Origin: a virus
DNA length: 41,265 nucleotides
Virus record (IMG/VR): IMGVR_UViG_3300025133_000252
Span: 1 to 41,265 of that record
Reading direction: 5' to 3' (one strand)
Part shown: positions 1 to 41,265 of the stretch, one piece after another
Numbering within the stretch: position 1 is the first letter of the stretch
Layout of the letters: each line of letters begins with the position of its first letter
Made by a program: the position numbers and the translations under genes
The notes under the pieces: generated by a model
What the model was told of the DNA's origin: nothing
Databases searched by the model: none
The model's input: the letters and a program-made list of their open reading frames with translations, nothing else

Positions 1-12
1 CGGGTAGGTCAT
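1..12 (-). CDS. First four codons of the DNA polymerase A gene (joins 39655-41265)
   Basis: On the minus strand, positions 12-1 read ATG ACC TAC CCG. Joined to the complement of positions 41265-41257 (CAA TGG GTC), they continue in frame into the open polymerase ORF, giving MTYPQWVMDTETNGL. The ATG follows directly on the TGA of the upstream gene (stop at 15-13). That gene's last codons carry GAGGTAAC, a good ribosome binding site. The first exonuclease motif starting at residue 9 is the usual place in this family. This is the main evidence that the contig is circular. Confidence 0.88.
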
Positions 13-381
13 TCATAGTGTTACCTCGGCGTTGGCGTACATGTTGTCCATGGGGTCCTGCGTGCCGTGGCACGCCTCGTTGGCGCACTCCAGCAGGAGG
101 GACGGCTCGAACACTTCGACTAGGAAGGAGAGGGTTGCCTCCGGTCCCAACCTGCGGGCGGCGCTCTTCAGGTCGGCGGCGATCGCCGTCGGCTCGACGG
201 CGGCGGGGATCAATTGTGCTTCAACCTGCTGTCGCCGGAGGTCGAGGTCGTGGGCGGCGGTGGCCAGGGCATGTAGCAAGACGGGTTGGTCCACGCCGAA
301 AGCCGCATCGGCAAGGGCCTGGAGTGACTCGACGGCAAGGGAGAGGAGGCGGGCGTGGTGGCGGATCTGGTTGGGCTTCAT
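13..381 (-). CDS. Hypothetical protein, 122 aa, immediately upstream of DNA polymerase
   Basis: Not recognised. The start at 381 (MKPNQIRHHARLL) is preferred to the longer frame because GTAGGA lies at normal spacing before it. The N-terminal extension would also be an arginine/threonine-rich stretch typical of read-through noise. The protein is mostly predicted helix (LLSLAVESLQALADAAF, then LLHALATAAHDLDLRRQQVEAQL), with no membrane segment and two cysteines near the C-terminus (ECANEAC). It ends NAEVTL; those codons double as the ribosome binding site for DNA polymerase, whose ATG follows the stop with no gap. This suggests translational coupling and perhaps a role linked to replication, but the function is unknown. 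Confidence 0.7.
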   Translation of the reverse strand: MKPNQIRHHARLLSLAVESLQALADAAFGVDQPVLLHALATAAHDLDLRRQQVEAQLIPAAVEPTAIAADLKSAARRLGPEATLSFLVEVFEPSLLLECANEACHGTQDPMDNMYANAEVTL

Positions 382-415
382 GGCTGGGGTCCTACGGGTG
401 AGGGTGGCGGGTGTT

Positions 416-664
416 TCAGATGCTCCAGAACGTGGTCTCACCGATCGAGTGGACCCCGGGCATAGCGGTTAGGAAGGCATGGGCCATGTCTTCGGTAGCC
501 TCGGGGGACCAACGAGACCAAAGCTCCAGAGTAGTGGGGCGGAGGAGGTAGGGCGAGCTCCCGGTGGGGTCGGGGGTTTCGAGGAAGTAGGTGATCCAGC
601 CACGGGTGACGATGGGCTGGGTACGGTCGGGATGGTAGAGGGTGGTTTGGATGGCGGAGGTCAT
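416..664 (-). CDS. Hypothetical protein, 82 aa
   Basis: Not recognised. A small soluble protein rich in aromatic residues and threonine (MTSAIQTTLYHPDRTQPI at the N-terminus, ETTFWSI at the C-terminus), with no zinc motif or membrane segment. It starts one base after the stop of the 666-1190 gene, whose final codons supply a GAAGTAA ribosome-binding-like sequence. The gene lies in the leftward replication operon between helicase and polymerase, so it is probably co-expressed with them. No function can be assigned. Confidence 0.65.
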   Translation of the reverse strand: MTSAIQTTLYHPDRTQPIVTRGWITYFLETPDPTGSSPYLLRPTTLELWSRWSPEATEDMAHAFLTAMPGVHSIGETTFWSI

Positions 665-665
665 G

Positions 666-1190
666 CTACAGGGTTACTTCAGCGTGAATGACAGGCGCGA
701 TGCGCCCATCGGGAAGGGAAAGGCCATGCTCGAGGAAAGCGTTTACACGCCCCCCGTTGGCCTGCGGGTCGCCCGGCTCGAACGCCTGGGCCATGATCCA
801 CTCGTGTCCCTTGCAGGCAAGGAACTCGGGGATCGGGTAGTCATGGGAGTTGAGCAGCTGCCACCCTACATCGACCCACTTGACCTCCAGGCGGACAGGC
901 GCCCAAGGGGTGCCTCGCAGCCAATGGTCTTCGAGGCGACGCCAAGCTCCAGGGCGTACCGGCTTGTCGTTGAGCAAACTCAAAGGCCCCGGGTCGAGGC
1001 GCAAGGTGTAGCCTCGCCGCCTGTGTAGACAGGCCAGGAACGGCGCCTGTCTCGACAGCGCTCGTTGGGGCAGCGCGGTGACAGGAGCCTCGCCCCAGTT
1101 GGGCACGGGGCGAGCAGTGTTCGCCTTGCGCAGCGCCTTCGCTTGAAGCATGTTTACACGCTCCGTGAGTTGTCGTAGGTAGTGGCTCAT
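666..1190 (-). CDS. Hypothetical protein, 174 aa, coupled to the helicase gene
   Basis: Not recognised. The ATG overlaps the helicase stop codon (ATATGA), so the two are translationally coupled. The protein is basic at its N-terminus (residues 1-60, many Arg and Lys). It becomes tryptophan-rich in the middle (WRRLEDHWLRGTPWAPVRLEVKWVDVGWQLL), which looks like a compact globular domain. Its position between helicase and polymerase suggests a replication accessory protein, but no motif supports a specific role. The gene contains two copies of the GTTTACACGC motif (near 741 and 1152), both on the strand opposite to transcription. Confidence 0.7.
   Translation of the reverse strand: MSHYLRQLTERVNMLQAKALRKANTARPVPNWGEAPVTALPQRALSRQAPFLACLHRRRGYTLRLDPGPLSLLNDKPVRPGAWRRLEDHWLRGTPWAPVRLEVKWVDVGWQLLNSHDYPIPEFLACKGHEWIMAQAFEPGDPQANGGRVNAFLEHGLSLPDGRIAPVIHAEVTL
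739..751 (+). promoter_or_regulatory. GCGTTTACACGCC motif copy (13/13)
   Basis: Near-palindromic 13-mer inside the 666-1190 coding region, antisense to the gene, where it is read as CGT GTA AAC GC. A partial second copy with a perfect GTTTACACGC core lies at 1152-1161 in the same gene. Function unknown; see the finding on this motif. Confidence 0.4.
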
Positions 1191-2305
1191 ATCGGGAGTC
1201 GGGCTCGGAGGGTTCGGGGTACGTGGAGCCGACGCCTTGCCCGAGTCAACATGACATAGAGCAGGCGGACAGTTTGCGGCTCGCGTCGTTCAAACCGCTC
1301 GAGTGCCACCCGTGACCAAGGGAGCAGGTAGACGTCATCGGCCTCCGCTCCCTTGGCAGCGTGCCCCGTGGACAGGACTAGCTCCTCGTCGGCTCGGCCT
1401 ACCTTGGGCACGATGCCTGTGCCCCGCAGGCCCCAACCACGGAAGGCCTTGGCCACCGAATGCCGAGAGTAGCCGAGCACGAGGCCACGGCGGGGCGGGC
1501 TGTCGGGTCGCCACGTGAGCAGCTGGGTGCTGTGGTCGGCCCGGAACGTCGCCGCCGGCCGGTCGTAGTAGGACCGCAGCGCAGCCGCAGCCACCGACGC
1601 CACGTTGTCGCCGACACGCCAGCCCTTGTTGAGCACCTCGGTCTCGTCGGCGCGTTGCCAGACAGGCGGCAGCTGTGCCCCCTTCATCCCCTTGCTCTCG
1701 CCGAAGATAGCCTGTCCCGGGTCGCCGAAGGTCCAGACGTTGCCGTCTGCCTTCACCAGTGCAAGGGCCGCACGAAGCTCGGTCCAGCTCATGTCCTGGG
1801 CCTCGTCGATCATCAGGCAGTCGTACTTCTCGGCCTCGGGTACCGGGGCACCGTCCTCCAGCCAGCGAGCCAGCGGGAGCAGGTACTTGATCGGCCCCTT
1901 GGGCAGCTCGCTGTCGAGGTCGAAGGGCGGGTCACCATCGCGCCAGTCGTGCAGCGCCTTGGCCATGAAGTCGAGTTGGTCTCGAGCCCGACGGCTGGGT
2001 GCGTCCAGGAGGTACTGATCGAGGGCCGTGTCGAACAGGTGGTGGATCTTCCGGGCAGTGTACGCTCGGTTCGAGTAGGCCACCCCTGCCTTCGCCCCCT
2101 TCAGGTAGTCACGGACGTACGGCCACGTCAGCGAGTACACTGTCCCTGATGGCACGTCAGGTGCCCGTTGCTGTAGGACAGCCGCCGCATCATTGGTGTA
2201 AGTGACGACTGCCCCGTTCTCTGTGGTCCAGGCCGAAGCCTCTGCAACGATCCGCCGGGTCTTGCCTGTGCCCGGCGGTCCATCAATCGCTACTACCCTC
2301 GGCAT
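1187..2305 (-). CDS. UvrD/Rep-like superfamily 1 DNA helicase (compact, 372 aa)
   Basis: An ATP-dependent DNA helicase-like protein. Visible motifs in order: Walker A GPPGTGKT at residues 9-16; Walker B DEAQD at 167-171, typical of UvrD/PcrA-type enzymes; motif III GDPGQAIF at 194-201; a motif V-like STGHAAKGAE at 312-321; and motif VI YVMLTRAR at 350-357. At 372 residues it is about half the length of UvrD, so the 1B/2B accessory domains must be reduced or absent, as in other small phage helicases. Its start lies 23 bases inside the primase gene, and its stop overlaps the next gene by ATGA. With no DnaB-type helicase seen in the window, it is the only candidate for the fork helicase, though a recombination or repair role is equally possible. 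Confidence 0.88.
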   Translation of the reverse strand: MPRVVAIDGPPGTGKTRRIVAEASAWTTENGAVVTYTNDAAAVLQQRAPDVPSGTVYSLTWPYVRDYLKGAKAGVAYSNRAYTARKIHHLFDTALDQYLLDAPSRRARDQLDFMAKALHDWRDGDPPFDLDSELPKGPIKYLLPLARWLEDGAPVPEAEKYDCLMIDEAQDMSWTELRAALALVKADGNVWTFGDPGQAIFGESKGMKGAQLPPVWQRADETEVLNKGWRVGDNVASVAAAALRSYYDRPAATFRADHSTQLLTWRPDSPPRRGLVLGYSRHSVAKAFRGWGLRGTGIVPKVGRADEELVLSTGHAAKGAEADDVYLLPWSRVALERFERREPQTVRLLYVMLTRARRRLHVPRTLRARLPI

Positions 2306-3875
2306 CCTTGTCCTCCTTGGCCTTCAACCTAACGTAGGTCTCGTACTGTGCCCCGATGAACTCTTGTGCTTCGTCAGGGAGCAGGGCCAACGAGCACACC
2401 ATGACCTTCGCCTTGCTCTGCATGCCAACCAGGGTCTTGGTGCCGAGGAACTGACGGCACATCTTCTTGGTCTTGCTGATGTCGCCCAGCTGGGTCATCA
2501 GGATCTCTTGCAGGTAGGGCGACAGCACCAGCGAGGCCAAGCTCTCCTCTCCCTTGGGCCACACCACGAAGGGCACGGCCATGCCGCTCGGTCGCTTCGC
2601 AGTCCAGGCTTCGAGGAAGGTCAGGTCGGCCGCAGCTGTCCTCGCCCACTCCTCGATGATGGTCCAGAAGCGCTCCTCCAGCGGGATGCCTAGGATGTCG
2701 ACGCCCTTCTCTGCGTGCAGCATGAAGTCAAGCGCCCTTGCCCACCCAGGCTGGATGAACAAGGGGCTTCGGGCGACGGTGTCCAAGGGGGAGCCGGCCA
2801 GCGTGGCCAGGGCGGGCAGCAGGTTGCGCAAGTCGGCCAGAGCTGTCACCTTCTTGGCCTCGTTCCTGCGCTTCGCTGACCCGCCGAAGCCTACCAGTGT
2901 CTCCTTGAGCTTCCCTTGGCTGTCGAACACCTCGACCATCCAGGGCACGGCACCGAAGACGCCTTCGCACTCGGCCTTGACGTCAGTGACCGTAGGGTGT
3001 TTCTCCCTAGCTTGGTACTTCTCGCCGTTCTTGCTGCCGACTGACCAGCCGGAAGCGATAGCCGTGCGGAACTCCTTCTCGCTGAACTCGCCGAGCCGTG
3101 GCTTCAGGTGCTCCCACAGCCCAGGCATCAGCTCTTGATCTACCTGGGTGCCTGGATGCAGCCGGCCGAGCACTTGCCCCACCTTGGCCACGAAGTTGTT
3201 GCGTCCCCCTTCGGGGATCGCCTCGGCCAGATGCTCAAGCAGACCAATGAAGTGGATCGCCTCGGTTGGCTTGCCCTTCTTGGTCTGGCGTGTCTTGCCC
3301 TGGTCCTTCCTGGCTACCAGCCGAGCGATCAGGACGTCCGGCGGGAAGGCGAGGCTCGAGGGCGTGTAAACGTCCCCCATCACCGTCCGGTACTTGCCGG
3401 GCTTCTTCTGCTTGTTGGTGGCCAGGGAGTCGGGCAGCATGATGAGCCGCCGTGCCTTCGATGAGACCCGTACCTCGCCGGCCACCCCGTTGCCGAAGTC
3501 CACCGTTGCAGGCAGGCGCTCTGCCATCAGCTCGGGGGGCAGGCGGAACCATAGGTGGTAGCCACCCGACGGCGTTTCAACGAGGCCCATCGTGGGGGGC
3601 GGTGCCTCGCCAGAGGCCAGCCGAAGCCAAAGGTCGTCGAACGACATCCCGTAGGTGTCGAGGTCAAGGATCAGCAGGGGGACCGGGTCACTCGATTGCG
3701 GACACAGTACCGCCCCGGTCCCCTTGGACTGGAGAAGGTGGGCATGGGCCAGCTCGTGGTCCTCATCGTCGATGAAGACATCGAACTCCTTGCCCCCTAG
3801 CTTGACGGGGTACTTGCGGCGTCCGGTGGTCGGGAAGACCCAGTAACCCTGCTCACTAAGAGCAAGGTGTGTCAT
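2283..3875 (-). CDS. PrimPol-type primase/polymerase (bifunctional primase family)
   Basis: A primase of the archaeo-eukaryotic (PrimPol) superfamily, expected to make primers at the phage fork. The N-terminal catalytic domain shows the metal-binding DLD at residues 71-73, the SGGYHLWF motif at 103-110 with its histidine at 107, and the KARRLIMLP segment at 140-148. A region resembling the PriCT helical domain follows at about 205-285 (EGGRNNFVAKVGQVLGRL, then EFRTAIASGW). The rest (290-530) is unrecognised and has no Walker A, so this is not a primase-helicase fusion. The start overlaps the stop of the ribbon-helix-helix gene by one base, and the end overlaps the helicase gene. A GTTTACAC motif copy lies inside at 3361-3373. 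Confidence 0.82.
   Translation of the reverse strand: MTHLALSEQGYWVFPTTGRRKYPVKLGGKEFDVFIDDEDHELAHAHLLQSKGTGAVLCPQSSDPVPLLILDLDTYGMSFDDLWLRLASGEAPPPTMGLVETPSGGYHLWFRLPPELMAERLPATVDFGNGVAGEVRVSSKARRLIMLPDSLATNKQKKPGKYRTVMGDVYTPSSLAFPPDVLIARLVARKDQGKTRQTKKGKPTEAIHFIGLLEHLAEAIPEGGRNNFVAKVGQVLGRLHPGTQVDQELMPGLWEHLKPRLGEFSEKEFRTAIASGWSVGSKNGEKYQAREKHPTVTDVKAECEGVFGAVPWMVEVFDSQGKLKETLVGFGGSAKRRNEAKKVTALADLRNLLPALATLAGSPLDTVARSPLFIQPGWARALDFMLHAEKGVDILGIPLEERFWTIIEEWARTAAADLTFLEAWTAKRPSGMAVPFVVWPKGEESLASLVLSPYLQEILMTQLGDISKTKKMCRQFLGTKTLVGMQSKAKVMVCSLALLPDEAQEFIGAQYETYVRLKAKEDKDAEGSSD
3361..3373 (-). promoter_or_regulatory. GCGTTTACACGCC motif copy (12/13)
   Basis: On the minus strand this reads ACGTTTACACGCC within the primase gene (codons GTT TAC ACG CC). 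The frame differs from the copies in the polymerase gene and at 37411. Function unknown. Confidence 0.35.
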
Positions 3876-4099
3876 CAGGCGTCGTCTTCAGGCTTGCGGA
3901 GGTTGGTGGTGGGGGACAGGCGGACTTCCCGCTGCTCAAGCTCGTCACAGTAGCAGCGGGCGGCGGAGCGCATGAAGCCAGAGAGTGACCTACCCGTCTG
4001 GTGGGCCAGCAGCTTGATGCGGTGGTATTCCTCGGGGGTCACGTTGACTTGCATACGGTGGCCACGGAGGTACTCGAACTCGGTGTGTTGGTTGGACAT
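3875..4099 (-). CDS. Ribbon-helix-helix (Arc/CopG-like) DNA-binding protein, 74 aa
   Basis: A small regulator-like protein. From residue 13 the pattern is a beta strand, MQVNVTPEEYHRIKLLAHQ, then the turn GRSL and the helix SGFMRSAARCYCDEL, which is the ribbon-helix-helix layout. Such proteins bind palindromic operators as dimers. The start at 4099 (MSNQHTEFEYL) is chosen over the longer frame because the extension would run into the inverted repeat. The first codon lies 24 bases from the end of the 26-base outer repeat (4123-4346), so binding there and autoregulation is an attractive inference. It is the first gene of the primase-helicase group, and its stop overlaps the primase start. Confidence 0.72.
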   Translation of the reverse strand: MSNQHTEFEYLRGHRMQVNVTPEEYHRIKLLAHQTGRSLSGFMRSAARCYCDELEQREVRLSPTTNLRKPEDDA

Positions 4100-4122
4100 G
4101 GGCAGACTGGCGGGTCGGATCG

Positions 4123-4346
4123 TAATAACGACCTTTCGAGCTATTGAATCGCCATAAATCCCCGCGCCGAAGGAACTTACGACCGAAACGGGCAAAAACA
4201 CGTTTGGCGCCCGTGCATTCTACACGGCAGGCCACCGCCGGTCCCGCGTCGGACGCGGCGGCGGAACGAAATCCGCCCGTTTCGGTCGTAAGTGCCGGAG
4301 CCACCGCCGCTTAGCGTCCGTTCAATAGCTCGAAAGGTCGTTATTA
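4123..4346. repeat. Nested intergenic inverted repeat locus (26-bp outer pair, 19-bp inner pair)
   Basis: The 263-base gap between the genes starting at 4099 and ending at 4363 is filled by symmetric DNA. The outer arms are 4123-4148 and 4321-4346: 26 bases, perfect, AT-richer than the surroundings, starting TAATAACGACC on the left. The inner arms are 4175-4193 and 4275-4293: 19 bases, perfect, containing ACTTACGACC on the left and GGTCGTAAGT on the right. The centre holds the near palindrome CCGCGTCgGACGCGG (4244-4258) and the small hairpin CCGTG/CACGG (4211-4227). Read outward, each strand carries the same cassette: the 19-mer, a 26- or 27-base spacer, then the 26-mer. This could be divergent promoter/operators, a replication origin, or a site for a recombinase or partition protein. 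The leftward copy faces the primase operon. Confidence 0.85.
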
Positions 4347-4362
4347 GCGGCGGCTCTTCAGT

Positions 4363-4578
4363 CTACTCACCCAGCGTGAGTCGGGTGTTCTCCTTGCCTT
4401 GGCGGTCGTCGTTCTCACTCACAAGCAAGAACATGTTAGAGGCGTTGAAACGCTTCCTGTCGAGGGCGTCGGGCGGCGCGATGCACGGCCCCAACTGACC
4501 GGCGAACTCCTTGAGCACCGCCTTGTCGGCGAACGGTACCAAGAGGAAGCAGCGCTTGTCCTCGGGAGGCTTACTCAT
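4363..4578 (-). CDS. Hypothetical protein, 71 aa
   Basis: Not recognised. The N-terminus starts MSKPPEDKRCFLLVPFADK, and a later segment NASNMFLLVSENDDRQGKEN suggests a small alpha/beta fold. No zinc motif, signal peptide or membrane helix is visible. Its start overlaps the end of the upstream gene by 8 bases, so translation is coupled. It is the last gene before the nested inverted repeat at 4123-4346, whose rightward-facing cassette would fire into its 3' end. No function is proposed. Confidence 0.65.
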   Translation of the reverse strand: MSKPPEDKRCFLLVPFADKAVLKEFAGQLGPCIAPPDALDRKRFNASNMFLLVSENDDRQGKENTRLTLGE

Positions 4579-4846
4579 GGCTGTCCTCCAGCGCGGGGGC
4601 CTCGACGATCTTCTCGACGACCTTGGGTTCGGGGAAGTCAGCAGCGGTCACCTGGATCAGCTCGGTGCCCAGCCGGATCGCCTCCTCGTTGCACAGGGTC
4701 AGGGTGAAGTTGGCACCCCCCATCTGGATGGTAAGGTCGAGGCGGTCGCCGGCCCAGCGGCTCTTGGTCACGCGGATCGAGTCGGAGGAGGCTTGGCTGA
4801 TGGAGACCTCGCCGGTAGCACGGAAGCGGTCGGTGTCGTAGTTCAT
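4571..4846 (-). CDS. Hypothetical protein, 91 aa
   Basis: Not recognised. Residues 10-60 alternate polar and hydrophobic positions (GEVSISQASSDSIRVTKSRW, then LDLTIQMGGANFTLTLCNEE), which suggests a beta-rich fold. A short helix follows (EEAIRLGTELIQVTAA), then an acidic tail with EPKVVEKIVEAPALEDSHE. It overlaps its neighbours at both ends by 4-8 bases within the chain of small leftward genes. The fold could be a small beta barrel, but nothing visible assigns a function. Confidence 0.68.
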   Translation of the reverse strand: MNYDTDRFRATGEVSISQASSDSIRVTKSRWAGDRLDLTIQMGGANFTLTLCNEEAIRLGTELIQVTAADFPEPKVVEKIVEAPALEDSHE

Positions 4847-5031
4847 TCGGAGTGGTGTGGGTTGGCGCGTTTACGCGCAGACTCTTCTTCTTGCAGACGT
4901 GCAGCCTTGGCCTCGTGGCCAGCACAGGCTTCGTAGCGCTCTCCCTCGTAGTGAAAGAAGAGCGTGCTCCATTGCCGGCAGCGTTTGAACGAACACTGGC
5001 TCGGCATCATCTTGTCACGCGGCGTGAACAC
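4843..5031 (-). CDS. Small cysteine-containing protein, 62 aa, GTG start
   Basis: Not recognised. Cysteines occur as CSFKRC and later ACAGH, a CxxxxC...CxxH pattern compatible with a small zinc site, followed by a basic-acidic helix (EAKAARLQEEESARKRA). The GTG at 5031 overlaps the preceding TAG by one base (TAGTG), matching the coupling used throughout this operon. The ATG pair seven codons later (MMPSQCSFKR) is an alternative start, but it has no ribosome binding site in front. The codons CGC GTT TAC GCG near 4865-4878 on the plus strand belong to the repeated GTTTAC motif family. Confidence 0.6.
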   Translation of the reverse strand: MFTPRDKMMPSQCSFKRCRQWSTLFFHYEGERYEACAGHEAKAARLQEEESARKRANPHHSE

Positions 5032-5450
5032 TAGAGACCCAGGGCCTTCGCCAGCACCTTGGCCTCTTGCGGTGGCAGCGTCGGGATCCTCCAGGCCAGC
5101 CGGACCTTCAGCTCTTGCCTCAAGAACGGGTCCTCGGCCATGGCCACGAGCACCGTGAGGCTGATGTTCGAGCCCGCATCTTGCGCTCGGTTGTAGTCAC
5201 CGCTCTCGTCGTAGTCGCCGACGATCTTGATGGGGTCGCCGGCCCATCGTCCTACTACCTCGCCCGGGGGACCGTGGTAATCGCCGCCCACGCCCTCGCT
5301 GGCGCTGGACTGCCGCAGCAGAAGGGTCAGCGCAGTCATGGCACCGTGGCTGGACGTCCCTAGCTCGAGCAGCTTGGCCCCGTCGCCGAAGTCGTGGGGG
5401 TGAATGTACTCGTTCTTAGCCTCGTTGAAGATCAGGAAATACTGTCCCAT
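5031..5450 (-). CDS. Conserved phage/bacterial hypothetical protein starting MGQYF, 139 aa
   Basis: The N-terminus MGQYFLIFNEAKNEYIHPHD followed by FGDGAKLLELG resembles a family of short uncharacterised proteins that open with MGQYY and contain YLHPH..FGDG.KLLE. This likeness is from memory and function is unknown. The middle holds GRWAGDPIKIVGDYDES, also typical of that family. The ATG at 5450 is chosen over the GTG one codon earlier because it overlaps the upstream TGA as TGATG, the usual junction here. The C-terminal third is helical (LTVLVAMAEDPFLRQELKV). No catalytic motif can be named. Confidence 0.75.
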   Translation of the reverse strand: MGQYFLIFNEAKNEYIHPHDFGDGAKLLELGTSSHGAMTALTLLLRQSSASEGVGGDYHGPPGEVVGRWAGDPIKIVGDYDESGDYNRAQDAGSNISLTVLVAMAEDPFLRQELKVRLAWRIPTLPPQEAKVLAKALGL

Positions 5451-5749
5451 CACTTGAACCTCGCTTCGGGGAGGATGACCACAGGACCCACGATCGGGTT
5501 GGTCTGACTGCCCAGCAGGTAGGTGCCGATGGGGTTCTTCTCGAGCCCGTGGATCAGCCCCTCCTCGTTGACCACGGCGAAGTACACAGGGCAGCTGTTG
5601 CGGTTGACCTGATGCAGACCCAGGGGGATCAGGGCGATCATGCCTTCGACTACCTCTTGTAGCTGCTTCAGGCTGAAGGTGCCGTCAGCCTCGGCTGGCT
5701 TCGGCATAGGGGTCACCGTGCCGTCGGTGTTCAGGATGTAAGAGTCCAT
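5450..5749 (-). CDS. DUF3846-like protein, 99 aa
   Basis: The sequence fits the DUF3846 pattern: SLKQLQEVVEGMIALIPLG (residues 26-44) as the first helix, then YFAVVNEEGLIHGLEKNPIG (about 56-75), ending in NPIVGPVVILPEARFK. The family is common in phages and plasmids and has no established function. The start at 5749 has no Shine-Dalgarno sequence. The leader reads CAACCACAATG, identical over 11 bases to the leader of the gene at 9424. Its stop is coupled to the next gene by TGATG. A GTTTAGAC motif sits just upstream, over the stop of the preceding gene (5767-5774). Confidence 0.78.
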   Translation of the reverse strand: MDSYILNTDGTVTPMPKPAEADGTFSLKQLQEVVEGMIALIPLGLHQVNRNSCPVYFAVVNEEGLIHGLEKNPIGTYLLGSQTNPIVGPVVILPEARFK

Positions 5750-5768
5750 TGTGGTTGCGGTTGGATGT

Positions 5769-6059
5769 CTAAACGAACTGCCCCACCACGACGAAGTAGC
5801 AGGGGTGATCTTCGGGGAGCTTGTCCTTCAGGTGGTCGCACACGATCGCGTTGACCTCGTGAGCACCAGCTTTGCACTCATAGCCATTGACGGCGATGTC
5901 ATACAAGCCGTTGGTGTCGTAGGAAGCGCGGAACCTCCGTCCTTCCAGCTCGGAGCAGGGCCAGCGTCCGTCGCTTGGCCCATAGCCAGCCGCCCAGTTG
6001 GCGGTATCGTTGGCGCTAAGCCAGAGGGTCAGGGAGTCACCGTTGTCAATGAGTCTCAT
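5769..6059 (-). CDS. Conserved small phage protein, 96 aa
   Basis: The pattern DTANWAAGYGP..GRWPCSELEGRRFRASYDTNGLYDIAVNG resembles short phage-encoded proteins of the form 'DTYDWA...WPCS.L.G.RL.AEFD.NGLVDL..NG'. I recall these only as uncharacterised. The second half (EVNAIVCDHLKDKLPEDHP, then YFVVVGQFV) looks like a helix followed by a strand. The start is supported by CAGGAGGAGACCCAATG, the strongest Shine-Dalgarno in this cluster. The stop codon TAG forms part of a GTTTAGAC motif. Function unknown. Confidence 0.72.
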   Translation of the reverse strand: MRLIDNGDSLTLWLSANDTANWAAGYGPSDGRWPCSELEGRRFRASYDTNGLYDIAVNGYECKAGAHEVNAIVCDHLKDKLPEDHPCYFVVVGQFV

Positions 6060-6092
6060 TGGGTCTCCTCCTGGGAGCAGCGGGTCGGTTGG

Positions 6093-6572
6093 TCACTCAT
6101 CAACGAACGCCCCCGTCCTCTCGCGGAGGGACACCCAGCAGCCATGGCCGCAGACAACATGGTCAATGAGGGGGATGCCTAGCAGTCTACCGGCCTTGTG
6201 CATCCGGCGGGTCATCTCGATGTCTTCGGGCGAAGGCTCGGCATCGCCGCTCGGGTGGTTATGTGCCAACACGATCGCCGCACACCCATCGGTCGAGAGC
6301 GCCCGTTTGAACACCTCGCGGGGATGCACGACGGAAGACCCCACCGTGCCCAGGGAAACCACTGCCTCATCGAGGAGGCGATGCTTCGTGTCAAGGAGAA
6401 GCACCGTGACCTGCTCTTGCGCCAACCCACGGTGATGCGCCTCCATGTAGCGGTACACCTTCTCGGCGCTCGGGATCGGGAGCTTCGTCCTGCCTTGGCC
6501 GAGCTTCCGGCACACCTCGTAGGCGGCGGGCAGCGACTCGCGGCAGAGCTGCTCGAAGTCTCGGAGCTCCAT
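6093..6572 (-). CDS. RadC-family JAMM/MPN+ domain protein, 159 aa
   Basis: A RadC-like protein with a full JAMM metal site: Glu53 (AQEQVTVLLLD), then HNHPSGD with His104 and His106, followed by Ser114 and Asp117 (HxH-x7-S-x2-D). The start at 6572 (MELRDFEQLC) is preferred because AAGGTG precedes it at good spacing; the longer frame would overlap the zinc-ribbon gene and has no ribosome binding site. RadC proteins are widespread on mobile elements and linked loosely to DNA repair, but their biochemical role is not settled. The helix-hairpin-helix part of long RadC proteins is missing. The fragment therefore matches the short phage and plasmid forms. Confidence 0.85.
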   Translation of the reverse strand: MELRDFEQLCRESLPAAYEVCRKLGQGRTKLPIPSAEKVYRYMEAHHRGLAQEQVTVLLLDTKHRLLDEAVVSLGTVGSSVVHPREVFKRALSTDGCAAIVLAHNHPSGDAEPSPEDIEMTRRMHKAGRLLGIPLIDHVVCGHGCWVSLRERTGAFVDE

Positions 6573-6612
6573 GGGGTCACCTTGCCCTTGTCCTTCTCCA
6601 CGGTCGAGTCGA

Positions 6613-6744
6613 TCAGGCGTAGTCATTGTCATCGTTGGTGTTGTGCCCAAGTAGAGCAGTGAAGTCGAACCCACACACCGGACACTCGGCCGGCGGCTCG
6701 GGTTCGCACAGGTTTCCGTTGCCACACTGGCACAGCCAAGGCAT
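6613..6744 (-). CDS. Zinc-ribbon miniprotein, 43 aa
   Basis: A very short gene between RadC and the 6744-7070 gene, starting MPWLCQCGNGNLCEPEPP. It has a CxC near residue 5, a Cys at 13, and AECPVCGFDF around residue 20, a CPxCG knuckle like those in rubredoxin-type zinc ribbons. The tail is acidic (NTNDDNDYA). The ATG overlaps the TGA of the upstream gene (TGATG at 6746-6742), the same coupling used by its neighbours. This and the cysteine spacing make it credible despite its length. Role unknown; it could be a protein- or RNA-binding adapter. Confidence 0.68.
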   Translation of the reverse strand: MPWLCQCGNGNLCEPEPPAECPVCGFDFTALLGHNTNDDNDYA

Positions 6745-7070
6745 CAGCAGCCCATCCTGCGCTCGGCTTCAGCCTCGGCGCGGTCATAGGCCTCTTGCTC
6801 GTAGGTGTCCCGGATGTACTCTTGGTCTTCGTTGTTCAAGCACCACCAGCGGACCTCCTTGACGACGCGCTTGCCTTCGCAGGTATAGCATCGGACGTCG
6901 TAGGTGCCGCCCATGTACTCCTCGCGGAAGTCATCGCCCAGCTCGTGCATCTCTGCCTCGGTGATCCCGCCGGCGTCGATGCTCGGGTTGACATGTACCC
7001 CGTTGCCCTCGCAGCGGGGACACACGCGCCACTTCGCAGGGAAGGAGCGCTCGCCAATGGTCATCTTCAT
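6744..7070 (-). CDS. DnaJ-type zinc-finger-like protein, 108 aa
   Basis: It contains CPRCEGNGVHVNP at about residues 17-29 and CYTCEGKRVVKEV at about 61-73. These are two CxxCxG knuckles spaced like the cysteine-rich region of DnaJ, and together could bind one zinc. The segment DAGGITEAEMHELGDDFREEYMGG between them is common in short phage proteins of this kind. The C-terminus is an acidic helix (DRAEAEAERRMGC). There is no J-domain, so it is not a co-chaperone as such. The start and stop are both coupled by TGATG overlaps. Function unknown. Confidence 0.75.
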   Translation of the reverse strand: MKMTIGERSFPAKWRVCPRCEGNGVHVNPSIDAGGITEAEMHELGDDFREEYMGGTYDVRCYTCEGKRVVKEVRWWCLNNEDQEYIRDTYEQEAYDRAEAEAERRMGC

Positions 7071-7276
7071 CAGTCGGTCCTCCCGGTGTGCTCACGAAGC
7101 AGCGCCTTGAACAGGTCGGGGTTGGTACTCTCGACGAAGTACAGCAGGCCACGCAGGACGGCCGGCTCGAGGGCGATCTTGTCGGTGCCTTGGGCCCGCA
7201 GGTCCAGCACGTAGGCGTACCCATCGTAGGTGATGTACACCCCGTCGCCGATGTAGTCTTCTGGGGCTTTGTCCAT
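7070..7276 (-). CDS. Small conserved phage protein, 68 aa
   Basis: The start at 7276 (MDKAPEDYIGDGVYITYDGY) overlaps the SprT-like gene's stop as TGATG. The longer frame upstream is discarded. The pattern GDGVYITYDGYAYVLDL followed by KIALEPAVLRGLLYFVEST resembles short phage proteins of the form 'DGVY..FDGY.I.L....I.LEP.VL..L..F', known only as hypothetical. Predicted two beta strands followed by a helix. No function is assigned. Confidence 0.72.
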   Translation of the reverse strand: MDKAPEDYIGDGVYITYDGYAYVLDLRAQGTDKIALEPAVLRGLLYFVESTNPDLFKALLREHTGRTD

Positions 7277-7848
7277 CAGGATTCCTCCATTCGTTCGTTG
7301 TTGCAGGGACAGATCGGCGGGCCGTAGAGGCCCAGCCACTTGCTCGTAGTTCGGGCGGTGTACCCACATTGGGGACACTTCACCTTCAGCATCCGTGACC
7401 CGACGCTGCCCCGTGGCTGCACCGTCACGCCTGGGTGATCGTACTCGCCGAGCCGTTTAGACATCGTTGTCAGCACCTTGTTCAGGTCTTCGCCGACAGG
7501 GGTGGATGTCATTGGGGGCTCGAAGCCCAGCTCAAGTGCCACCGTGCGGAACTTCCCACGGTGCCCCTCCTTGTTCCCCACGCTCACATGCACCAGCTCA
7601 TGCAGAAGCGTACTCAACACCTCGATCGGGTTGGTAAGCACAGGGCTGATGTAAACGTGTGCTCGCTTCTTGTCTCCGCTGGAAGCCTTGTCCCAGCATT
7701 GGCCGATGGCGGTGGCCTTCTTCCCGCGCTTCCCCTTCGGGAACCCCACAGACACCAAGGGTTCCTCGAACGGAGAAGCGTCTGCGCAGCCCACCACCCG
7801 CTTCGAGAGCAGGTAGGTGGCCTTGCGCAGCCACTCCTCGCGTCGCAT
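7276..7848 (-). CDS. SprT-like zinc metallopeptidase, 190 aa
   Basis: A SprT/Spartan-type protein. The active-site helix has HELVH (His83, Glu84, His87), and a third ligand, His96, follows in EGHRGKF. The C-terminus carries a zinc ribbon (CPQCGY at 158-163 and CPC at 180-182). Eukaryotic Spartan cleaves DNA-protein crosslinks; bacterial and phage SprT proteins are poorly characterised, so a role in clearing DNA-bound protein is only an inference. The gene starts just after the Cro/CI-like gene stops and is coupled to the next gene by TGATG. It is not a lysis enzyme by any visible motif. Confidence 0.82.
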   Translation of the reverse strand: MRREEWLRKATYLLSKRVVGCADASPFEEPLVSVGFPKGKRGKKATAIGQCWDKASSGDKKRAHVYISPVLTNPIEVLSTLLHELVHVSVGNKEGHRGKFRTVALELGFEPPMTSTPVGEDLNKVLTTMSKRLGEYDHPGVTVQPRGSVGSRMLKVKCPQCGYTARTTSKWLGLYGPPICPCNNERMEES

Positions 7849-7851
7849 GAC

Positions 7852-8112
7852 CTAGGCCTTGACCAGTTCGTCGAAGGCCGAGCGGCGCGGCACCACCTTG
7901 GACTTGAAGACGTTGCTCCAGCCGAGGAAGTAGTCGGGACGGGTGTCCATCAGCCGGCACAGCTTCTCGAGCAGGCGCGGGCTGGGGGCACTGCGCCCGG
8001 TCTCGAGGTTGGTGATGGTCGTGCCGGTGACGTCACAGGCAGCGCCGACAGCGGCTTGGGTCATGCCCAGCTTGGTGCGGCGTTCCTGCAGCCGCTCGGA
8101 GAAGACACTCAT
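7852..8112 (-). CDS. Cro/CI-type helix-turn-helix regulator, 86 aa
   Basis: An XRE-family DNA-binding protein. ERRTKLGMTQAAVGAACDVT (residues 10-29) forms helices 1 and 2, and GTTITNLETGRSAPSPRLLE (30-49) forms the recognition helix and the next turn. A short tail follows (YFLGWSNVFKSK). There is no peptidase or dimerisation domain as in lambda CI, so it is Cro-like in size. The start at 8112 is backed by TTAGGTACTCCC before the ATG, a leader shared with the gene at 10745. Likely a transcription regulator of this operon or the control region. No integrase was found, so lysogeny is not implied. Confidence 0.85.
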   Translation of the reverse strand: MSVFSERLQERRTKLGMTQAAVGAACDVTGTTITNLETGRSAPSPRLLEKLCRLMDTRPDYFLGWSNVFKSKVVPRRSAFDELVKA

Positions 8113-8143
8113 GGGAGTACCTAAGGGTAGGGAGTTGGGTTGG

Positions 8144-8169
8144 TGCGTGGGATTGAAGCCGCCCACGCA
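8144..8169 (-). terminator. Hairpin between the beta-helix-like gene and the Cro-like gene
   Basis: TGCGTGGG (8144-8151) pairs perfectly with CCCACGCA (8162-8169) around a 10-base loop. It lies directly after the stop of the 8177-9424 gene and before the leader of the regulator. There is no T-tract, so it may act as an attenuator, an mRNA 3' end or an operator. Confidence 0.4.
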
Positions 8170-8176
8170 ACGGCTG

Positions 8177-9424
8177 TTAGTGAGTGATCTTGGTAATCGG
8201 AGGGACACCGGGCTGGTGGTCATAGCGGACGAGGTCAGGGTCAAGCGGTCCGCTTGGGATGTGGACCGTATGCACACCGCTGATGAGTAGCGGTGTGCGC
8301 CCTTCCGGGATGGCTTCTCGCCGGATCAGCAGCTCGCCGAGGATCAGCCGGCTGACCCCGTGGGACAACCCATCCCATGGGTTGCCGCTGCCTTCCGTTT
8401 GCCAGCACCGTACGCCCTCCTTGTTCGCTGCGTTGACCGAGCTACCGTGGGCTTCTTGCCACACAGCGACGACGCCGCAGTGGGGGCCGACCGAGGCGTG
8501 GTCCCTGATCTCCACCTTGGTCCCGGTATGACCACCGATGGTGATGTCGCTTCCGCCAGAGGGCGCCTGACCTTGCAGTAACCCCTCGTGCCCGCAGTAC
8601 CGAGCAAGGCTTTTGCGCAGCAGGATGACGCCTTGGGACGCCTTGCCGGCAATGGCTCCGATGGTAGCCGACGGGTGTCGGTTCTGGTGCGTGAACAACG
8701 TGCGCCCGCACCCAACCCGAAGCCCAGGGCCGCGAAGCGTCTCCCAGTTCACCAAGGAGGCGATGTCGACATGCCGCATGTTCATCGTGTACATCCCATG
8801 CTCCTTGCATGGTCCCACGGTGAGGTACCCAGTCGCCGTGAACTTCGTCCCGATGAGGACCATACCCCACATCATCCCGAAGCCGTCGTAGCCGTCGTAG
8901 GGCGAGCGGATCTCGACGTTGTGCGTCTTCAGGTGGACCATCGAGCACTCGTCGATACAACGCACAGGCGACTTGTCGTGCTTGTGCATCGGCTGGACCG
9001 CCAACGAGTCGAGGATGACCTCGCCGACCGCCGTTGGGTGTAGCTCGAGCCCGTGCAAACGGGTCAAAGAATCCCCCCCGATCACGAACAGCCGTTGCCC
9101 ATGCTCCAGGTGGATGTCTTTGCCCACTCGCAGCGCAGGGATCTTGGTGTCACCCAACACAACGACTTCCTCGTGGCCGTCAGCCAACAGCACGTTGAGC
9201 TGCTTGGCCAACTCGTAGCTAGACATCCCGTCGGGGACGGTCAGCTGGGCAGCGCCGGGGCCCGGCACCGTCTGTTCGGGTGCTTCATCGAGCATCTGCT
9301 GGACGACACCCTCGATGAGCTCGCTGCCCTCTTGGGTGAGCAGCGCAGCCTTGTTCGCGGCGAGTCGTGCGTTGCCAAGCAGCTGCTTGGCTTCGAGGAA
9401 GGCACCTAGGTATTCTGTCTTCAT
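8177..9424 (-). CDS. Unrecognised 415-aa protein, possibly a right-handed beta-helix
   Basis: Not recognised. After a helical N-terminus (residues 1-60) and a linker, it settles into short strands with turns of Gly, Asn and His (AVGEVILDSLAV, THNVEIRSPYDGYDGFGMMW, FTATGYLTVGPC, GSDITIGGHTGTKVEIRDHA). This rhythm recalls parallel beta-helix proteins such as pectate lyases and phage depolymerases. It is rich in His and Cys (about ten Cys) and has no signal peptide. It sits in the leftward accessory arm, not with the tail genes, so a virion role is doubtful. It begins at an SD-less leader, CAACCACAATG, and is flanked by hairpins at 9452-9532 and 8144-8169, like a separately controlled cistron. 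Confidence 0.72.
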   Translation of the reverse strand: MKTEYLGAFLEAKQLLGNARLAANKAALLTQEGSELIEGVVQQMLDEAPEQTVPGPGAAQLTVPDGMSSYELAKQLNVLLADGHEEVVVLGDTKIPALRVGKDIHLEHGQRLFVIGGDSLTRLHGLELHPTAVGEVILDSLAVQPMHKHDKSPVRCIDECSMVHLKTHNVEIRSPYDGYDGFGMMWGMVLIGTKFTATGYLTVGPCKEHGMYTMNMRHVDIASLVNWETLRGPGLRVGCGRTLFTHQNRHPSATIGAIAGKASQGVILLRKSLARYCGHEGLLQGQAPSGGSDITIGGHTGTKVEIRDHASVGPHCGVVAVWQEAHGSSVNAANKEGVRCWQTEGSGNPWDGLSHGVSRLILGELLIRREAIPEGRTPLLISGVHTVHIPSGPLDPDLVRYDHQPGVPPITKITH

Positions 9425-9451
9425 TGTGGTTGGTGGGTTGGTTGGGGGAAA

Positions 9452-9532
9452 GTGTGCCCCTGCGGCCGCTCCAACCCGACTCCTCGACCGAAGGATCTAG
9501 AAGAACAGAGCGACCAGAGTGCAGGGGCACAC
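9452..9532 (-). repeat. 12-bp intergenic inverted repeat, terminator- or operator-like
   Basis: GTGTGCCCCTGC (9452-9463) and GCAGGGGCACAC (9521-9532) are perfect inverted repeats separated by 57 bases. They fill the gap between the genes at 9543-9761 and 8177-9424. On the transcribed strand the second arm is followed by TTTCCCCC, so a long-loop terminator or attenuator for the leftward arm is possible. Confidence 0.5.
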
Positions 9533-9542
9533 AGAGAGGATC

Positions 9543-9761
9543 CTACATCTCGACGCACTCGGCGTCGATGAGTGGGCTGGCCTGCGGGCAACCCAGTGAA
9601 AGGGTCGCCGCTGCCTCACCTAGCTTGTAGGACAGCTGCCCTGATGGGCCGCTCAAACCAGACGAGACAACGACTTGAGCCTTTATACGCTTCCAAGAAC
9701 GGTCGGCTTTCAAAGCTGCTTCTTCGCCCGGGCGACAGAGAACAACGATTCGGCGGATCAC
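9543..9761 (-). CDS. Possible small protein, 72 aa, GTG start
   Basis: Uncertain. The frame reads MIRRIVVLCRPGEEAALKAD, then a beta-rich middle (KAQVVVSSGLSG) and LIDAECVEM at the end, which looks protein-like. However, the third codon positions are less GC-rich than in the neighbouring genes, and the GTG start has no clear ribosome binding site. It is bounded by the 9452-9532 inverted repeat downstream and a 260-base non-coding stretch upstream. It could be a small acquired gene or part of the non-coding region. Confidence 0.4.
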   Translation of the reverse strand: MIRRIVVLCRPGEEAALKADRSWKRIKAQVVVSSGLSGPSGQLSYKLGEAAATLSLGCPQASPLIDAECVEM

Positions 9762-10021
9762 GTGTGCAGCGTAGGGCGTTCAGGGTCCTCACTCTGACTA
9801 GCCCAGCTCCGTTGGGGTACACATCAGGTGTCCCCTTGGCTTTGCGTTTAGACCTCGTCGTATCGACGCGACGTAGTCATTCCCGCTTGGCCCATTTATC
9901 CTGTCCCACCGCACCCATTTCTAGGTGCGGTGGAACAACGCTCGTGGCTTACAAACTTCGGTACACCCGCCACGACGGGCCGAGGGCGCTACCATGCGCC
10001 GCCCTCGTAGTAGTACCTAAC
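9762..10021 (-). other. 260-base stretch without a convincing gene; three hairpins
   Basis: No credible ORF was seen on either strand. Three stem-loops stand out. GGGG(t)ACAC/GTGTCCCC lies at about 9814-9835. CCACCGCACC/GGTGCGGTGG is a perfect 10-bp stem at 9906-9933. CGAGGGCG/CGCCCTCG lies at 9981-10007, directly after the stop of the 10022-10315 gene. A GCGTTTAGACC motif is at 9844-9854. A leader-like TTAGGTACTAC follows the 10022 stop without a gene behind it. This could be an intercistronic regulatory region, a terminator array or a small RNA. No tRNA fold was recognised. Confidence 0.5.
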
Positions 10022-10315
10022 TCACTCGTAGTAGGGCCGCTCCTCGGGCCAACCCTTGGCCGGGTGGTCCTCAAGGCACATGGTGTAGCGTCCCTCGCTC
10101 ATCACGCTGCTGATGTTGTCGTTGCGCTTGGCGTTCTCTTCGGCACACCACAGCTCGAGGCCTTCGCCCACCTTCTGGGCCAGCCCTTCCGTGGCACACT
10201 CGATGCTGTGGATCGGCTGGCCGAAGGTGTACCACCAACCGCCCTCTTCGGGTCCGCCGTAGCCCTTGTCAATCAGGTACACATTGGCGAACCTCTTCTC
10301 GTCGGTGCCGCTCAT
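10022..10315 (-). CDS. Small conserved phage protein with PEEGGWWY motif, 97 aa
   Basis: The start at 10315 (MSGTDEKRFANVYLIDKGYG) overlaps the upstream stop as ATGA. The longer frame is rejected because it runs through the neighbouring zinc-ribbon gene. GPEEGGWWYTFGQPIHS is a motif I recall from short uncharacterised phage proteins. The C-terminal half (CATEGLAQKVGEGLELWCAE, then SEGRYTMCLEDHPAKGWPEE) is helix then strand, ending PYYE. A hairpin (9981-10007) follows the stop. Function unknown. Confidence 0.75.
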   Translation of the reverse strand: MSGTDEKRFANVYLIDKGYGGPEEGGWWYTFGQPIHSIECATEGLAQKVGEGLELWCAEENAKRNDNISSVMSEGRYTMCLEDHPAKGWPEERPYYE

Positions 10316-10554
10316 CGCTTGAACACCGGGAAACCCTTGGCGCAGGCAAGGCACTTGCCGACCCAGTAGTAGTCGCCGCACCCGTTGTCCTGCCGCTTGA
10401 GCACGACTTCCTTGCTCCGGCAGTGGGGACAGACATTCTTGGGCGTCTGCGACGGCTCGTTGACTCCGTCCTCCTCGGCGAAGGCCTCACTCAACACCTT
10501 CCACATCGCCCAGGTCCCGATGAGCGACCCAACGATGATGCAGACGGCGCTCAC
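10312..10554 (-). CDS. Membrane-anchored zinc-ribbon protein, 80 aa, GTG start
   Basis: Residues 2-21 (SAVCIIVGSLIGTWAMWKVL) form one hydrophobic helix. An acidic linker and a zinc ribbon with CPHC and CLAC knuckles follow (NVCPHCRSKEVVLKR, later GKCLACAKGFPVFKR). The layout suggests a small inner-membrane protein with its metal domain in the cytoplasm, though topology is inferred. The GTG at 10554 overlaps the preceding TGA as GTGA, and its stop is coupled by ATGA to the next gene. Role unknown; early phage proteins of this shape may act on host membrane complexes. Confidence 0.68.
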   Translation of the reverse strand: MSAVCIIVGSLIGTWAMWKVLSEAFAEEDGVNEPSQTPKNVCPHCRSKEVVLKRQDNGCGDYYWVGKCLACAKGFPVFKR

Positions 10555-10745
10555 GACAGCACCGCCTTGGCCTGCTTCACAGCGTGACCCAAGAGCGCCC
10601 TCTTGCTCTTGCTCATCACAGCGTAGTTGAGCACGTCAACCGCCTCGTCGATGGCTTGGGTGTAGGCAACGAGGCCCTCTTCCTCGGCATCGTGCAGTCG
10701 ATCCAGGGCCGCGTCGGCCCGCTTGTCGCCTTGATCTCGGCTCAT
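10551..10745 (-). CDS. Small helical hypothetical protein, 64 aa
   Basis: Not recognised. The whole protein looks helical: MSRDQGDKRADAALDRLHDA, then EAVDVLNYAVMSKSKRALLG and HAVKQAKAVLS. It is acidic at the start and basic at the end, with no membrane segment. The ATG is preceded by TTAGGTACTACC, the leader seen also at 8112. The hairpin GCCCGT-CA-ACGGGC (10762-10775) lies 17 bases further upstream in the mRNA leader. Its stop is coupled by GTGA to the next gene. Confidence 0.65.
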   Translation of the reverse strand: MSRDQGDKRADAALDRLHDAEEEGLVAYTQAIDEAVDVLNYAVMSKSKRALLGHAVKQAKAVLS

Positions 10746-10761
10746 GGTAGTACCTAATCCT

Positions 10762-10775
10762 GCCCGTCAACGGGC
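10762..10775 (-). promoter_or_regulatory. Leader hairpin upstream of the 10745 start
   Basis: GCCCGT and ACGGGC pair around a 2-base loop just ahead of the TTAGGTACTACC ribosome binding region. The palindrome GGGCATGCCC lies further upstream at 10808-10817. These could be protein-binding sites or a processing signal in the leader. Confidence 0.4.
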
Positions 10776-10820
10776 TCTGGTCTATCTCGGCTTCGTTGCT
10801 CCACCCAGGGCATGCCCAAC

Positions 10821-10874
10821 GGAAAAGGGCGCTGCCCCACCCGACCCCCAGGGGGATCAGGCGAGACAGCGCCC
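10821..10874 (-). terminator. Rho-independent-like terminator after the 10893-11261 gene
   Basis: On the minus strand GGGCGCTG (10874-10867) pairs with CAGCGCCC (10834-10827), with an inner CCCCCTGGGGG stem. TTTT (10826-10823) follows. It lies 19 bases after the stop of the first leftward gene, so it may limit read-through into the rest of the arm. Confidence 0.6.
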
Positions 10875-10892
10875 CAACGGAAGCAGCTTGGC

Positions 10893-11261
10893 CTACTTGG
10901 TCACCGCCATGGCCTCGGCGAACGCGCCCCGGATCAGCTCCAGCTCGTGCTCGTCGCGGGTCACGCTCTTGCCCTTCGTGGCGAAGGCATCCAGGCTGTT
11001 GCCCACGTCGATCGCCTTGCGGATATCGTCCGCGCAGTCGAGGATGGTGAGCCACTGCGCCGGGTAGAGCGTGGTGGGGTAGCGGCCCATCCCGTAGATC
11101 GAGAGGCCACCCGACTTGGACGGCTTGAGGGTCAGGGTGGAACCCGACGACTCGAGCCGGGCCTTGAGCCGGGCGTTCTCGGCCAAGATCTCGGCGATCT
11201 GGGCTTGGGACAGGTCGGTCTGCGAAGCGGCCTCCGCCGCCTTGGTGTCGTTGTTACCCAT
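10893..11261 (-). CDS. Conserved phage protein, 122 aa, first gene of the leftward arm
   Basis: The start at 11261 (MGNNDTKAAEAASQTDLSQA) is chosen because AGGAG lies eight bases upstream. The frame's earlier ATG has none. A short coiled coil (QIAEILAENARLKARLESSG) is followed by KSGGLSIYGMGRYPTTLYPA and QWLTILDCADDIRKAI. This matches a motif I recall from many small phage proteins ('VSVYGLGRFPVTLY..QW..LL..A.DI'). Those proteins are uncharacterised. As the first leftward gene after the divergent control region it should be expressed early. A T-tailed hairpin terminates behind it. Confidence 0.8.
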   Translation of the reverse strand: MGNNDTKAAEAASQTDLSQAQIAEILAENARLKARLESSGSTLTLKPSKSGGLSIYGMGRYPTTLYPAQWLTILDCADDIRKAIDVGNSLDAFATKGKSVTRDEHELELIRGAFAEAMAVTK

Positions 11262-11460
11262 TTGGGAACTCCTAAGCATGGTAGCGTTGGCTTGCCCAGC
11301 TCACAATGAGCCGGGCGGATCCTGGCTTGCGCCGGGAAGGGTTGCCCGTTGGGAGCACCTACTAGGCAAGAGCAGCAGCCCTTGCGCTTCGATGCCCCAA
11401 CGACCCGACGACGACCCCCGGCCCGGCCCATCGGCCATGGCCCGGAAGCGGTCGAGTCGC

Positions 11461-11596
11461 ATCGGACGCCACCATGAGCCACCGGCCGTTCAAACGTGAC
11501 ATCGGACCGGCGAAATCGTCGTAAGTACCGCGCCCACAAGAACTTACGAACTCGCGGTCACGATCGCCGCGTCGGTGGCTCATGGAAGCGTCCGAT
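11461..11596. repeat. Nested inverted repeat with TCGTAAGT boxes in the control region
   Basis: The outer arms, 11461-11484 and 11573-11596, match in 22 of 24 positions as inverted repeats; the core CGGTGGCTCATG is perfect. Inside lie TCGTAAGT (11519-11526) and its complement ACTTACGA (11542-11549). The same TCGTAAGT box, also as an inverted pair inside long outer repeats, occurs at 4123-4346, and I noticed it nowhere else. Likely divergent promoter/operators or origin boxes. Confidence 0.82.
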
Positions 11597-11796
11597 CCGC
11601 CCCTCCCGGGGCCCATGAGCCGGGTTACCTCCCGGCCTTACCTTATGAGGGTGCCGGGAGGGACGGCGCGTTGGTGGGGCCATGGCGCCCGCCCCGGGCC
11701 GCCCCGCGCATCGAGGGTCCCGTCGGGGCCCGGCCACCGGGGCGATCTCGTTCCCCCGCCTAACCCCCTGCGCTTGCGCCGGTTAGGTCAATCCGA

Positions 11797-11823
11797 GTGA
11801 AGTTCACTAGAGGTGAGTGTCAC
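11797..11823. promoter_or_regulatory. Two operator-like dyads
   Basis: GTGAAgTTCAC (11797-11807) and GTGAgtgTCAC (11813-11823) are 11-base dyads with centres 16 bases apart, lying upstream of the first rightward gene. Their size and spacing suit a small helix-turn-helix dimer such as the Cro-like protein at 7852-8112. Binding is an inference. Confidence 0.4.
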
Positions 11824-11854
11824 AACGGGCCGATCTATGGCTCAATAGAGGACC

Positions 11855-11876
11855 GCCGGGGCAATCCCGCCCCGGC
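11855..11876 (+). promoter_or_regulatory. Strong leader hairpin before the first rightward gene
   Basis: GCCGGGGC (11855-11862) pairs perfectly with GCCCCGGC (11869-11876) around a 6-base loop, 18 bases before the ATG at 11895. It lies in the mRNA leader. It could hinder translation, protect the 5' end or serve as a terminator for rightward leader transcripts. Confidence 0.45.
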
Positions 11877-11894
11877 CAAACCCGACACTTGACC

Positions 11895-12716
11895 ATGACT
11901 CACAACGACTTCACCCGCGCTCTTGACTCCTCCCCGTTCGACGACCTCTACGGCCTTGCCCTGGCGGTCGCCAACCTCTACCGCACTGGCCGGGACTACG
12001 GCGGCTCGCCCCTTCCTCAATGGATGGATGCCGACGTGGCCACGGAAGCCGTGGACGTGGCTGTCCTTCGCCTCCTGGCCGATGTCGACGCCGACGACCT
12101 CGACCGGCTGGCCGACGAGCCAGAGGTCCGGCAGCGCCTCGTCGGCACCGGGAAGGCAATCCTGCGCACGTGGGCTATCAACCCAACCCTAGCCATGGGC
12201 GGCGGCTCGCGGGCCGTCACGACCGGCCACGAGGACGCCACGTTCCACGAGGGACTGACCGCCACCGACGCGCTCGCGGCGCTCCGGGAGGTCCAGGAGG
12301 AAGCCCGCGCGGTGCTGGCCGAGCTGCCCGAGCAGCACGCCTTCACGCTCGATGCCATGGCCGGTCGGATCCCCCGCCCCGCCGTGGCCGAGCCGACGTG
12401 GCGCAAGCGGTGCGAGCGAGCCCGCCAAGCCCTGGCCGAAGTCCTCAAGGTCCGGGCCGAGCTGCGCGACCCTGGCACTCTGCCGACGCGCGCGCCGTCG
12501 CCCGCGCTCCCCTGGCGGCAGGCTGCAGCCATGGTGGTCGGGGCGACCGGACGCGCGGCGCTCCCGGCGCTCCAGGTCGAGCCGCCCGTGGCTCCCGAGC
12601 CGACGCCGGAACGGTGGCCAGTGCTGACCGTCCCGCCGCTGGACGATGCCGCCCGGCTCCGGGTCGCGCAGTCGCGCCGGCTCCGGTCGAGCGGCGGCCC
12701 GGGGTTCGTCGCCTGA
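11895..12716 (+). CDS. First gene of the rightward arm, possible divergent sigma factor or small terminase, 273 aa
   Basis: Not firmly recognised. The ATG at 11895 (MTHNDFTRALDSSPFDDLYG) is used; the longer frame has no support. Residues 44-92 (DADVATEAVDVAVLRLLADV, then RLVGTGKAILRTWAIN) follow the spacing of sigma region 2. Residues 128-180 (REVQEEARAVLAELPEQHAF, then WRKRCERARQALAEVL) resemble sigma region 4 with its final RAR..L helix. The C-terminal 90 residues are Pro/Ala-rich and look disordered. A late-gene sigma factor would make sense in a phage with no RNA polymerase gene. The position before terL would also suit a small terminase. The gene is more GC-rich than its neighbours and is followed by a strong hairpin. 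Confidence 0.6.
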   Translation: MTHNDFTRALDSSPFDDLYGLALAVANLYRTGRDYGGSPLPQWMDADVATEAVDVAVLRLLADVDADDLDRLADEPEVRQRLVGTGKAILRTWAINPTLAMGGGSRAVTTGHEDATFHEGLTATDALAALREVQEEARAVLAELPEQHAFTLDAMAGRIPRPAVAEPTWRKRCERARQALAEVLKVRAELRDPGTLPTRAPSPALPWRQAAAMVVGATGRAALPALQVEPPVAPEPTPERWPVLTVPPLDDAARLRVAQSRRLRSSGGPGFVA

Positions 12717-12722
12717 ACCCGA

Positions 12723-12757
12723 CCGGGGGGCGGTCGCCGGCAACGGCCACCCCCCGG
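12723..12757 (+). terminator. GC-rich hairpin after the first rightward gene
   Basis: CCGGGGGG (12723-12730) pairs with CCCCCCGG (12750-12757), with an inner GCCG/CGGC stem. It begins 6 bases after the 12716 stop, in a 172-base gap before the next gene. There is no T-tract. The rest of the gap has an AT-richer island (CATATCGATACG, near 12819-12830) that could belong to a late promoter, but no pair of promoter boxes can be shown. Confidence 0.45.
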
Positions 12758-12888
12758 GGCCTTCCCCCTCGCGGGTGTCCCCCCGCCCCCTAGCCACCGG
12801 CCGCGCCGCCGCCCGCCCATATCGATACGCCGCAGAGACATCACCTTGCGCCCTTGCCCTCGAGCCCCCGGCGTCCTACGGTACACCC

Positions 12889-13173
12889 ATGACCCCTGAC
12901 CGCACCCCCGCCGCCGCCGAGGACGCCCTCCCCGTGGCCAAGACCAAGTACGACACGAAGGAGAGCGCGAAGACGGTTGATGCCTTCCAACTAGGCACCG
13001 ACCCGGCCCCCCAGTGGTTCCTCGACCTCGGCGGTGCCCTCGTCATTGACAATGCCGCCTGGGTGGTCCAAATCGGCGGCCTCACCGCCGTCCCCGGCAG
13101 CTGGATCGTGAACCACCCCACCATCGGCCCGCGCATCTACACTGACGCCGAGTTCAAGGCACTCTTTCAGTGA
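12889..13173 (+). CDS. Small conserved phage protein, 94 aa, upstream of terminase
   Basis: The start at 12889 (MTPDRTPAAAEDALPVAKTK) is chosen because the longer frame covers the hairpin region. The C-terminal half (WVVQIGGLTAVPGSWIVNHP, then GPRIYTDAEFKALFQ) recalls a common phage mini-protein with '..PGDWIV.G..GE.Y....F...F'. These proteins are uncharacterised. The stop overlaps the GTG start of the terminase gene (GTGA), so the two are translationally coupled. It could be a terminase helper, but there is no evidence for that beyond position. Confidence 0.7.
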   Translation: MTPDRTPAAAEDALPVAKTKYDTKESAKTVDAFQLGTDPAPQWFLDLGGALVIDNAAWVVQIGGLTAVPGSWIVNHPTIGPRIYTDAEFKALFQ

Positions 13174-14819
13174 CCCCGCGCCTGACCCACACCCACACGC
13201 CGGCCGCGATCCGAGAAGCCACCCTGCGCATCTTCAACGACCCGATCGCGCTAGCAGAAGCCCTCGGCTACAACGGAACACCGACGATCGCACCTGACCC
13301 CAAGTCAGGGGAGCCAACGGTACTCCAGCGCAAGGTCTTCGGGGCGTTCCACCGCCGGATGCTCGACCACGCCCACTCGGGCCCACGCACAAGCACTGTC
13401 GTACCTAGGGGGCATGCCAAGAGCACAGTGCTCACGGTCTGCGACACGATCCACCACCTCTTGCGCCACCCCCACTCGCGCAACCTCATTGCGTGCGCCA
13501 CCCTCGACCTCGCCCGTAAGCTAGTAGGTGAGATCAGAGATAGGCTGAACGGCGACCTCGAGCTGCTCCCTGGCCTCTTCCTGCCCGTCCGCGACGCCTT
13601 CCCGTGGCTCGCGGTGCGCGGCGACCTCCGCAAGCAGGGCCCGGCCGACCAGTTCAATATCGTCGGCCGCGAGGGCAAGGGCCGCGAGCCGTCGGTCTTC
13701 GCTGCCTCGGTCGAATCCAACCTCGCCGGCAACCACCCGACCAGGGCGGTGGTCGACGACCCGTCCAACGAGCAGAACAGCCGGACCTACGCCCGCCGCC
13801 GCAAGGTCATCGAGTTCATTGAGACACTTGAGCCGCTGATGTTCGCGCCCGACTCGCCGATCTACCACATCGGGACGCCGTGGGCCTTCCAGGACGTCAC
13901 CGCGTACCTCGAGCGCCGCGAGGACTGGACGCAGTTCCGGTTCGGCGTCTGGGACGGATACAATCCCGAGACATTGAAACAGGACGGTAAAGGGCCCGGC
14001 CCCGACGGCGCATGGCCGGTCTGCCCGTCGTTCCTCACGGCCGAGGAGATCGTCGACAAGCAGAAGAACCTCGCCAAGACCTTCTTCGCCGCCCAGTACC
14101 TCTGCCAGCCGGTCCCGTCGGACGAGGCCCTCTTCGACCCTGCGCTCGTCGCCGCCGCAACGGACGAAGACCTGACCCTCGACGCCCTTCCCCCGGCGCC
14201 CAAGGTGCTGCTCTACGACCCGGTCGCCCGCATGGACGACAACACGCGCGGCGACCTCAACGGCATCATCGTGGCCAAGGTCATCCCGGCCCACGCGCTC
14301 GGCCTCGTTGGCTTCGAGCCGGACAGGAACATCTTTGTCCCGGTCGAGGCACTTGAGCTGGCCGGCGGCGCCGACAGCGCCGTCAGCTGGCTCGAAGAGG
14401 TCGGCGTCCCCAACCACAAGGAGGAGCTGCAGGCGCTCTGGGTCGAGGATGTCGCCGCCCAATCGCTGTTCAAGCCGTGGCTCGAGGAGCGCGGCAAGCT
14501 CGACGGCGTCGCCATCCGGGGCCAGAAGATCGGCAACGCGGCCCTTGCCTTTCGGCTCATGGGGTTGCAGACCGCGATGCGGAAGGGGTACCTTAGGTTG
14601 CCGCCCGAGTTCCCCGGCCGCGACCTCTTGGTCCAGCGCCTCATTGAGTATCCGCTCTCGGATTCGGACGATCTGATCTCTGCCCTCGCGCTGTTGAGCA
14701 CCCAAGCCGACCGGCGCGGCACGCCTCCGGGGCTCACGCCGCTCGACGAGCGGAACACCCCAACGACCCTCTGGACACCCCAGATGAACGGAGCATCCAA
14801 CGATGGCTGGCCAAGCTAG
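13170..14819 (+). CDS. Terminase large subunit (T7-like group), 549 aa
   Basis: The DNA-packaging motor. The ATPase domain shows Walker A as PRGHAKST (residues 79-86), Walker B as AVVDD (193-197) and the coupling region IGTPW (about 234-238). The nuclease half includes LLYDPVARMDDNTRGDLNG (about 348-366) and further acidic residues in WVEDVAAQ. These suit the RNase H-like terminase nuclease. The PRGHAKS form of Walker A is typical of terminases from T7-type podoviruses, which often leave direct terminal repeats; that packaging type is inferred only. It starts at a GTG overlapping the previous stop, and its last 17 bases overlap the portal gene. Confidence 0.92.
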   Translation: MTPRLTHTHTPAAIREATLRIFNDPIALAEALGYNGTPTIAPDPKSGEPTVLQRKVFGAFHRRMLDHAHSGPRTSTVVPRGHAKSTVLTVCDTIHHLLRHPHSRNLIACATLDLARKLVGEIRDRLNGDLELLPGLFLPVRDAFPWLAVRGDLRKQGPADQFNIVGREGKGREPSVFAASVESNLAGNHPTRAVVDDPSNEQNSRTYARRRKVIEFIETLEPLMFAPDSPIYHIGTPWAFQDVTAYLERREDWTQFRFGVWDGYNPETLKQDGKGPGPDGAWPVCPSFLTAEEIVDKQKNLAKTFFAAQYLCQPVPSDEALFDPALVAAATDEDLTLDALPPAPKVLLYDPVARMDDNTRGDLNGIIVAKVIPAHALGLVGFEPDRNIFVPVEALELAGGADSAVSWLEEVGVPNHKEELQALWVEDVAAQSLFKPWLEERGKLDGVAIRGQKIGNAALAFRLMGLQTAMRKGYLRLPPEFPGRDLLVQRLIEYPLSDSDDLISALALLSTQADRRGTPPGLTPLDERNTPTTLWTPQMNGASNDGWPS

Positions 14820-16809
14820 GCTCAACGAAGACGCCCAGGCGCACCTCAAGTCCCTCTTCGAGACGGCCCGCGAGGCCCTGTCCGCGCCACTCAAGGAGAA
14901 TCAGAAGCTCATCTCGGACATCTACACCGGGCGTGACCCGGCGTCGTTGGCCCAGATATTCATCGGAGAGCAGGGCATCCCGGTCGCCGATCTCGTCGAG
15001 GCCGAGAAGACCGCGTCGTGGCGACCGCCGCAGACCACCGCGAACCTCTTCTTGTCGCGGGTCCGGCAGCTGGTGAGCAACCTCACCCCGGGTGTCCCGT
15101 CCTTCCGGTCGAAGGCCCGCGTCTCCGGCGCCGCCCGCCTCTCCGACGACCAGAACAAGATCATGCGGATCCTCACGGACCGTGGTGATCTCCGCGCCGC
15201 CGCTCGCCGCGCCGCCTTCCTCGGGCTGCTCTCGCCCTACTTCGGGGTCAAGATATGCCTGGACGGAAAGCCAAAGGCCGGCGAGGAGCATCCCCTGGAC
15301 CAAGTCCAGTTCAAGGCGCTGGAGCCGGGCGTCTGCGGCTACGAGCCCTTCCTCCGTCGCTTCGTGTGGCACGCCTACACGATGCAGTACGGCGACCTCC
15401 CCGCCACCTGGATCCCGGCCGAGTGGAAGGAAGCCACGGGCGAGGAGCCCAAGCCCTACGACCTCGTCCGCGTCACCGAGCTGTACCACGAGGGCATCAA
15501 CACGGGCTCGACGGAGTCCGGTTGCCCCATGTCGGTGTTCGTTGAGCGCAACGCGCCCGAAGAGCCGGACGCGGTCCAGCTCGATCCGAGCGGCACCCTG
15601 CCCCAGCAGGACCACCTCGGCGTCTACGCGACGACCGAGATGCTGCCCGCCTGCCCCATCATCCTGAACAACTTCCTCGACGCGGCTCCCGACGAGGACA
15701 TCCCGGCGGCGGAAGTGCTCTCGTGGATCCCGTTGATGAGGATGATCGTCCAGACCCTCGTGCAGATCGAGCGCGAGATCCGGACGTCGAACAACACCAT
15801 CCTCTACGACAAGACCGCCATCAAGAAGGAGGTCATCGACTTCCTCCAGGGCGCGGTGCCCGGCGCTCGTGTCTTCGTCCCGGTCGATGCCGACGACAAC
15901 AGTCGTGGTGTGAACGCCACCATGCGGCCGGTCGAGCAGAACAGCGAGCTGGACAAGTACCTCGCCGCACTCTCGGCCTACCTCCGTCTCTTCGACGACG
16001 TGACCGGCGTGTCGCCCAGCGATCGGGGCCAGCCGGCCGGCGGTCGCCGTTCCGCGCACGAGGCCGCTGCCATCACCGAGGCCGCTGCCCGGCGGACCCA
16101 GGACCGGCTCGAGGTCATGGCCGGCATGTGGACCAAGATCGCCCAGGTGCTCTTCGCCTACCAGCGCAATATCTTCGGTGCGACGGTCGAGGTCCCGCTG
16201 CAGAACGGCATGGTCGAGACCCTCGCGGTGCCCAACCCGAAGACCGCCAAGTTCGCCTTCGATGTGGACCCCGTTGAGCTGGGCCACCTGTCCAATAGCG
16301 GCGACCTGAACGCCCAGATGCAGTGGCTCACCGTGCTCACTCGGTCGCAGCAGGCCTTCGCCACGGGGATGCCCCGCATGATCCGCGAGGCCTTGCGCAG
16401 GCTGGGCATGACGATGGGCATCGAGGATGTCGAGCTGTACCTGGGTGCTCCGACCATCGAGGTCGGCCCCGAGGAGCGTTTCATCGAGCACCTCCAGACC
16501 CAGAAGCCGATCGTGGTGCTCGCTGATGACCAGCACGACATGTTCATGGCCTACTACACCCGGATGCAACAGGCCACCATCACCCGCCAAGGCGATGAGC
16601 AGCAGATCCTTGAGCTGCAACAGGCCATCGACCTGCACCGTTCCTACGCGGCCCAGAGCGCCAGCGTCATCAACCCCGGTCAGCTCGGCGATATCGTCCC
16701 GGGCGTCGGTGCCGGCGCAGGGGAGGTCGACAACAACCTCGCTGCTGCCTTCGCCACGGGCGGCGCCCCGTCGGCCGTGCCGCAGCAGGACATCGGCGCC
16801 GGCTTCTAG
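14803..16809 (+). CDS. Portal (head-tail connector) protein, 668 aa
   Basis: It forms the dodecameric ring at the capsid vertex through which DNA passes. Support comes from position directly after terL, a length typical of podovirus portals, and the segment at about residues 395-440 (DRGQPAGGRRSAHEAAAITE, followed by a long helix with RRTQDRLEVMAGMW). This matches the 'G..TA.E...I......R' stem region seen in T7-like portals. The C-terminus becomes Gly/Ala-rich (about 625-668) and is likely disordered. It overlaps terL by 17 bases. No truncation is apparent. Confidence 0.88.
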   Translation: MAGQARLNEDAQAHLKSLFETAREALSAPLKENQKLISDIYTGRDPASLAQIFIGEQGIPVADLVEAEKTASWRPPQTTANLFLSRVRQLVSNLTPGVPSFRSKARVSGAARLSDDQNKIMRILTDRGDLRAAARRAAFLGLLSPYFGVKICLDGKPKAGEEHPLDQVQFKALEPGVCGYEPFLRRFVWHAYTMQYGDLPATWIPAEWKEATGEEPKPYDLVRVTELYHEGINTGSTESGCPMSVFVERNAPEEPDAVQLDPSGTLPQQDHLGVYATTEMLPACPIILNNFLDAAPDEDIPAAEVLSWIPLMRMIVQTLVQIEREIRTSNNTILYDKTAIKKEVIDFLQGAVPGARVFVPVDADDNSRGVNATMRPVEQNSELDKYLAALSAYLRLFDDVTGVSPSDRGQPAGGRRSAHEAAAITEAAARRTQDRLEVMAGMWTKIAQVLFAYQRNIFGATVEVPLQNGMVETLAVPNPKTAKFAFDVDPVELGHLSNSGDLNAQMQWLTVLTRSQQAFATGMPRMIREALRRLGMTMGIEDVELYLGAPTIEVGPEERFIEHLQTQKPIVVLADDQHDMFMAYYTRMQQATITRQGDEQQILELQQAIDLHRSYAAQSASVINPGQLGDIVPGVGAGAGEVDNNLAAAFATGGAPSAVPQQDIGAGF

Positions 16810-16822
16810 TCAGGTACCCCGC

Positions 16823-17212
16823 ATGATCTACCCCTTCAAGTGTCGCCAGTGCGCCCACCCCTTCGATGTGAGTCGCTCGATGAGCGTCGATGGACCCGAG
16901 CCCTGTCCTCTGTGCAAGCGGCCCTGCGAGCAGGACTACTCCCGCAAGACGGTGAACAGTCACGTCTCCACCGAGGGCGACTGGACCGGCGGCAAGGCGA
17001 TCCTGCAGCTGCCCAAGGACCACCCTGACTACATGGTCACCAACCGGAACGACATGGCCGACGCCTACAAGCGCAATGGTCTCTGCATGGATACGGGCAA
17101 GTTCGTGTCCAAGGAGGCCCAGGTCAAGGCCACCATCCCGCGTGGGACGGCCCAAGAAGCCGCCCTGTCCAACCCTGATCTCGCCGTCGGCGGAGTCAGG
17201 GAAGAGTCTTGA
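16823..17212 (+). CDS. FmdB-type zinc-ribbon protein in the head operon, 129 aa
   Basis: The N-terminus MIYPFKCRQCAHPFDVSRSM, followed by EPCPLCKRPCEQDYSR, has the CxxC...CPxC arrangement of FmdB-like zinc ribbons. The remainder (about 55-129) is unrecognised and holds a basic segment VKATIPRG. Start 16823 is supported by CAGGTACC upstream and by falling after the portal stop. Proteins of this type occur beside portal and scaffold genes in other phages, and their role is not known. It could assist capsid assembly or be a virion component. Confidence 0.72.
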   Translation: MIYPFKCRQCAHPFDVSRSMSVDGPEPCPLCKRPCEQDYSRKTVNSHVSTEGDWTGGKAILQLPKDHPDYMVTNRNDMADAYKRNGLCMDTGKFVSKEAQVKATIPRGTAQEAALSNPDLAVGGVREES

Positions 17213-17240
17213 TTTTCCCACCCGTATCCCCTACCGTGAA

Positions 17241-17256
17241 CCCTGGAACTCCAGGG
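17241..17256 (+). terminator. Short intercistronic hairpin before the scaffold gene
   Basis: CCCTGG and CCAGGG pair around AACT in the 69-base gap between the zinc-ribbon and scaffold genes. There is no T-tract, so it is more likely an mRNA processing or stability element that adjusts head-protein levels than a full terminator. Confidence 0.35.
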
Positions 17257-17281
17257 GTCGCCCGAGCCAATCGAGGTAACC

Positions 17282-17992
17282 GTGGCTGAAGAGAAACCCA
17301 ACGAGTCCGACGTCAACGAGCAGAAGCCTGCGGGTAGCTCGTCCAATGAGGAGGCGTCCGACCAGACGTTGAACCTCGCCGACGAAGCCAGCAATGCGGC
17401 GGCAAACAAGCCGCGCTCGAAGGACACCAGTTCTTTGGACGACCTGAACCTCGACGACGACGCCCGCAAGGCGATCGAGTCGTACGTCAGCAAGTCCGTC
17501 AACGACGCAGTCGCTAAGCACGACCGCCGCACCAAGCGCAAGGCCGAAGAGGCGGGGCACATGACCCGCAACGAGGTCGAGACGCTGCTGGCCGAGAAGG
17601 ATGCGGAATCCACCCGCCGAATCGAGGCTCGAGAGCGGTTCCTGTCGGTGCTCGGAGAGGACGGGATCACCCCGGGCTCCGACTCCTACAAGAAGGTCGA
17701 GCAGGCGTACCGCGATGGGATCGACGACGGGGCCTTCACCCCGCAGATCCTCCTCACCGAGGCGGGTGTTCGCACCCTGGTCGCTGTCGCTGGTGTCTCG
17801 TCGAAGACGGCCGAGCGAGGAGAGCGAGGCGCCGGGCCCCAGAGTGGGCTCGCCGGCAACCTCCCCGAGGGTTCGCGCATCACGCAGGGCGGCGACGTCC
17901 AGCTGAACGCCGACAACCCTGACGACCCCAACAAGGGGATGCGACAGCGAATGAACGAGGCGATGGCCGACGCACTCCGCAAGCAATCCTGA
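17282..17992 (+). CDS. Scaffolding-like protein, 236 aa, GTG start
   Basis: Assigned by position directly before the major capsid gene and by composition. The N-terminal 70 residues are acidic, Asn/Ser-rich and disordered. A charged helical middle (DDDARKAIESYVSKSVNDAV, then MTRNEVETLLAEKDAESTRR) follows, and the C-terminal helix (MRQRMNEAMADALRKQS) is basic. Podovirus scaffolds have this layout, with the C-terminal basic helix contacting the coat protein. The GTG at 17282 has GAGGTAAC at proper spacing. No sequence family was recognised. Confidence 0.75.
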   Translation: MAEEKPNESDVNEQKPAGSSSNEEASDQTLNLADEASNAAANKPRSKDTSSLDDLNLDDDARKAIESYVSKSVNDAVAKHDRRTKRKAEEAGHMTRNEVETLLAEKDAESTRRIEARERFLSVLGEDGITPGSDSYKKVEQAYRDGIDDGAFTPQILLTEAGVRTLVAVAGVSSKTAERGERGAGPQSGLAGNLPEGSRITQGGDVQLNADNPDDPNKGMRQRMNEAMADALRKQS

Positions 17993-18006
17993 CCCCAGCC
18001 TGACTC

Positions 18007-19152
18007 ATGGCAACTCCCGCATACAACCAGACTCTCGACACCCTCGTCTCGACCGCGCTCGAGACGTACACCCGCAACCCGGCCAACGCCCTCACCAACT
18101 GTGGTGAGAAGTTCCTGCAGACCGCCGCCCGCATGGGCCGGCTGTTCGTGGTGAACGACGCCGAGACGCTCCGTCACCCGCTGCTCATCGGCCACGGTGA
18201 GAACTCCTCGCTCTACACCCCGGACACTCTGTCCGGCACGCCCGACGGCGAGAACAACCTGTCGGCGAGCGCGAAGGAGATCCTGACCATGGCGATGTTC
18301 CACCTCGTCGCCGGCACGCGGAACATCAACTTCCCGCAGAGCCAGCCGCCCGGCAACCTCATCGACTACGTCTCCAGCGTCGTCGATGCGAACATGATGA
18401 AGGTCTTCAACGAGGAAGAGATCCTGTTCGTGCAGGGCGACGCGCCGGGTTCGTCCGGCACGCTCGCGCTCAACGCGCCGATGACGACCGACACCGACTA
18501 CAACGCCGGCTACCCGATGTCGTTGATGTCGCTGCTGTACTCCAGCTCGACGCCCGCCGCCGTGGCGGACGGCGACACCACCAACGAGTCCTTCGCCAAC
18601 GTGAAGGTCGACGACGTGCCGAAGTGGCAACCGAAGCACACCGCTGCGACGGATACCGACCACTCGACGATGATCTCTGACCTCCAGAACATCATCAACG
18701 ACTCGAGCTACAGCGGCGTCGAGCGCCCGACCCACGTGTACATGGTCCAGGAATCCTTCGAGAAGTTCCTGGCCCTGCACCGCACGCTCGGCGCCCTGCC
18801 GGACCCGGTCCAGGCCAACCTCGGCAAGGAAGGCTCGATGCCCTTCGGCGGGGTCACCGTCGACTGGTCGCGCTACCTGACCCGCAACGTGCTCTGGGAT
18901 ATCACCGATCCGGAAGGCGGCACCGCCTCCTACCCGATCGTCGGTGTCAACTGGAACTCGCTCCGCCTGAACACCGTCCGCGCTGGCTCGCCCAGCCAGG
19001 ACAACCTCGGCTTCATCCGCCAGATCGGTGCCATCCAGACGCACCCGCTGCTGACGAACCTGTTCAAGCGCATCGAGTGGAAGCGCCAGTGGTCGGTTGA
19101 CGCCGGTCGCCGCTCCTTCTTCTCGCTCTACGGCAACACCACCATCGCCTAG
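18007..19152 (+). CDS. Major capsid protein, 381 aa
   Basis: The main shell protein, placed after the scaffold and before the connector as in T7-like phages. The fold is presumably HK97-like. Segments such as YIVGVNW-type strands (ASYPIVGVNWNSLRLNTVRA near residues 313-332) and MVQESFEKFLALHRTLGALP (near 247-266) suit that class, but no family signature can be proven by eye. Its size is normal for podovirus coats. The ATG at 18007 follows the scaffold stop by 14 bases and has only a weak ribosome binding site, which is odd for what should be the most abundant protein. Confidence 0.85.
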   Translation: MATPAYNQTLDTLVSTALETYTRNPANALTNCGEKFLQTAARMGRLFVVNDAETLRHPLLIGHGENSSLYTPDTLSGTPDGENNLSASAKEILTMAMFHLVAGTRNINFPQSQPPGNLIDYVSSVVDANMMKVFNEEEILFVQGDAPGSSGTLALNAPMTTDTDYNAGYPMSLMSLLYSSSTPAAVADGDTTNESFANVKVDDVPKWQPKHTAATDTDHSTMISDLQNIINDSSYSGVERPTHVYMVQESFEKFLALHRTLGALPDPVQANLGKEGSMPFGGVTVDWSRYLTRNVLWDITDPEGGTASYPIVGVNWNSLRLNTVRAGSPSQDNLGFIRQIGAIQTHPLLTNLFKRIEWKRQWSVDAGRRSFFSLYGNTTIA

Positions 19153-19160
19153 AGCACCTG

Positions 19161-20000
19161 ATGGCCACCCTGGCTGAACTGCGGACCCGCCTCAAGTCCC
19201 GTCTGGGGCTTGGGGTGGTCTCCGCTGTCGAGCAGGCACGCCTCAACGAGGCTGTCAACTCCGGCATCTCGCGGGCTCTCTCCGATGGGGCTCCTGGTTT
19301 GGCTACGGAGGTTTTCACTGGGGCCACCTATGGCTCCTTGGCCCTCACCTCGGCGGACCTGACCGCCGGCTCGAGTCTGGTTGCCGTCGTTGACGACACC
19401 ATGCTCGCTGACCACGTCTTCCCCGGCGACATCTTGGTCTTCACCGTCGGCGGTGTCACGACGAAGTACCTGATCCGGGAAGTCCCGTCAGAGGTCAGCC
19501 TTGATCTGGGCGTCGAGGTCCCGACCACCGCCTCGGCGGACTCGGCCTCGATCATCCGGCGCTCCTTGGTGCTGCCCTCCTCGGGTCAGGTGATCCGCGT
19601 CGGCCGCATCAGCGGCTCCTCGGTGCGCTGGCTGGAGCACGCGGGCTCGGCCGTCAAGGCCAACCCCTTCGGCACGGGCAAGGGCGCCGCCTTCGAGCAA
19701 CGCTTCTCGGAGGGGCACACCAAGAGCCACGCGCTGGTCTGGCCCGCACCTGACGACACCACCGAGCTGTACCTCGTTGAGCAGTCCGAGTACAAGGTCC
19801 AGATGGACGAGGACACCGACACCCTCTCCTTCCCGGAGGAGGCGGTCGATGGGATCCTCGAGCGATCGAGGCAGGCGTACCTGACCTGGATCGGTAGCGC
19901 CGATGGTGTCCAGCTGGGCGCTGCGGCCCAGGCCTCCCGTGATGTCGCCGATTCGATCCACAACAGCGGCAACGCACACCAGCTCCACCAGAGGTACTAG
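19161..20000 (+). CDS. Head-tail connector / tail-tube adaptor-like protein, 279 aa
   Basis: It lies between capsid and tail genes where T7-like phages carry the adaptor (gp11-like) protein. The first 45 residues (MATLAELRTRLKSRLGLGVV, then RLNEAVNSGISRALSDGAPG) are helical, as in adaptor rings. A beta-rich middle follows, and a long C-terminal helix begins EEAVDGILERSRQAYLTWIG. This helix-beta-helix layout supports an adaptor. The function is inferred from layout and gene order, not from a clear motif. It begins 8 bases after the capsid stop. Confidence 0.65.
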   Translation: MATLAELRTRLKSRLGLGVVSAVEQARLNEAVNSGISRALSDGAPGLATEVFTGATYGSLALTSADLTAGSSLVAVVDDTMLADHVFPGDILVFTVGGVTTKYLIREVPSEVSLDLGVEVPTTASADSASIIRRSLVLPSSGQVIRVGRISGSSVRWLEHAGSAVKANPFGTGKGAAFEQRFSEGHTKSHALVWPAPDDTTELYLVEQSEYKVQMDEDTDTLSFPEEAVDGILERSRQAYLTWIGSADGVQLGAAAQASRDVADSIHNSGNAHQLHQRY

Positions 20001-20002
20001 CC

Positions 20003-20764
20003 ATGGCCGGCGACTATTCAGGTCCCTGTTGCTGTGGGTCAGTGACCCGCATGAAGGGCGGAATCCACCCCGACACGATCAAGTCGGCCACGGTGGACCT
20101 GCACATCGAGGACTACACGACCAAGACGTTCATCAACGCCATCCTGGTCAACAAGCCCATCCACATCATCAGTGCGACGGCAGCGTACGTGGCCATCAGC
20201 CACGACACCACGGCGGGCAACGAGCACAAGCAGGTCAAGACGCGGAGCCCCTCGACTACTGCCATTGAGTGGGCGATGACCCCAGCGTCCTTCTCGCTGT
20301 TCACGCTCCCCGCCTTCGTCACCGACGACTTGGACATGGGCGGCTGGGATCCCGAGCAGGGTGGCGACTACATCGACGGGCGCGACTACATCGTGTCAGG
20401 CGCAGTGAACCCCTACACACCTCACTGGCGTATGCCCGAGGATCTGTGGGGCTACTTCTGTGACGGCGCGTTGTTCGTCGAGATGAACGCGGCGTACCAG
20501 TTCACCTGCCTGCGGGTCACTGTCAACTACGTTGACCGAGCGCAGTTCTCGCCTGCCTACCCTGACCCTGTGGGGGTCATGCAGCACTACTGGAAGTGCG
20601 CTCACGGCGACAAGGTCGAGTTCCTGGAGGGTTTCTACGGCGGCTCATCGTTCGACGTGGACTCCAGTGCGGTCGTCTCGGTAGGCTCCTCGCTGCCGGG
20701 CTCGAGTCGCCAGACCAACCCGGGCTCCTGGATCACCACGGCGCACTCCGCCCACACTTGGTAG
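20003..20764 (+). CDS. Probable structural protein, 253 aa, between connector and nozzle
   Basis: Not recognised. It starts MAGDYSGPCCCGSVTRMKGG with three adjacent cysteines, unusual for a virion protein. It is otherwise beta-rich and aromatic (LWGYFCDGALFVEMNAAYQF, VMQHYWKCAHGDKVEFLEGF), ending in a Ser-rich tail. GAGGTACTAGCC before the ATG is a good ribosome binding site. The gene sits two bases after its neighbour's stop and is followed by the nozzle gene. This places it among head-tail joining or tail components, though no enzyme motif excludes another role. The cysteine cluster may bind metal. Confidence 0.7.
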   Translation: MAGDYSGPCCCGSVTRMKGGIHPDTIKSATVDLHIEDYTTKTFINAILVNKPIHIISATAAYVAISHDTTAGNEHKQVKTRSPSTTAIEWAMTPASFSLFTLPAFVTDDLDMGGWDPEQGGDYIDGRDYIVSGAVNPYTPHWRMPEDLWGYFCDGALFVEMNAAYQFTCLRVTVNYVDRAQFSPAYPDPVGVMQHYWKCAHGDKVEFLEGFYGGSSFDVDSSAVVSVGSSLPGSSRQTNPGSWITTAHSAHTW

Positions 20765-20766
20765 CC

Positions 20767-23700
20767 ATGCAGCCGAAGCGCATCGACCAGCTCCCCCTCG
20801 ATCGGCGGGTCGGCCACCTCGGCCCGACCGGGGGCCAGCTCCCTGCCCTCTTCGAGCGCCGGGACGTAGAGCCCGGCGCGTTGACGCTGACTCGTCGGAC
20901 GGGCACCCAACGCTCGACGTCCGATCTGCCCAACCTCCTGGGCGCCGGCTACGACGGTGAGCTGGGCGAGTGCGCCGTCGACCGCGACTTCGACAGCGAG
21001 ATCGGCTCCGAGTGGACGATCTTCGGTACCTTCTACGCCCCCGATTCGACGCTCTCGTCGGACAGCTACTCGAGGGTGTTCTCGCTGAACGGGACGGAGC
21101 TGTACGTCAAGCACCTGTACGCGACGAACCAGATCCGGCTCCAGGTCTACGACGATGCCGGCTCGCTCCTCACACAGACGGGTACGGTGTCCCTCTCATT
21201 GACCCGCACCCTGCGCTTCATGGTGGCCCGGGAGGCCGCTGGCAACGTCGCACTGAACGGCTGGGCCGTCCCGGCCTCCGGGGGCACCGCCGTCGTCGGG
21301 GCCGACGTCACGGCGGCTCACACCTTCGATGACACCCTCAATGAGTTGGTGCTGTTCGGCGAGGTCCATTCGTCGTTGGCCGGGCACTACAAAGGTGTCC
21401 TCCTGACCAACTTCTTGCTCTACGACGCGGACGTCTTCACCACCGCTGTCTACGACGCCTTCGCTGCCGACCTGACCCCAGAGACCTCCATCACCCTGCC
21501 GGGTGCCTCGGACCTCCTGTGGCAGGGCAAGTTCAGCGAGGGAGGCACTGCCCTGACCTACACCAACGACGGCGCCGAAGAGGTCAACGCCTACCTCGTT
21601 CCGTCGAAGCCCCTGGCCTACGATCCAGCGGGCAACGGGGCGCCCACCGAGATCCACTTCGGAGGCAAGGGCGTCCTTGAGGTCCCGTTTTACCTGGACT
21701 TCGATGAGTACTACTGGACCGCGACCTACGCCTCGGCCCGCCTCGAGTGGTGCTTCCAGCTAGAGATCACGACGCCGGAGATCCTGGCAGCCTGCACCAT
21801 CTACGAGGTACAGGATCTCTTGCGTCTCCGCATCGTCGAGAGCGGTGGGTCCTACTACCTCAAGGCGGAGTTCCATAACGCTACCGTCAGTGTCACGCAT
21901 ACGACCGCGCTGGCCGGAGGCACAGCCTACGATGTCTTCGCCGCTCGAGACACCACTACGGTCTACCTCAAGCAGGATGCGGCAGAGCTGAACGCCACCG
22001 CCACCAACCCCATCATCTTCAACTACGACAAGACCCTCGGGTTTGTCATTGGGGACACGGCGGACTTCGAGAACAGTGAGCCCTACTCCGGGCGGCTCGG
22101 GCGCTTCGCGCTGCACAACTCCTCCACCCGTGCGTTCGGCGACCGGACCGACGCCGTCATCTACTACGACGTCGACTCCATCTACGGCGACGAGGTTCTC
22201 GACCGAGGGCCCCGCAGCCTCAATGGGTACCTGGGTGTCCGCTCCTCGGCCAAGGCGCCCTACTACGCCGAGGGCGCGTTCCCGGGCGGCGCCTACGTCG
22301 CAGCGGCTGGAGGCTACCTGATCTCTGCGCCTTCGCCCAGCTACGGCTACGAAGGCACCCTCGAGAAGCCCCTGCTCAAGGACGCTGTCGTCCAGCGCGA
22401 GGGCCAGCGGGCCTTCGTTGTGAGCAACGGGGTTGCCTACCTCGTCGATGACGTTGATGAGACCTTCCGGCCGCTGGGCATTCCCCGCCCCTCAACCAAG
22501 GTGTCGTGTACTCCGCAGGGTATCGGTGCGATCGACGGGTTCGTGCGGTACGCCTACCGCTACACGACGCAGGACGGCACCGTCGGACCCGTCTTCCAGC
22601 TCGACCCGTGCGATGCCACGGGCGGGGTCAACGTCCTGCTGGGAGCCGAGACCTTCAGTCTCCCTTTGGACCCCGCCTTCGGCATTGCCTACGGCGAGTG
22701 CGAAGTGGGCACCGTTGCCGCCGACGGGGTCGAGTGCCTCATTGCGCATGATGACGACAACACAGGGGACGCCGACCCCTCGCTGCTCCATATCGAGAAG
22801 AAGAACCCTGGTCTGACGCTGGAGACCGCCTTCCGCTTGCCTGCGCTGGCGGCGGTCACGGAGGAGTCGGTCATCTCGCAGGGCGTCTATGCGCCGTTCG
22901 GTCCGACGTACTGGTTCGCCGACCACACCCCCTACAACTTCCCTTGGATTGGTGGGCAAGGTGCGGAGAGCACCTTCCAGCTCACCTTCCGGTACTTCTA
23001 CGATGCTGCGGACTCCAACACCGAGTACCAGATCCTCTTCGGCATCGGTGCGCGGAACCAGCACAAGGACGGTTCACCCAAATGGCGGCTGAACCACCTG
23101 CTCATCAGCATCCAACCGCCCGAAAACGTATCGAACGACCACAGCCTTGTCATCACCCGTGACGACGCCTACAGCGGATCCGGACACTACAACGACGCGC
23201 TGAAGCATTGGTCGAAGGACTACGACTTCGTCAGCGGGAATGACTACACGATCTTCGTCAGCCGTGGCGGCGCCAACTACGGCAGCGCCCCTGGTGCAGA
23301 CCTTCTCGTCGCCATCTACGACCACACTGCCGAGTCGTGGAACGAGTGGCCTCATAGTGCCACCGCGACACAGCTCGTGAACACCGACTTCTGGGGCGCG
23401 AACTACACAGGCAAGGCCCGCGACGAGGTGGTCTGGGGTGGCATGCGGCGCGAGGGCAGCTCCATCTCGACGAAGACGCGGAAGCGTTCGGCGGCGGGCA
23501 GCTCTACCTTCAACTTTGACTTCATCACGCCCCTGTTCAACGGAACAACGTCTGACGGCTCGCCGGGTACGGTGCTGTATCACGGTCGGATGTGGCGCAA
23601 GGAGCAACCCTTCACCTTGCTCGCGGAGAAGGCCCTTGATCGGTACGGCGCTCGGCAGGGTCCGCTGTCTGACGCGCTTGAAGTCGATGTCGCCTTCTGC

Positions 23701-26064
23701 TCTGACTCGTCGAAGCCCACGCTGGACGGCGGTTGGGACTTCCCCAACGACATGCGTGTCAAGTTCGCCACGCCCCACGCGCTGGAGGCCCGAGTCTTCC
23801 TGGGCTCCTCGGTGGACAAGACAGTCTTCTTGGCCTACGGCGCCGACAACACCATCACTGCGGGCTCCCCCGACACCCACGCCGTCACCTCCACCGATCA
23901 GATCCCCCTCTGGGCGGCGTACACCAGCCGCAACAAGGGCTCCATTGTGGTTGGGGTTGGACAGGCTGTCTCGTTCGAGATCGGCAAGCAGAAGTGGCAT
24001 TCTGCAGCCGAGGTCCTGACCTTCTCCGAGCTGTCGGACGTCATCGACCTCAAGCAGTGGACGTGGTTGACCCTCTACTTCCACCAGATCAACCGCGTCG
24101 GCGCGACCAACAAGCTCGACATCTGGCTCGAGCGTATCTTCCTCGACGGCAACACGGGCGAGTGGGGCGACGTCTTCGATGCGGACGTCGACCCGGAAGG
24201 CCCCGACGGCAAGGCGAACAACACGGCCGCAGGCAACGGACAGTTCAGCCTCATGACTGTCGGCGGTGTCCCTGGCATCGATAGCGACTTCGAGGTCGAG
24301 ATCGCCGAGGTTCGTCTGTGGGATGGTGAGCGCTACACCGCTGCGGGCGGCGGCGACGGCGAGTACGCCTTCGGCACCTACCTGTCCACCCGCATCCCGC
24401 CGAACATCTGGGACGAGCTTCACGTCTACTTGCGCTTCGCCCCAGCTGACCTCGACGACCCTGATTCGCCGACCACGATGGATCAGGTCGGCACCTTCGG
24501 GGGCCAGAAGAATGCCGATGCTGTCGATGTGTACCAGGGCGCCGACATCATCAGCGGTGACGATGTCCAGGACGACGGCAGTCACTACTTCGTACCCTTC
24601 CCGGTGCCCCCGCTCGACTCCATCAAGGGGATTCAGATCTTCCGCACCCAGGTCGTCCCGGTCACGGAGACCTACGACAACGGCAAGCCCAACCCCAACG
24701 CGATCACTGACGCCTACAAGGCGGCGCTCGCGGCTCCGTTGTACCTCCTCACGGAGATCCCTGACGGCACCGACTTCTACTTCGACGCGGCTACCGACGA
24801 TCTGCTCGGCGGCAAGCTCGACCTGACCGAGGGCCTGATCCCCACCAACCCCGGCGGGATCTTTGAGTGGGCCGGCCACCTGGGCCTCTGGGTCACCGAC
24901 CGGCCGCGCATCCACTTCGCTGCGGCTCCGGGCTCCTGGGAGAGCTACCCGGCGGACATGGTCTACGACCTCCCCTTGCGCGAGTCGGGCCAGATCCAGG
25001 CTGCGGTCGAGCTGGGTGCCCAGGATGCCCGGTCCTCCCGAGCCCTTGTCCTGGGGCGGGCCTGGGGCGTCTTCTTGGAGGGCAACCCGACCAGCCCGCA
25101 GGTCAACAGCATCGGCGGCGGTGTCGGTGCGGCCTCGTCGCGCTGTCTCGTCATCGAGGGCGGCGTAGCCTACGCCTACAACGGCACCCTCTGGGCCATC
25201 AACGGGGCCGGGGAGGTCACGGACATTGGGCGACCTGTCCTCGATCTCCTCCCGGATCCCGACAACGCGAGGCTCTCGGTCTCCTCGGCGCTCAAGTCGG
25301 TTTTCGTCATCGACGAGAGCACGGGCATCACCTTGCGCTACTACTTGCCGCTGCGGGAGTGGTTCGTCGAGGATCGCTACGCCCTAAGTGTCACTGACAT
25401 CGACGGCGTAGACTCGTGGGTCCACCTTAGCGGGTACCCGGCGGCAGGCACCGCTGCTCATTACAGCGACGATACCGACAGCGACACCGCGACCGAGTAC
25501 GCCGTCAGTTCCTTCGTCAGCACCACGCTGGTCATCGCCGACACCACCGGGATCTCGGTGGGGCAGCGCCTCACGGTGGCTGCGGAAGAGGACCCTCGCC
25601 GCCGCCAGACGCTCACGGTGCAGAGCGTAGCTGATGGCTCGGTCGTCGTCGAAGAGACAATCACCTTGAGCACCACGGGCCCGGACGTCGATGGCAATAC
25701 CATCACCTACACCTACCTCGCCCATCCCGGCGTCGGCCCGTGGGGCACCATGATCGACACAGGGCCCTTTGTGAACTCTGGCTTCCTCGACAGCGGCGAC
25801 ATTGGTGTCGTCCTTGGAGACCAGTGGTACGCAGGGGTCGAGGGCGTCGACTACTACCCCTCGCCTACCGACCTCTCGGGGTTCCTGGACAACGGTGCGT
25901 CCTTCCCGGCGCGAGTGGTGGACTCCGGTGACGCCGGAGCTTCAGCGCGGTGGGGCATCAACAACAGGCAGCGCATCCAACGGGTCATCCTGTGGAGCCC
26001 TGCGGCCGAAGCAGCTACGCTGTCCGAGGTCCACCTGAACCACACACACAAGAGGACGGAGTAG
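20767..26064 (+). CDS. Giant tail protein: nozzle-like with inserted LamG-like domains, 1765 aa
   Basis: The start at 20767 (MQPKRIDQLPLDRRVGHLGP) follows the previous stop; the longer frame overlaps that gene. Two kinds of sequence alternate. Propeller-like nozzle segments appear at about 550-680 (IDGFVRYAYRYTTQDGTVGP) and 1280-1600 (SIKGIQIFRTQVVP; TDFYFDAATDDLLGG; FEWAGHLGLWVTDRPRIHFA; LREWFVEDRY), as in gp12/nozzle-type proteins. Between them lie four stretches resembling LamG/concanavalin jelly-rolls, at about 75-220, 310-465, 700-930 and 985-1200. T7 gp12 is 794 aa, so this protein is about twice that length. No separate tail fibre gene was found, so the inserted lectin-like domains may bind the host surface. 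Domain borders are by eye. Confidence 0.7.
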   Translation: MQPKRIDQLPLDRRVGHLGPTGGQLPALFERRDVEPGALTLTRRTGTQRSTSDLPNLLGAGYDGELGECAVDRDFDSEIGSEWTIFGTFYAPDSTLSSDSYSRVFSLNGTELYVKHLYATNQIRLQVYDDAGSLLTQTGTVSLSLTRTLRFMVAREAAGNVALNGWAVPASGGTAVVGADVTAAHTFDDTLNELVLFGEVHSSLAGHYKGVLLTNFLLYDADVFTTAVYDAFAADLTPETSITLPGASDLLWQGKFSEGGTALTYTNDGAEEVNAYLVPSKPLAYDPAGNGAPTEIHFGGKGVLEVPFYLDFDEYYWTATYASARLEWCFQLEITTPEILAACTIYEVQDLLRLRIVESGGSYYLKAEFHNATVSVTHTTALAGGTAYDVFAARDTTTVYLKQDAAELNATATNPIIFNYDKTLGFVIGDTADFENSEPYSGRLGRFALHNSSTRAFGDRTDAVIYYDVDSIYGDEVLDRGPRSLNGYLGVRSSAKAPYYAEGAFPGGAYVAAAGGYLISAPSPSYGYEGTLEKPLLKDAVVQREGQRAFVVSNGVAYLVDDVDETFRPLGIPRPSTKVSCTPQGIGAIDGFVRYAYRYTTQDGTVGPVFQLDPCDATGGVNVLLGAETFSLPLDPAFGIAYGECEVGTVAADGVECLIAHDDDNTGDADPSLLHIEKKNPGLTLETAFRLPALAAVTEESVISQGVYAPFGPTYWFADHTPYNFPWIGGQGAESTFQLTFRYFYDAADSNTEYQILFGIGARNQHKDGSPKWRLNHLLISIQPPENVSNDHSLVITRDDAYSGSGHYNDALKHWSKDYDFVSGNDYTIFVSRGGANYGSAPGADLLVAIYDHTAESWNEWPHSATATQLVNTDFWGANYTGKARDEVVWGGMRREGSSISTKTRKRSAAGSSTFNFDFITPLFNGTTSDGSPGTVLYHGRMWRKEQPFTLLAEKALDRYGARQGPLSDALEVDVAFCSDSSKPTLDGGWDFPNDMRVKFATPHALEARVFLGSSVDKTVFLAYGADNTITAGSPDTHAVTSTDQIPLWAAYTSRNKGSIVVGVGQAVSFEIGKQKWHSAAEVLTFSELSDVIDLKQWTWLTLYFHQINRVGATNKLDIWLERIFLDGNTGEWGDVFDADVDPEGPDGKANNTAAGNGQFSLMTVGGVPGIDSDFEVEIAEVRLWDGERYTAAGGGDGEYAFGTYLSTRIPPNIWDELHVYLRFAPADLDDPDSPTTMDQVGTFGGQKNADAVDVYQGADIISGDDVQDDGSHYFVPFPVPPLDSIKGIQIFRTQVVPVTETYDNGKPNPNAITDAYKAALAAPLYLLTEIPDGTDFYFDAATDDLLGGKLDLTEGLIPTNPGGIFEWAGHLGLWVTDRPRIHFAAAPGSWESYPADMVYDLPLRESGQIQAAVELGAQDARSSRALVLGRAWGVFLEGNPTSPQVNSIGGGVGAASSRCLVIEGGVAYAYNGTLWAINGAGEVTDIGRPVLDLLPDPDNARLSVSSALKSVFVIDESTGITLRYYLPLREWFVEDRYALSVTDIDGVDSWVHLSGYPAAGTAAHYSDDTDSDTATEYAVSSFVSTTLVIADTTGISVGQRLTVAAEEDPRRRQTLTVQSVADGSVVVEETITLSTTGPDVDGNTITYTYLAHPGVGPWGTMIDTGPFVNSGFLDSGDIGVVLGDQWYAGVEGVDYYPSPTDLSGFLDNGASFPARVVDSGDAGASARWGINNRQRIQRVILWSPAAEAATLSEVHLNHTHKRTE

Positions 26065-26067
26065 CCT

Positions 26068-26820
26068 ATGGTACTTGGAGCCCTTGCACTGGGACTCGGC
26101 GTCGGCTCGAGCATCCTGTCGAACACGGCGGCGAAGAAGGCGGCGAACAAGCAGGCAGCTTTGGCCCGAGCCCAGGCTGCTCGCATTCGCAAGCAGGCCG
26201 GCCAGACCCGCGCCCGCATGGAGCGCGAGCTGGACTCGTTGCGCACGCTGCGCGACCTGGACCTCCCGGCGTTTCAACAGGCGTCACAGCAGGCCTACCT
26301 CAATGCGAGTAAGGCTGCCGAGAGGGTGGCCCGCTCCCGTACGATGGGCCGCATGGGCGACGAGGTACGCGAAGCCGTCTTCGGGGGCCAGTTCGACCAG
26401 TACGTCGGGGGCAAGATGCAGGGCCTCCAGCGCCACGCCGACCTGACCCAGCGCATTTTCCAGGGCGCCTCGCAGATCGAGCAGATGACCCTCGCCGCCG
26501 AGAACCAGGCCTCACAGATCAGCTACGGCGGACAGTCGCAGGCGATCTCGACGGAGGCCGCTGCCGGTGACCCGCTGGCCAACATCTTGGGCGTGACCGC
26601 GCAGGCCCTTGCGCAGTTCGATAGCGCCGACAAGGCTGCATCGAAGGCGGAGGAGGGCAAGGGAGAAGACTTGATGAAGCAGATGCTTATGAGTGAGATC
26701 CCTATGGAGGATCTGCTGGCGAAGCAGGGCAAGGTGGGCGAGTTCATGCAGTCCAAGGGCTTCGAGGGGTACACCCCGCAGGAGTTTCACAGTGCCTTTT
26801 TCCCGAAGGGAGGTAAGTAA
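26068..26820 (+). CDS. Internal virion protein (gp14-like), 250 aa
   Basis: By position this corresponds to the first core/ejection protein of T7-like phages. The N-terminus (MVLGALALGLGVGSSILSNT) is a short hydrophobic Gly/Ala segment, as in gp14-type proteins that insert in the outer membrane during ejection. Long helices follow, containing KAANKQAALARAQAARIRKQ and RRMGDEVREAVFGGQ-like charged stretches. The C-terminal end (GFEGYTPQEFHSAFF) closes the protein. It starts three bases after the nozzle stop. The role is inferred from gene order and topology. Confidence 0.68.
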   Translation: MVLGALALGLGVGSSILSNTAAKKAANKQAALARAQAARIRKQAGQTRARMERELDSLRTLRDLDLPAFQQASQQAYLNASKAAERVARSRTMGRMGDEVREAVFGGQFDQYVGGKMQGLQRHADLTQRIFQGASQIEQMTLAAENQASQISYGGQSQAISTEAAAGDPLANILGVTAQALAQFDSADKAASKAEEGKGEDLMKQMLMSEIPMEDLLAKQGKVGEFMQSKGFEGYTPQEFHSAFFPKGGK

Positions 26821-26822
26821 CA

Positions 26823-29800
26823 ATGGCTTCCATGGAAGACTTCGGCTCACTGGCAGCAACGGTCGGCGGCGCTCTCGGTGCCCACGCCACGGGCGGGGCC
26901 CAGGGCCTCAACGCCTTCTTGGGCGGACTGCAGCAGCGTGAGCTGGCAGCAGCCGAGCGGGAGTTCAAGCGCGAGTCCCAGGCCCGCGACCAGCTCTTCC
27001 AGTCCAACCGCGACCAGCTGCAGCGCACGCACGAGCTGGAGATGCTCGACAAGCGCGAGACGGCCGGCGAGGACAAGATCAACCGCCAGATGGCCAACGT
27101 CATCGTGGCTGACGCGCTCCGAGATCCTGCTCGAGGGACCGAGATCGCGGCCGAGATGAAGGGGGCCCTCCCCGAGCTGGCCGGCACCATCGACAGCATC
27201 GACTGGAACAACCGCGAGGTGGCGGTCCCTGTGGCCGAGGCCTACGTCGGGCGCATCGGCGCGGCACAGGCAGGCTCGCGCACGAGTGAACGGGGCGAAG
27301 AGGCCCTTGCGCGGAACCGGCAGTACACCGTACGCACTGGTCTCGAGGCCCCGAGCGGGTTCACGAACGCCGACGCGCTCGCGCTGGAGACCCAGCACAG
27401 CGCAGCGCTGGGCGAGCTGCAGACTGCGACGATCTCCGCCAACACGTTCTCGGGCGAACTCAATAACATTGGTAACCTGCCCGCCAGCGAGCGACTCGGG
27501 CAGCTGCAAGCGCTGGACGCCCAGATGGCCAACGCGCAGAAGGGGCTCCCCGCTCTCGCCGAGAGCATCTTCATGGGCGACCCGACGTTCTCGGCCGGCG
27601 TGACCTCGGCGATGTCGTCGATGGATACGGTCGTCTCCGGGGCCGAGCGACTCCGTCGTGCCACGGCGAAGGAGATCGCCGCCGGCCACGACTTCAAGCA
27701 AGGTGTGGCTTCCTGGCAGGGGTTTCAGCCTGGATACGGAGGTGTGGACGGGGAAGAGACCCTGTACCAGGAAGCCCTTGCTGCCTCGGCTCCCCAGCTG
27801 GAGCAGCTCGACACCACCTTGGCCTTGCTGCACAGCACCGACCAGGAGATCCTTGACGCGCTGGGCTACACCAAGAACCCGGCGATCCTCGACGCCCACG
27901 ACCGCTCGGTGGGCGGCGACCCGGGCGAGCTGCTCACGGCGAAGACCCTCTTCGATGAGTACCGCGCCGCCTCGCTGGGCGAGACGCCGAACTTCGAGCG
28001 TATGGGGCAGCTCGACAACCAGATCAAGACCCTCGCGGCGAAGACGCCCGCCGTCTTGGAGGCCGACATCGGCCGCTTCATGGCCCGGCTCAACAGTGTC
28101 GCCGCCACAGAGTCCGCCTTGGTCTCCTTGAACACGGGTGCGCTCGAGAGCGCCGGGTTCGGCATGGACCCCGAGGTCGCCCTCGATCGGTTCGGGGTGG
28201 TTCGCGGCGACGACCCGACCGGCGCGAAGAGCTGGGATCCTGTGGTCTCAACGAAGCGCATGTTCAGCGACCCTGCGGTCCTCGATGGGCTGGCGCAGAA
28301 TCTCTGGGTCGGGCTCACTGACGATCCGAACTTCGATGTGGAAGCCGTTGCCGACCAGCGGGTACGGGCGCTCCAGCGCCAGTACCCCGAGTTCTTCGGG
28401 CTCGAGTCGGCGAACGCCCTGCGCACCCGACTGGCTGGGTTCTCCTCGGCCCGTGCGGGCATTGGCCCACTGCGCTCGCCCGTCGCCGAGCTGCACGGCT
28501 ACGACAGTACGCTGCCTCGCCGTATCCAGAAGCTCTCGCCCGGTACCAGCTACCGCACCCTCCTCTCGGCCGACGAGCAGCTACAGGCGCGACAGAACAT
28601 GCAGTCCGTGGTCACGCGAGGCGGCGACCCGACCAGCCCGACCGCAAAAGCAGACCTCTTGACCGAGGCCTTGGCCATCACCAAGGAGCGACCGAAGGGT
28701 CAGACCAAAGCTGTCCCGCTGCCTTCCTCGGGCTCCACCCTGCACGCGATGGGCGGGCCTACGTCCCGCACCAAGACGGTGATGATCGCCGAGGCCGAGG
28801 GCATGGACCCCGGTCGCGTCAGTCTCCCTGACATCCACGCACTGATGCAGCAGTTCGCGCCGGGATACGCACAGAGGGCTGTCTCGCCCGGCAGGTTCCC
28901 GGAGAACAAAGAGGCGCAGAGCTACATGACCGGCCGGAACAGCCTGTCGGCCTACGCCGCGCAGTACTCCGACATGAGCCCGGATGAGGTGTCGGCACTG
29001 AAGCGACTCGACCTCATGCGCGCCCTGCCGTTGGACGACCTTGCGGTGGGATCAACGCCGGAGGAGTACGCGATGCTCCAAGGCCTTCAGACCCACCTGC
29101 GTACGCTGGACCTCCCCGAGGCCCGCGCCATGTTCTTCGGTGAGGGTGCCGTCGGGGTCGATCCTGAGCGACTCGGCCTTGTTCCTGGTTCGATGGACGC
29201 CTACGAGGCGGACCGCGTGAGCGCCTCGGTTGCGGTCAACATGGGTGACCTCGACCTCCCGGCACTCCACGACGAGATCAAGGCCATTGACGGCGCCCTC
29301 GCCGATCTCTCTCGCTTCACGCCGGACACCCAAGCTGGCCGCATCGTGTCGCTCGGCGACGACTACTCCATCCTCGATGAGGCCCTCCTCGCTACCAACG
29401 CGGAGCAGCTCGCCGCAGACAAGGAGCTGCTCGAGCGCCGGATCAACGCGAAGACGCAGCTTATGGCGAAGTACAACGGCGGCGCGACGGGCACGGTGGC
29501 CGTACTGCACGGCTCTGCGTCCTTCCCGACCAGCGCCGGCGAGCTGTCGGTCTCCCTGCTGAAGAACCGCCTCTTGACCTCGGGCGAGTCACAGGACATC
29601 CTGTCGCAGTGGAACACGAACACCTACACTGTTCTGGCGCAGCGTCTAACCGACCAACCCGATGCCAGCCCCTTCTTCCTGTTCCAGCAGCTTAGTGATG
29701 TCGTCGGCCTGACCTCGTCTCAAGGGGAAGCCTCGTTGAACAGGGGCACCGCGATCCCGCAGGCAGACCGTGTGGCCTTGATGGAGGAGCAGTCCAGGAG

Positions 29801-30008
29801 CTTCGCGCACGCCGAGGAGCACTTCATGGACCTCTTCGACCTCATCCAGCGCAACCCCGACTTCAAGACGAACAACGCAGCCGCCTCGCTTCAGCCTGTC
29901 TTGGATCGCGGCGACTTCGACTCGATGCCGTCCGATACCCCGGACGCTCAAGCCTGGAAGGCCTGGGCCCTTTGGAGTGCGGTCACCCAGGTCCACGGCG
30001 GTAGGTAA
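26823..30008 (+). CDS. Internal virion protein (gp15-like), 1061 aa
   Basis: A long, mostly helical protein with no membrane segment and no enzyme motif that I can recognise. It lies between the gp14-like and gp16-like genes, the place of gp15 in T7, and is longer than gp15 of T7 (747 aa). The N-terminal 90 residues form a charged coiled coil (LAAAEREFKRESQARDQLFQ). GGAGGTAAGTAACAATG gives it the best ribosome binding site in the late arm. It is probably part of the core stack in the capsid and of the ejection conduit in the host periplasm. Confidence 0.68.
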   Translation: MASMEDFGSLAATVGGALGAHATGGAQGLNAFLGGLQQRELAAAEREFKRESQARDQLFQSNRDQLQRTHELEMLDKRETAGEDKINRQMANVIVADALRDPARGTEIAAEMKGALPELAGTIDSIDWNNREVAVPVAEAYVGRIGAAQAGSRTSERGEEALARNRQYTVRTGLEAPSGFTNADALALETQHSAALGELQTATISANTFSGELNNIGNLPASERLGQLQALDAQMANAQKGLPALAESIFMGDPTFSAGVTSAMSSMDTVVSGAERLRRATAKEIAAGHDFKQGVASWQGFQPGYGGVDGEETLYQEALAASAPQLEQLDTTLALLHSTDQEILDALGYTKNPAILDAHDRSVGGDPGELLTAKTLFDEYRAASLGETPNFERMGQLDNQIKTLAAKTPAVLEADIGRFMARLNSVAATESALVSLNTGALESAGFGMDPEVALDRFGVVRGDDPTGAKSWDPVVSTKRMFSDPAVLDGLAQNLWVGLTDDPNFDVEAVADQRVRALQRQYPEFFGLESANALRTRLAGFSSARAGIGPLRSPVAELHGYDSTLPRRIQKLSPGTSYRTLLSADEQLQARQNMQSVVTRGGDPTSPTAKADLLTEALAITKERPKGQTKAVPLPSSGSTLHAMGGPTSRTKTVMIAEAEGMDPGRVSLPDIHALMQQFAPGYAQRAVSPGRFPENKEAQSYMTGRNSLSAYAAQYSDMSPDEVSALKRLDLMRALPLDDLAVGSTPEEYAMLQGLQTHLRTLDLPEARAMFFGEGAVGVDPERLGLVPGSMDAYEADRVSASVAVNMGDLDLPALHDEIKAIDGALADLSRFTPDTQAGRIVSLGDDYSILDEALLATNAEQLAADKELLERRINAKTQLMAKYNGGATGTVAVLHGSASFPTSAGELSVSLLKNRLLTSGESQDILSQWNTNTYTVLAQRLTDQPDASPFFLFQQLSDVVGLTSSQGEASLNRGTAIPQADRVALMEEQSRSFAHAEEHFMDLFDLIQRNPDFKTNNAAASLQPVLDRGDFDSMPSDTPDAQAWKAWALWSAVTQVHGGR

Positions 30009-30010
30009 CC

Positions 30011-33000
30011 ATGAGCAATCCACAGCAAGCCGGCTTCCTCGACCGTGTCTTCAACAGCACGATCAGTCTACCGCAGCAGGTAATCTGGCGGATCTGGCGT
30101 GCGCTCGAAGATGAGGACGTCGACCTGTTCTCCGAGCAGGGTCTCCTGGACGCGGCGCTCCTGCCCGGCCTGGGCATCATGGACGACCACCAGGAAGACG
30201 TCATGCCCGACTACATGGCGCAGCAGCTCGGCATGGGCGACGGCTTTGTCGGACAGATGTCGGCCGCGATCTTGAGCGATCCGTTGACGTACCTGACTGG
30301 TGGGTTGAGCGCGGCTGGCAAGGTGGGCACTGCTGTGGGTCAGTCGCGTCGGGCACCCACCCTGAAGAAGCTCCTGCGCGGTGCGGCCGAGACGGCTGGT
30401 CAGAACCTCGACGAGTTCAGCAGGATCACGGCTGTTGACGACCTCGTGCCCCACATCGACGAGGCGATGAAGGAGCTGAAGTCAGGGCCGATGACCAAGA
30501 AGGCGAAGCAGGAGCTGAAGACCCTCGACCGCATGCAGCGCGACCTCGCTGCCCACGGCGGGGATGCGGCCAAGGAGCTGGGCCCTGCGCCCACCCTGCA
30601 CGATGCGCTCCAGTCGACCCGCCAGCGCCAGATCGCCATTGGCCTACCGGGGTTGGCCACGTTCGGGGCGAAGTTCAACGTCGCCGAGGGCTACAGCTCT
30701 TGGTGGACAGCCTTCAAGGATGGCGTCCGTTCTGGTGGGACCGGGCTCTCGAAGGCGCTCCTGACCAACAAGGTTGTCGAGTCGATGCCTGGGGTCAGCA
30801 AGGCCTTGCGCAACGTGACCGCCCCGGCGCGTCACGCTGTTGCCGGCTGGAAGGTGGGTGGCGAGCCCTTGGTCTCCTTCAGCCACGCAGCCGCGCAGAT
30901 GAGCGACGACGAGCTGGCCGCTCTGACCCACTGGACGAACCGAGCCAAGGGTGCCGGGAACATGGTCCCGGACATGCTCAAGCTCAACAAGAAGGGTGAC
31001 GCGAAGGCCCTCGTCGTGAAGGAGTACCGGCGCAACATCGCGGCCGGCCTCTCCCACGAGGAGTCGTTCCGCAAGGCCTTCTCTACCGCTGGCATCGGCA
31101 AGCGAGGCGAGACGGGTGCCGCCCTCTGGGGACGCCTGACCGGGCGGGGCGCAGAGAGCACCGCCTTCCCTAAGTGGGGCGACAAGACCAAGGGCGCGAA
31201 GGCGATCGAGGGGGCGATGGACACGGCTGTCACCCGCTGGCAGCAAGCCTCTGCCCTGGCTGCAGACGGGCGCTTCAACATCCACCCCGAGTCCACCGAG
31301 CTGGGTCGGGTCAGTCGGGTGTTCCACGCCGAGCTGGAGGAGAAGGGCGAGACCATGGCCTTCCTCGCCGAGAAGGCCTTCGACACGGCTTCCGCCTTCA
31401 AGAAGACCTTGAACATGGCGTTCAAGACGGGTGAGGCCTCGACGCACGGCCAGAAGGTCTACGCCGACTTCCTTGCCCACACTGCCCGAGACAACGACCA
31501 GCTCGAGACCCTCGCCGCTGGGCTCTACAAGCGAGTCGCCGCGATCGTTAAGGAGGATGGGCACAGCCTGTCCGCCAACGACATCGGCACCGTATTCGAG
31601 AAGCTCATTGAGCTGCAGCCGTTGCCGGGCGAGCTGGCCCAGACCTTCCACGCGGCCACCATCAATGAGCAAGGTGTTGCTGCCGCCACGGAGTCGTTGA
31701 GCAACTTCCTGAAGAGGCACCGCCGCGTCATGGACAGCTTCGAGAAGATGCTCTTGCGCGGCGGCATCAGCGACGGCGCGGTACGCGAGCGCATCTTGGC
31801 CTCGTTCGACGATCAGGTCTTCCCCTTCATGGAGCGGGAAGCCGAGGTTGCCGGTAGCGCGAAGATCCGGGTAGCGTTTAGACGCCTCATCACCAAGCAG
31901 TCGCGGACTGTCGAGGAGCTGACCCCGCTCGACCAGATTCGGATGCGGCGTGCCAACAACAAGCACGTCATCCGGGGTGCTGGCATTGAGGTACCTGGGG
32001 GCGACCCCATCTACGCGCTCGAGCGGTTCGCCGGCAAGAAGGCCGCGTTCCTCGACGACGCCGACCTCGATGACGCGCTCAAGGAGATCGAGGGCTACGG
32101 TCTCCGCGACATGACTCCTGATGAGATCGTGGGCGCAGCCAAGGAGATCCCGGCCTTCGAGCAGTTCACTCGTCGGCACAGCTTGACCCCGGAGGAGGGG
32201 CTGCAGCTGCTCCGCCGTACCGGCAAGGGCCAGGCCCGTCGGGTGCCGCGCACCGAGATGCGCCAGCCGCAGCTCTGGGAAGAGGGCCGCATGGGCTGGA
32301 CAGGCCAGCAGGCCGACGACCATCTGGCCCAGTACGGCCTCCGCCTGACCAAGGCGGAAGACGGTACCCTTGCGTTGGTCCCGGATGCCGTCACCGAGGC
32401 CACCCTGCGCCGCCGCTACGGCTGGAAGCGCGGCGACATGAAGGGCTTCAACAGCATCCGAGCTGCCATGGCCCAAGCGCGGAAGTGGCTGGGCGAGCAG
32501 GGCGACTACGTCAAGCGCCACGGCCCGGCCGACGTGGAGACCAGGGCCGACCTCAACGTGCCGACCTCGGAGCTGGACGACCTCAAGAAGCTCTTGAGCA
32601 CGGACGACCTCACCACGCTCCGTGGCCGTCGTCGCCTCTTCGACGAGACCCGCCTGCCCCAGGATCTCGGCCCCGACTTCGCCCGCCTCCGGGAGCTTCG
32701 TCGGCGTCGTCAGCTGCCGGCCGACCACCGCCTGCACGAGCCCGGCCCGGTCGTGCCCCAGCGCCGCGTCGAAGTGACCGACTCGGGTGCGCCCCGCACC
32801 GGCGCCGACCTCCGCTTGTTCATGGAGGACAACGGCGTCATCCTCACCGAGGACGAGATGAGCGAGTGGGCCACCGAGTACTCGAGAGGCCGCTTGCTCG
32901 TGCGCGAGCTACAGCGAGCCCTTGGGCGTGCCCGGGCAGCTGGCACCGCGCTCGACTTCGACCCGCAGCTCTTGTCCGAGATCGACAACCACGTCGCCAC

Positions 33001-35536
33001 CTCCGGCAAGATCATCGAGGACATGGTCATGGGTGAGCTGCCCCCCAGCGTCACCCAGCTCTGGGATGATGTGCGCCGCATCCAGACGCAGCAGTTCGAG
33101 GAGGCCCGCAGAGCTGGCGTCTGGATCCCGGGCAGTCCGGTCGGGTACCTGCCTCGCTACTTCAACAAGAATGGCCGAGCCAAGATCGCCAGCATCATCG
33201 GCGACATCGAGCAGACCGACGGCCGCCTCCTTGTACGTCTCGGCATCAAGCAGGCGCAGCGTTTCGGGCGCTCGCTCGACTCCTTCTCGTTGGACGACCT
33301 GAACGACATCCATGCAGAGGTCAGGGCGCTGACCGCAGAGGAGGGGGCGGACAAGGTGTGGGCCAGCTACATGGCTCGCATCGAGCACGAGATGAAGCGG
33401 GCCGGCGTCCCGATCGCCGGTGGTGCAGGGCGACGGGGTGCCTACGACAGCAAGCGCCTCGTCGACGATCCGTTCCTCTCGTTGCTCCAGCGTCTCGGTG
33501 CCTCCAACCAGAACAAGACGCTCGAGCAGTATTGGGACAACATGCTCGCCGCCAGCGACACGGCCCCGGGCGAGTCCATGATGCTGGGCGGCAAGGTGGT
33601 CGGCGTCATCGACAACACAGGGAAGACGCGCAACGTCAAGAGTGCCCGCGCCTTCCCCGCGAGAACCACCTTGCGCAAGCCGTCGCAGAACCTCGAAGTG
33701 GTCGACCTGACCAATGAGGCTGCTGACCTGGAGTACACCCCGCAGTCCATCGTCATTGAGACGGCCAAGGGGGAGCGCCATGTGGTGCCCACCGCCATGC
33801 TTGATGAGACCGGCTTCGGGCTCCTTGATCTGGGCGCGGCCGACGAGCTGGAAGCCCTGGGCTACACCCCGACGCTCGGCCAGAACTTCGCCAAGGCCAG
33901 CCTGCGCTCCGACCTGCACGAGAGCATCTTCCAGGGCGTCCTCCAAGGGGGACAGGCCGAAGGGCTGCTCGGCCGGCACGTGGTCTTCGGGGCACAGAAC
34001 CTGATGGCGTCGGCGATCAAGGCCTCGGCCAAGGTCCACGAGGTCACTGCGCCCGCGCTCCGCACCTTCGACTCGGTCAACTACCTGATCAAGACGTTCC
34101 AGACGATCTTCCGGTTGCCTTTCCACATCGCCAACCTGACCAGCGGTGTGTTCCAGACGATGCTGGCCGGGGCCTCACCGAAGAACGTCGCTGCCGCCTA
34201 CGTCGACACCATGCGCCTGATGGGCGGCAACCAGCAGCGCCTCGCTCAAGCGGCCGGCGCGTTGGGCGACATGCTCGGCACCGACGAGACGGTGAGCAAC
34301 GGGGTCCTCTCCCTGCTCAAGGGCAACCGCACCGAGATCCAGCGCCTTGCTCGGATGCAAGGCAACGGCGACCTCGCCAAGCACCTCGATGCGCTACAGG
34401 ATGCCGGCATCGATGAGATCGAGTCGCTCGTCATCAAGCACGCTGACGGCACCGAGACGGACCTCGTGGAGTTCTTGCAGCTTGCGGGCGAGATGGAGTT
34501 GTATGGCACCTTCGCTAGTTCCCTGACCCGTGGCTCGCGGACGGTCGGCGAGAACCTCGTGCGCATCAAGATGGACGCGCTCGAGCCCACCTTGGGTGGG
34601 CGAATCAAGGGGCTCCCCGGTCGCACCCTCGAACGGATGCGCAACGTCAGCGAGACCTCGGAGGTCTTCAACCGGACAGCGACAGCCCTTGCGCTGGTGA
34701 GAGAGGGCCACCCGATGCGTCGTGCCATCGAGATCGCCAAGGAGGCGCACGTCCCCTACGAGAAACTCACGCCGTTCGAGCGCAACTACATGAAGCGCCT
34801 CTCGGTGTACTACGCCTTCCCTCGCCACTACATGCCGTGGGCCTGGGCACGCTTCGCCGAGGACCCCAAGAAGCTCTCGGTTCTGGCTCACACCATGCGC
34901 GACCAGAAGCTCTTGGCCTCGCAAGAGGGTCGCCCCACCTTGGTTCTAGGCGACATGCGCCTCGACGTGGGGCGTTTGAACGCCAACATGGAAGCGGCCG
35001 GGATGCTCGCCGCCTTCGCTGACCGCATCGTGATGCCTGCCGCCGAGATCATGCCCGGCATCGACTCGGTCGATCCGCGTGACCTCATCAAGGCGCAGAG
35101 TGACGCCGGCCTCACCTCGGTGGGTGGCGTGGCCAGCATGCTAGGCTGGAAGAACATGGTGCCACAGGGCGAGCGCACCCAGGGAGGGGCACCTGACCTG
35201 TGGGGCGACGCGGTCAACATAATCTGGCCAATCAAGATCGCTGCCCAGATCGCGGGCAAGGTGCCGTCGAAGGAGGAGGGCTCCCCCTACGTCGACTACA
35301 CCCCGCTCGAGTCGTGGCTCACGGACAGCAACTTCGGCCTTGGCCTGCGCAAGGTGAAGCCCCAGCACGAGCTTCAGCAGGCGATCATGGCCTACCGCAA
35401 AGAGGTCCGGAAGCTCCAGCTCCGAGCCGCAGCCACCGAGGACGAGGGCAAGCGTGAGCGACTCCTCGACCACGTCCGTACGCTGACCACCAGTCTGGGT
35501 CAGATCCAAGCCGACTCCCAACAGAAGACCGACTAG
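30011..35536 (+). CDS. Giant internal virion protein (gp16-like), 1841 aa
   Basis: The largest gene of the window. By order it corresponds to T7 gp16, which ejects into the cell with the DNA. It is longer than T7 gp16 (1318 aa). No transglycosylase motif was recognised at its N-terminus, unlike T7 gp16. Hydrophobic stretches lie near residues 85-110 (FVGQMSAAILSDPLTYLTGG) and near the C-terminal third. The remainder is long charged helices. A GCGTTTAGACGCC motif occurs inside at 31874-31886, using TTT and AGA codons. AGGTAACC precedes the ATG. A lytic domain of unknown type could hide here. Confidence 0.7.
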   Translation: MSNPQQAGFLDRVFNSTISLPQQVIWRIWRALEDEDVDLFSEQGLLDAALLPGLGIMDDHQEDVMPDYMAQQLGMGDGFVGQMSAAILSDPLTYLTGGLSAAGKVGTAVGQSRRAPTLKKLLRGAAETAGQNLDEFSRITAVDDLVPHIDEAMKELKSGPMTKKAKQELKTLDRMQRDLAAHGGDAAKELGPAPTLHDALQSTRQRQIAIGLPGLATFGAKFNVAEGYSSWWTAFKDGVRSGGTGLSKALLTNKVVESMPGVSKALRNVTAPARHAVAGWKVGGEPLVSFSHAAAQMSDDELAALTHWTNRAKGAGNMVPDMLKLNKKGDAKALVVKEYRRNIAAGLSHEESFRKAFSTAGIGKRGETGAALWGRLTGRGAESTAFPKWGDKTKGAKAIEGAMDTAVTRWQQASALAADGRFNIHPESTELGRVSRVFHAELEEKGETMAFLAEKAFDTASAFKKTLNMAFKTGEASTHGQKVYADFLAHTARDNDQLETLAAGLYKRVAAIVKEDGHSLSANDIGTVFEKLIELQPLPGELAQTFHAATINEQGVAAATESLSNFLKRHRRVMDSFEKMLLRGGISDGAVRERILASFDDQVFPFMEREAEVAGSAKIRVAFRRLITKQSRTVEELTPLDQIRMRRANNKHVIRGAGIEVPGGDPIYALERFAGKKAAFLDDADLDDALKEIEGYGLRDMTPDEIVGAAKEIPAFEQFTRRHSLTPEEGLQLLRRTGKGQARRVPRTEMRQPQLWEEGRMGWTGQQADDHLAQYGLRLTKAEDGTLALVPDAVTEATLRRRYGWKRGDMKGFNSIRAAMAQARKWLGEQGDYVKRHGPADVETRADLNVPTSELDDLKKLLSTDDLTTLRGRRRLFDETRLPQDLGPDFARLRELRRRRQLPADHRLHEPGPVVPQRRVEVTDSGAPRTGADLRLFMEDNGVILTEDEMSEWATEYSRGRLLVRELQRALGRARAAGTALDFDPQLLSEIDNHVATSGKIIEDMVMGELPPSVTQLWDDVRRIQTQQFEEARRAGVWIPGSPVGYLPRYFNKNGRAKIASIIGDIEQTDGRLLVRLGIKQAQRFGRSLDSFSLDDLNDIHAEVRALTAEEGADKVWASYMARIEHEMKRAGVPIAGGAGRRGAYDSKRLVDDPFLSLLQRLGASNQNKTLEQYWDNMLAASDTAPGESMMLGGKVVGVIDNTGKTRNVKSARAFPARTTLRKPSQNLEVVDLTNEAADLEYTPQSIVIETAKGERHVVPTAMLDETGFGLLDLGAADELEALGYTPTLGQNFAKASLRSDLHESIFQGVLQGGQAEGLLGRHVVFGAQNLMASAIKASAKVHEVTAPALRTFDSVNYLIKTFQTIFRLPFHIANLTSGVFQTMLAGASPKNVAAAYVDTMRLMGGNQQRLAQAAGALGDMLGTDETVSNGVLSLLKGNRTEIQRLARMQGNGDLAKHLDALQDAGIDEIESLVIKHADGTETDLVEFLQLAGEMELYGTFASSLTRGSRTVGENLVRIKMDALEPTLGGRIKGLPGRTLERMRNVSETSEVFNRTATALALVREGHPMRRAIEIAKEAHVPYEKLTPFERNYMKRLSVYYAFPRHYMPWAWARFAEDPKKLSVLAHTMRDQKLLASQEGRPTLVLGDMRLDVGRLNANMEAAGMLAAFADRIVMPAAEIMPGIDSVDPRDLIKAQSDAGLTSVGGVASMLGWKNMVPQGERTQGGAPDLWGDAVNIIWPIKIAAQIAGKVPSKEEGSPYVDYTPLESWLTDSNFGLGLRKVKPQHELQQAIMAYRKEVRKLQLRAAATEDEGKRERLLDHVRTLTTSLGQIQADSQQKTD
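31874..31886 (+). promoter_or_regulatory. GCGTTTAGACGCC motif copy (12/13)
   Basis: It lies inside the gp16-like gene, read as GCG TTT AGA CGC C. TTT and AGA are codons that the surrounding gene rarely uses, which suggests the DNA sequence rather than the protein is being kept. It is one of the few rightward-arm copies. Confidence 0.35.
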
Positions 35537-35540
35537 TACC

Positions 35541-35885
35541 ATGCCTAAGTCCGACACGCCTCCCTCTTCTGCTCCCGTCGTGCGCGAGATGCGCCGCGAG
35601 TTCGGGGTAGGGATCACTGTCAATGTGGCCCTCGTCCTCGCGCTCATCACCTTCATCTACAAGGCGGGCAAGTGGGTCGAGCGGATCGACAACAGCATCA
35701 TTGGCACGAACACCCGCGTCGAAGCCCTGGAGGAGAGCCTCAACGGCTTCGTCGGGGATCGGTGGCGGCGGAGCGACACCTTGATGTACCATGTCCTTGC
35801 CCAAACGGCCGTAGACGCCTGGGCCGAACGCAACGAGTTGACTCCTTTCGTCCTACCTCCTCCCTACACACCTCAAGAGCAATGA
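35541..35885 (+). CDS. Single-membrane-helix protein, holin candidate, 114 aa
   Basis: A charged N-terminus (VVREMRREFGVGITV) leads into one hydrophobic helix at about residues 22-41 (TVNVALVLALITFIYKA). The amphipathic segment KWVERIDNSIIGTNTRVEAL follows, then a soluble tail with a proline-rich end (FVLPPPYTPQEQ). One transmembrane helix with charged flanks and a position just before the spanin candidate fit a holin or a holin-associated protein. Podovirus proteins of similar shape are also annotated only as membrane proteins. It starts four bases after the gp16-like stop, and its stop is coupled to the next gene by ATGA. Confidence 0.6.
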   Translation: MPKSDTPPSSAPVVREMRREFGVGITVNVALVLALITFIYKAGKWVERIDNSIIGTNTRVEALEESLNGFVGDRWRRSDTLMYHVLAQTAVDAWAERNELTPFVLPPPYTPQEQ

Positions 35886-36301
35886 GACACCTGATCCTTG
35901 TCGTACTCCTTGCGGCGCTCTCCTCCTCCTGCGTCGCTACCCGTGGTGACCTCACCGACATGTCCGCCGGCTTCGCTGACGCCTTCGCCAAGTTCGAGCA
36001 GCGGGCGGACGATGCGCCCACCCAGGCTGACATCGGCTTGGCTCGGGCCGAGCTGCTCGCGGAACTCAAGGGCACCGTGGACAAGACGGTGGACGCCATC
36101 GACGGGCGCATCGCCGATGTGGTAGCTACCGTGGACACCGTCAGCGAGAAGGTCGGCGAGGGCCCCATGGGGTGGCTCGAGCTGCTCTTGGGAGCAGCCG
36201 GCACGACGGTCGCCGGCGTCGGCGGGCTACACGTCCACCGGAACAGCACCCGCCGCCGCGACCTCGAAGTCCAAGAGCTGCGCAAGGCAGCTGGCCAATG
36301 A
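35882..36301 (+). CDS. Lipoprotein with C-terminal membrane helix, unimolecular spanin candidate, 139 aa
   Basis: The N-terminus MRHLILVVLLAALSSSC is a lipoprotein-type signal ending at Cys17; the residue at -3 is Ser, not the usual Leu, which is a weak point. Residues 18-95 form a charged helical region (TDMSAGFADAFAKFEQRADD, then TVDKTVDAIDGRIADVVATV). A hydrophobic helix at about 97-118 (GWLELLLGAAGTTVAGVGGL) precedes a basic cytoplasmic tail. An outer-membrane lipid anchor plus a C-terminal inner-membrane helix is the layout of u-spanins, which fuse the two membranes at lysis. It therefore points to a Gram-negative host. It is coupled by ATGA on both sides, to the holin candidate and the resolvase. 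Confidence 0.62.
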   Translation: MRHLILVVLLAALSSSCVATRGDLTDMSAGFADAFAKFEQRADDAPTQADIGLARAELLAELKGTVDKTVDAIDGRIADVVATVDTVSEKVGEGPMGWLELLLGAAGTTVAGVGGLHVHRNSTRRRDLEVQELRKAAGQ

Positions 36302-36810
36302 TCGTCCTGGGTGTCGATCCCGGGTACAAGAACCTGGGCCTCTCTGTCCTGCGCATCGATGAGGAAGACTCGTCGAAGGTCGAGCTGCTGTGGTCGAAGA
36401 ACATGGCCGTTGGTCGAGCGACTGCACCGATGGCCTTCGCCAAGTTCCTCGTGCCTCGACTCGAGGCGCTGCACAGCGAGTACGGGCCCATCGAGGGCGT
36501 GGCCTGCGAGACCCCGCCCATCCTGCCCGGCAACATCAAGACCACTGCCTTCCTCTGGGCCGTGACTTCGATCATCGTGGGCTGGGCGCAGCAAAAGGAC
36601 ATGGCCATGCGACACGCCTCGCCGATCTCCCTCAAGCGAGGGGTCTGTCGTACCCTGGACATGCCCTGGGACAAGAGCTTCATCCCACGCAAGTCGCATG
36701 TGAAGAAGGCGGTCGAGGCGCTGCTCGGGACAACCAGCTCGACGTCGCACGAGAATGATGCCACCTTCATCGGGCTGCTCTTGTTCTCCAAGGCGGTGCC
36801 GGCGGCATGA
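36298..36810 (+). CDS. RuvC-like Holliday junction resolvase, 170 aa
   Basis: An RNase H-fold nuclease of the RuvC type: GVDPGYKNLG with Asp7, VACETPP with Glu71, and HENDA with His151 and Asp154. It would cut branched DNA, clearing junctions from concatemers before packaging. It starts MIVLGVDPGY at 36298, overlapping the spanin candidate's stop as ATGA. The longer frame is noise from upstream. Its place at the end of the late arm, away from the replication genes, fits a packaging role. The length is close to bacterial RuvC (about 173 aa). Confidence 0.85.
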   Translation: MIVLGVDPGYKNLGLSVLRIDEEDSSKVELLWSKNMAVGRATAPMAFAKFLVPRLEALHSEYGPIEGVACETPPILPGNIKTTAFLWAVTSIIVGWAQQKDMAMRHASPISLKRGVCRTLDMPWDKSFIPRKSHVKKAVEALLGTTSSTSHENDATFIGLLLFSKAVPAA

Positions 36811-37229
36811 AGAAGCTCCACGTTGCGTCCAGGGTATCTCGGCTTGCCTACACCGGATGTGTGTTGGCAGACTTCGAGGTGAGGGCACTCAAACTAGATG
36901 AGCTGTTCTGCCCTGTGCGCCACGTGCAGACCTTCGTTGCGGGGGTACAGCGGTCCATCGACGAGAGCGGGCTACGGCATCCCGTGATCGTCGTGCGCAT
37001 TCCGCGTGAAGATCTGATCGCGCAGCACGAGCAATGGGGGACCACTGGGCGGTCTATCCCTGACCGTCCCTGGCTCAACGTGGTGTGCGGCGGCACGAAC
37101 CGGGTCGAGGCAGCACGTGGTCTGGGCTTCACGCACATCGACTGTCTCCTGGTGCCTGACTTCGACCTAGCCATGCGCATCCAGGAGCGACAACGGAGAA
37201 GCTATGTCCCAGCCCCAGCGCAAAAGTAA
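36807..37229 (+). CDS. ParB/Srx-fold protein, 140 aa
   Basis: It resembles the N-terminal ParB/sulfiredoxin domain: a front half with LKLDELFCPVRHVQTFVAGV and SIDESGLRHPVIVV, then the core GGTNRVEAARGLGFTHIDCL. There is no helix-turn-helix part, so it is not a full ParB partition protein. Phage members of this fold are found with nuclease or nucleotide-binding roles, and the family is functionally mixed. It overlaps the RuvC-like gene by ATGA and the next gene by 26 bases. It might assist resolution or packaging; that is inference. Confidence 0.75.
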   Translation: MKKLHVASRVSRLAYTGCVLADFEVRALKLDELFCPVRHVQTFVAGVQRSIDESGLRHPVIVVRIPREDLIAQHEQWGTTGRSIPDRPWLNVVCGGTNRVEAARGLGFTHIDCLLVPDFDLAMRIQERQRRSYVPAPAQK

Positions 37230-37647
37230 GCCCACTGCCCCGAAGCTCGAGCGGTTGTCCTCACCTGAAGACATGGCGGTCGAGCGCTTCGGTAAGGTCG
37301 AAGGGCTGGCGATCATCCGGCTGAACACCCTCAAGCTGGCTGAACACTATGCCGAGCGGTACCAGCTGGACATGGCCGATCCAGAGGTCGCGGTGATCGC
37401 CTCCGCCCTGGCGTTTACACGCCACAAGCAGCTCATTCTCTTGTCCGAGGTCGAGGAAGACTTGTTCCGGCGGTCCCTTGGTTCTGCTGACGCGCAGGAC
37501 TACGGCCGGACGCTGTTCAAGGTGACCCAGGCCGGGACGCACAGGGAAATCCATCGAGAGATCGATCGCCTGCACTCCCGGGCCAGGGCCTACAGCAAGG
37601 AGCTACGCTACCTCGCTGACGACGCTAGTCGCGGGTCGGGCGACTAG
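37204..37647 (+). CDS. Helical hypothetical protein at the end of the rightward arm, 147 aa
   Basis: Not recognised. The N-terminus is basic and disordered (MSQPQRKSKPTAPKLERLSS). Long helices follow (MAVERFGKVEGLAIIRLNTL, EVAVIASALAFTRHKQLILL) and end in a basic helix (THREIHREIDRLHSRARAYS). No zinc or catalytic motif was seen. It could be a DNA-binding packaging helper, such as a small terminase displaced from terL, but that is a guess. A perfect GCGTTTACACGCC motif lies inside (37411-37423). Its last 23 bases are the tail-to-tail hairpin with the DUF6378-like gene. Confidence 0.68.
   Translation: MSQPQRKSKPTAPKLERLSSPEDMAVERFGKVEGLAIIRLNTLKLAEHYAERYQLDMADPEVAVIASALAFTRHKQLILLSEVEEDLFRRSLGSADAQDYGRTLFKVTQAGTHREIHREIDRLHSRARAYSKELRYLADDASRGSGD
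37411..37423 (+). promoter_or_regulatory. GCGTTTACACGCC motif copy (13/13)
   Basis: It lies inside the last rightward gene, read as GCG TTT ACA CGC C in a frame different from the primase copy. It is identical to the copy at 739-751. Function unknown. Confidence 0.4.
37625..37647. terminator. Bidirectional hairpin at the tail-to-tail gene overlap
   Basis: CTAGTCGC (37625-37632) and GCGACTAG (37640-37647) are perfect inverted repeats around a 7-base loop. The rightward stop TAG (37645-37647) and the leftward stop (37627-37625) both lie inside the stem, and both proteins end with the codons GCGAC-TAG or similar. There is no T-tract on either strand. It could stop both convergent transcripts or stabilise their 3' ends. 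Confidence 0.6.
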
Positions 37648-37909
37648 ACTCGGTGTCGCACACGATCTGTGCGTTCACGGCGTAGCCGGCGATGTCCTGG
37701 AGGGTGTCCACCGACGGGTGGCCCTCCTGACTCCGGCTGATCTTCTGCAGGATGTTGAACATGCAGACGTCGAGGGGGTCCAAGGGCTTGCCTCCGTCCC
37801 GGTTGGCGAGGTAGGCATTCCAGAGGCGGGCGGTACGAGTGTGGTTGACGAAGGGGTGGCCGTACTCCTCGCCTCGCTCGTCGACGATCGACTGGATCTG
37901 GCCGCTCAT
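37625..37909 (-). CDS. DUF6378-like protein, 94 aa
   Basis: It fits the DUF6378 pattern: QSIVDERGEEYGHPFVNHTR (residues 6-25), LWNAYLANRDGGKPLDPLDV, MFNILQKISRSQEG and VDTLQDIAGYAVNAQIV. The family is phage-borne with an EYG...DiAGYA pattern. I recall it being compared with all-alpha NTP pyrophosphatases, but the catalytic acids cannot be checked here. The ATG at 37909 overlaps the upstream stop as ATGA and has GAGGTAGACCAATG. It is the last leftward gene before the arms meet, and its end lies in the hairpin at 37625-37647. Confidence 0.8.
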   Translation of the reverse strand: MSGQIQSIVDERGEEYGHPFVNHTRTARLWNAYLANRDGGKPLDPLDVCMFNILQKISRSQEGHPSVDTLQDIAGYAVNAQIVCDTESSRPTRD

Positions 37910-38064
37910 TGGTCTACCTCGCTGCCCTGCTCTTCCTGTCGGCGCTCATCCATGATGTGGGTGATGAGGCGGATCAACGAGAGCAGCGACACGTCAGGCA
38001 TTGCCTGGAGCTGCGTGACGAGCATCTTGGCAGAGGGCGACGGCTCAACGGGAGGGTTGCTCAC
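37906..38064 (-). CDS. Small hypothetical protein, 52 aa, GTG start
   Basis: A gene easily missed: MSNPPVEPSPSAKMLVTQLQ, then MPDVSLLSLIRLITHIMDER, ending EEQGSEVDQ. A strong ribosome binding site (AGGAGGTGTGCC) precedes the GTG. Its stop is coupled to the next gene by ATGA, and its start lies 20 bases inside the exonuclease gene. It is predicted to be a single amphipathic helix with an acidic tail, not a membrane segment. Function unknown. Confidence 0.7.
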   Translation of the reverse strand: MSNPPVEPSPSAKMLVTQLQAMPDVSLLSLIRLITHIMDERRQEEQGSEVDQ

Positions 38065-38941
38065 GGCACACCTCCTTGAACGCGCAGTAGCCTTTGCCGC
38101 TGCCTCGGCCGCAGAAGAAGTTGGCAGCGTCGTCGTGCCGCATGAGGAACTCCTCTCCTGGGTCCTCCTGGTTGGCTGCTGCCTCGAAGGCAGCGATCAG
38201 GCGGGCCTTCTCGGCCTCGAGTACGTCGGCCGTGACGAGGCGGGGCTTCAGGGGTTGGGTCAGGCTGTCCCGGTTGATGCCGGCCATGATCGCGCCGCTG
38301 CCCAGGCAGTCCACCCCGGGCGAGTCAGCGTAGACCGTGAGCTGGCTGATGTAGCCGAACCCATCGGGGTCGTGGTCGAACAGGGCCTTGCCGTGCTTTT
38401 TGAACCCGAACCCACCCATGCTCTTGAAGTCAACGAGCTGCTTGGGGTGCGCCTCGATGACGTCAGCTGCGAGGTAGTCCGCTGCCACTTCGCTGTCGGT
38501 GACCTTGAGCAGGGTGTCGACGGTGCCCTTCTGGTTGTACTTCATGGCGTCCTTGGGCCACCAGTCGGGCAGGGTGACCGGCAGCTCGTAGAACCCGACG
38601 AACCCGGGCGGCATGGCTGACTGGAGGGCAGCGTAGGAGAGCTGATGCAGCACGTGGCCGATAGCGAACGTGGTCCCGATGTTGTCGGGCATGTCGCCAG
38701 ACGGCTGTCCTTGGTGGGCGTAGAAGGTTTGCCGAGCGCAGGCCAGGAAGGCCGACGGCCGGATCACCTTGGCCTCGTTGCGCTGGGACATCGCGTCGAA
38801 GATCAGGCCGGGGATCTCGACGAGGGCGAGGTTCAGGGCAGCGGTGTCCATGTTCTTGATGGACAGCCCGTGGGTGTGAAGAGCCTGAACGAACTTGGCC
38901 CAGGTGGGGTAGGGCTTCGCCGGCTTGGGGAGGAAGGTCAT
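38045..38941 (-). CDS. Cas4/RecB-like PD-(D/E)XK exonuclease, 298 aa
   Basis: The nuclease motifs appear in order: RPSAFLACARQ with Cys68 (motif before the core), His96 (FAIGHVLHQ), GTVD with Asp142, DFK with Asp171 and Lys173, and QLTVY with Gln200 and Tyr204. Cys277, Cys286 and Cys292 (FCGRGSGKGYCAFKEVC), with Cys68, give the four cysteines of the iron-sulfur form found in Cas4 and AddB. Phages use such enzymes to degrade or recombine DNA ends. No Cas genes or CRISPR repeats are nearby, so this is the phage type. A T-tailed hairpin separates it from the preceding gene. Confidence 0.85.
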   Translation of the reverse strand: MTFLPKPAKPYPTWAKFVQALHTHGLSIKNMDTAALNLALVEIPGLIFDAMSQRNEAKVIRPSAFLACARQTFYAHQGQPSGDMPDNIGTTFAIGHVLHQLSYAALQSAMPPGFVGFYELPVTLPDWWPKDAMKYNQKGTVDTLLKVTDSEVAADYLAADVIEAHPKQLVDFKSMGGFGFKKHGKALFDHDPDGFGYISQLTVYADSPGVDCLGSGAIMAGINRDSLTQPLKPRLVTADVLEAEKARLIAAFEAAANQEDPGEEFLMRHDDAANFFCGRGSGKGYCAFKEVCREQPSR

Positions 38942-38975
38942 AGGGGTATCTCTGTGGTCAGGTGTGGCAACAAAA

Positions 38976-39007
38976 GCAAGGTGCCCCTCCGCAGAGAGAC
39001 ACCTTGC
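38976..39007 (-). terminator. Rho-independent-like terminator before the exonuclease gene
   Basis: On the minus strand GCAAGGTG (39007-39000) pairs with CACCTTGC (38983-38976) around a 16-base loop. TTTTGTTG follows directly. It lies after the ssDNA-binding-like gene (stop 39033) and before the exonuclease start (38941). It may therefore reduce read-through into the last leftward genes. Confidence 0.65.
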
Positions 39008-39032
39008 CCACGGTAGTCCGCTCGCTCCTGCC

Positions 39033-39443
39033 CTAGCGGGGCGGGGTGAAGCGGAACTCGTCCCAGTCGCCGAAGTCGCCCGTCTCGTGGAAGACGGACA
39101 CGTCGACGATCTCGCCGATCAGGTCACGGGGGGCCTTGGTGACGGCCACCTCCTTGTCGGGCCAGACCGCCTTCATCAGCTTCATGTAGGTCGAACGGGG
39201 GCCGTTGACCTCCTTGAAGTTGACGTACTTGGCGAGGTCGCCGTCGTAGGCGTCGCAGTCGAAGGTCACCAGGAGCCGGGCCTTGGTGCCCTTCTCCTTG
39301 GCCTGCTCGTGCGGCTCGAAGGCGCGCACGTCGACGATGGTGCAGCCGGGGTAGGAACCCTCCGGCGTGCGGGGTTTCTTTCCCTCGAACTCGTCCTCGG
39401 TGAGGGTGGTGTTCAGCAGGGCATCGGGGTCGAAGTCACTCAT
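39033..39443 (-). CDS. Probable single-stranded DNA-binding protein, 136 aa
   Basis: Placed directly downstream of the polymerase, it has strands and turns in the order expected of an OB-fold: GSYPGCTIVDVRAFEPHEQA, then RLLVTFDCDAYDGDLAKYVN, later RDLIGEIVDVSVFHETGDFG. It also resembles short phage proteins of the DUF669/SSB-like type in its '..G.Y.....V...' start. No acidic Phe-ending C-terminal tail as in bacterial SSB is present (it ends FRFTPPR). The role is inferred from gene position and the predicted fold. It follows the 39446-39658 gene by two bases and ends before a terminator. Confidence 0.6.
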   Translation of the reverse strand: MSDFDPDALLNTTLTEDEFEGKKPRTPEGSYPGCTIVDVRAFEPHEQAKEKGTKARLLVTFDCDAYDGDLAKYVNFKEVNGPRSTYMKLMKAVWPDKEVAVTKAPRDLIGEIVDVSVFHETGDFGDWDEFRFTPPR

Positions 39444-39445
39444 GG

Positions 39446-39658
39446 TTAGTCGTCGGCTCTTGGGCCGCTCTCCGCTTGCTTGAGAATGTCTAGGAGGGAA
39501 AAACCGCTGTCGCCGGCAAGGGGTTTAGCCCTCAACAGCTTCTCTACGGCACCAGCCAGGGCCTCCCTTTCCCTGGGTGTTCTTTCGTCCATCTCCGTCA
39601 GGAGCTTGCGCACCTGTCTGTCGATGATGGTCTGGATCGTTTGATCGTCGTCGTTCAT
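39446..39658 (-). CDS. Small helical hypothetical protein, 70 aa
   Basis: The start at 39658 (MNDDDQTIQTIIDRQVRKLL) is chosen because its ATG overlaps the polymerase TGA as ATGA; the four-codon longer version lacks this. It is acidic at first and then helical (TPREREALAGAVEKLLRAKP), ending in a helix plus an acidic tail (FSLLDILKQAESGPRADD). It is coupled with the polymerase and the ssDNA-binding-like gene, so a replication accessory role is likely. Nothing more specific can be said. Confidence 0.7.
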   Translation of the reverse strand: MNDDDQTIQTIIDRQVRKLLTEMDERTPREREALAGAVEKLLRAKPLAGDSGFSLLDILKQAESGPRADD

Positions 39659-41265
39659 GCGTCGCCCCATGTGGGGCCAGTCGTCGCTTCGGCGGTAAAG
39701 CGTACCGCACCAAGGGCCTCGGGGAAAGCGCTGTTCGCTGCTTCCTCCATAACCTCTTGGACCGCCTGGGCTTTGGTTGCTGACACTCCTCCGGTCAGCA
39801 CCTCGTCGTGGACCGAGAGCAAGGGCTCGTGGCCTGCCCCCTCAACCGCGACCAGCGCCTTGCGCATGATCTCGGCAGCGGTCCCTTGGACCCGCATACT
39901 GATCCCCGGCCGGGTGTCGTCGTTGCCTCCGAAGACTCGGGTGCGCCCACCTTCGTTGCGGACAATGAAGTACGCTGCCGCCTCCTGCCAGACCCCGCCC
40001 ATCCACTCGTTGAGGTGATGTAGGTTGGTCAGGTAGTCGTCGAGGAACCGCTGTGCCTTGGCCTTGTGGACCTTCAGCTCGATGGCCAGTCGCTTGGCTC
40101 CCATCCCGTTGAGGATGCCGAAGTTGACCGCCTTGGCCCCGAACCGCTCTTCGTCGGTGATCTGGTCAGGGCGTTTAGACAGCATGACAGCCGCCACCTC
40201 GCGGTGCGGGCACCGACCAGCGGCGAAGGCTTCGAGGAGAACGGGCTCGTTGGCCAGGGCCGCAGCCACCCGTAGCTCCACTTGGCTGTAGTCACAGGCG
40301 ATGATGCCGGTGTTGTCCGGCGAGGTCATGCACTGCCTGATCGCCTTGCCCACAGGCCCCCGCTTCGGGATCTGCTGAAGGTTCGGGTCAGCGCAGGAGA
40401 AGCGCCCGGTGACGGTCATGGTGCTCCGCGTCTCGGGGTACAGGATGCCGTCTCTGGCCTTCGCCGCCAGCGGCAGCGTGAACGACGACCGCAGCTTCAG
40501 GGTCTTGCGGTGCTCGACGATCGTTGCCACCAAGGCATCGCCGCCCTCGATGAGGCGGTTCATGGTAAGCGCGTTGGTGCTCGGCCGCTTGGTCTTCTTG
40601 GTTCGGGGTAGGGTTCTCCCGTTGGCCATGAGCCACTCGCCCACCTTCATCGGCGAGCGTACGGTGTCGGCATCGATGCCGGCTGCAGCCAGCTCGTCCT
40701 CCAGGGCAAGGATGCTGGCATCCACCTCGGCCTCGACCGCCGCCAGCCGCTCGGGGATCAGGCGCAGCCCACGGTTCTCCATGCGCAAGAGGGCTTGCTC
40801 GGTGCGCCAATCCTCGTCGCGCTGCTTGGCCCCGAACTTCTGGGCCATCAGGCTCGACACGAGCAAGTCGTTGGCGAGGTACTCACAGAGATCCTGCTCG
40901 GGTACCTCTGCAATCCTGCCCTGCTTCAGCAGTGCCGGCGTCGGGATGTTGGGCCACCCGTAGACTGCAGCCACGTGGTCCATCGACTTGCGGCCAGCGG
41001 TGTTCTTGTAGTAGAGAGGCAGCAGCGTGTCCCACCAGGGCTCGACCGGGATCAGGTCGAGGGCATGGAAGTCGAACCGCAGGTTGTGGCCGACGAAGCG
41101 AAGGCGTGTAAACACCTCCTCGAGTCCCCACTCCTCGTACTCGTCCCGGGACACGATGAAGCAGTGCTGCCCACCCAAGGGCATCAGGCCGATCCACCAT
41201 GCGTAGTGCTTGGCGTCGGGACCCCGGACCTCGAGCCCGTTGGTCTCGGTGTCCATGACCCATTG
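39655..41265 (-). CDS. DNA polymerase, family A, with 3'-5' exonuclease (start lies at 1-12)
   Basis: The replicative polymerase, 540 aa when joined to positions 12-1. Exonuclease motifs: DTE at residues 9-11, VGHNLRFDFHAL, and YLANDL in exo III. Polymerase motifs: A is IIACDYSQVELR, B is RFGAKAVNFGILNGMG, and C is LLSVHDEV. The position equal to E. coli Phe762 is Phe. The position equal to Tyr766 is Asn, which is unusual. It has no thumb insertion like the T7 thioredoxin-binding loop that I can see, and is shorter than T7 polymerase (704 aa). A GTTTACACGCC motif copy lies in it near 41103. Its stop overlaps the next gene as ATGA. Confidence 0.92.
   Translation of the reverse strand, partial: QWVMDTETNGLEVRGPDAKHYAWWIGLMPLGGQHCFIVSRDEYEEWGLEEVFTRLRFVGHNLRFDFHALDLIPVEPWWDTLLPLYYKNTAGRKSMDHVAAVYGWPNIPTPALLKQGRIAEVPEQDLCEYLANDLLVSSLMAQKFGAKQRDEDWRTEQALLRMENRGLRLIPERLAAVEAEVDASILALEDELAAAGIDADTVRSPMKVGEWLMANGRTLPRTKKTKRPSTNALTMNRLIEGGDALVATIVEHRKTLKLRSSFTLPLAAKARDGILYPETRSTMTVTGRFSCADPNLQQIPKRGPVGKAIRQCMTSPDNTGIIACDYSQVELRVAAALANEPVLLEAFAAGRCPHREVAAVMLSKRPDQITDEERFGAKAVNFGILNGMGAKRLAIELKVHKAKAQRFLDDYLTNLHHLNEWMGGVWQEAAAYFIVRNEGGRTRVFGGNDDTRPGISMRVQGTAAEIMRKALVAVEGAGHEPLLSVHDEVLTGGVSATKAQAVQEVMEEAANSAFPEALGAVRFTAEATTGPTWGDA
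41103..41115 (-). promoter_or_regulatory. GCGTTTACACGCC motif copy (12/13)
   Basis: On the minus strand it reads GTGTTTACACGCC inside the polymerase gene, as GTG TTT ACA CGC C. The TTT and ACA codons are uncommon in this gene. A weaker form, GCGTTTAGACAGC, is at 40171-40183 in the same gene. Confidence 0.35.

Follow-up and report, generated by a model that had tools for sequence, protein, structure and literature searches.

Gene context of the two loci

The window, i.e. the whole stretch of DNA analyzed here, is a 41,265-bp IMG/VR virus record of an uncultured phage. Its leftward arm carries genes for a polymerase (39655–41256), a PrimPol, a helicase, a RadC-like protein and an RHH protein, and its rightward arm begins near the gene for the terminase large subunit (TerL) and encodes very large proteins. 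We investigated two loci in this arrangement (Table 1): locus A lies before the leftward RHH, PrimPol and helicase genes, and locus B, 7 kb away, separates the leftward replication arm from the rightward terminase/structural arm. The probable first leftward gene next to locus B showed no match in protein families or in the relatives. The RadC-like protein of the leftward arm (6093–6725) is a JAB-domain protein, with PF04002 far over the cut-off.

Contig G021 represents the same phage (pieces 99.85–99.99% identical) and spans the ends of the window; about 453 bases missing from the window link its two ends in the second contig (L201 8766–9218). In the relative G028 the contig ends overlap over 1.3 kb at 98.9% identity. 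Because G021 crosses the window ends and the ends of G028 overlap, the phage genome is, judged from these contigs, probably permuted or circular. When TerL was compared to cultured phages, all matches showed less than 60% identity (104 records, 0 covering 80%), and the PrimPol of the window had no match in cultured phages.

Table 1. Positions of genes and sequence elements at loci A and B in the window
Feature	Position	Strand	Remarks
Helicase gene	1187..2305	-	phrog_1967 and AAA_30
PrimPol gene	2283..3875	-	Next in operon; PF09250 over cut-off
RHH (NikA-like) protein gene	3875..4099	-	First gene after locus A; PF21983 over cut-off, RHH_1 below cut-off
Outer arm, locus A	4123..4148	+	26 nt, pairs perfectly with 4321-4346; relatives keep its TTCGA-N2-TATT part
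Locus A site 2, RHH-proximal, 31-bp frame	4152..4182	.	TCGTAAGT box at 4175-4182(-)
Putative -10-like hexamer (TAGAAT), lying between sites 1 and 2 of locus A	4217..4222	-	By eye and alignment
Locus A site 1, promoter-upstream side, 31-bp frame	4286..4316	.	TCGTAAGT box at 4286-4293(+)
Outer arm, locus A	4321..4346	-	Partner of 4123-4148
Probable first leftward gene left of locus B	10893..11279	-	Predicted from third-position GC only
Whole imperfect palindrome, locus B	about 11449..11608	.	52-nt arms, 73% complementary, plus inner site
Left 24-nt arm of 22/24 inverted repeat, locus B	11461..11484	+	Arm-to-arm comparison
Central 31-bp dyad site, locus B	11519..11549	.	TCGTAAGT-N15-ACTTACGA
Right 24-nt arm of 22/24 inverted repeat, locus B	11573..11596	-	Arm-to-arm comparison
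Terminase large subunit gene, rightward arm	13170..14819	+	phrog_38; 1.6 kb right of locus B

A 31-bp dyad common to both loci

An earlier note on this DNA had described a 22/24 inverted repeat at 11461–11596, and we found this repeat to be exact. No other centre in the window shows an inverted repeat this good (22/24 or better, gap up to 110), and 3 base shuffles contained none. The identical inner boxes that had been reported for the two loci were confirmed as well: TCGTAAGT occurs in four copies (4175-, 4286+, 11519+ and 11542-), two at locus A and two at locus B, and the window-wide search revealed no scattered copies elsewhere. The expected count is 0.33 and 0 of 100 shuffles reached four copies. 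Short shared words are also present at both loci as claimed, GAGCCACCG at 4298, 11476 and 11573(-) and CCGTTCAA at 4318 and 11486. The claim that both loci follow the same plan had to be given up: in locus A the boxes point outward (ACTTACGA, 103 nt, TCGTAAGT) and belong to two frames, 134 nt apart from start to start within perfect 26-nt outer arms, whereas in locus B they point inward (TCGTAAGT, 15 nt, ACTTACGA) and form one complete site.

The unit common to A and B is a 31-bp dyad of roughly NCGYAA-N19-TTRCGN. When the left A site was aligned to the B site, the match took in the centre and a 5-nt flank, about 36 columns in all, and reached a score of 30, which 2 of 300 shuffles equalled; the best alignment of the two on the other strand, covering the GAGCCACCG word, was not significant (23 of 300 shuffles). 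Because the orientation of the boxes differs but the left A site and the B site align, the real link between the loci is the 31-bp frame and not the layout. We observed the strict form NCGYAA-N19-TTRCGN 8 times in 137,935 bases of the genus, always at A or B, compared to 0.5 expected from shuffles that preserve base composition only. It occurs once in the window, at the central B site, three times in L178 and twice each in L197 and L200; L196, L198 and L199 have none. The two A frames of the window and, on one side, the B frame of L186 deviate from it. A looser motif score of 11 or more was found at three places in the window versus 3.5 in shuffles, i.e. without excess, and the three A/B frames hold the top three scores of the window.

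Conservation of both loci in relatives

Using the PrimPol as a query we found 10 relatives besides this phage (59–62% identity). For locus A we analyzed 8 relatives with 5 distinct sequences, leaving out L182 and L187, whose contigs begin near or inside the PrimPol gene. All 8 of these relatives, like the window, carry exactly two YAA-N19-TTR frames before the RHH and PrimPol genes, located at constant places in a stretch of about 275 nt (6 distinct sequences including the window). In the alignment, many of the invariant columns lie within these frames or within the outer arms (TTCGA-N2-TATT / AATA-N2-TCGAA). The start-to-start distance of the two sites is 122–124 nt in the relatives versus 134 nt in the window, a difference of about one helical turn. 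Between the two sites a -10-like hexamer was recognized by eye in 6 of 6 sequences, followed by the RHH start codon; inspection by eye of locus A revealed no good -35 partner for TAGAAT. We read locus A as the putative promoter of the operon with a putative operator on each side. The outer arms contain a second conserved inverted element, TTCGA-N2-TATT, which may be a site for another protein.

For locus B three distinct relatives were available. In all three a long palindrome (about 155–170 bp) is present at the equivalent place and holds a YAA-N19-TTR frame at its centre, and it lies about 0.8 kb from TerL, compared to 1.6 kb in the window. Where both regions are present in a relative, both loci are kept, although the boxes vary (CGCAAG, CGTAAC and others). 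Neither this result nor the absence of scattered TCGTAAGT copies in the window refutes the earlier note. The arm-to-arm score was 64 for the window and 86, 98 and 78 for the relatives, while shuffles gave means of 32–42 and maxima of 47–58. Aligned to each other, the palindromes of the window and the relatives scored 0.3, 1.3 and 2.8 SD above shuffles, and those of the relatives among themselves 4 to 5 SD above shuffles. From the high arm scores and the low alignment across phages we infer that the symmetry has been kept and most letters have been turned over: the arms have diverged among the relatives, yet they are still complementary.

Similar sites in other viral contigs, plasmids and chromosomes

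Next to the genus itself we scanned viral contigs for TCGTAAGT-N(5-35)-ACTTACGA and obtained at least 119 stretches, a sample with near-duplicate contigs (among the matches listed, e.g. L024/L079/L114 and L039/L081). Among the matches listed, the spacer is exactly 15 nt in 47 of 126 cases, including 3 copies from this phage itself and some from near-duplicate contigs, and any other spacer was found 0 to 6 times; 15 nt is also the spacer of locus B. These sites extend to about TCGTAAGTCNTTG-N5-CAANGACTTACGA and frequently form twin units with a spacing nearly constant per contig. A looser form of the motif matched in 20 of 20 such array records, and its reversed control in one record only. In the 15 whole records (G006, G015, G018, G019 and G020 were left out) we counted 147 twin units with 293 distinct sites, all in viral contigs unrelated to the window. 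A crude -35/-10 pattern peaks about 140–160 nt past the start of the array unit, with a smaller peak just before the unit, and mechanically called ORFs of at least 80 aa contain 28 of the 147 units. In L062 (G001 13181–23537), G002, G004, G014 and others the twin-site arrays are located between small genes of a phage group that shares the TerL block named below, with up to 20 units (G001). Because of this location integron-like attC cassettes were considered and rejected, as none of the 20 array records, which include fragments, contains the tyrosine recombinase domain PF00589. Phage intergenic repeats carrying promoters are reported for halovirus HF2 (PMC8707807). The arrays resemble them in having many motif copies between phage genes and differ in consisting of twin 31-bp dyads with a linker nearly constant per contig.

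Compared to the array consensus, the B site fits at 19 of 24 positions and the A frames at 16 and 14 of 24, and three places of the window outside A and B score 14 or 15 of 24 as well. Like the array sites, the B site combines the TCGTAAGT/ACTTACGA ends of the 31-bp frame with a 15-nt spacer. The array layout, with many units of two sites 42–53 nt apart, is absent in the window, which has only three sites (spacing 134 at A, single at B). Likewise, the inner TTG-N5-CAA of the arrays is not kept in the genus of the window, where 3 of 32 half-sites have YTG at position 11, a frequency not above that of the adjacent positions. Descent of whole phages was rejected as a simple explanation of the shared site, since a block of TerL, an ERCC4-type nuclease and a weakly sigma-like protein common to 13 of the 15 array contigs is absent from the window. 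The likeness between the sites of the genus and those of the arrays and plasmids could also be convergent, so that only the A/B pair within the genus would be meaningful. We consider this unlikely. It would fit the use of the window's own octamer as bait in finding the array family, the lack of conservation of the inner half of the consensus in the genus and the fact that the window and the array contigs have no ORF in common at E 1e-4 (40 largest clusters); it accounts poorly for a search with a free spacer of 5–35 nt returning so many spacers of exactly 15 nt, and for the 19 of 24 positions at which the B site agrees with the array consensus.

A strict form of the motif was also found in 14 stretches of the genome_contigs collection, 6 of them within one Verrucomicrobiae chromosome. 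This chromosome, OX638380.1, carries at least 6 copies (L130, L136, L138, L139, L141 and L142) on both strands with long shared flanks, which looks like a repeated element. In the plasmids BPP5P1 and R7K a similar palindrome lies beside a CGCACC...GGTGCG hairpin near mobilization genes, and these regions are likely oriT. The same palindrome, beside a hairpin with GAAAGGTGCG or its complement, was seen at L143 3000–3031, L144 2500–2530 and L135 1413–1443, i.e. in the BPP5P1 and R7K plasmids and a Falsochrobactrum contig. In Treponema and Chitinispirillia contigs (L140 5131–5161; L131 162–192) the motif adjoins a sequence that is tRNA-like by eye. The 31-nt consensus had no match covering 80% in cultured phages, and in open-licence PMC text we recognized no paper describing the 31-bp motif.

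DNA palindrome versus RNA hairpin

Palindromes of this length could also act as structured RNAs, i.e. as terminators, processing hairpins or riboregulators. The predicted RNA folds are indeed strong: both loci beat 200 of 200 shuffles, with z -8.0 for A and z -5.4 for B. The DNA fold of locus B is likewise better than 200 of 200 shuffles (z -5.0). However, wobble-type mismatches in locus B amount to 12 on one strand versus 14 on the other, and because these numbers are nearly equal neither strand is favoured as RNA. In the array sites, Watson–Crick pairing at pairs 7–10 (0.48, 0.66, 0.45 and 0.38) shows no compensation when compared to shuffled pairs (0.49, 0.68, 0.49 and 0.35), so the left and right half-sites vary independently there, as expected of a protein dimer, and G-T mismatches (305) are about as frequent as A-C mismatches (291). 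At pair 11/21 we counted 19 G-T versus 38 A-C, and pairs 3/29, 6/26 and 12/20 are correlated (z 4.1, 5.8 and 3.5), both in sites that were picked by consensus score. A search of the loci against Rfam gave no match at gathering scores. On these wobble and covariation counts and the Rfam result we rejected the RNA hairpin, which we regard as very improbable; the comparisons show that selection acts on the symmetry of the DNA and not on an RNA hairpin.

Candidate binding proteins

A common DNA-binding factor acting on both loci had been proposed in the earlier note, together with four phage proteins that might bind. The proposal is supported in outline, with the octamer confined to A and B in the window and the 31-bp frame present at both loci in the relatives. 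With tblastn at E 1e-4, neither the HTH protein 7852–8112 nor the protein 11895–12716 gave a hit in the 15 relative loci, and the former was rejected as binder for this reason. The protein 36807–37229 is conserved at 48–50% in two relatives.

The RHH protein is encoded directly after the locus A site, and in the window PF21983 scores over the cut-off. Like those two proteins, it gave no tblastn hit in these 15 loci at E 1e-4. When we searched with PF01402 at E 0.1 or better, the domain was detected in the window and 4 of the 5 relatives searched, one over the cut-off, and was not detected in the fifth (L179). An RHH gene stands at the equivalent place in relatives. What speaks against the RHH protein as the binder is that its sequence has changed beyond the reach of tblastn although the sites persist, and that, by eye, its DNA-facing strand differs. 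Across all records PF21983 was found in 1 of 25 and PF01402, with the same limit of E 0.1, in 6 of 25; one of these six is a weak match among the 19 array records. We rejected the RHH protein as a universal binder on these counts; this evidence of absence is weak, because the same search also missed the relative L179.

An alternative is that the factor is a DNA-bending protein of the host of the IHF/HU type, whose own phage-encoded version was rejected, since none of 22 phage records encodes an HU/IHF domain. The occurrence of the site in unrelated phages would be explained by a host factor. The IHF box has the consensus WATCARNNNNTTR. The array site TAA-N4-TTG-N5-CAA-N4-TTA resembles two IHF boxes with a common centre; the exact IHF consensus is present on one strand in 110 of 253 array sites, a set that was itself picked by a related score, and the commonest change at positions 21 and 28, the two R positions, is A to G. 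The CAR-N4-TTR element occurs in many array sites. The palindrome in the likely oriT of R7K fits here as well: IHF binds the oriT of R388 (PMC3264647), a plasmid related to R7K. The sites described here differ from IHF sites in being symmetric and more specific. Against IHF, all four 'any base' positions of its box show a strong bias in the arrays. Classical IHF is not known to require such a bias. In addition, neither the inner TTG/CAA nor the CAR part is kept in the genus of the window, and the window sites do not match WATCARNNNNTTR on either strand, with only the TTR end kept and, at B, also CAA. We judge it rather unlikely that the factor is an IHF/HU-type protein of the host. With regard to the binder in general, the phage RHH protein is a tentative candidate, another phage protein is an equally tentative one, and a host factor such as IHF/HU is only slightly less likely.

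Proposed control of the two arms

We propose that this uncultured phage genus has two control loci, A and B, which share a 31-bp dyad-symmetric candidate protein-binding site as their building unit. In locus A two such sites flank the promoter-like hexamer of the leftward RHH, PrimPol and helicase genes, so that a bound factor would probably repress or loop the promoter. In locus B one site is centred in a long DNA palindrome between the leftward and the rightward arm, where the factor would probably set the balance between the arms. Binding itself, a single common factor, repression or looping and the switch role, be it a promoter or an origin switch as the earlier note suggested, are here inferred from sequence. 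We estimate a probability of roughly 0.55 that A and B are binding sites of one factor controlling both loci, with the switch as the putative role.

One or both loci could instead act in replication or packaging and not in transcription, with A as an origin before the PrimPol operon and B as an origin, a packaging site or a concatemer-junction palindrome near the terminase gene. The plasmid pRN1 has an orf56–orf904 operon and an origin with a 100-bp stem-loop 3' of orf904 (PMC3869888). The layout at locus A is similar: a PrimPol-type replication gene comes after a small RHH gene, and a palindromic region is close by. The short distance of B to TerL (about 0.8 kb in relatives, 1.6 kb in the window) and the suitability of long palindromes with free sequence for a cruciform or hairpin intermediate also speak for this reading. 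However, the origin of pRN1 lies 3' of orf904 and not before orf56, and the central frame of B is common to A, which no packaging reading requires. The present case further differs from pRN1 in being a phage, in its second locus 7 kb off and in its palindromic region, which precedes the RHH gene and encloses two 31-bp frames within outer arms. We therefore regard control of the two arms as the best reading, and origin and packaging functions as possible but quite unlikely to be the actual role.

Regulation by a small RHH protein at the head of a replication operon is known from CopG-RepB of pMV158. In operators of the NikR type two short half-sites lie roughly two helical turns from each other and the middle is free; their half-site sequence differs from that of the window. 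By analogy, the half-site spacing and the free middle of the window sites are reminiscent of these operators.

In locus B nature provides a clean example of selection that acts on DNA symmetry and leaves the sequence nearly free, and the strict motif offers a fast way of locating both candidate control loci in this genus. Beyond the genus, the sites may belong to one undescribed cis-regulatory code, a 31-bp dyad near CGYAAGTC...GACTTRCG that would be read by one widespread DNA-binding protein in unrelated phage groups and conjugative plasmids and would mark, in the genus of the window, precisely the two main regions of control, with a giant palindrome around one of the sites; on the present sequences we hold this to be less likely than not. 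If one factor does read the site in unrelated phages and plasmids, its identification would open a shared way into the gene control of many uncultured viruses.
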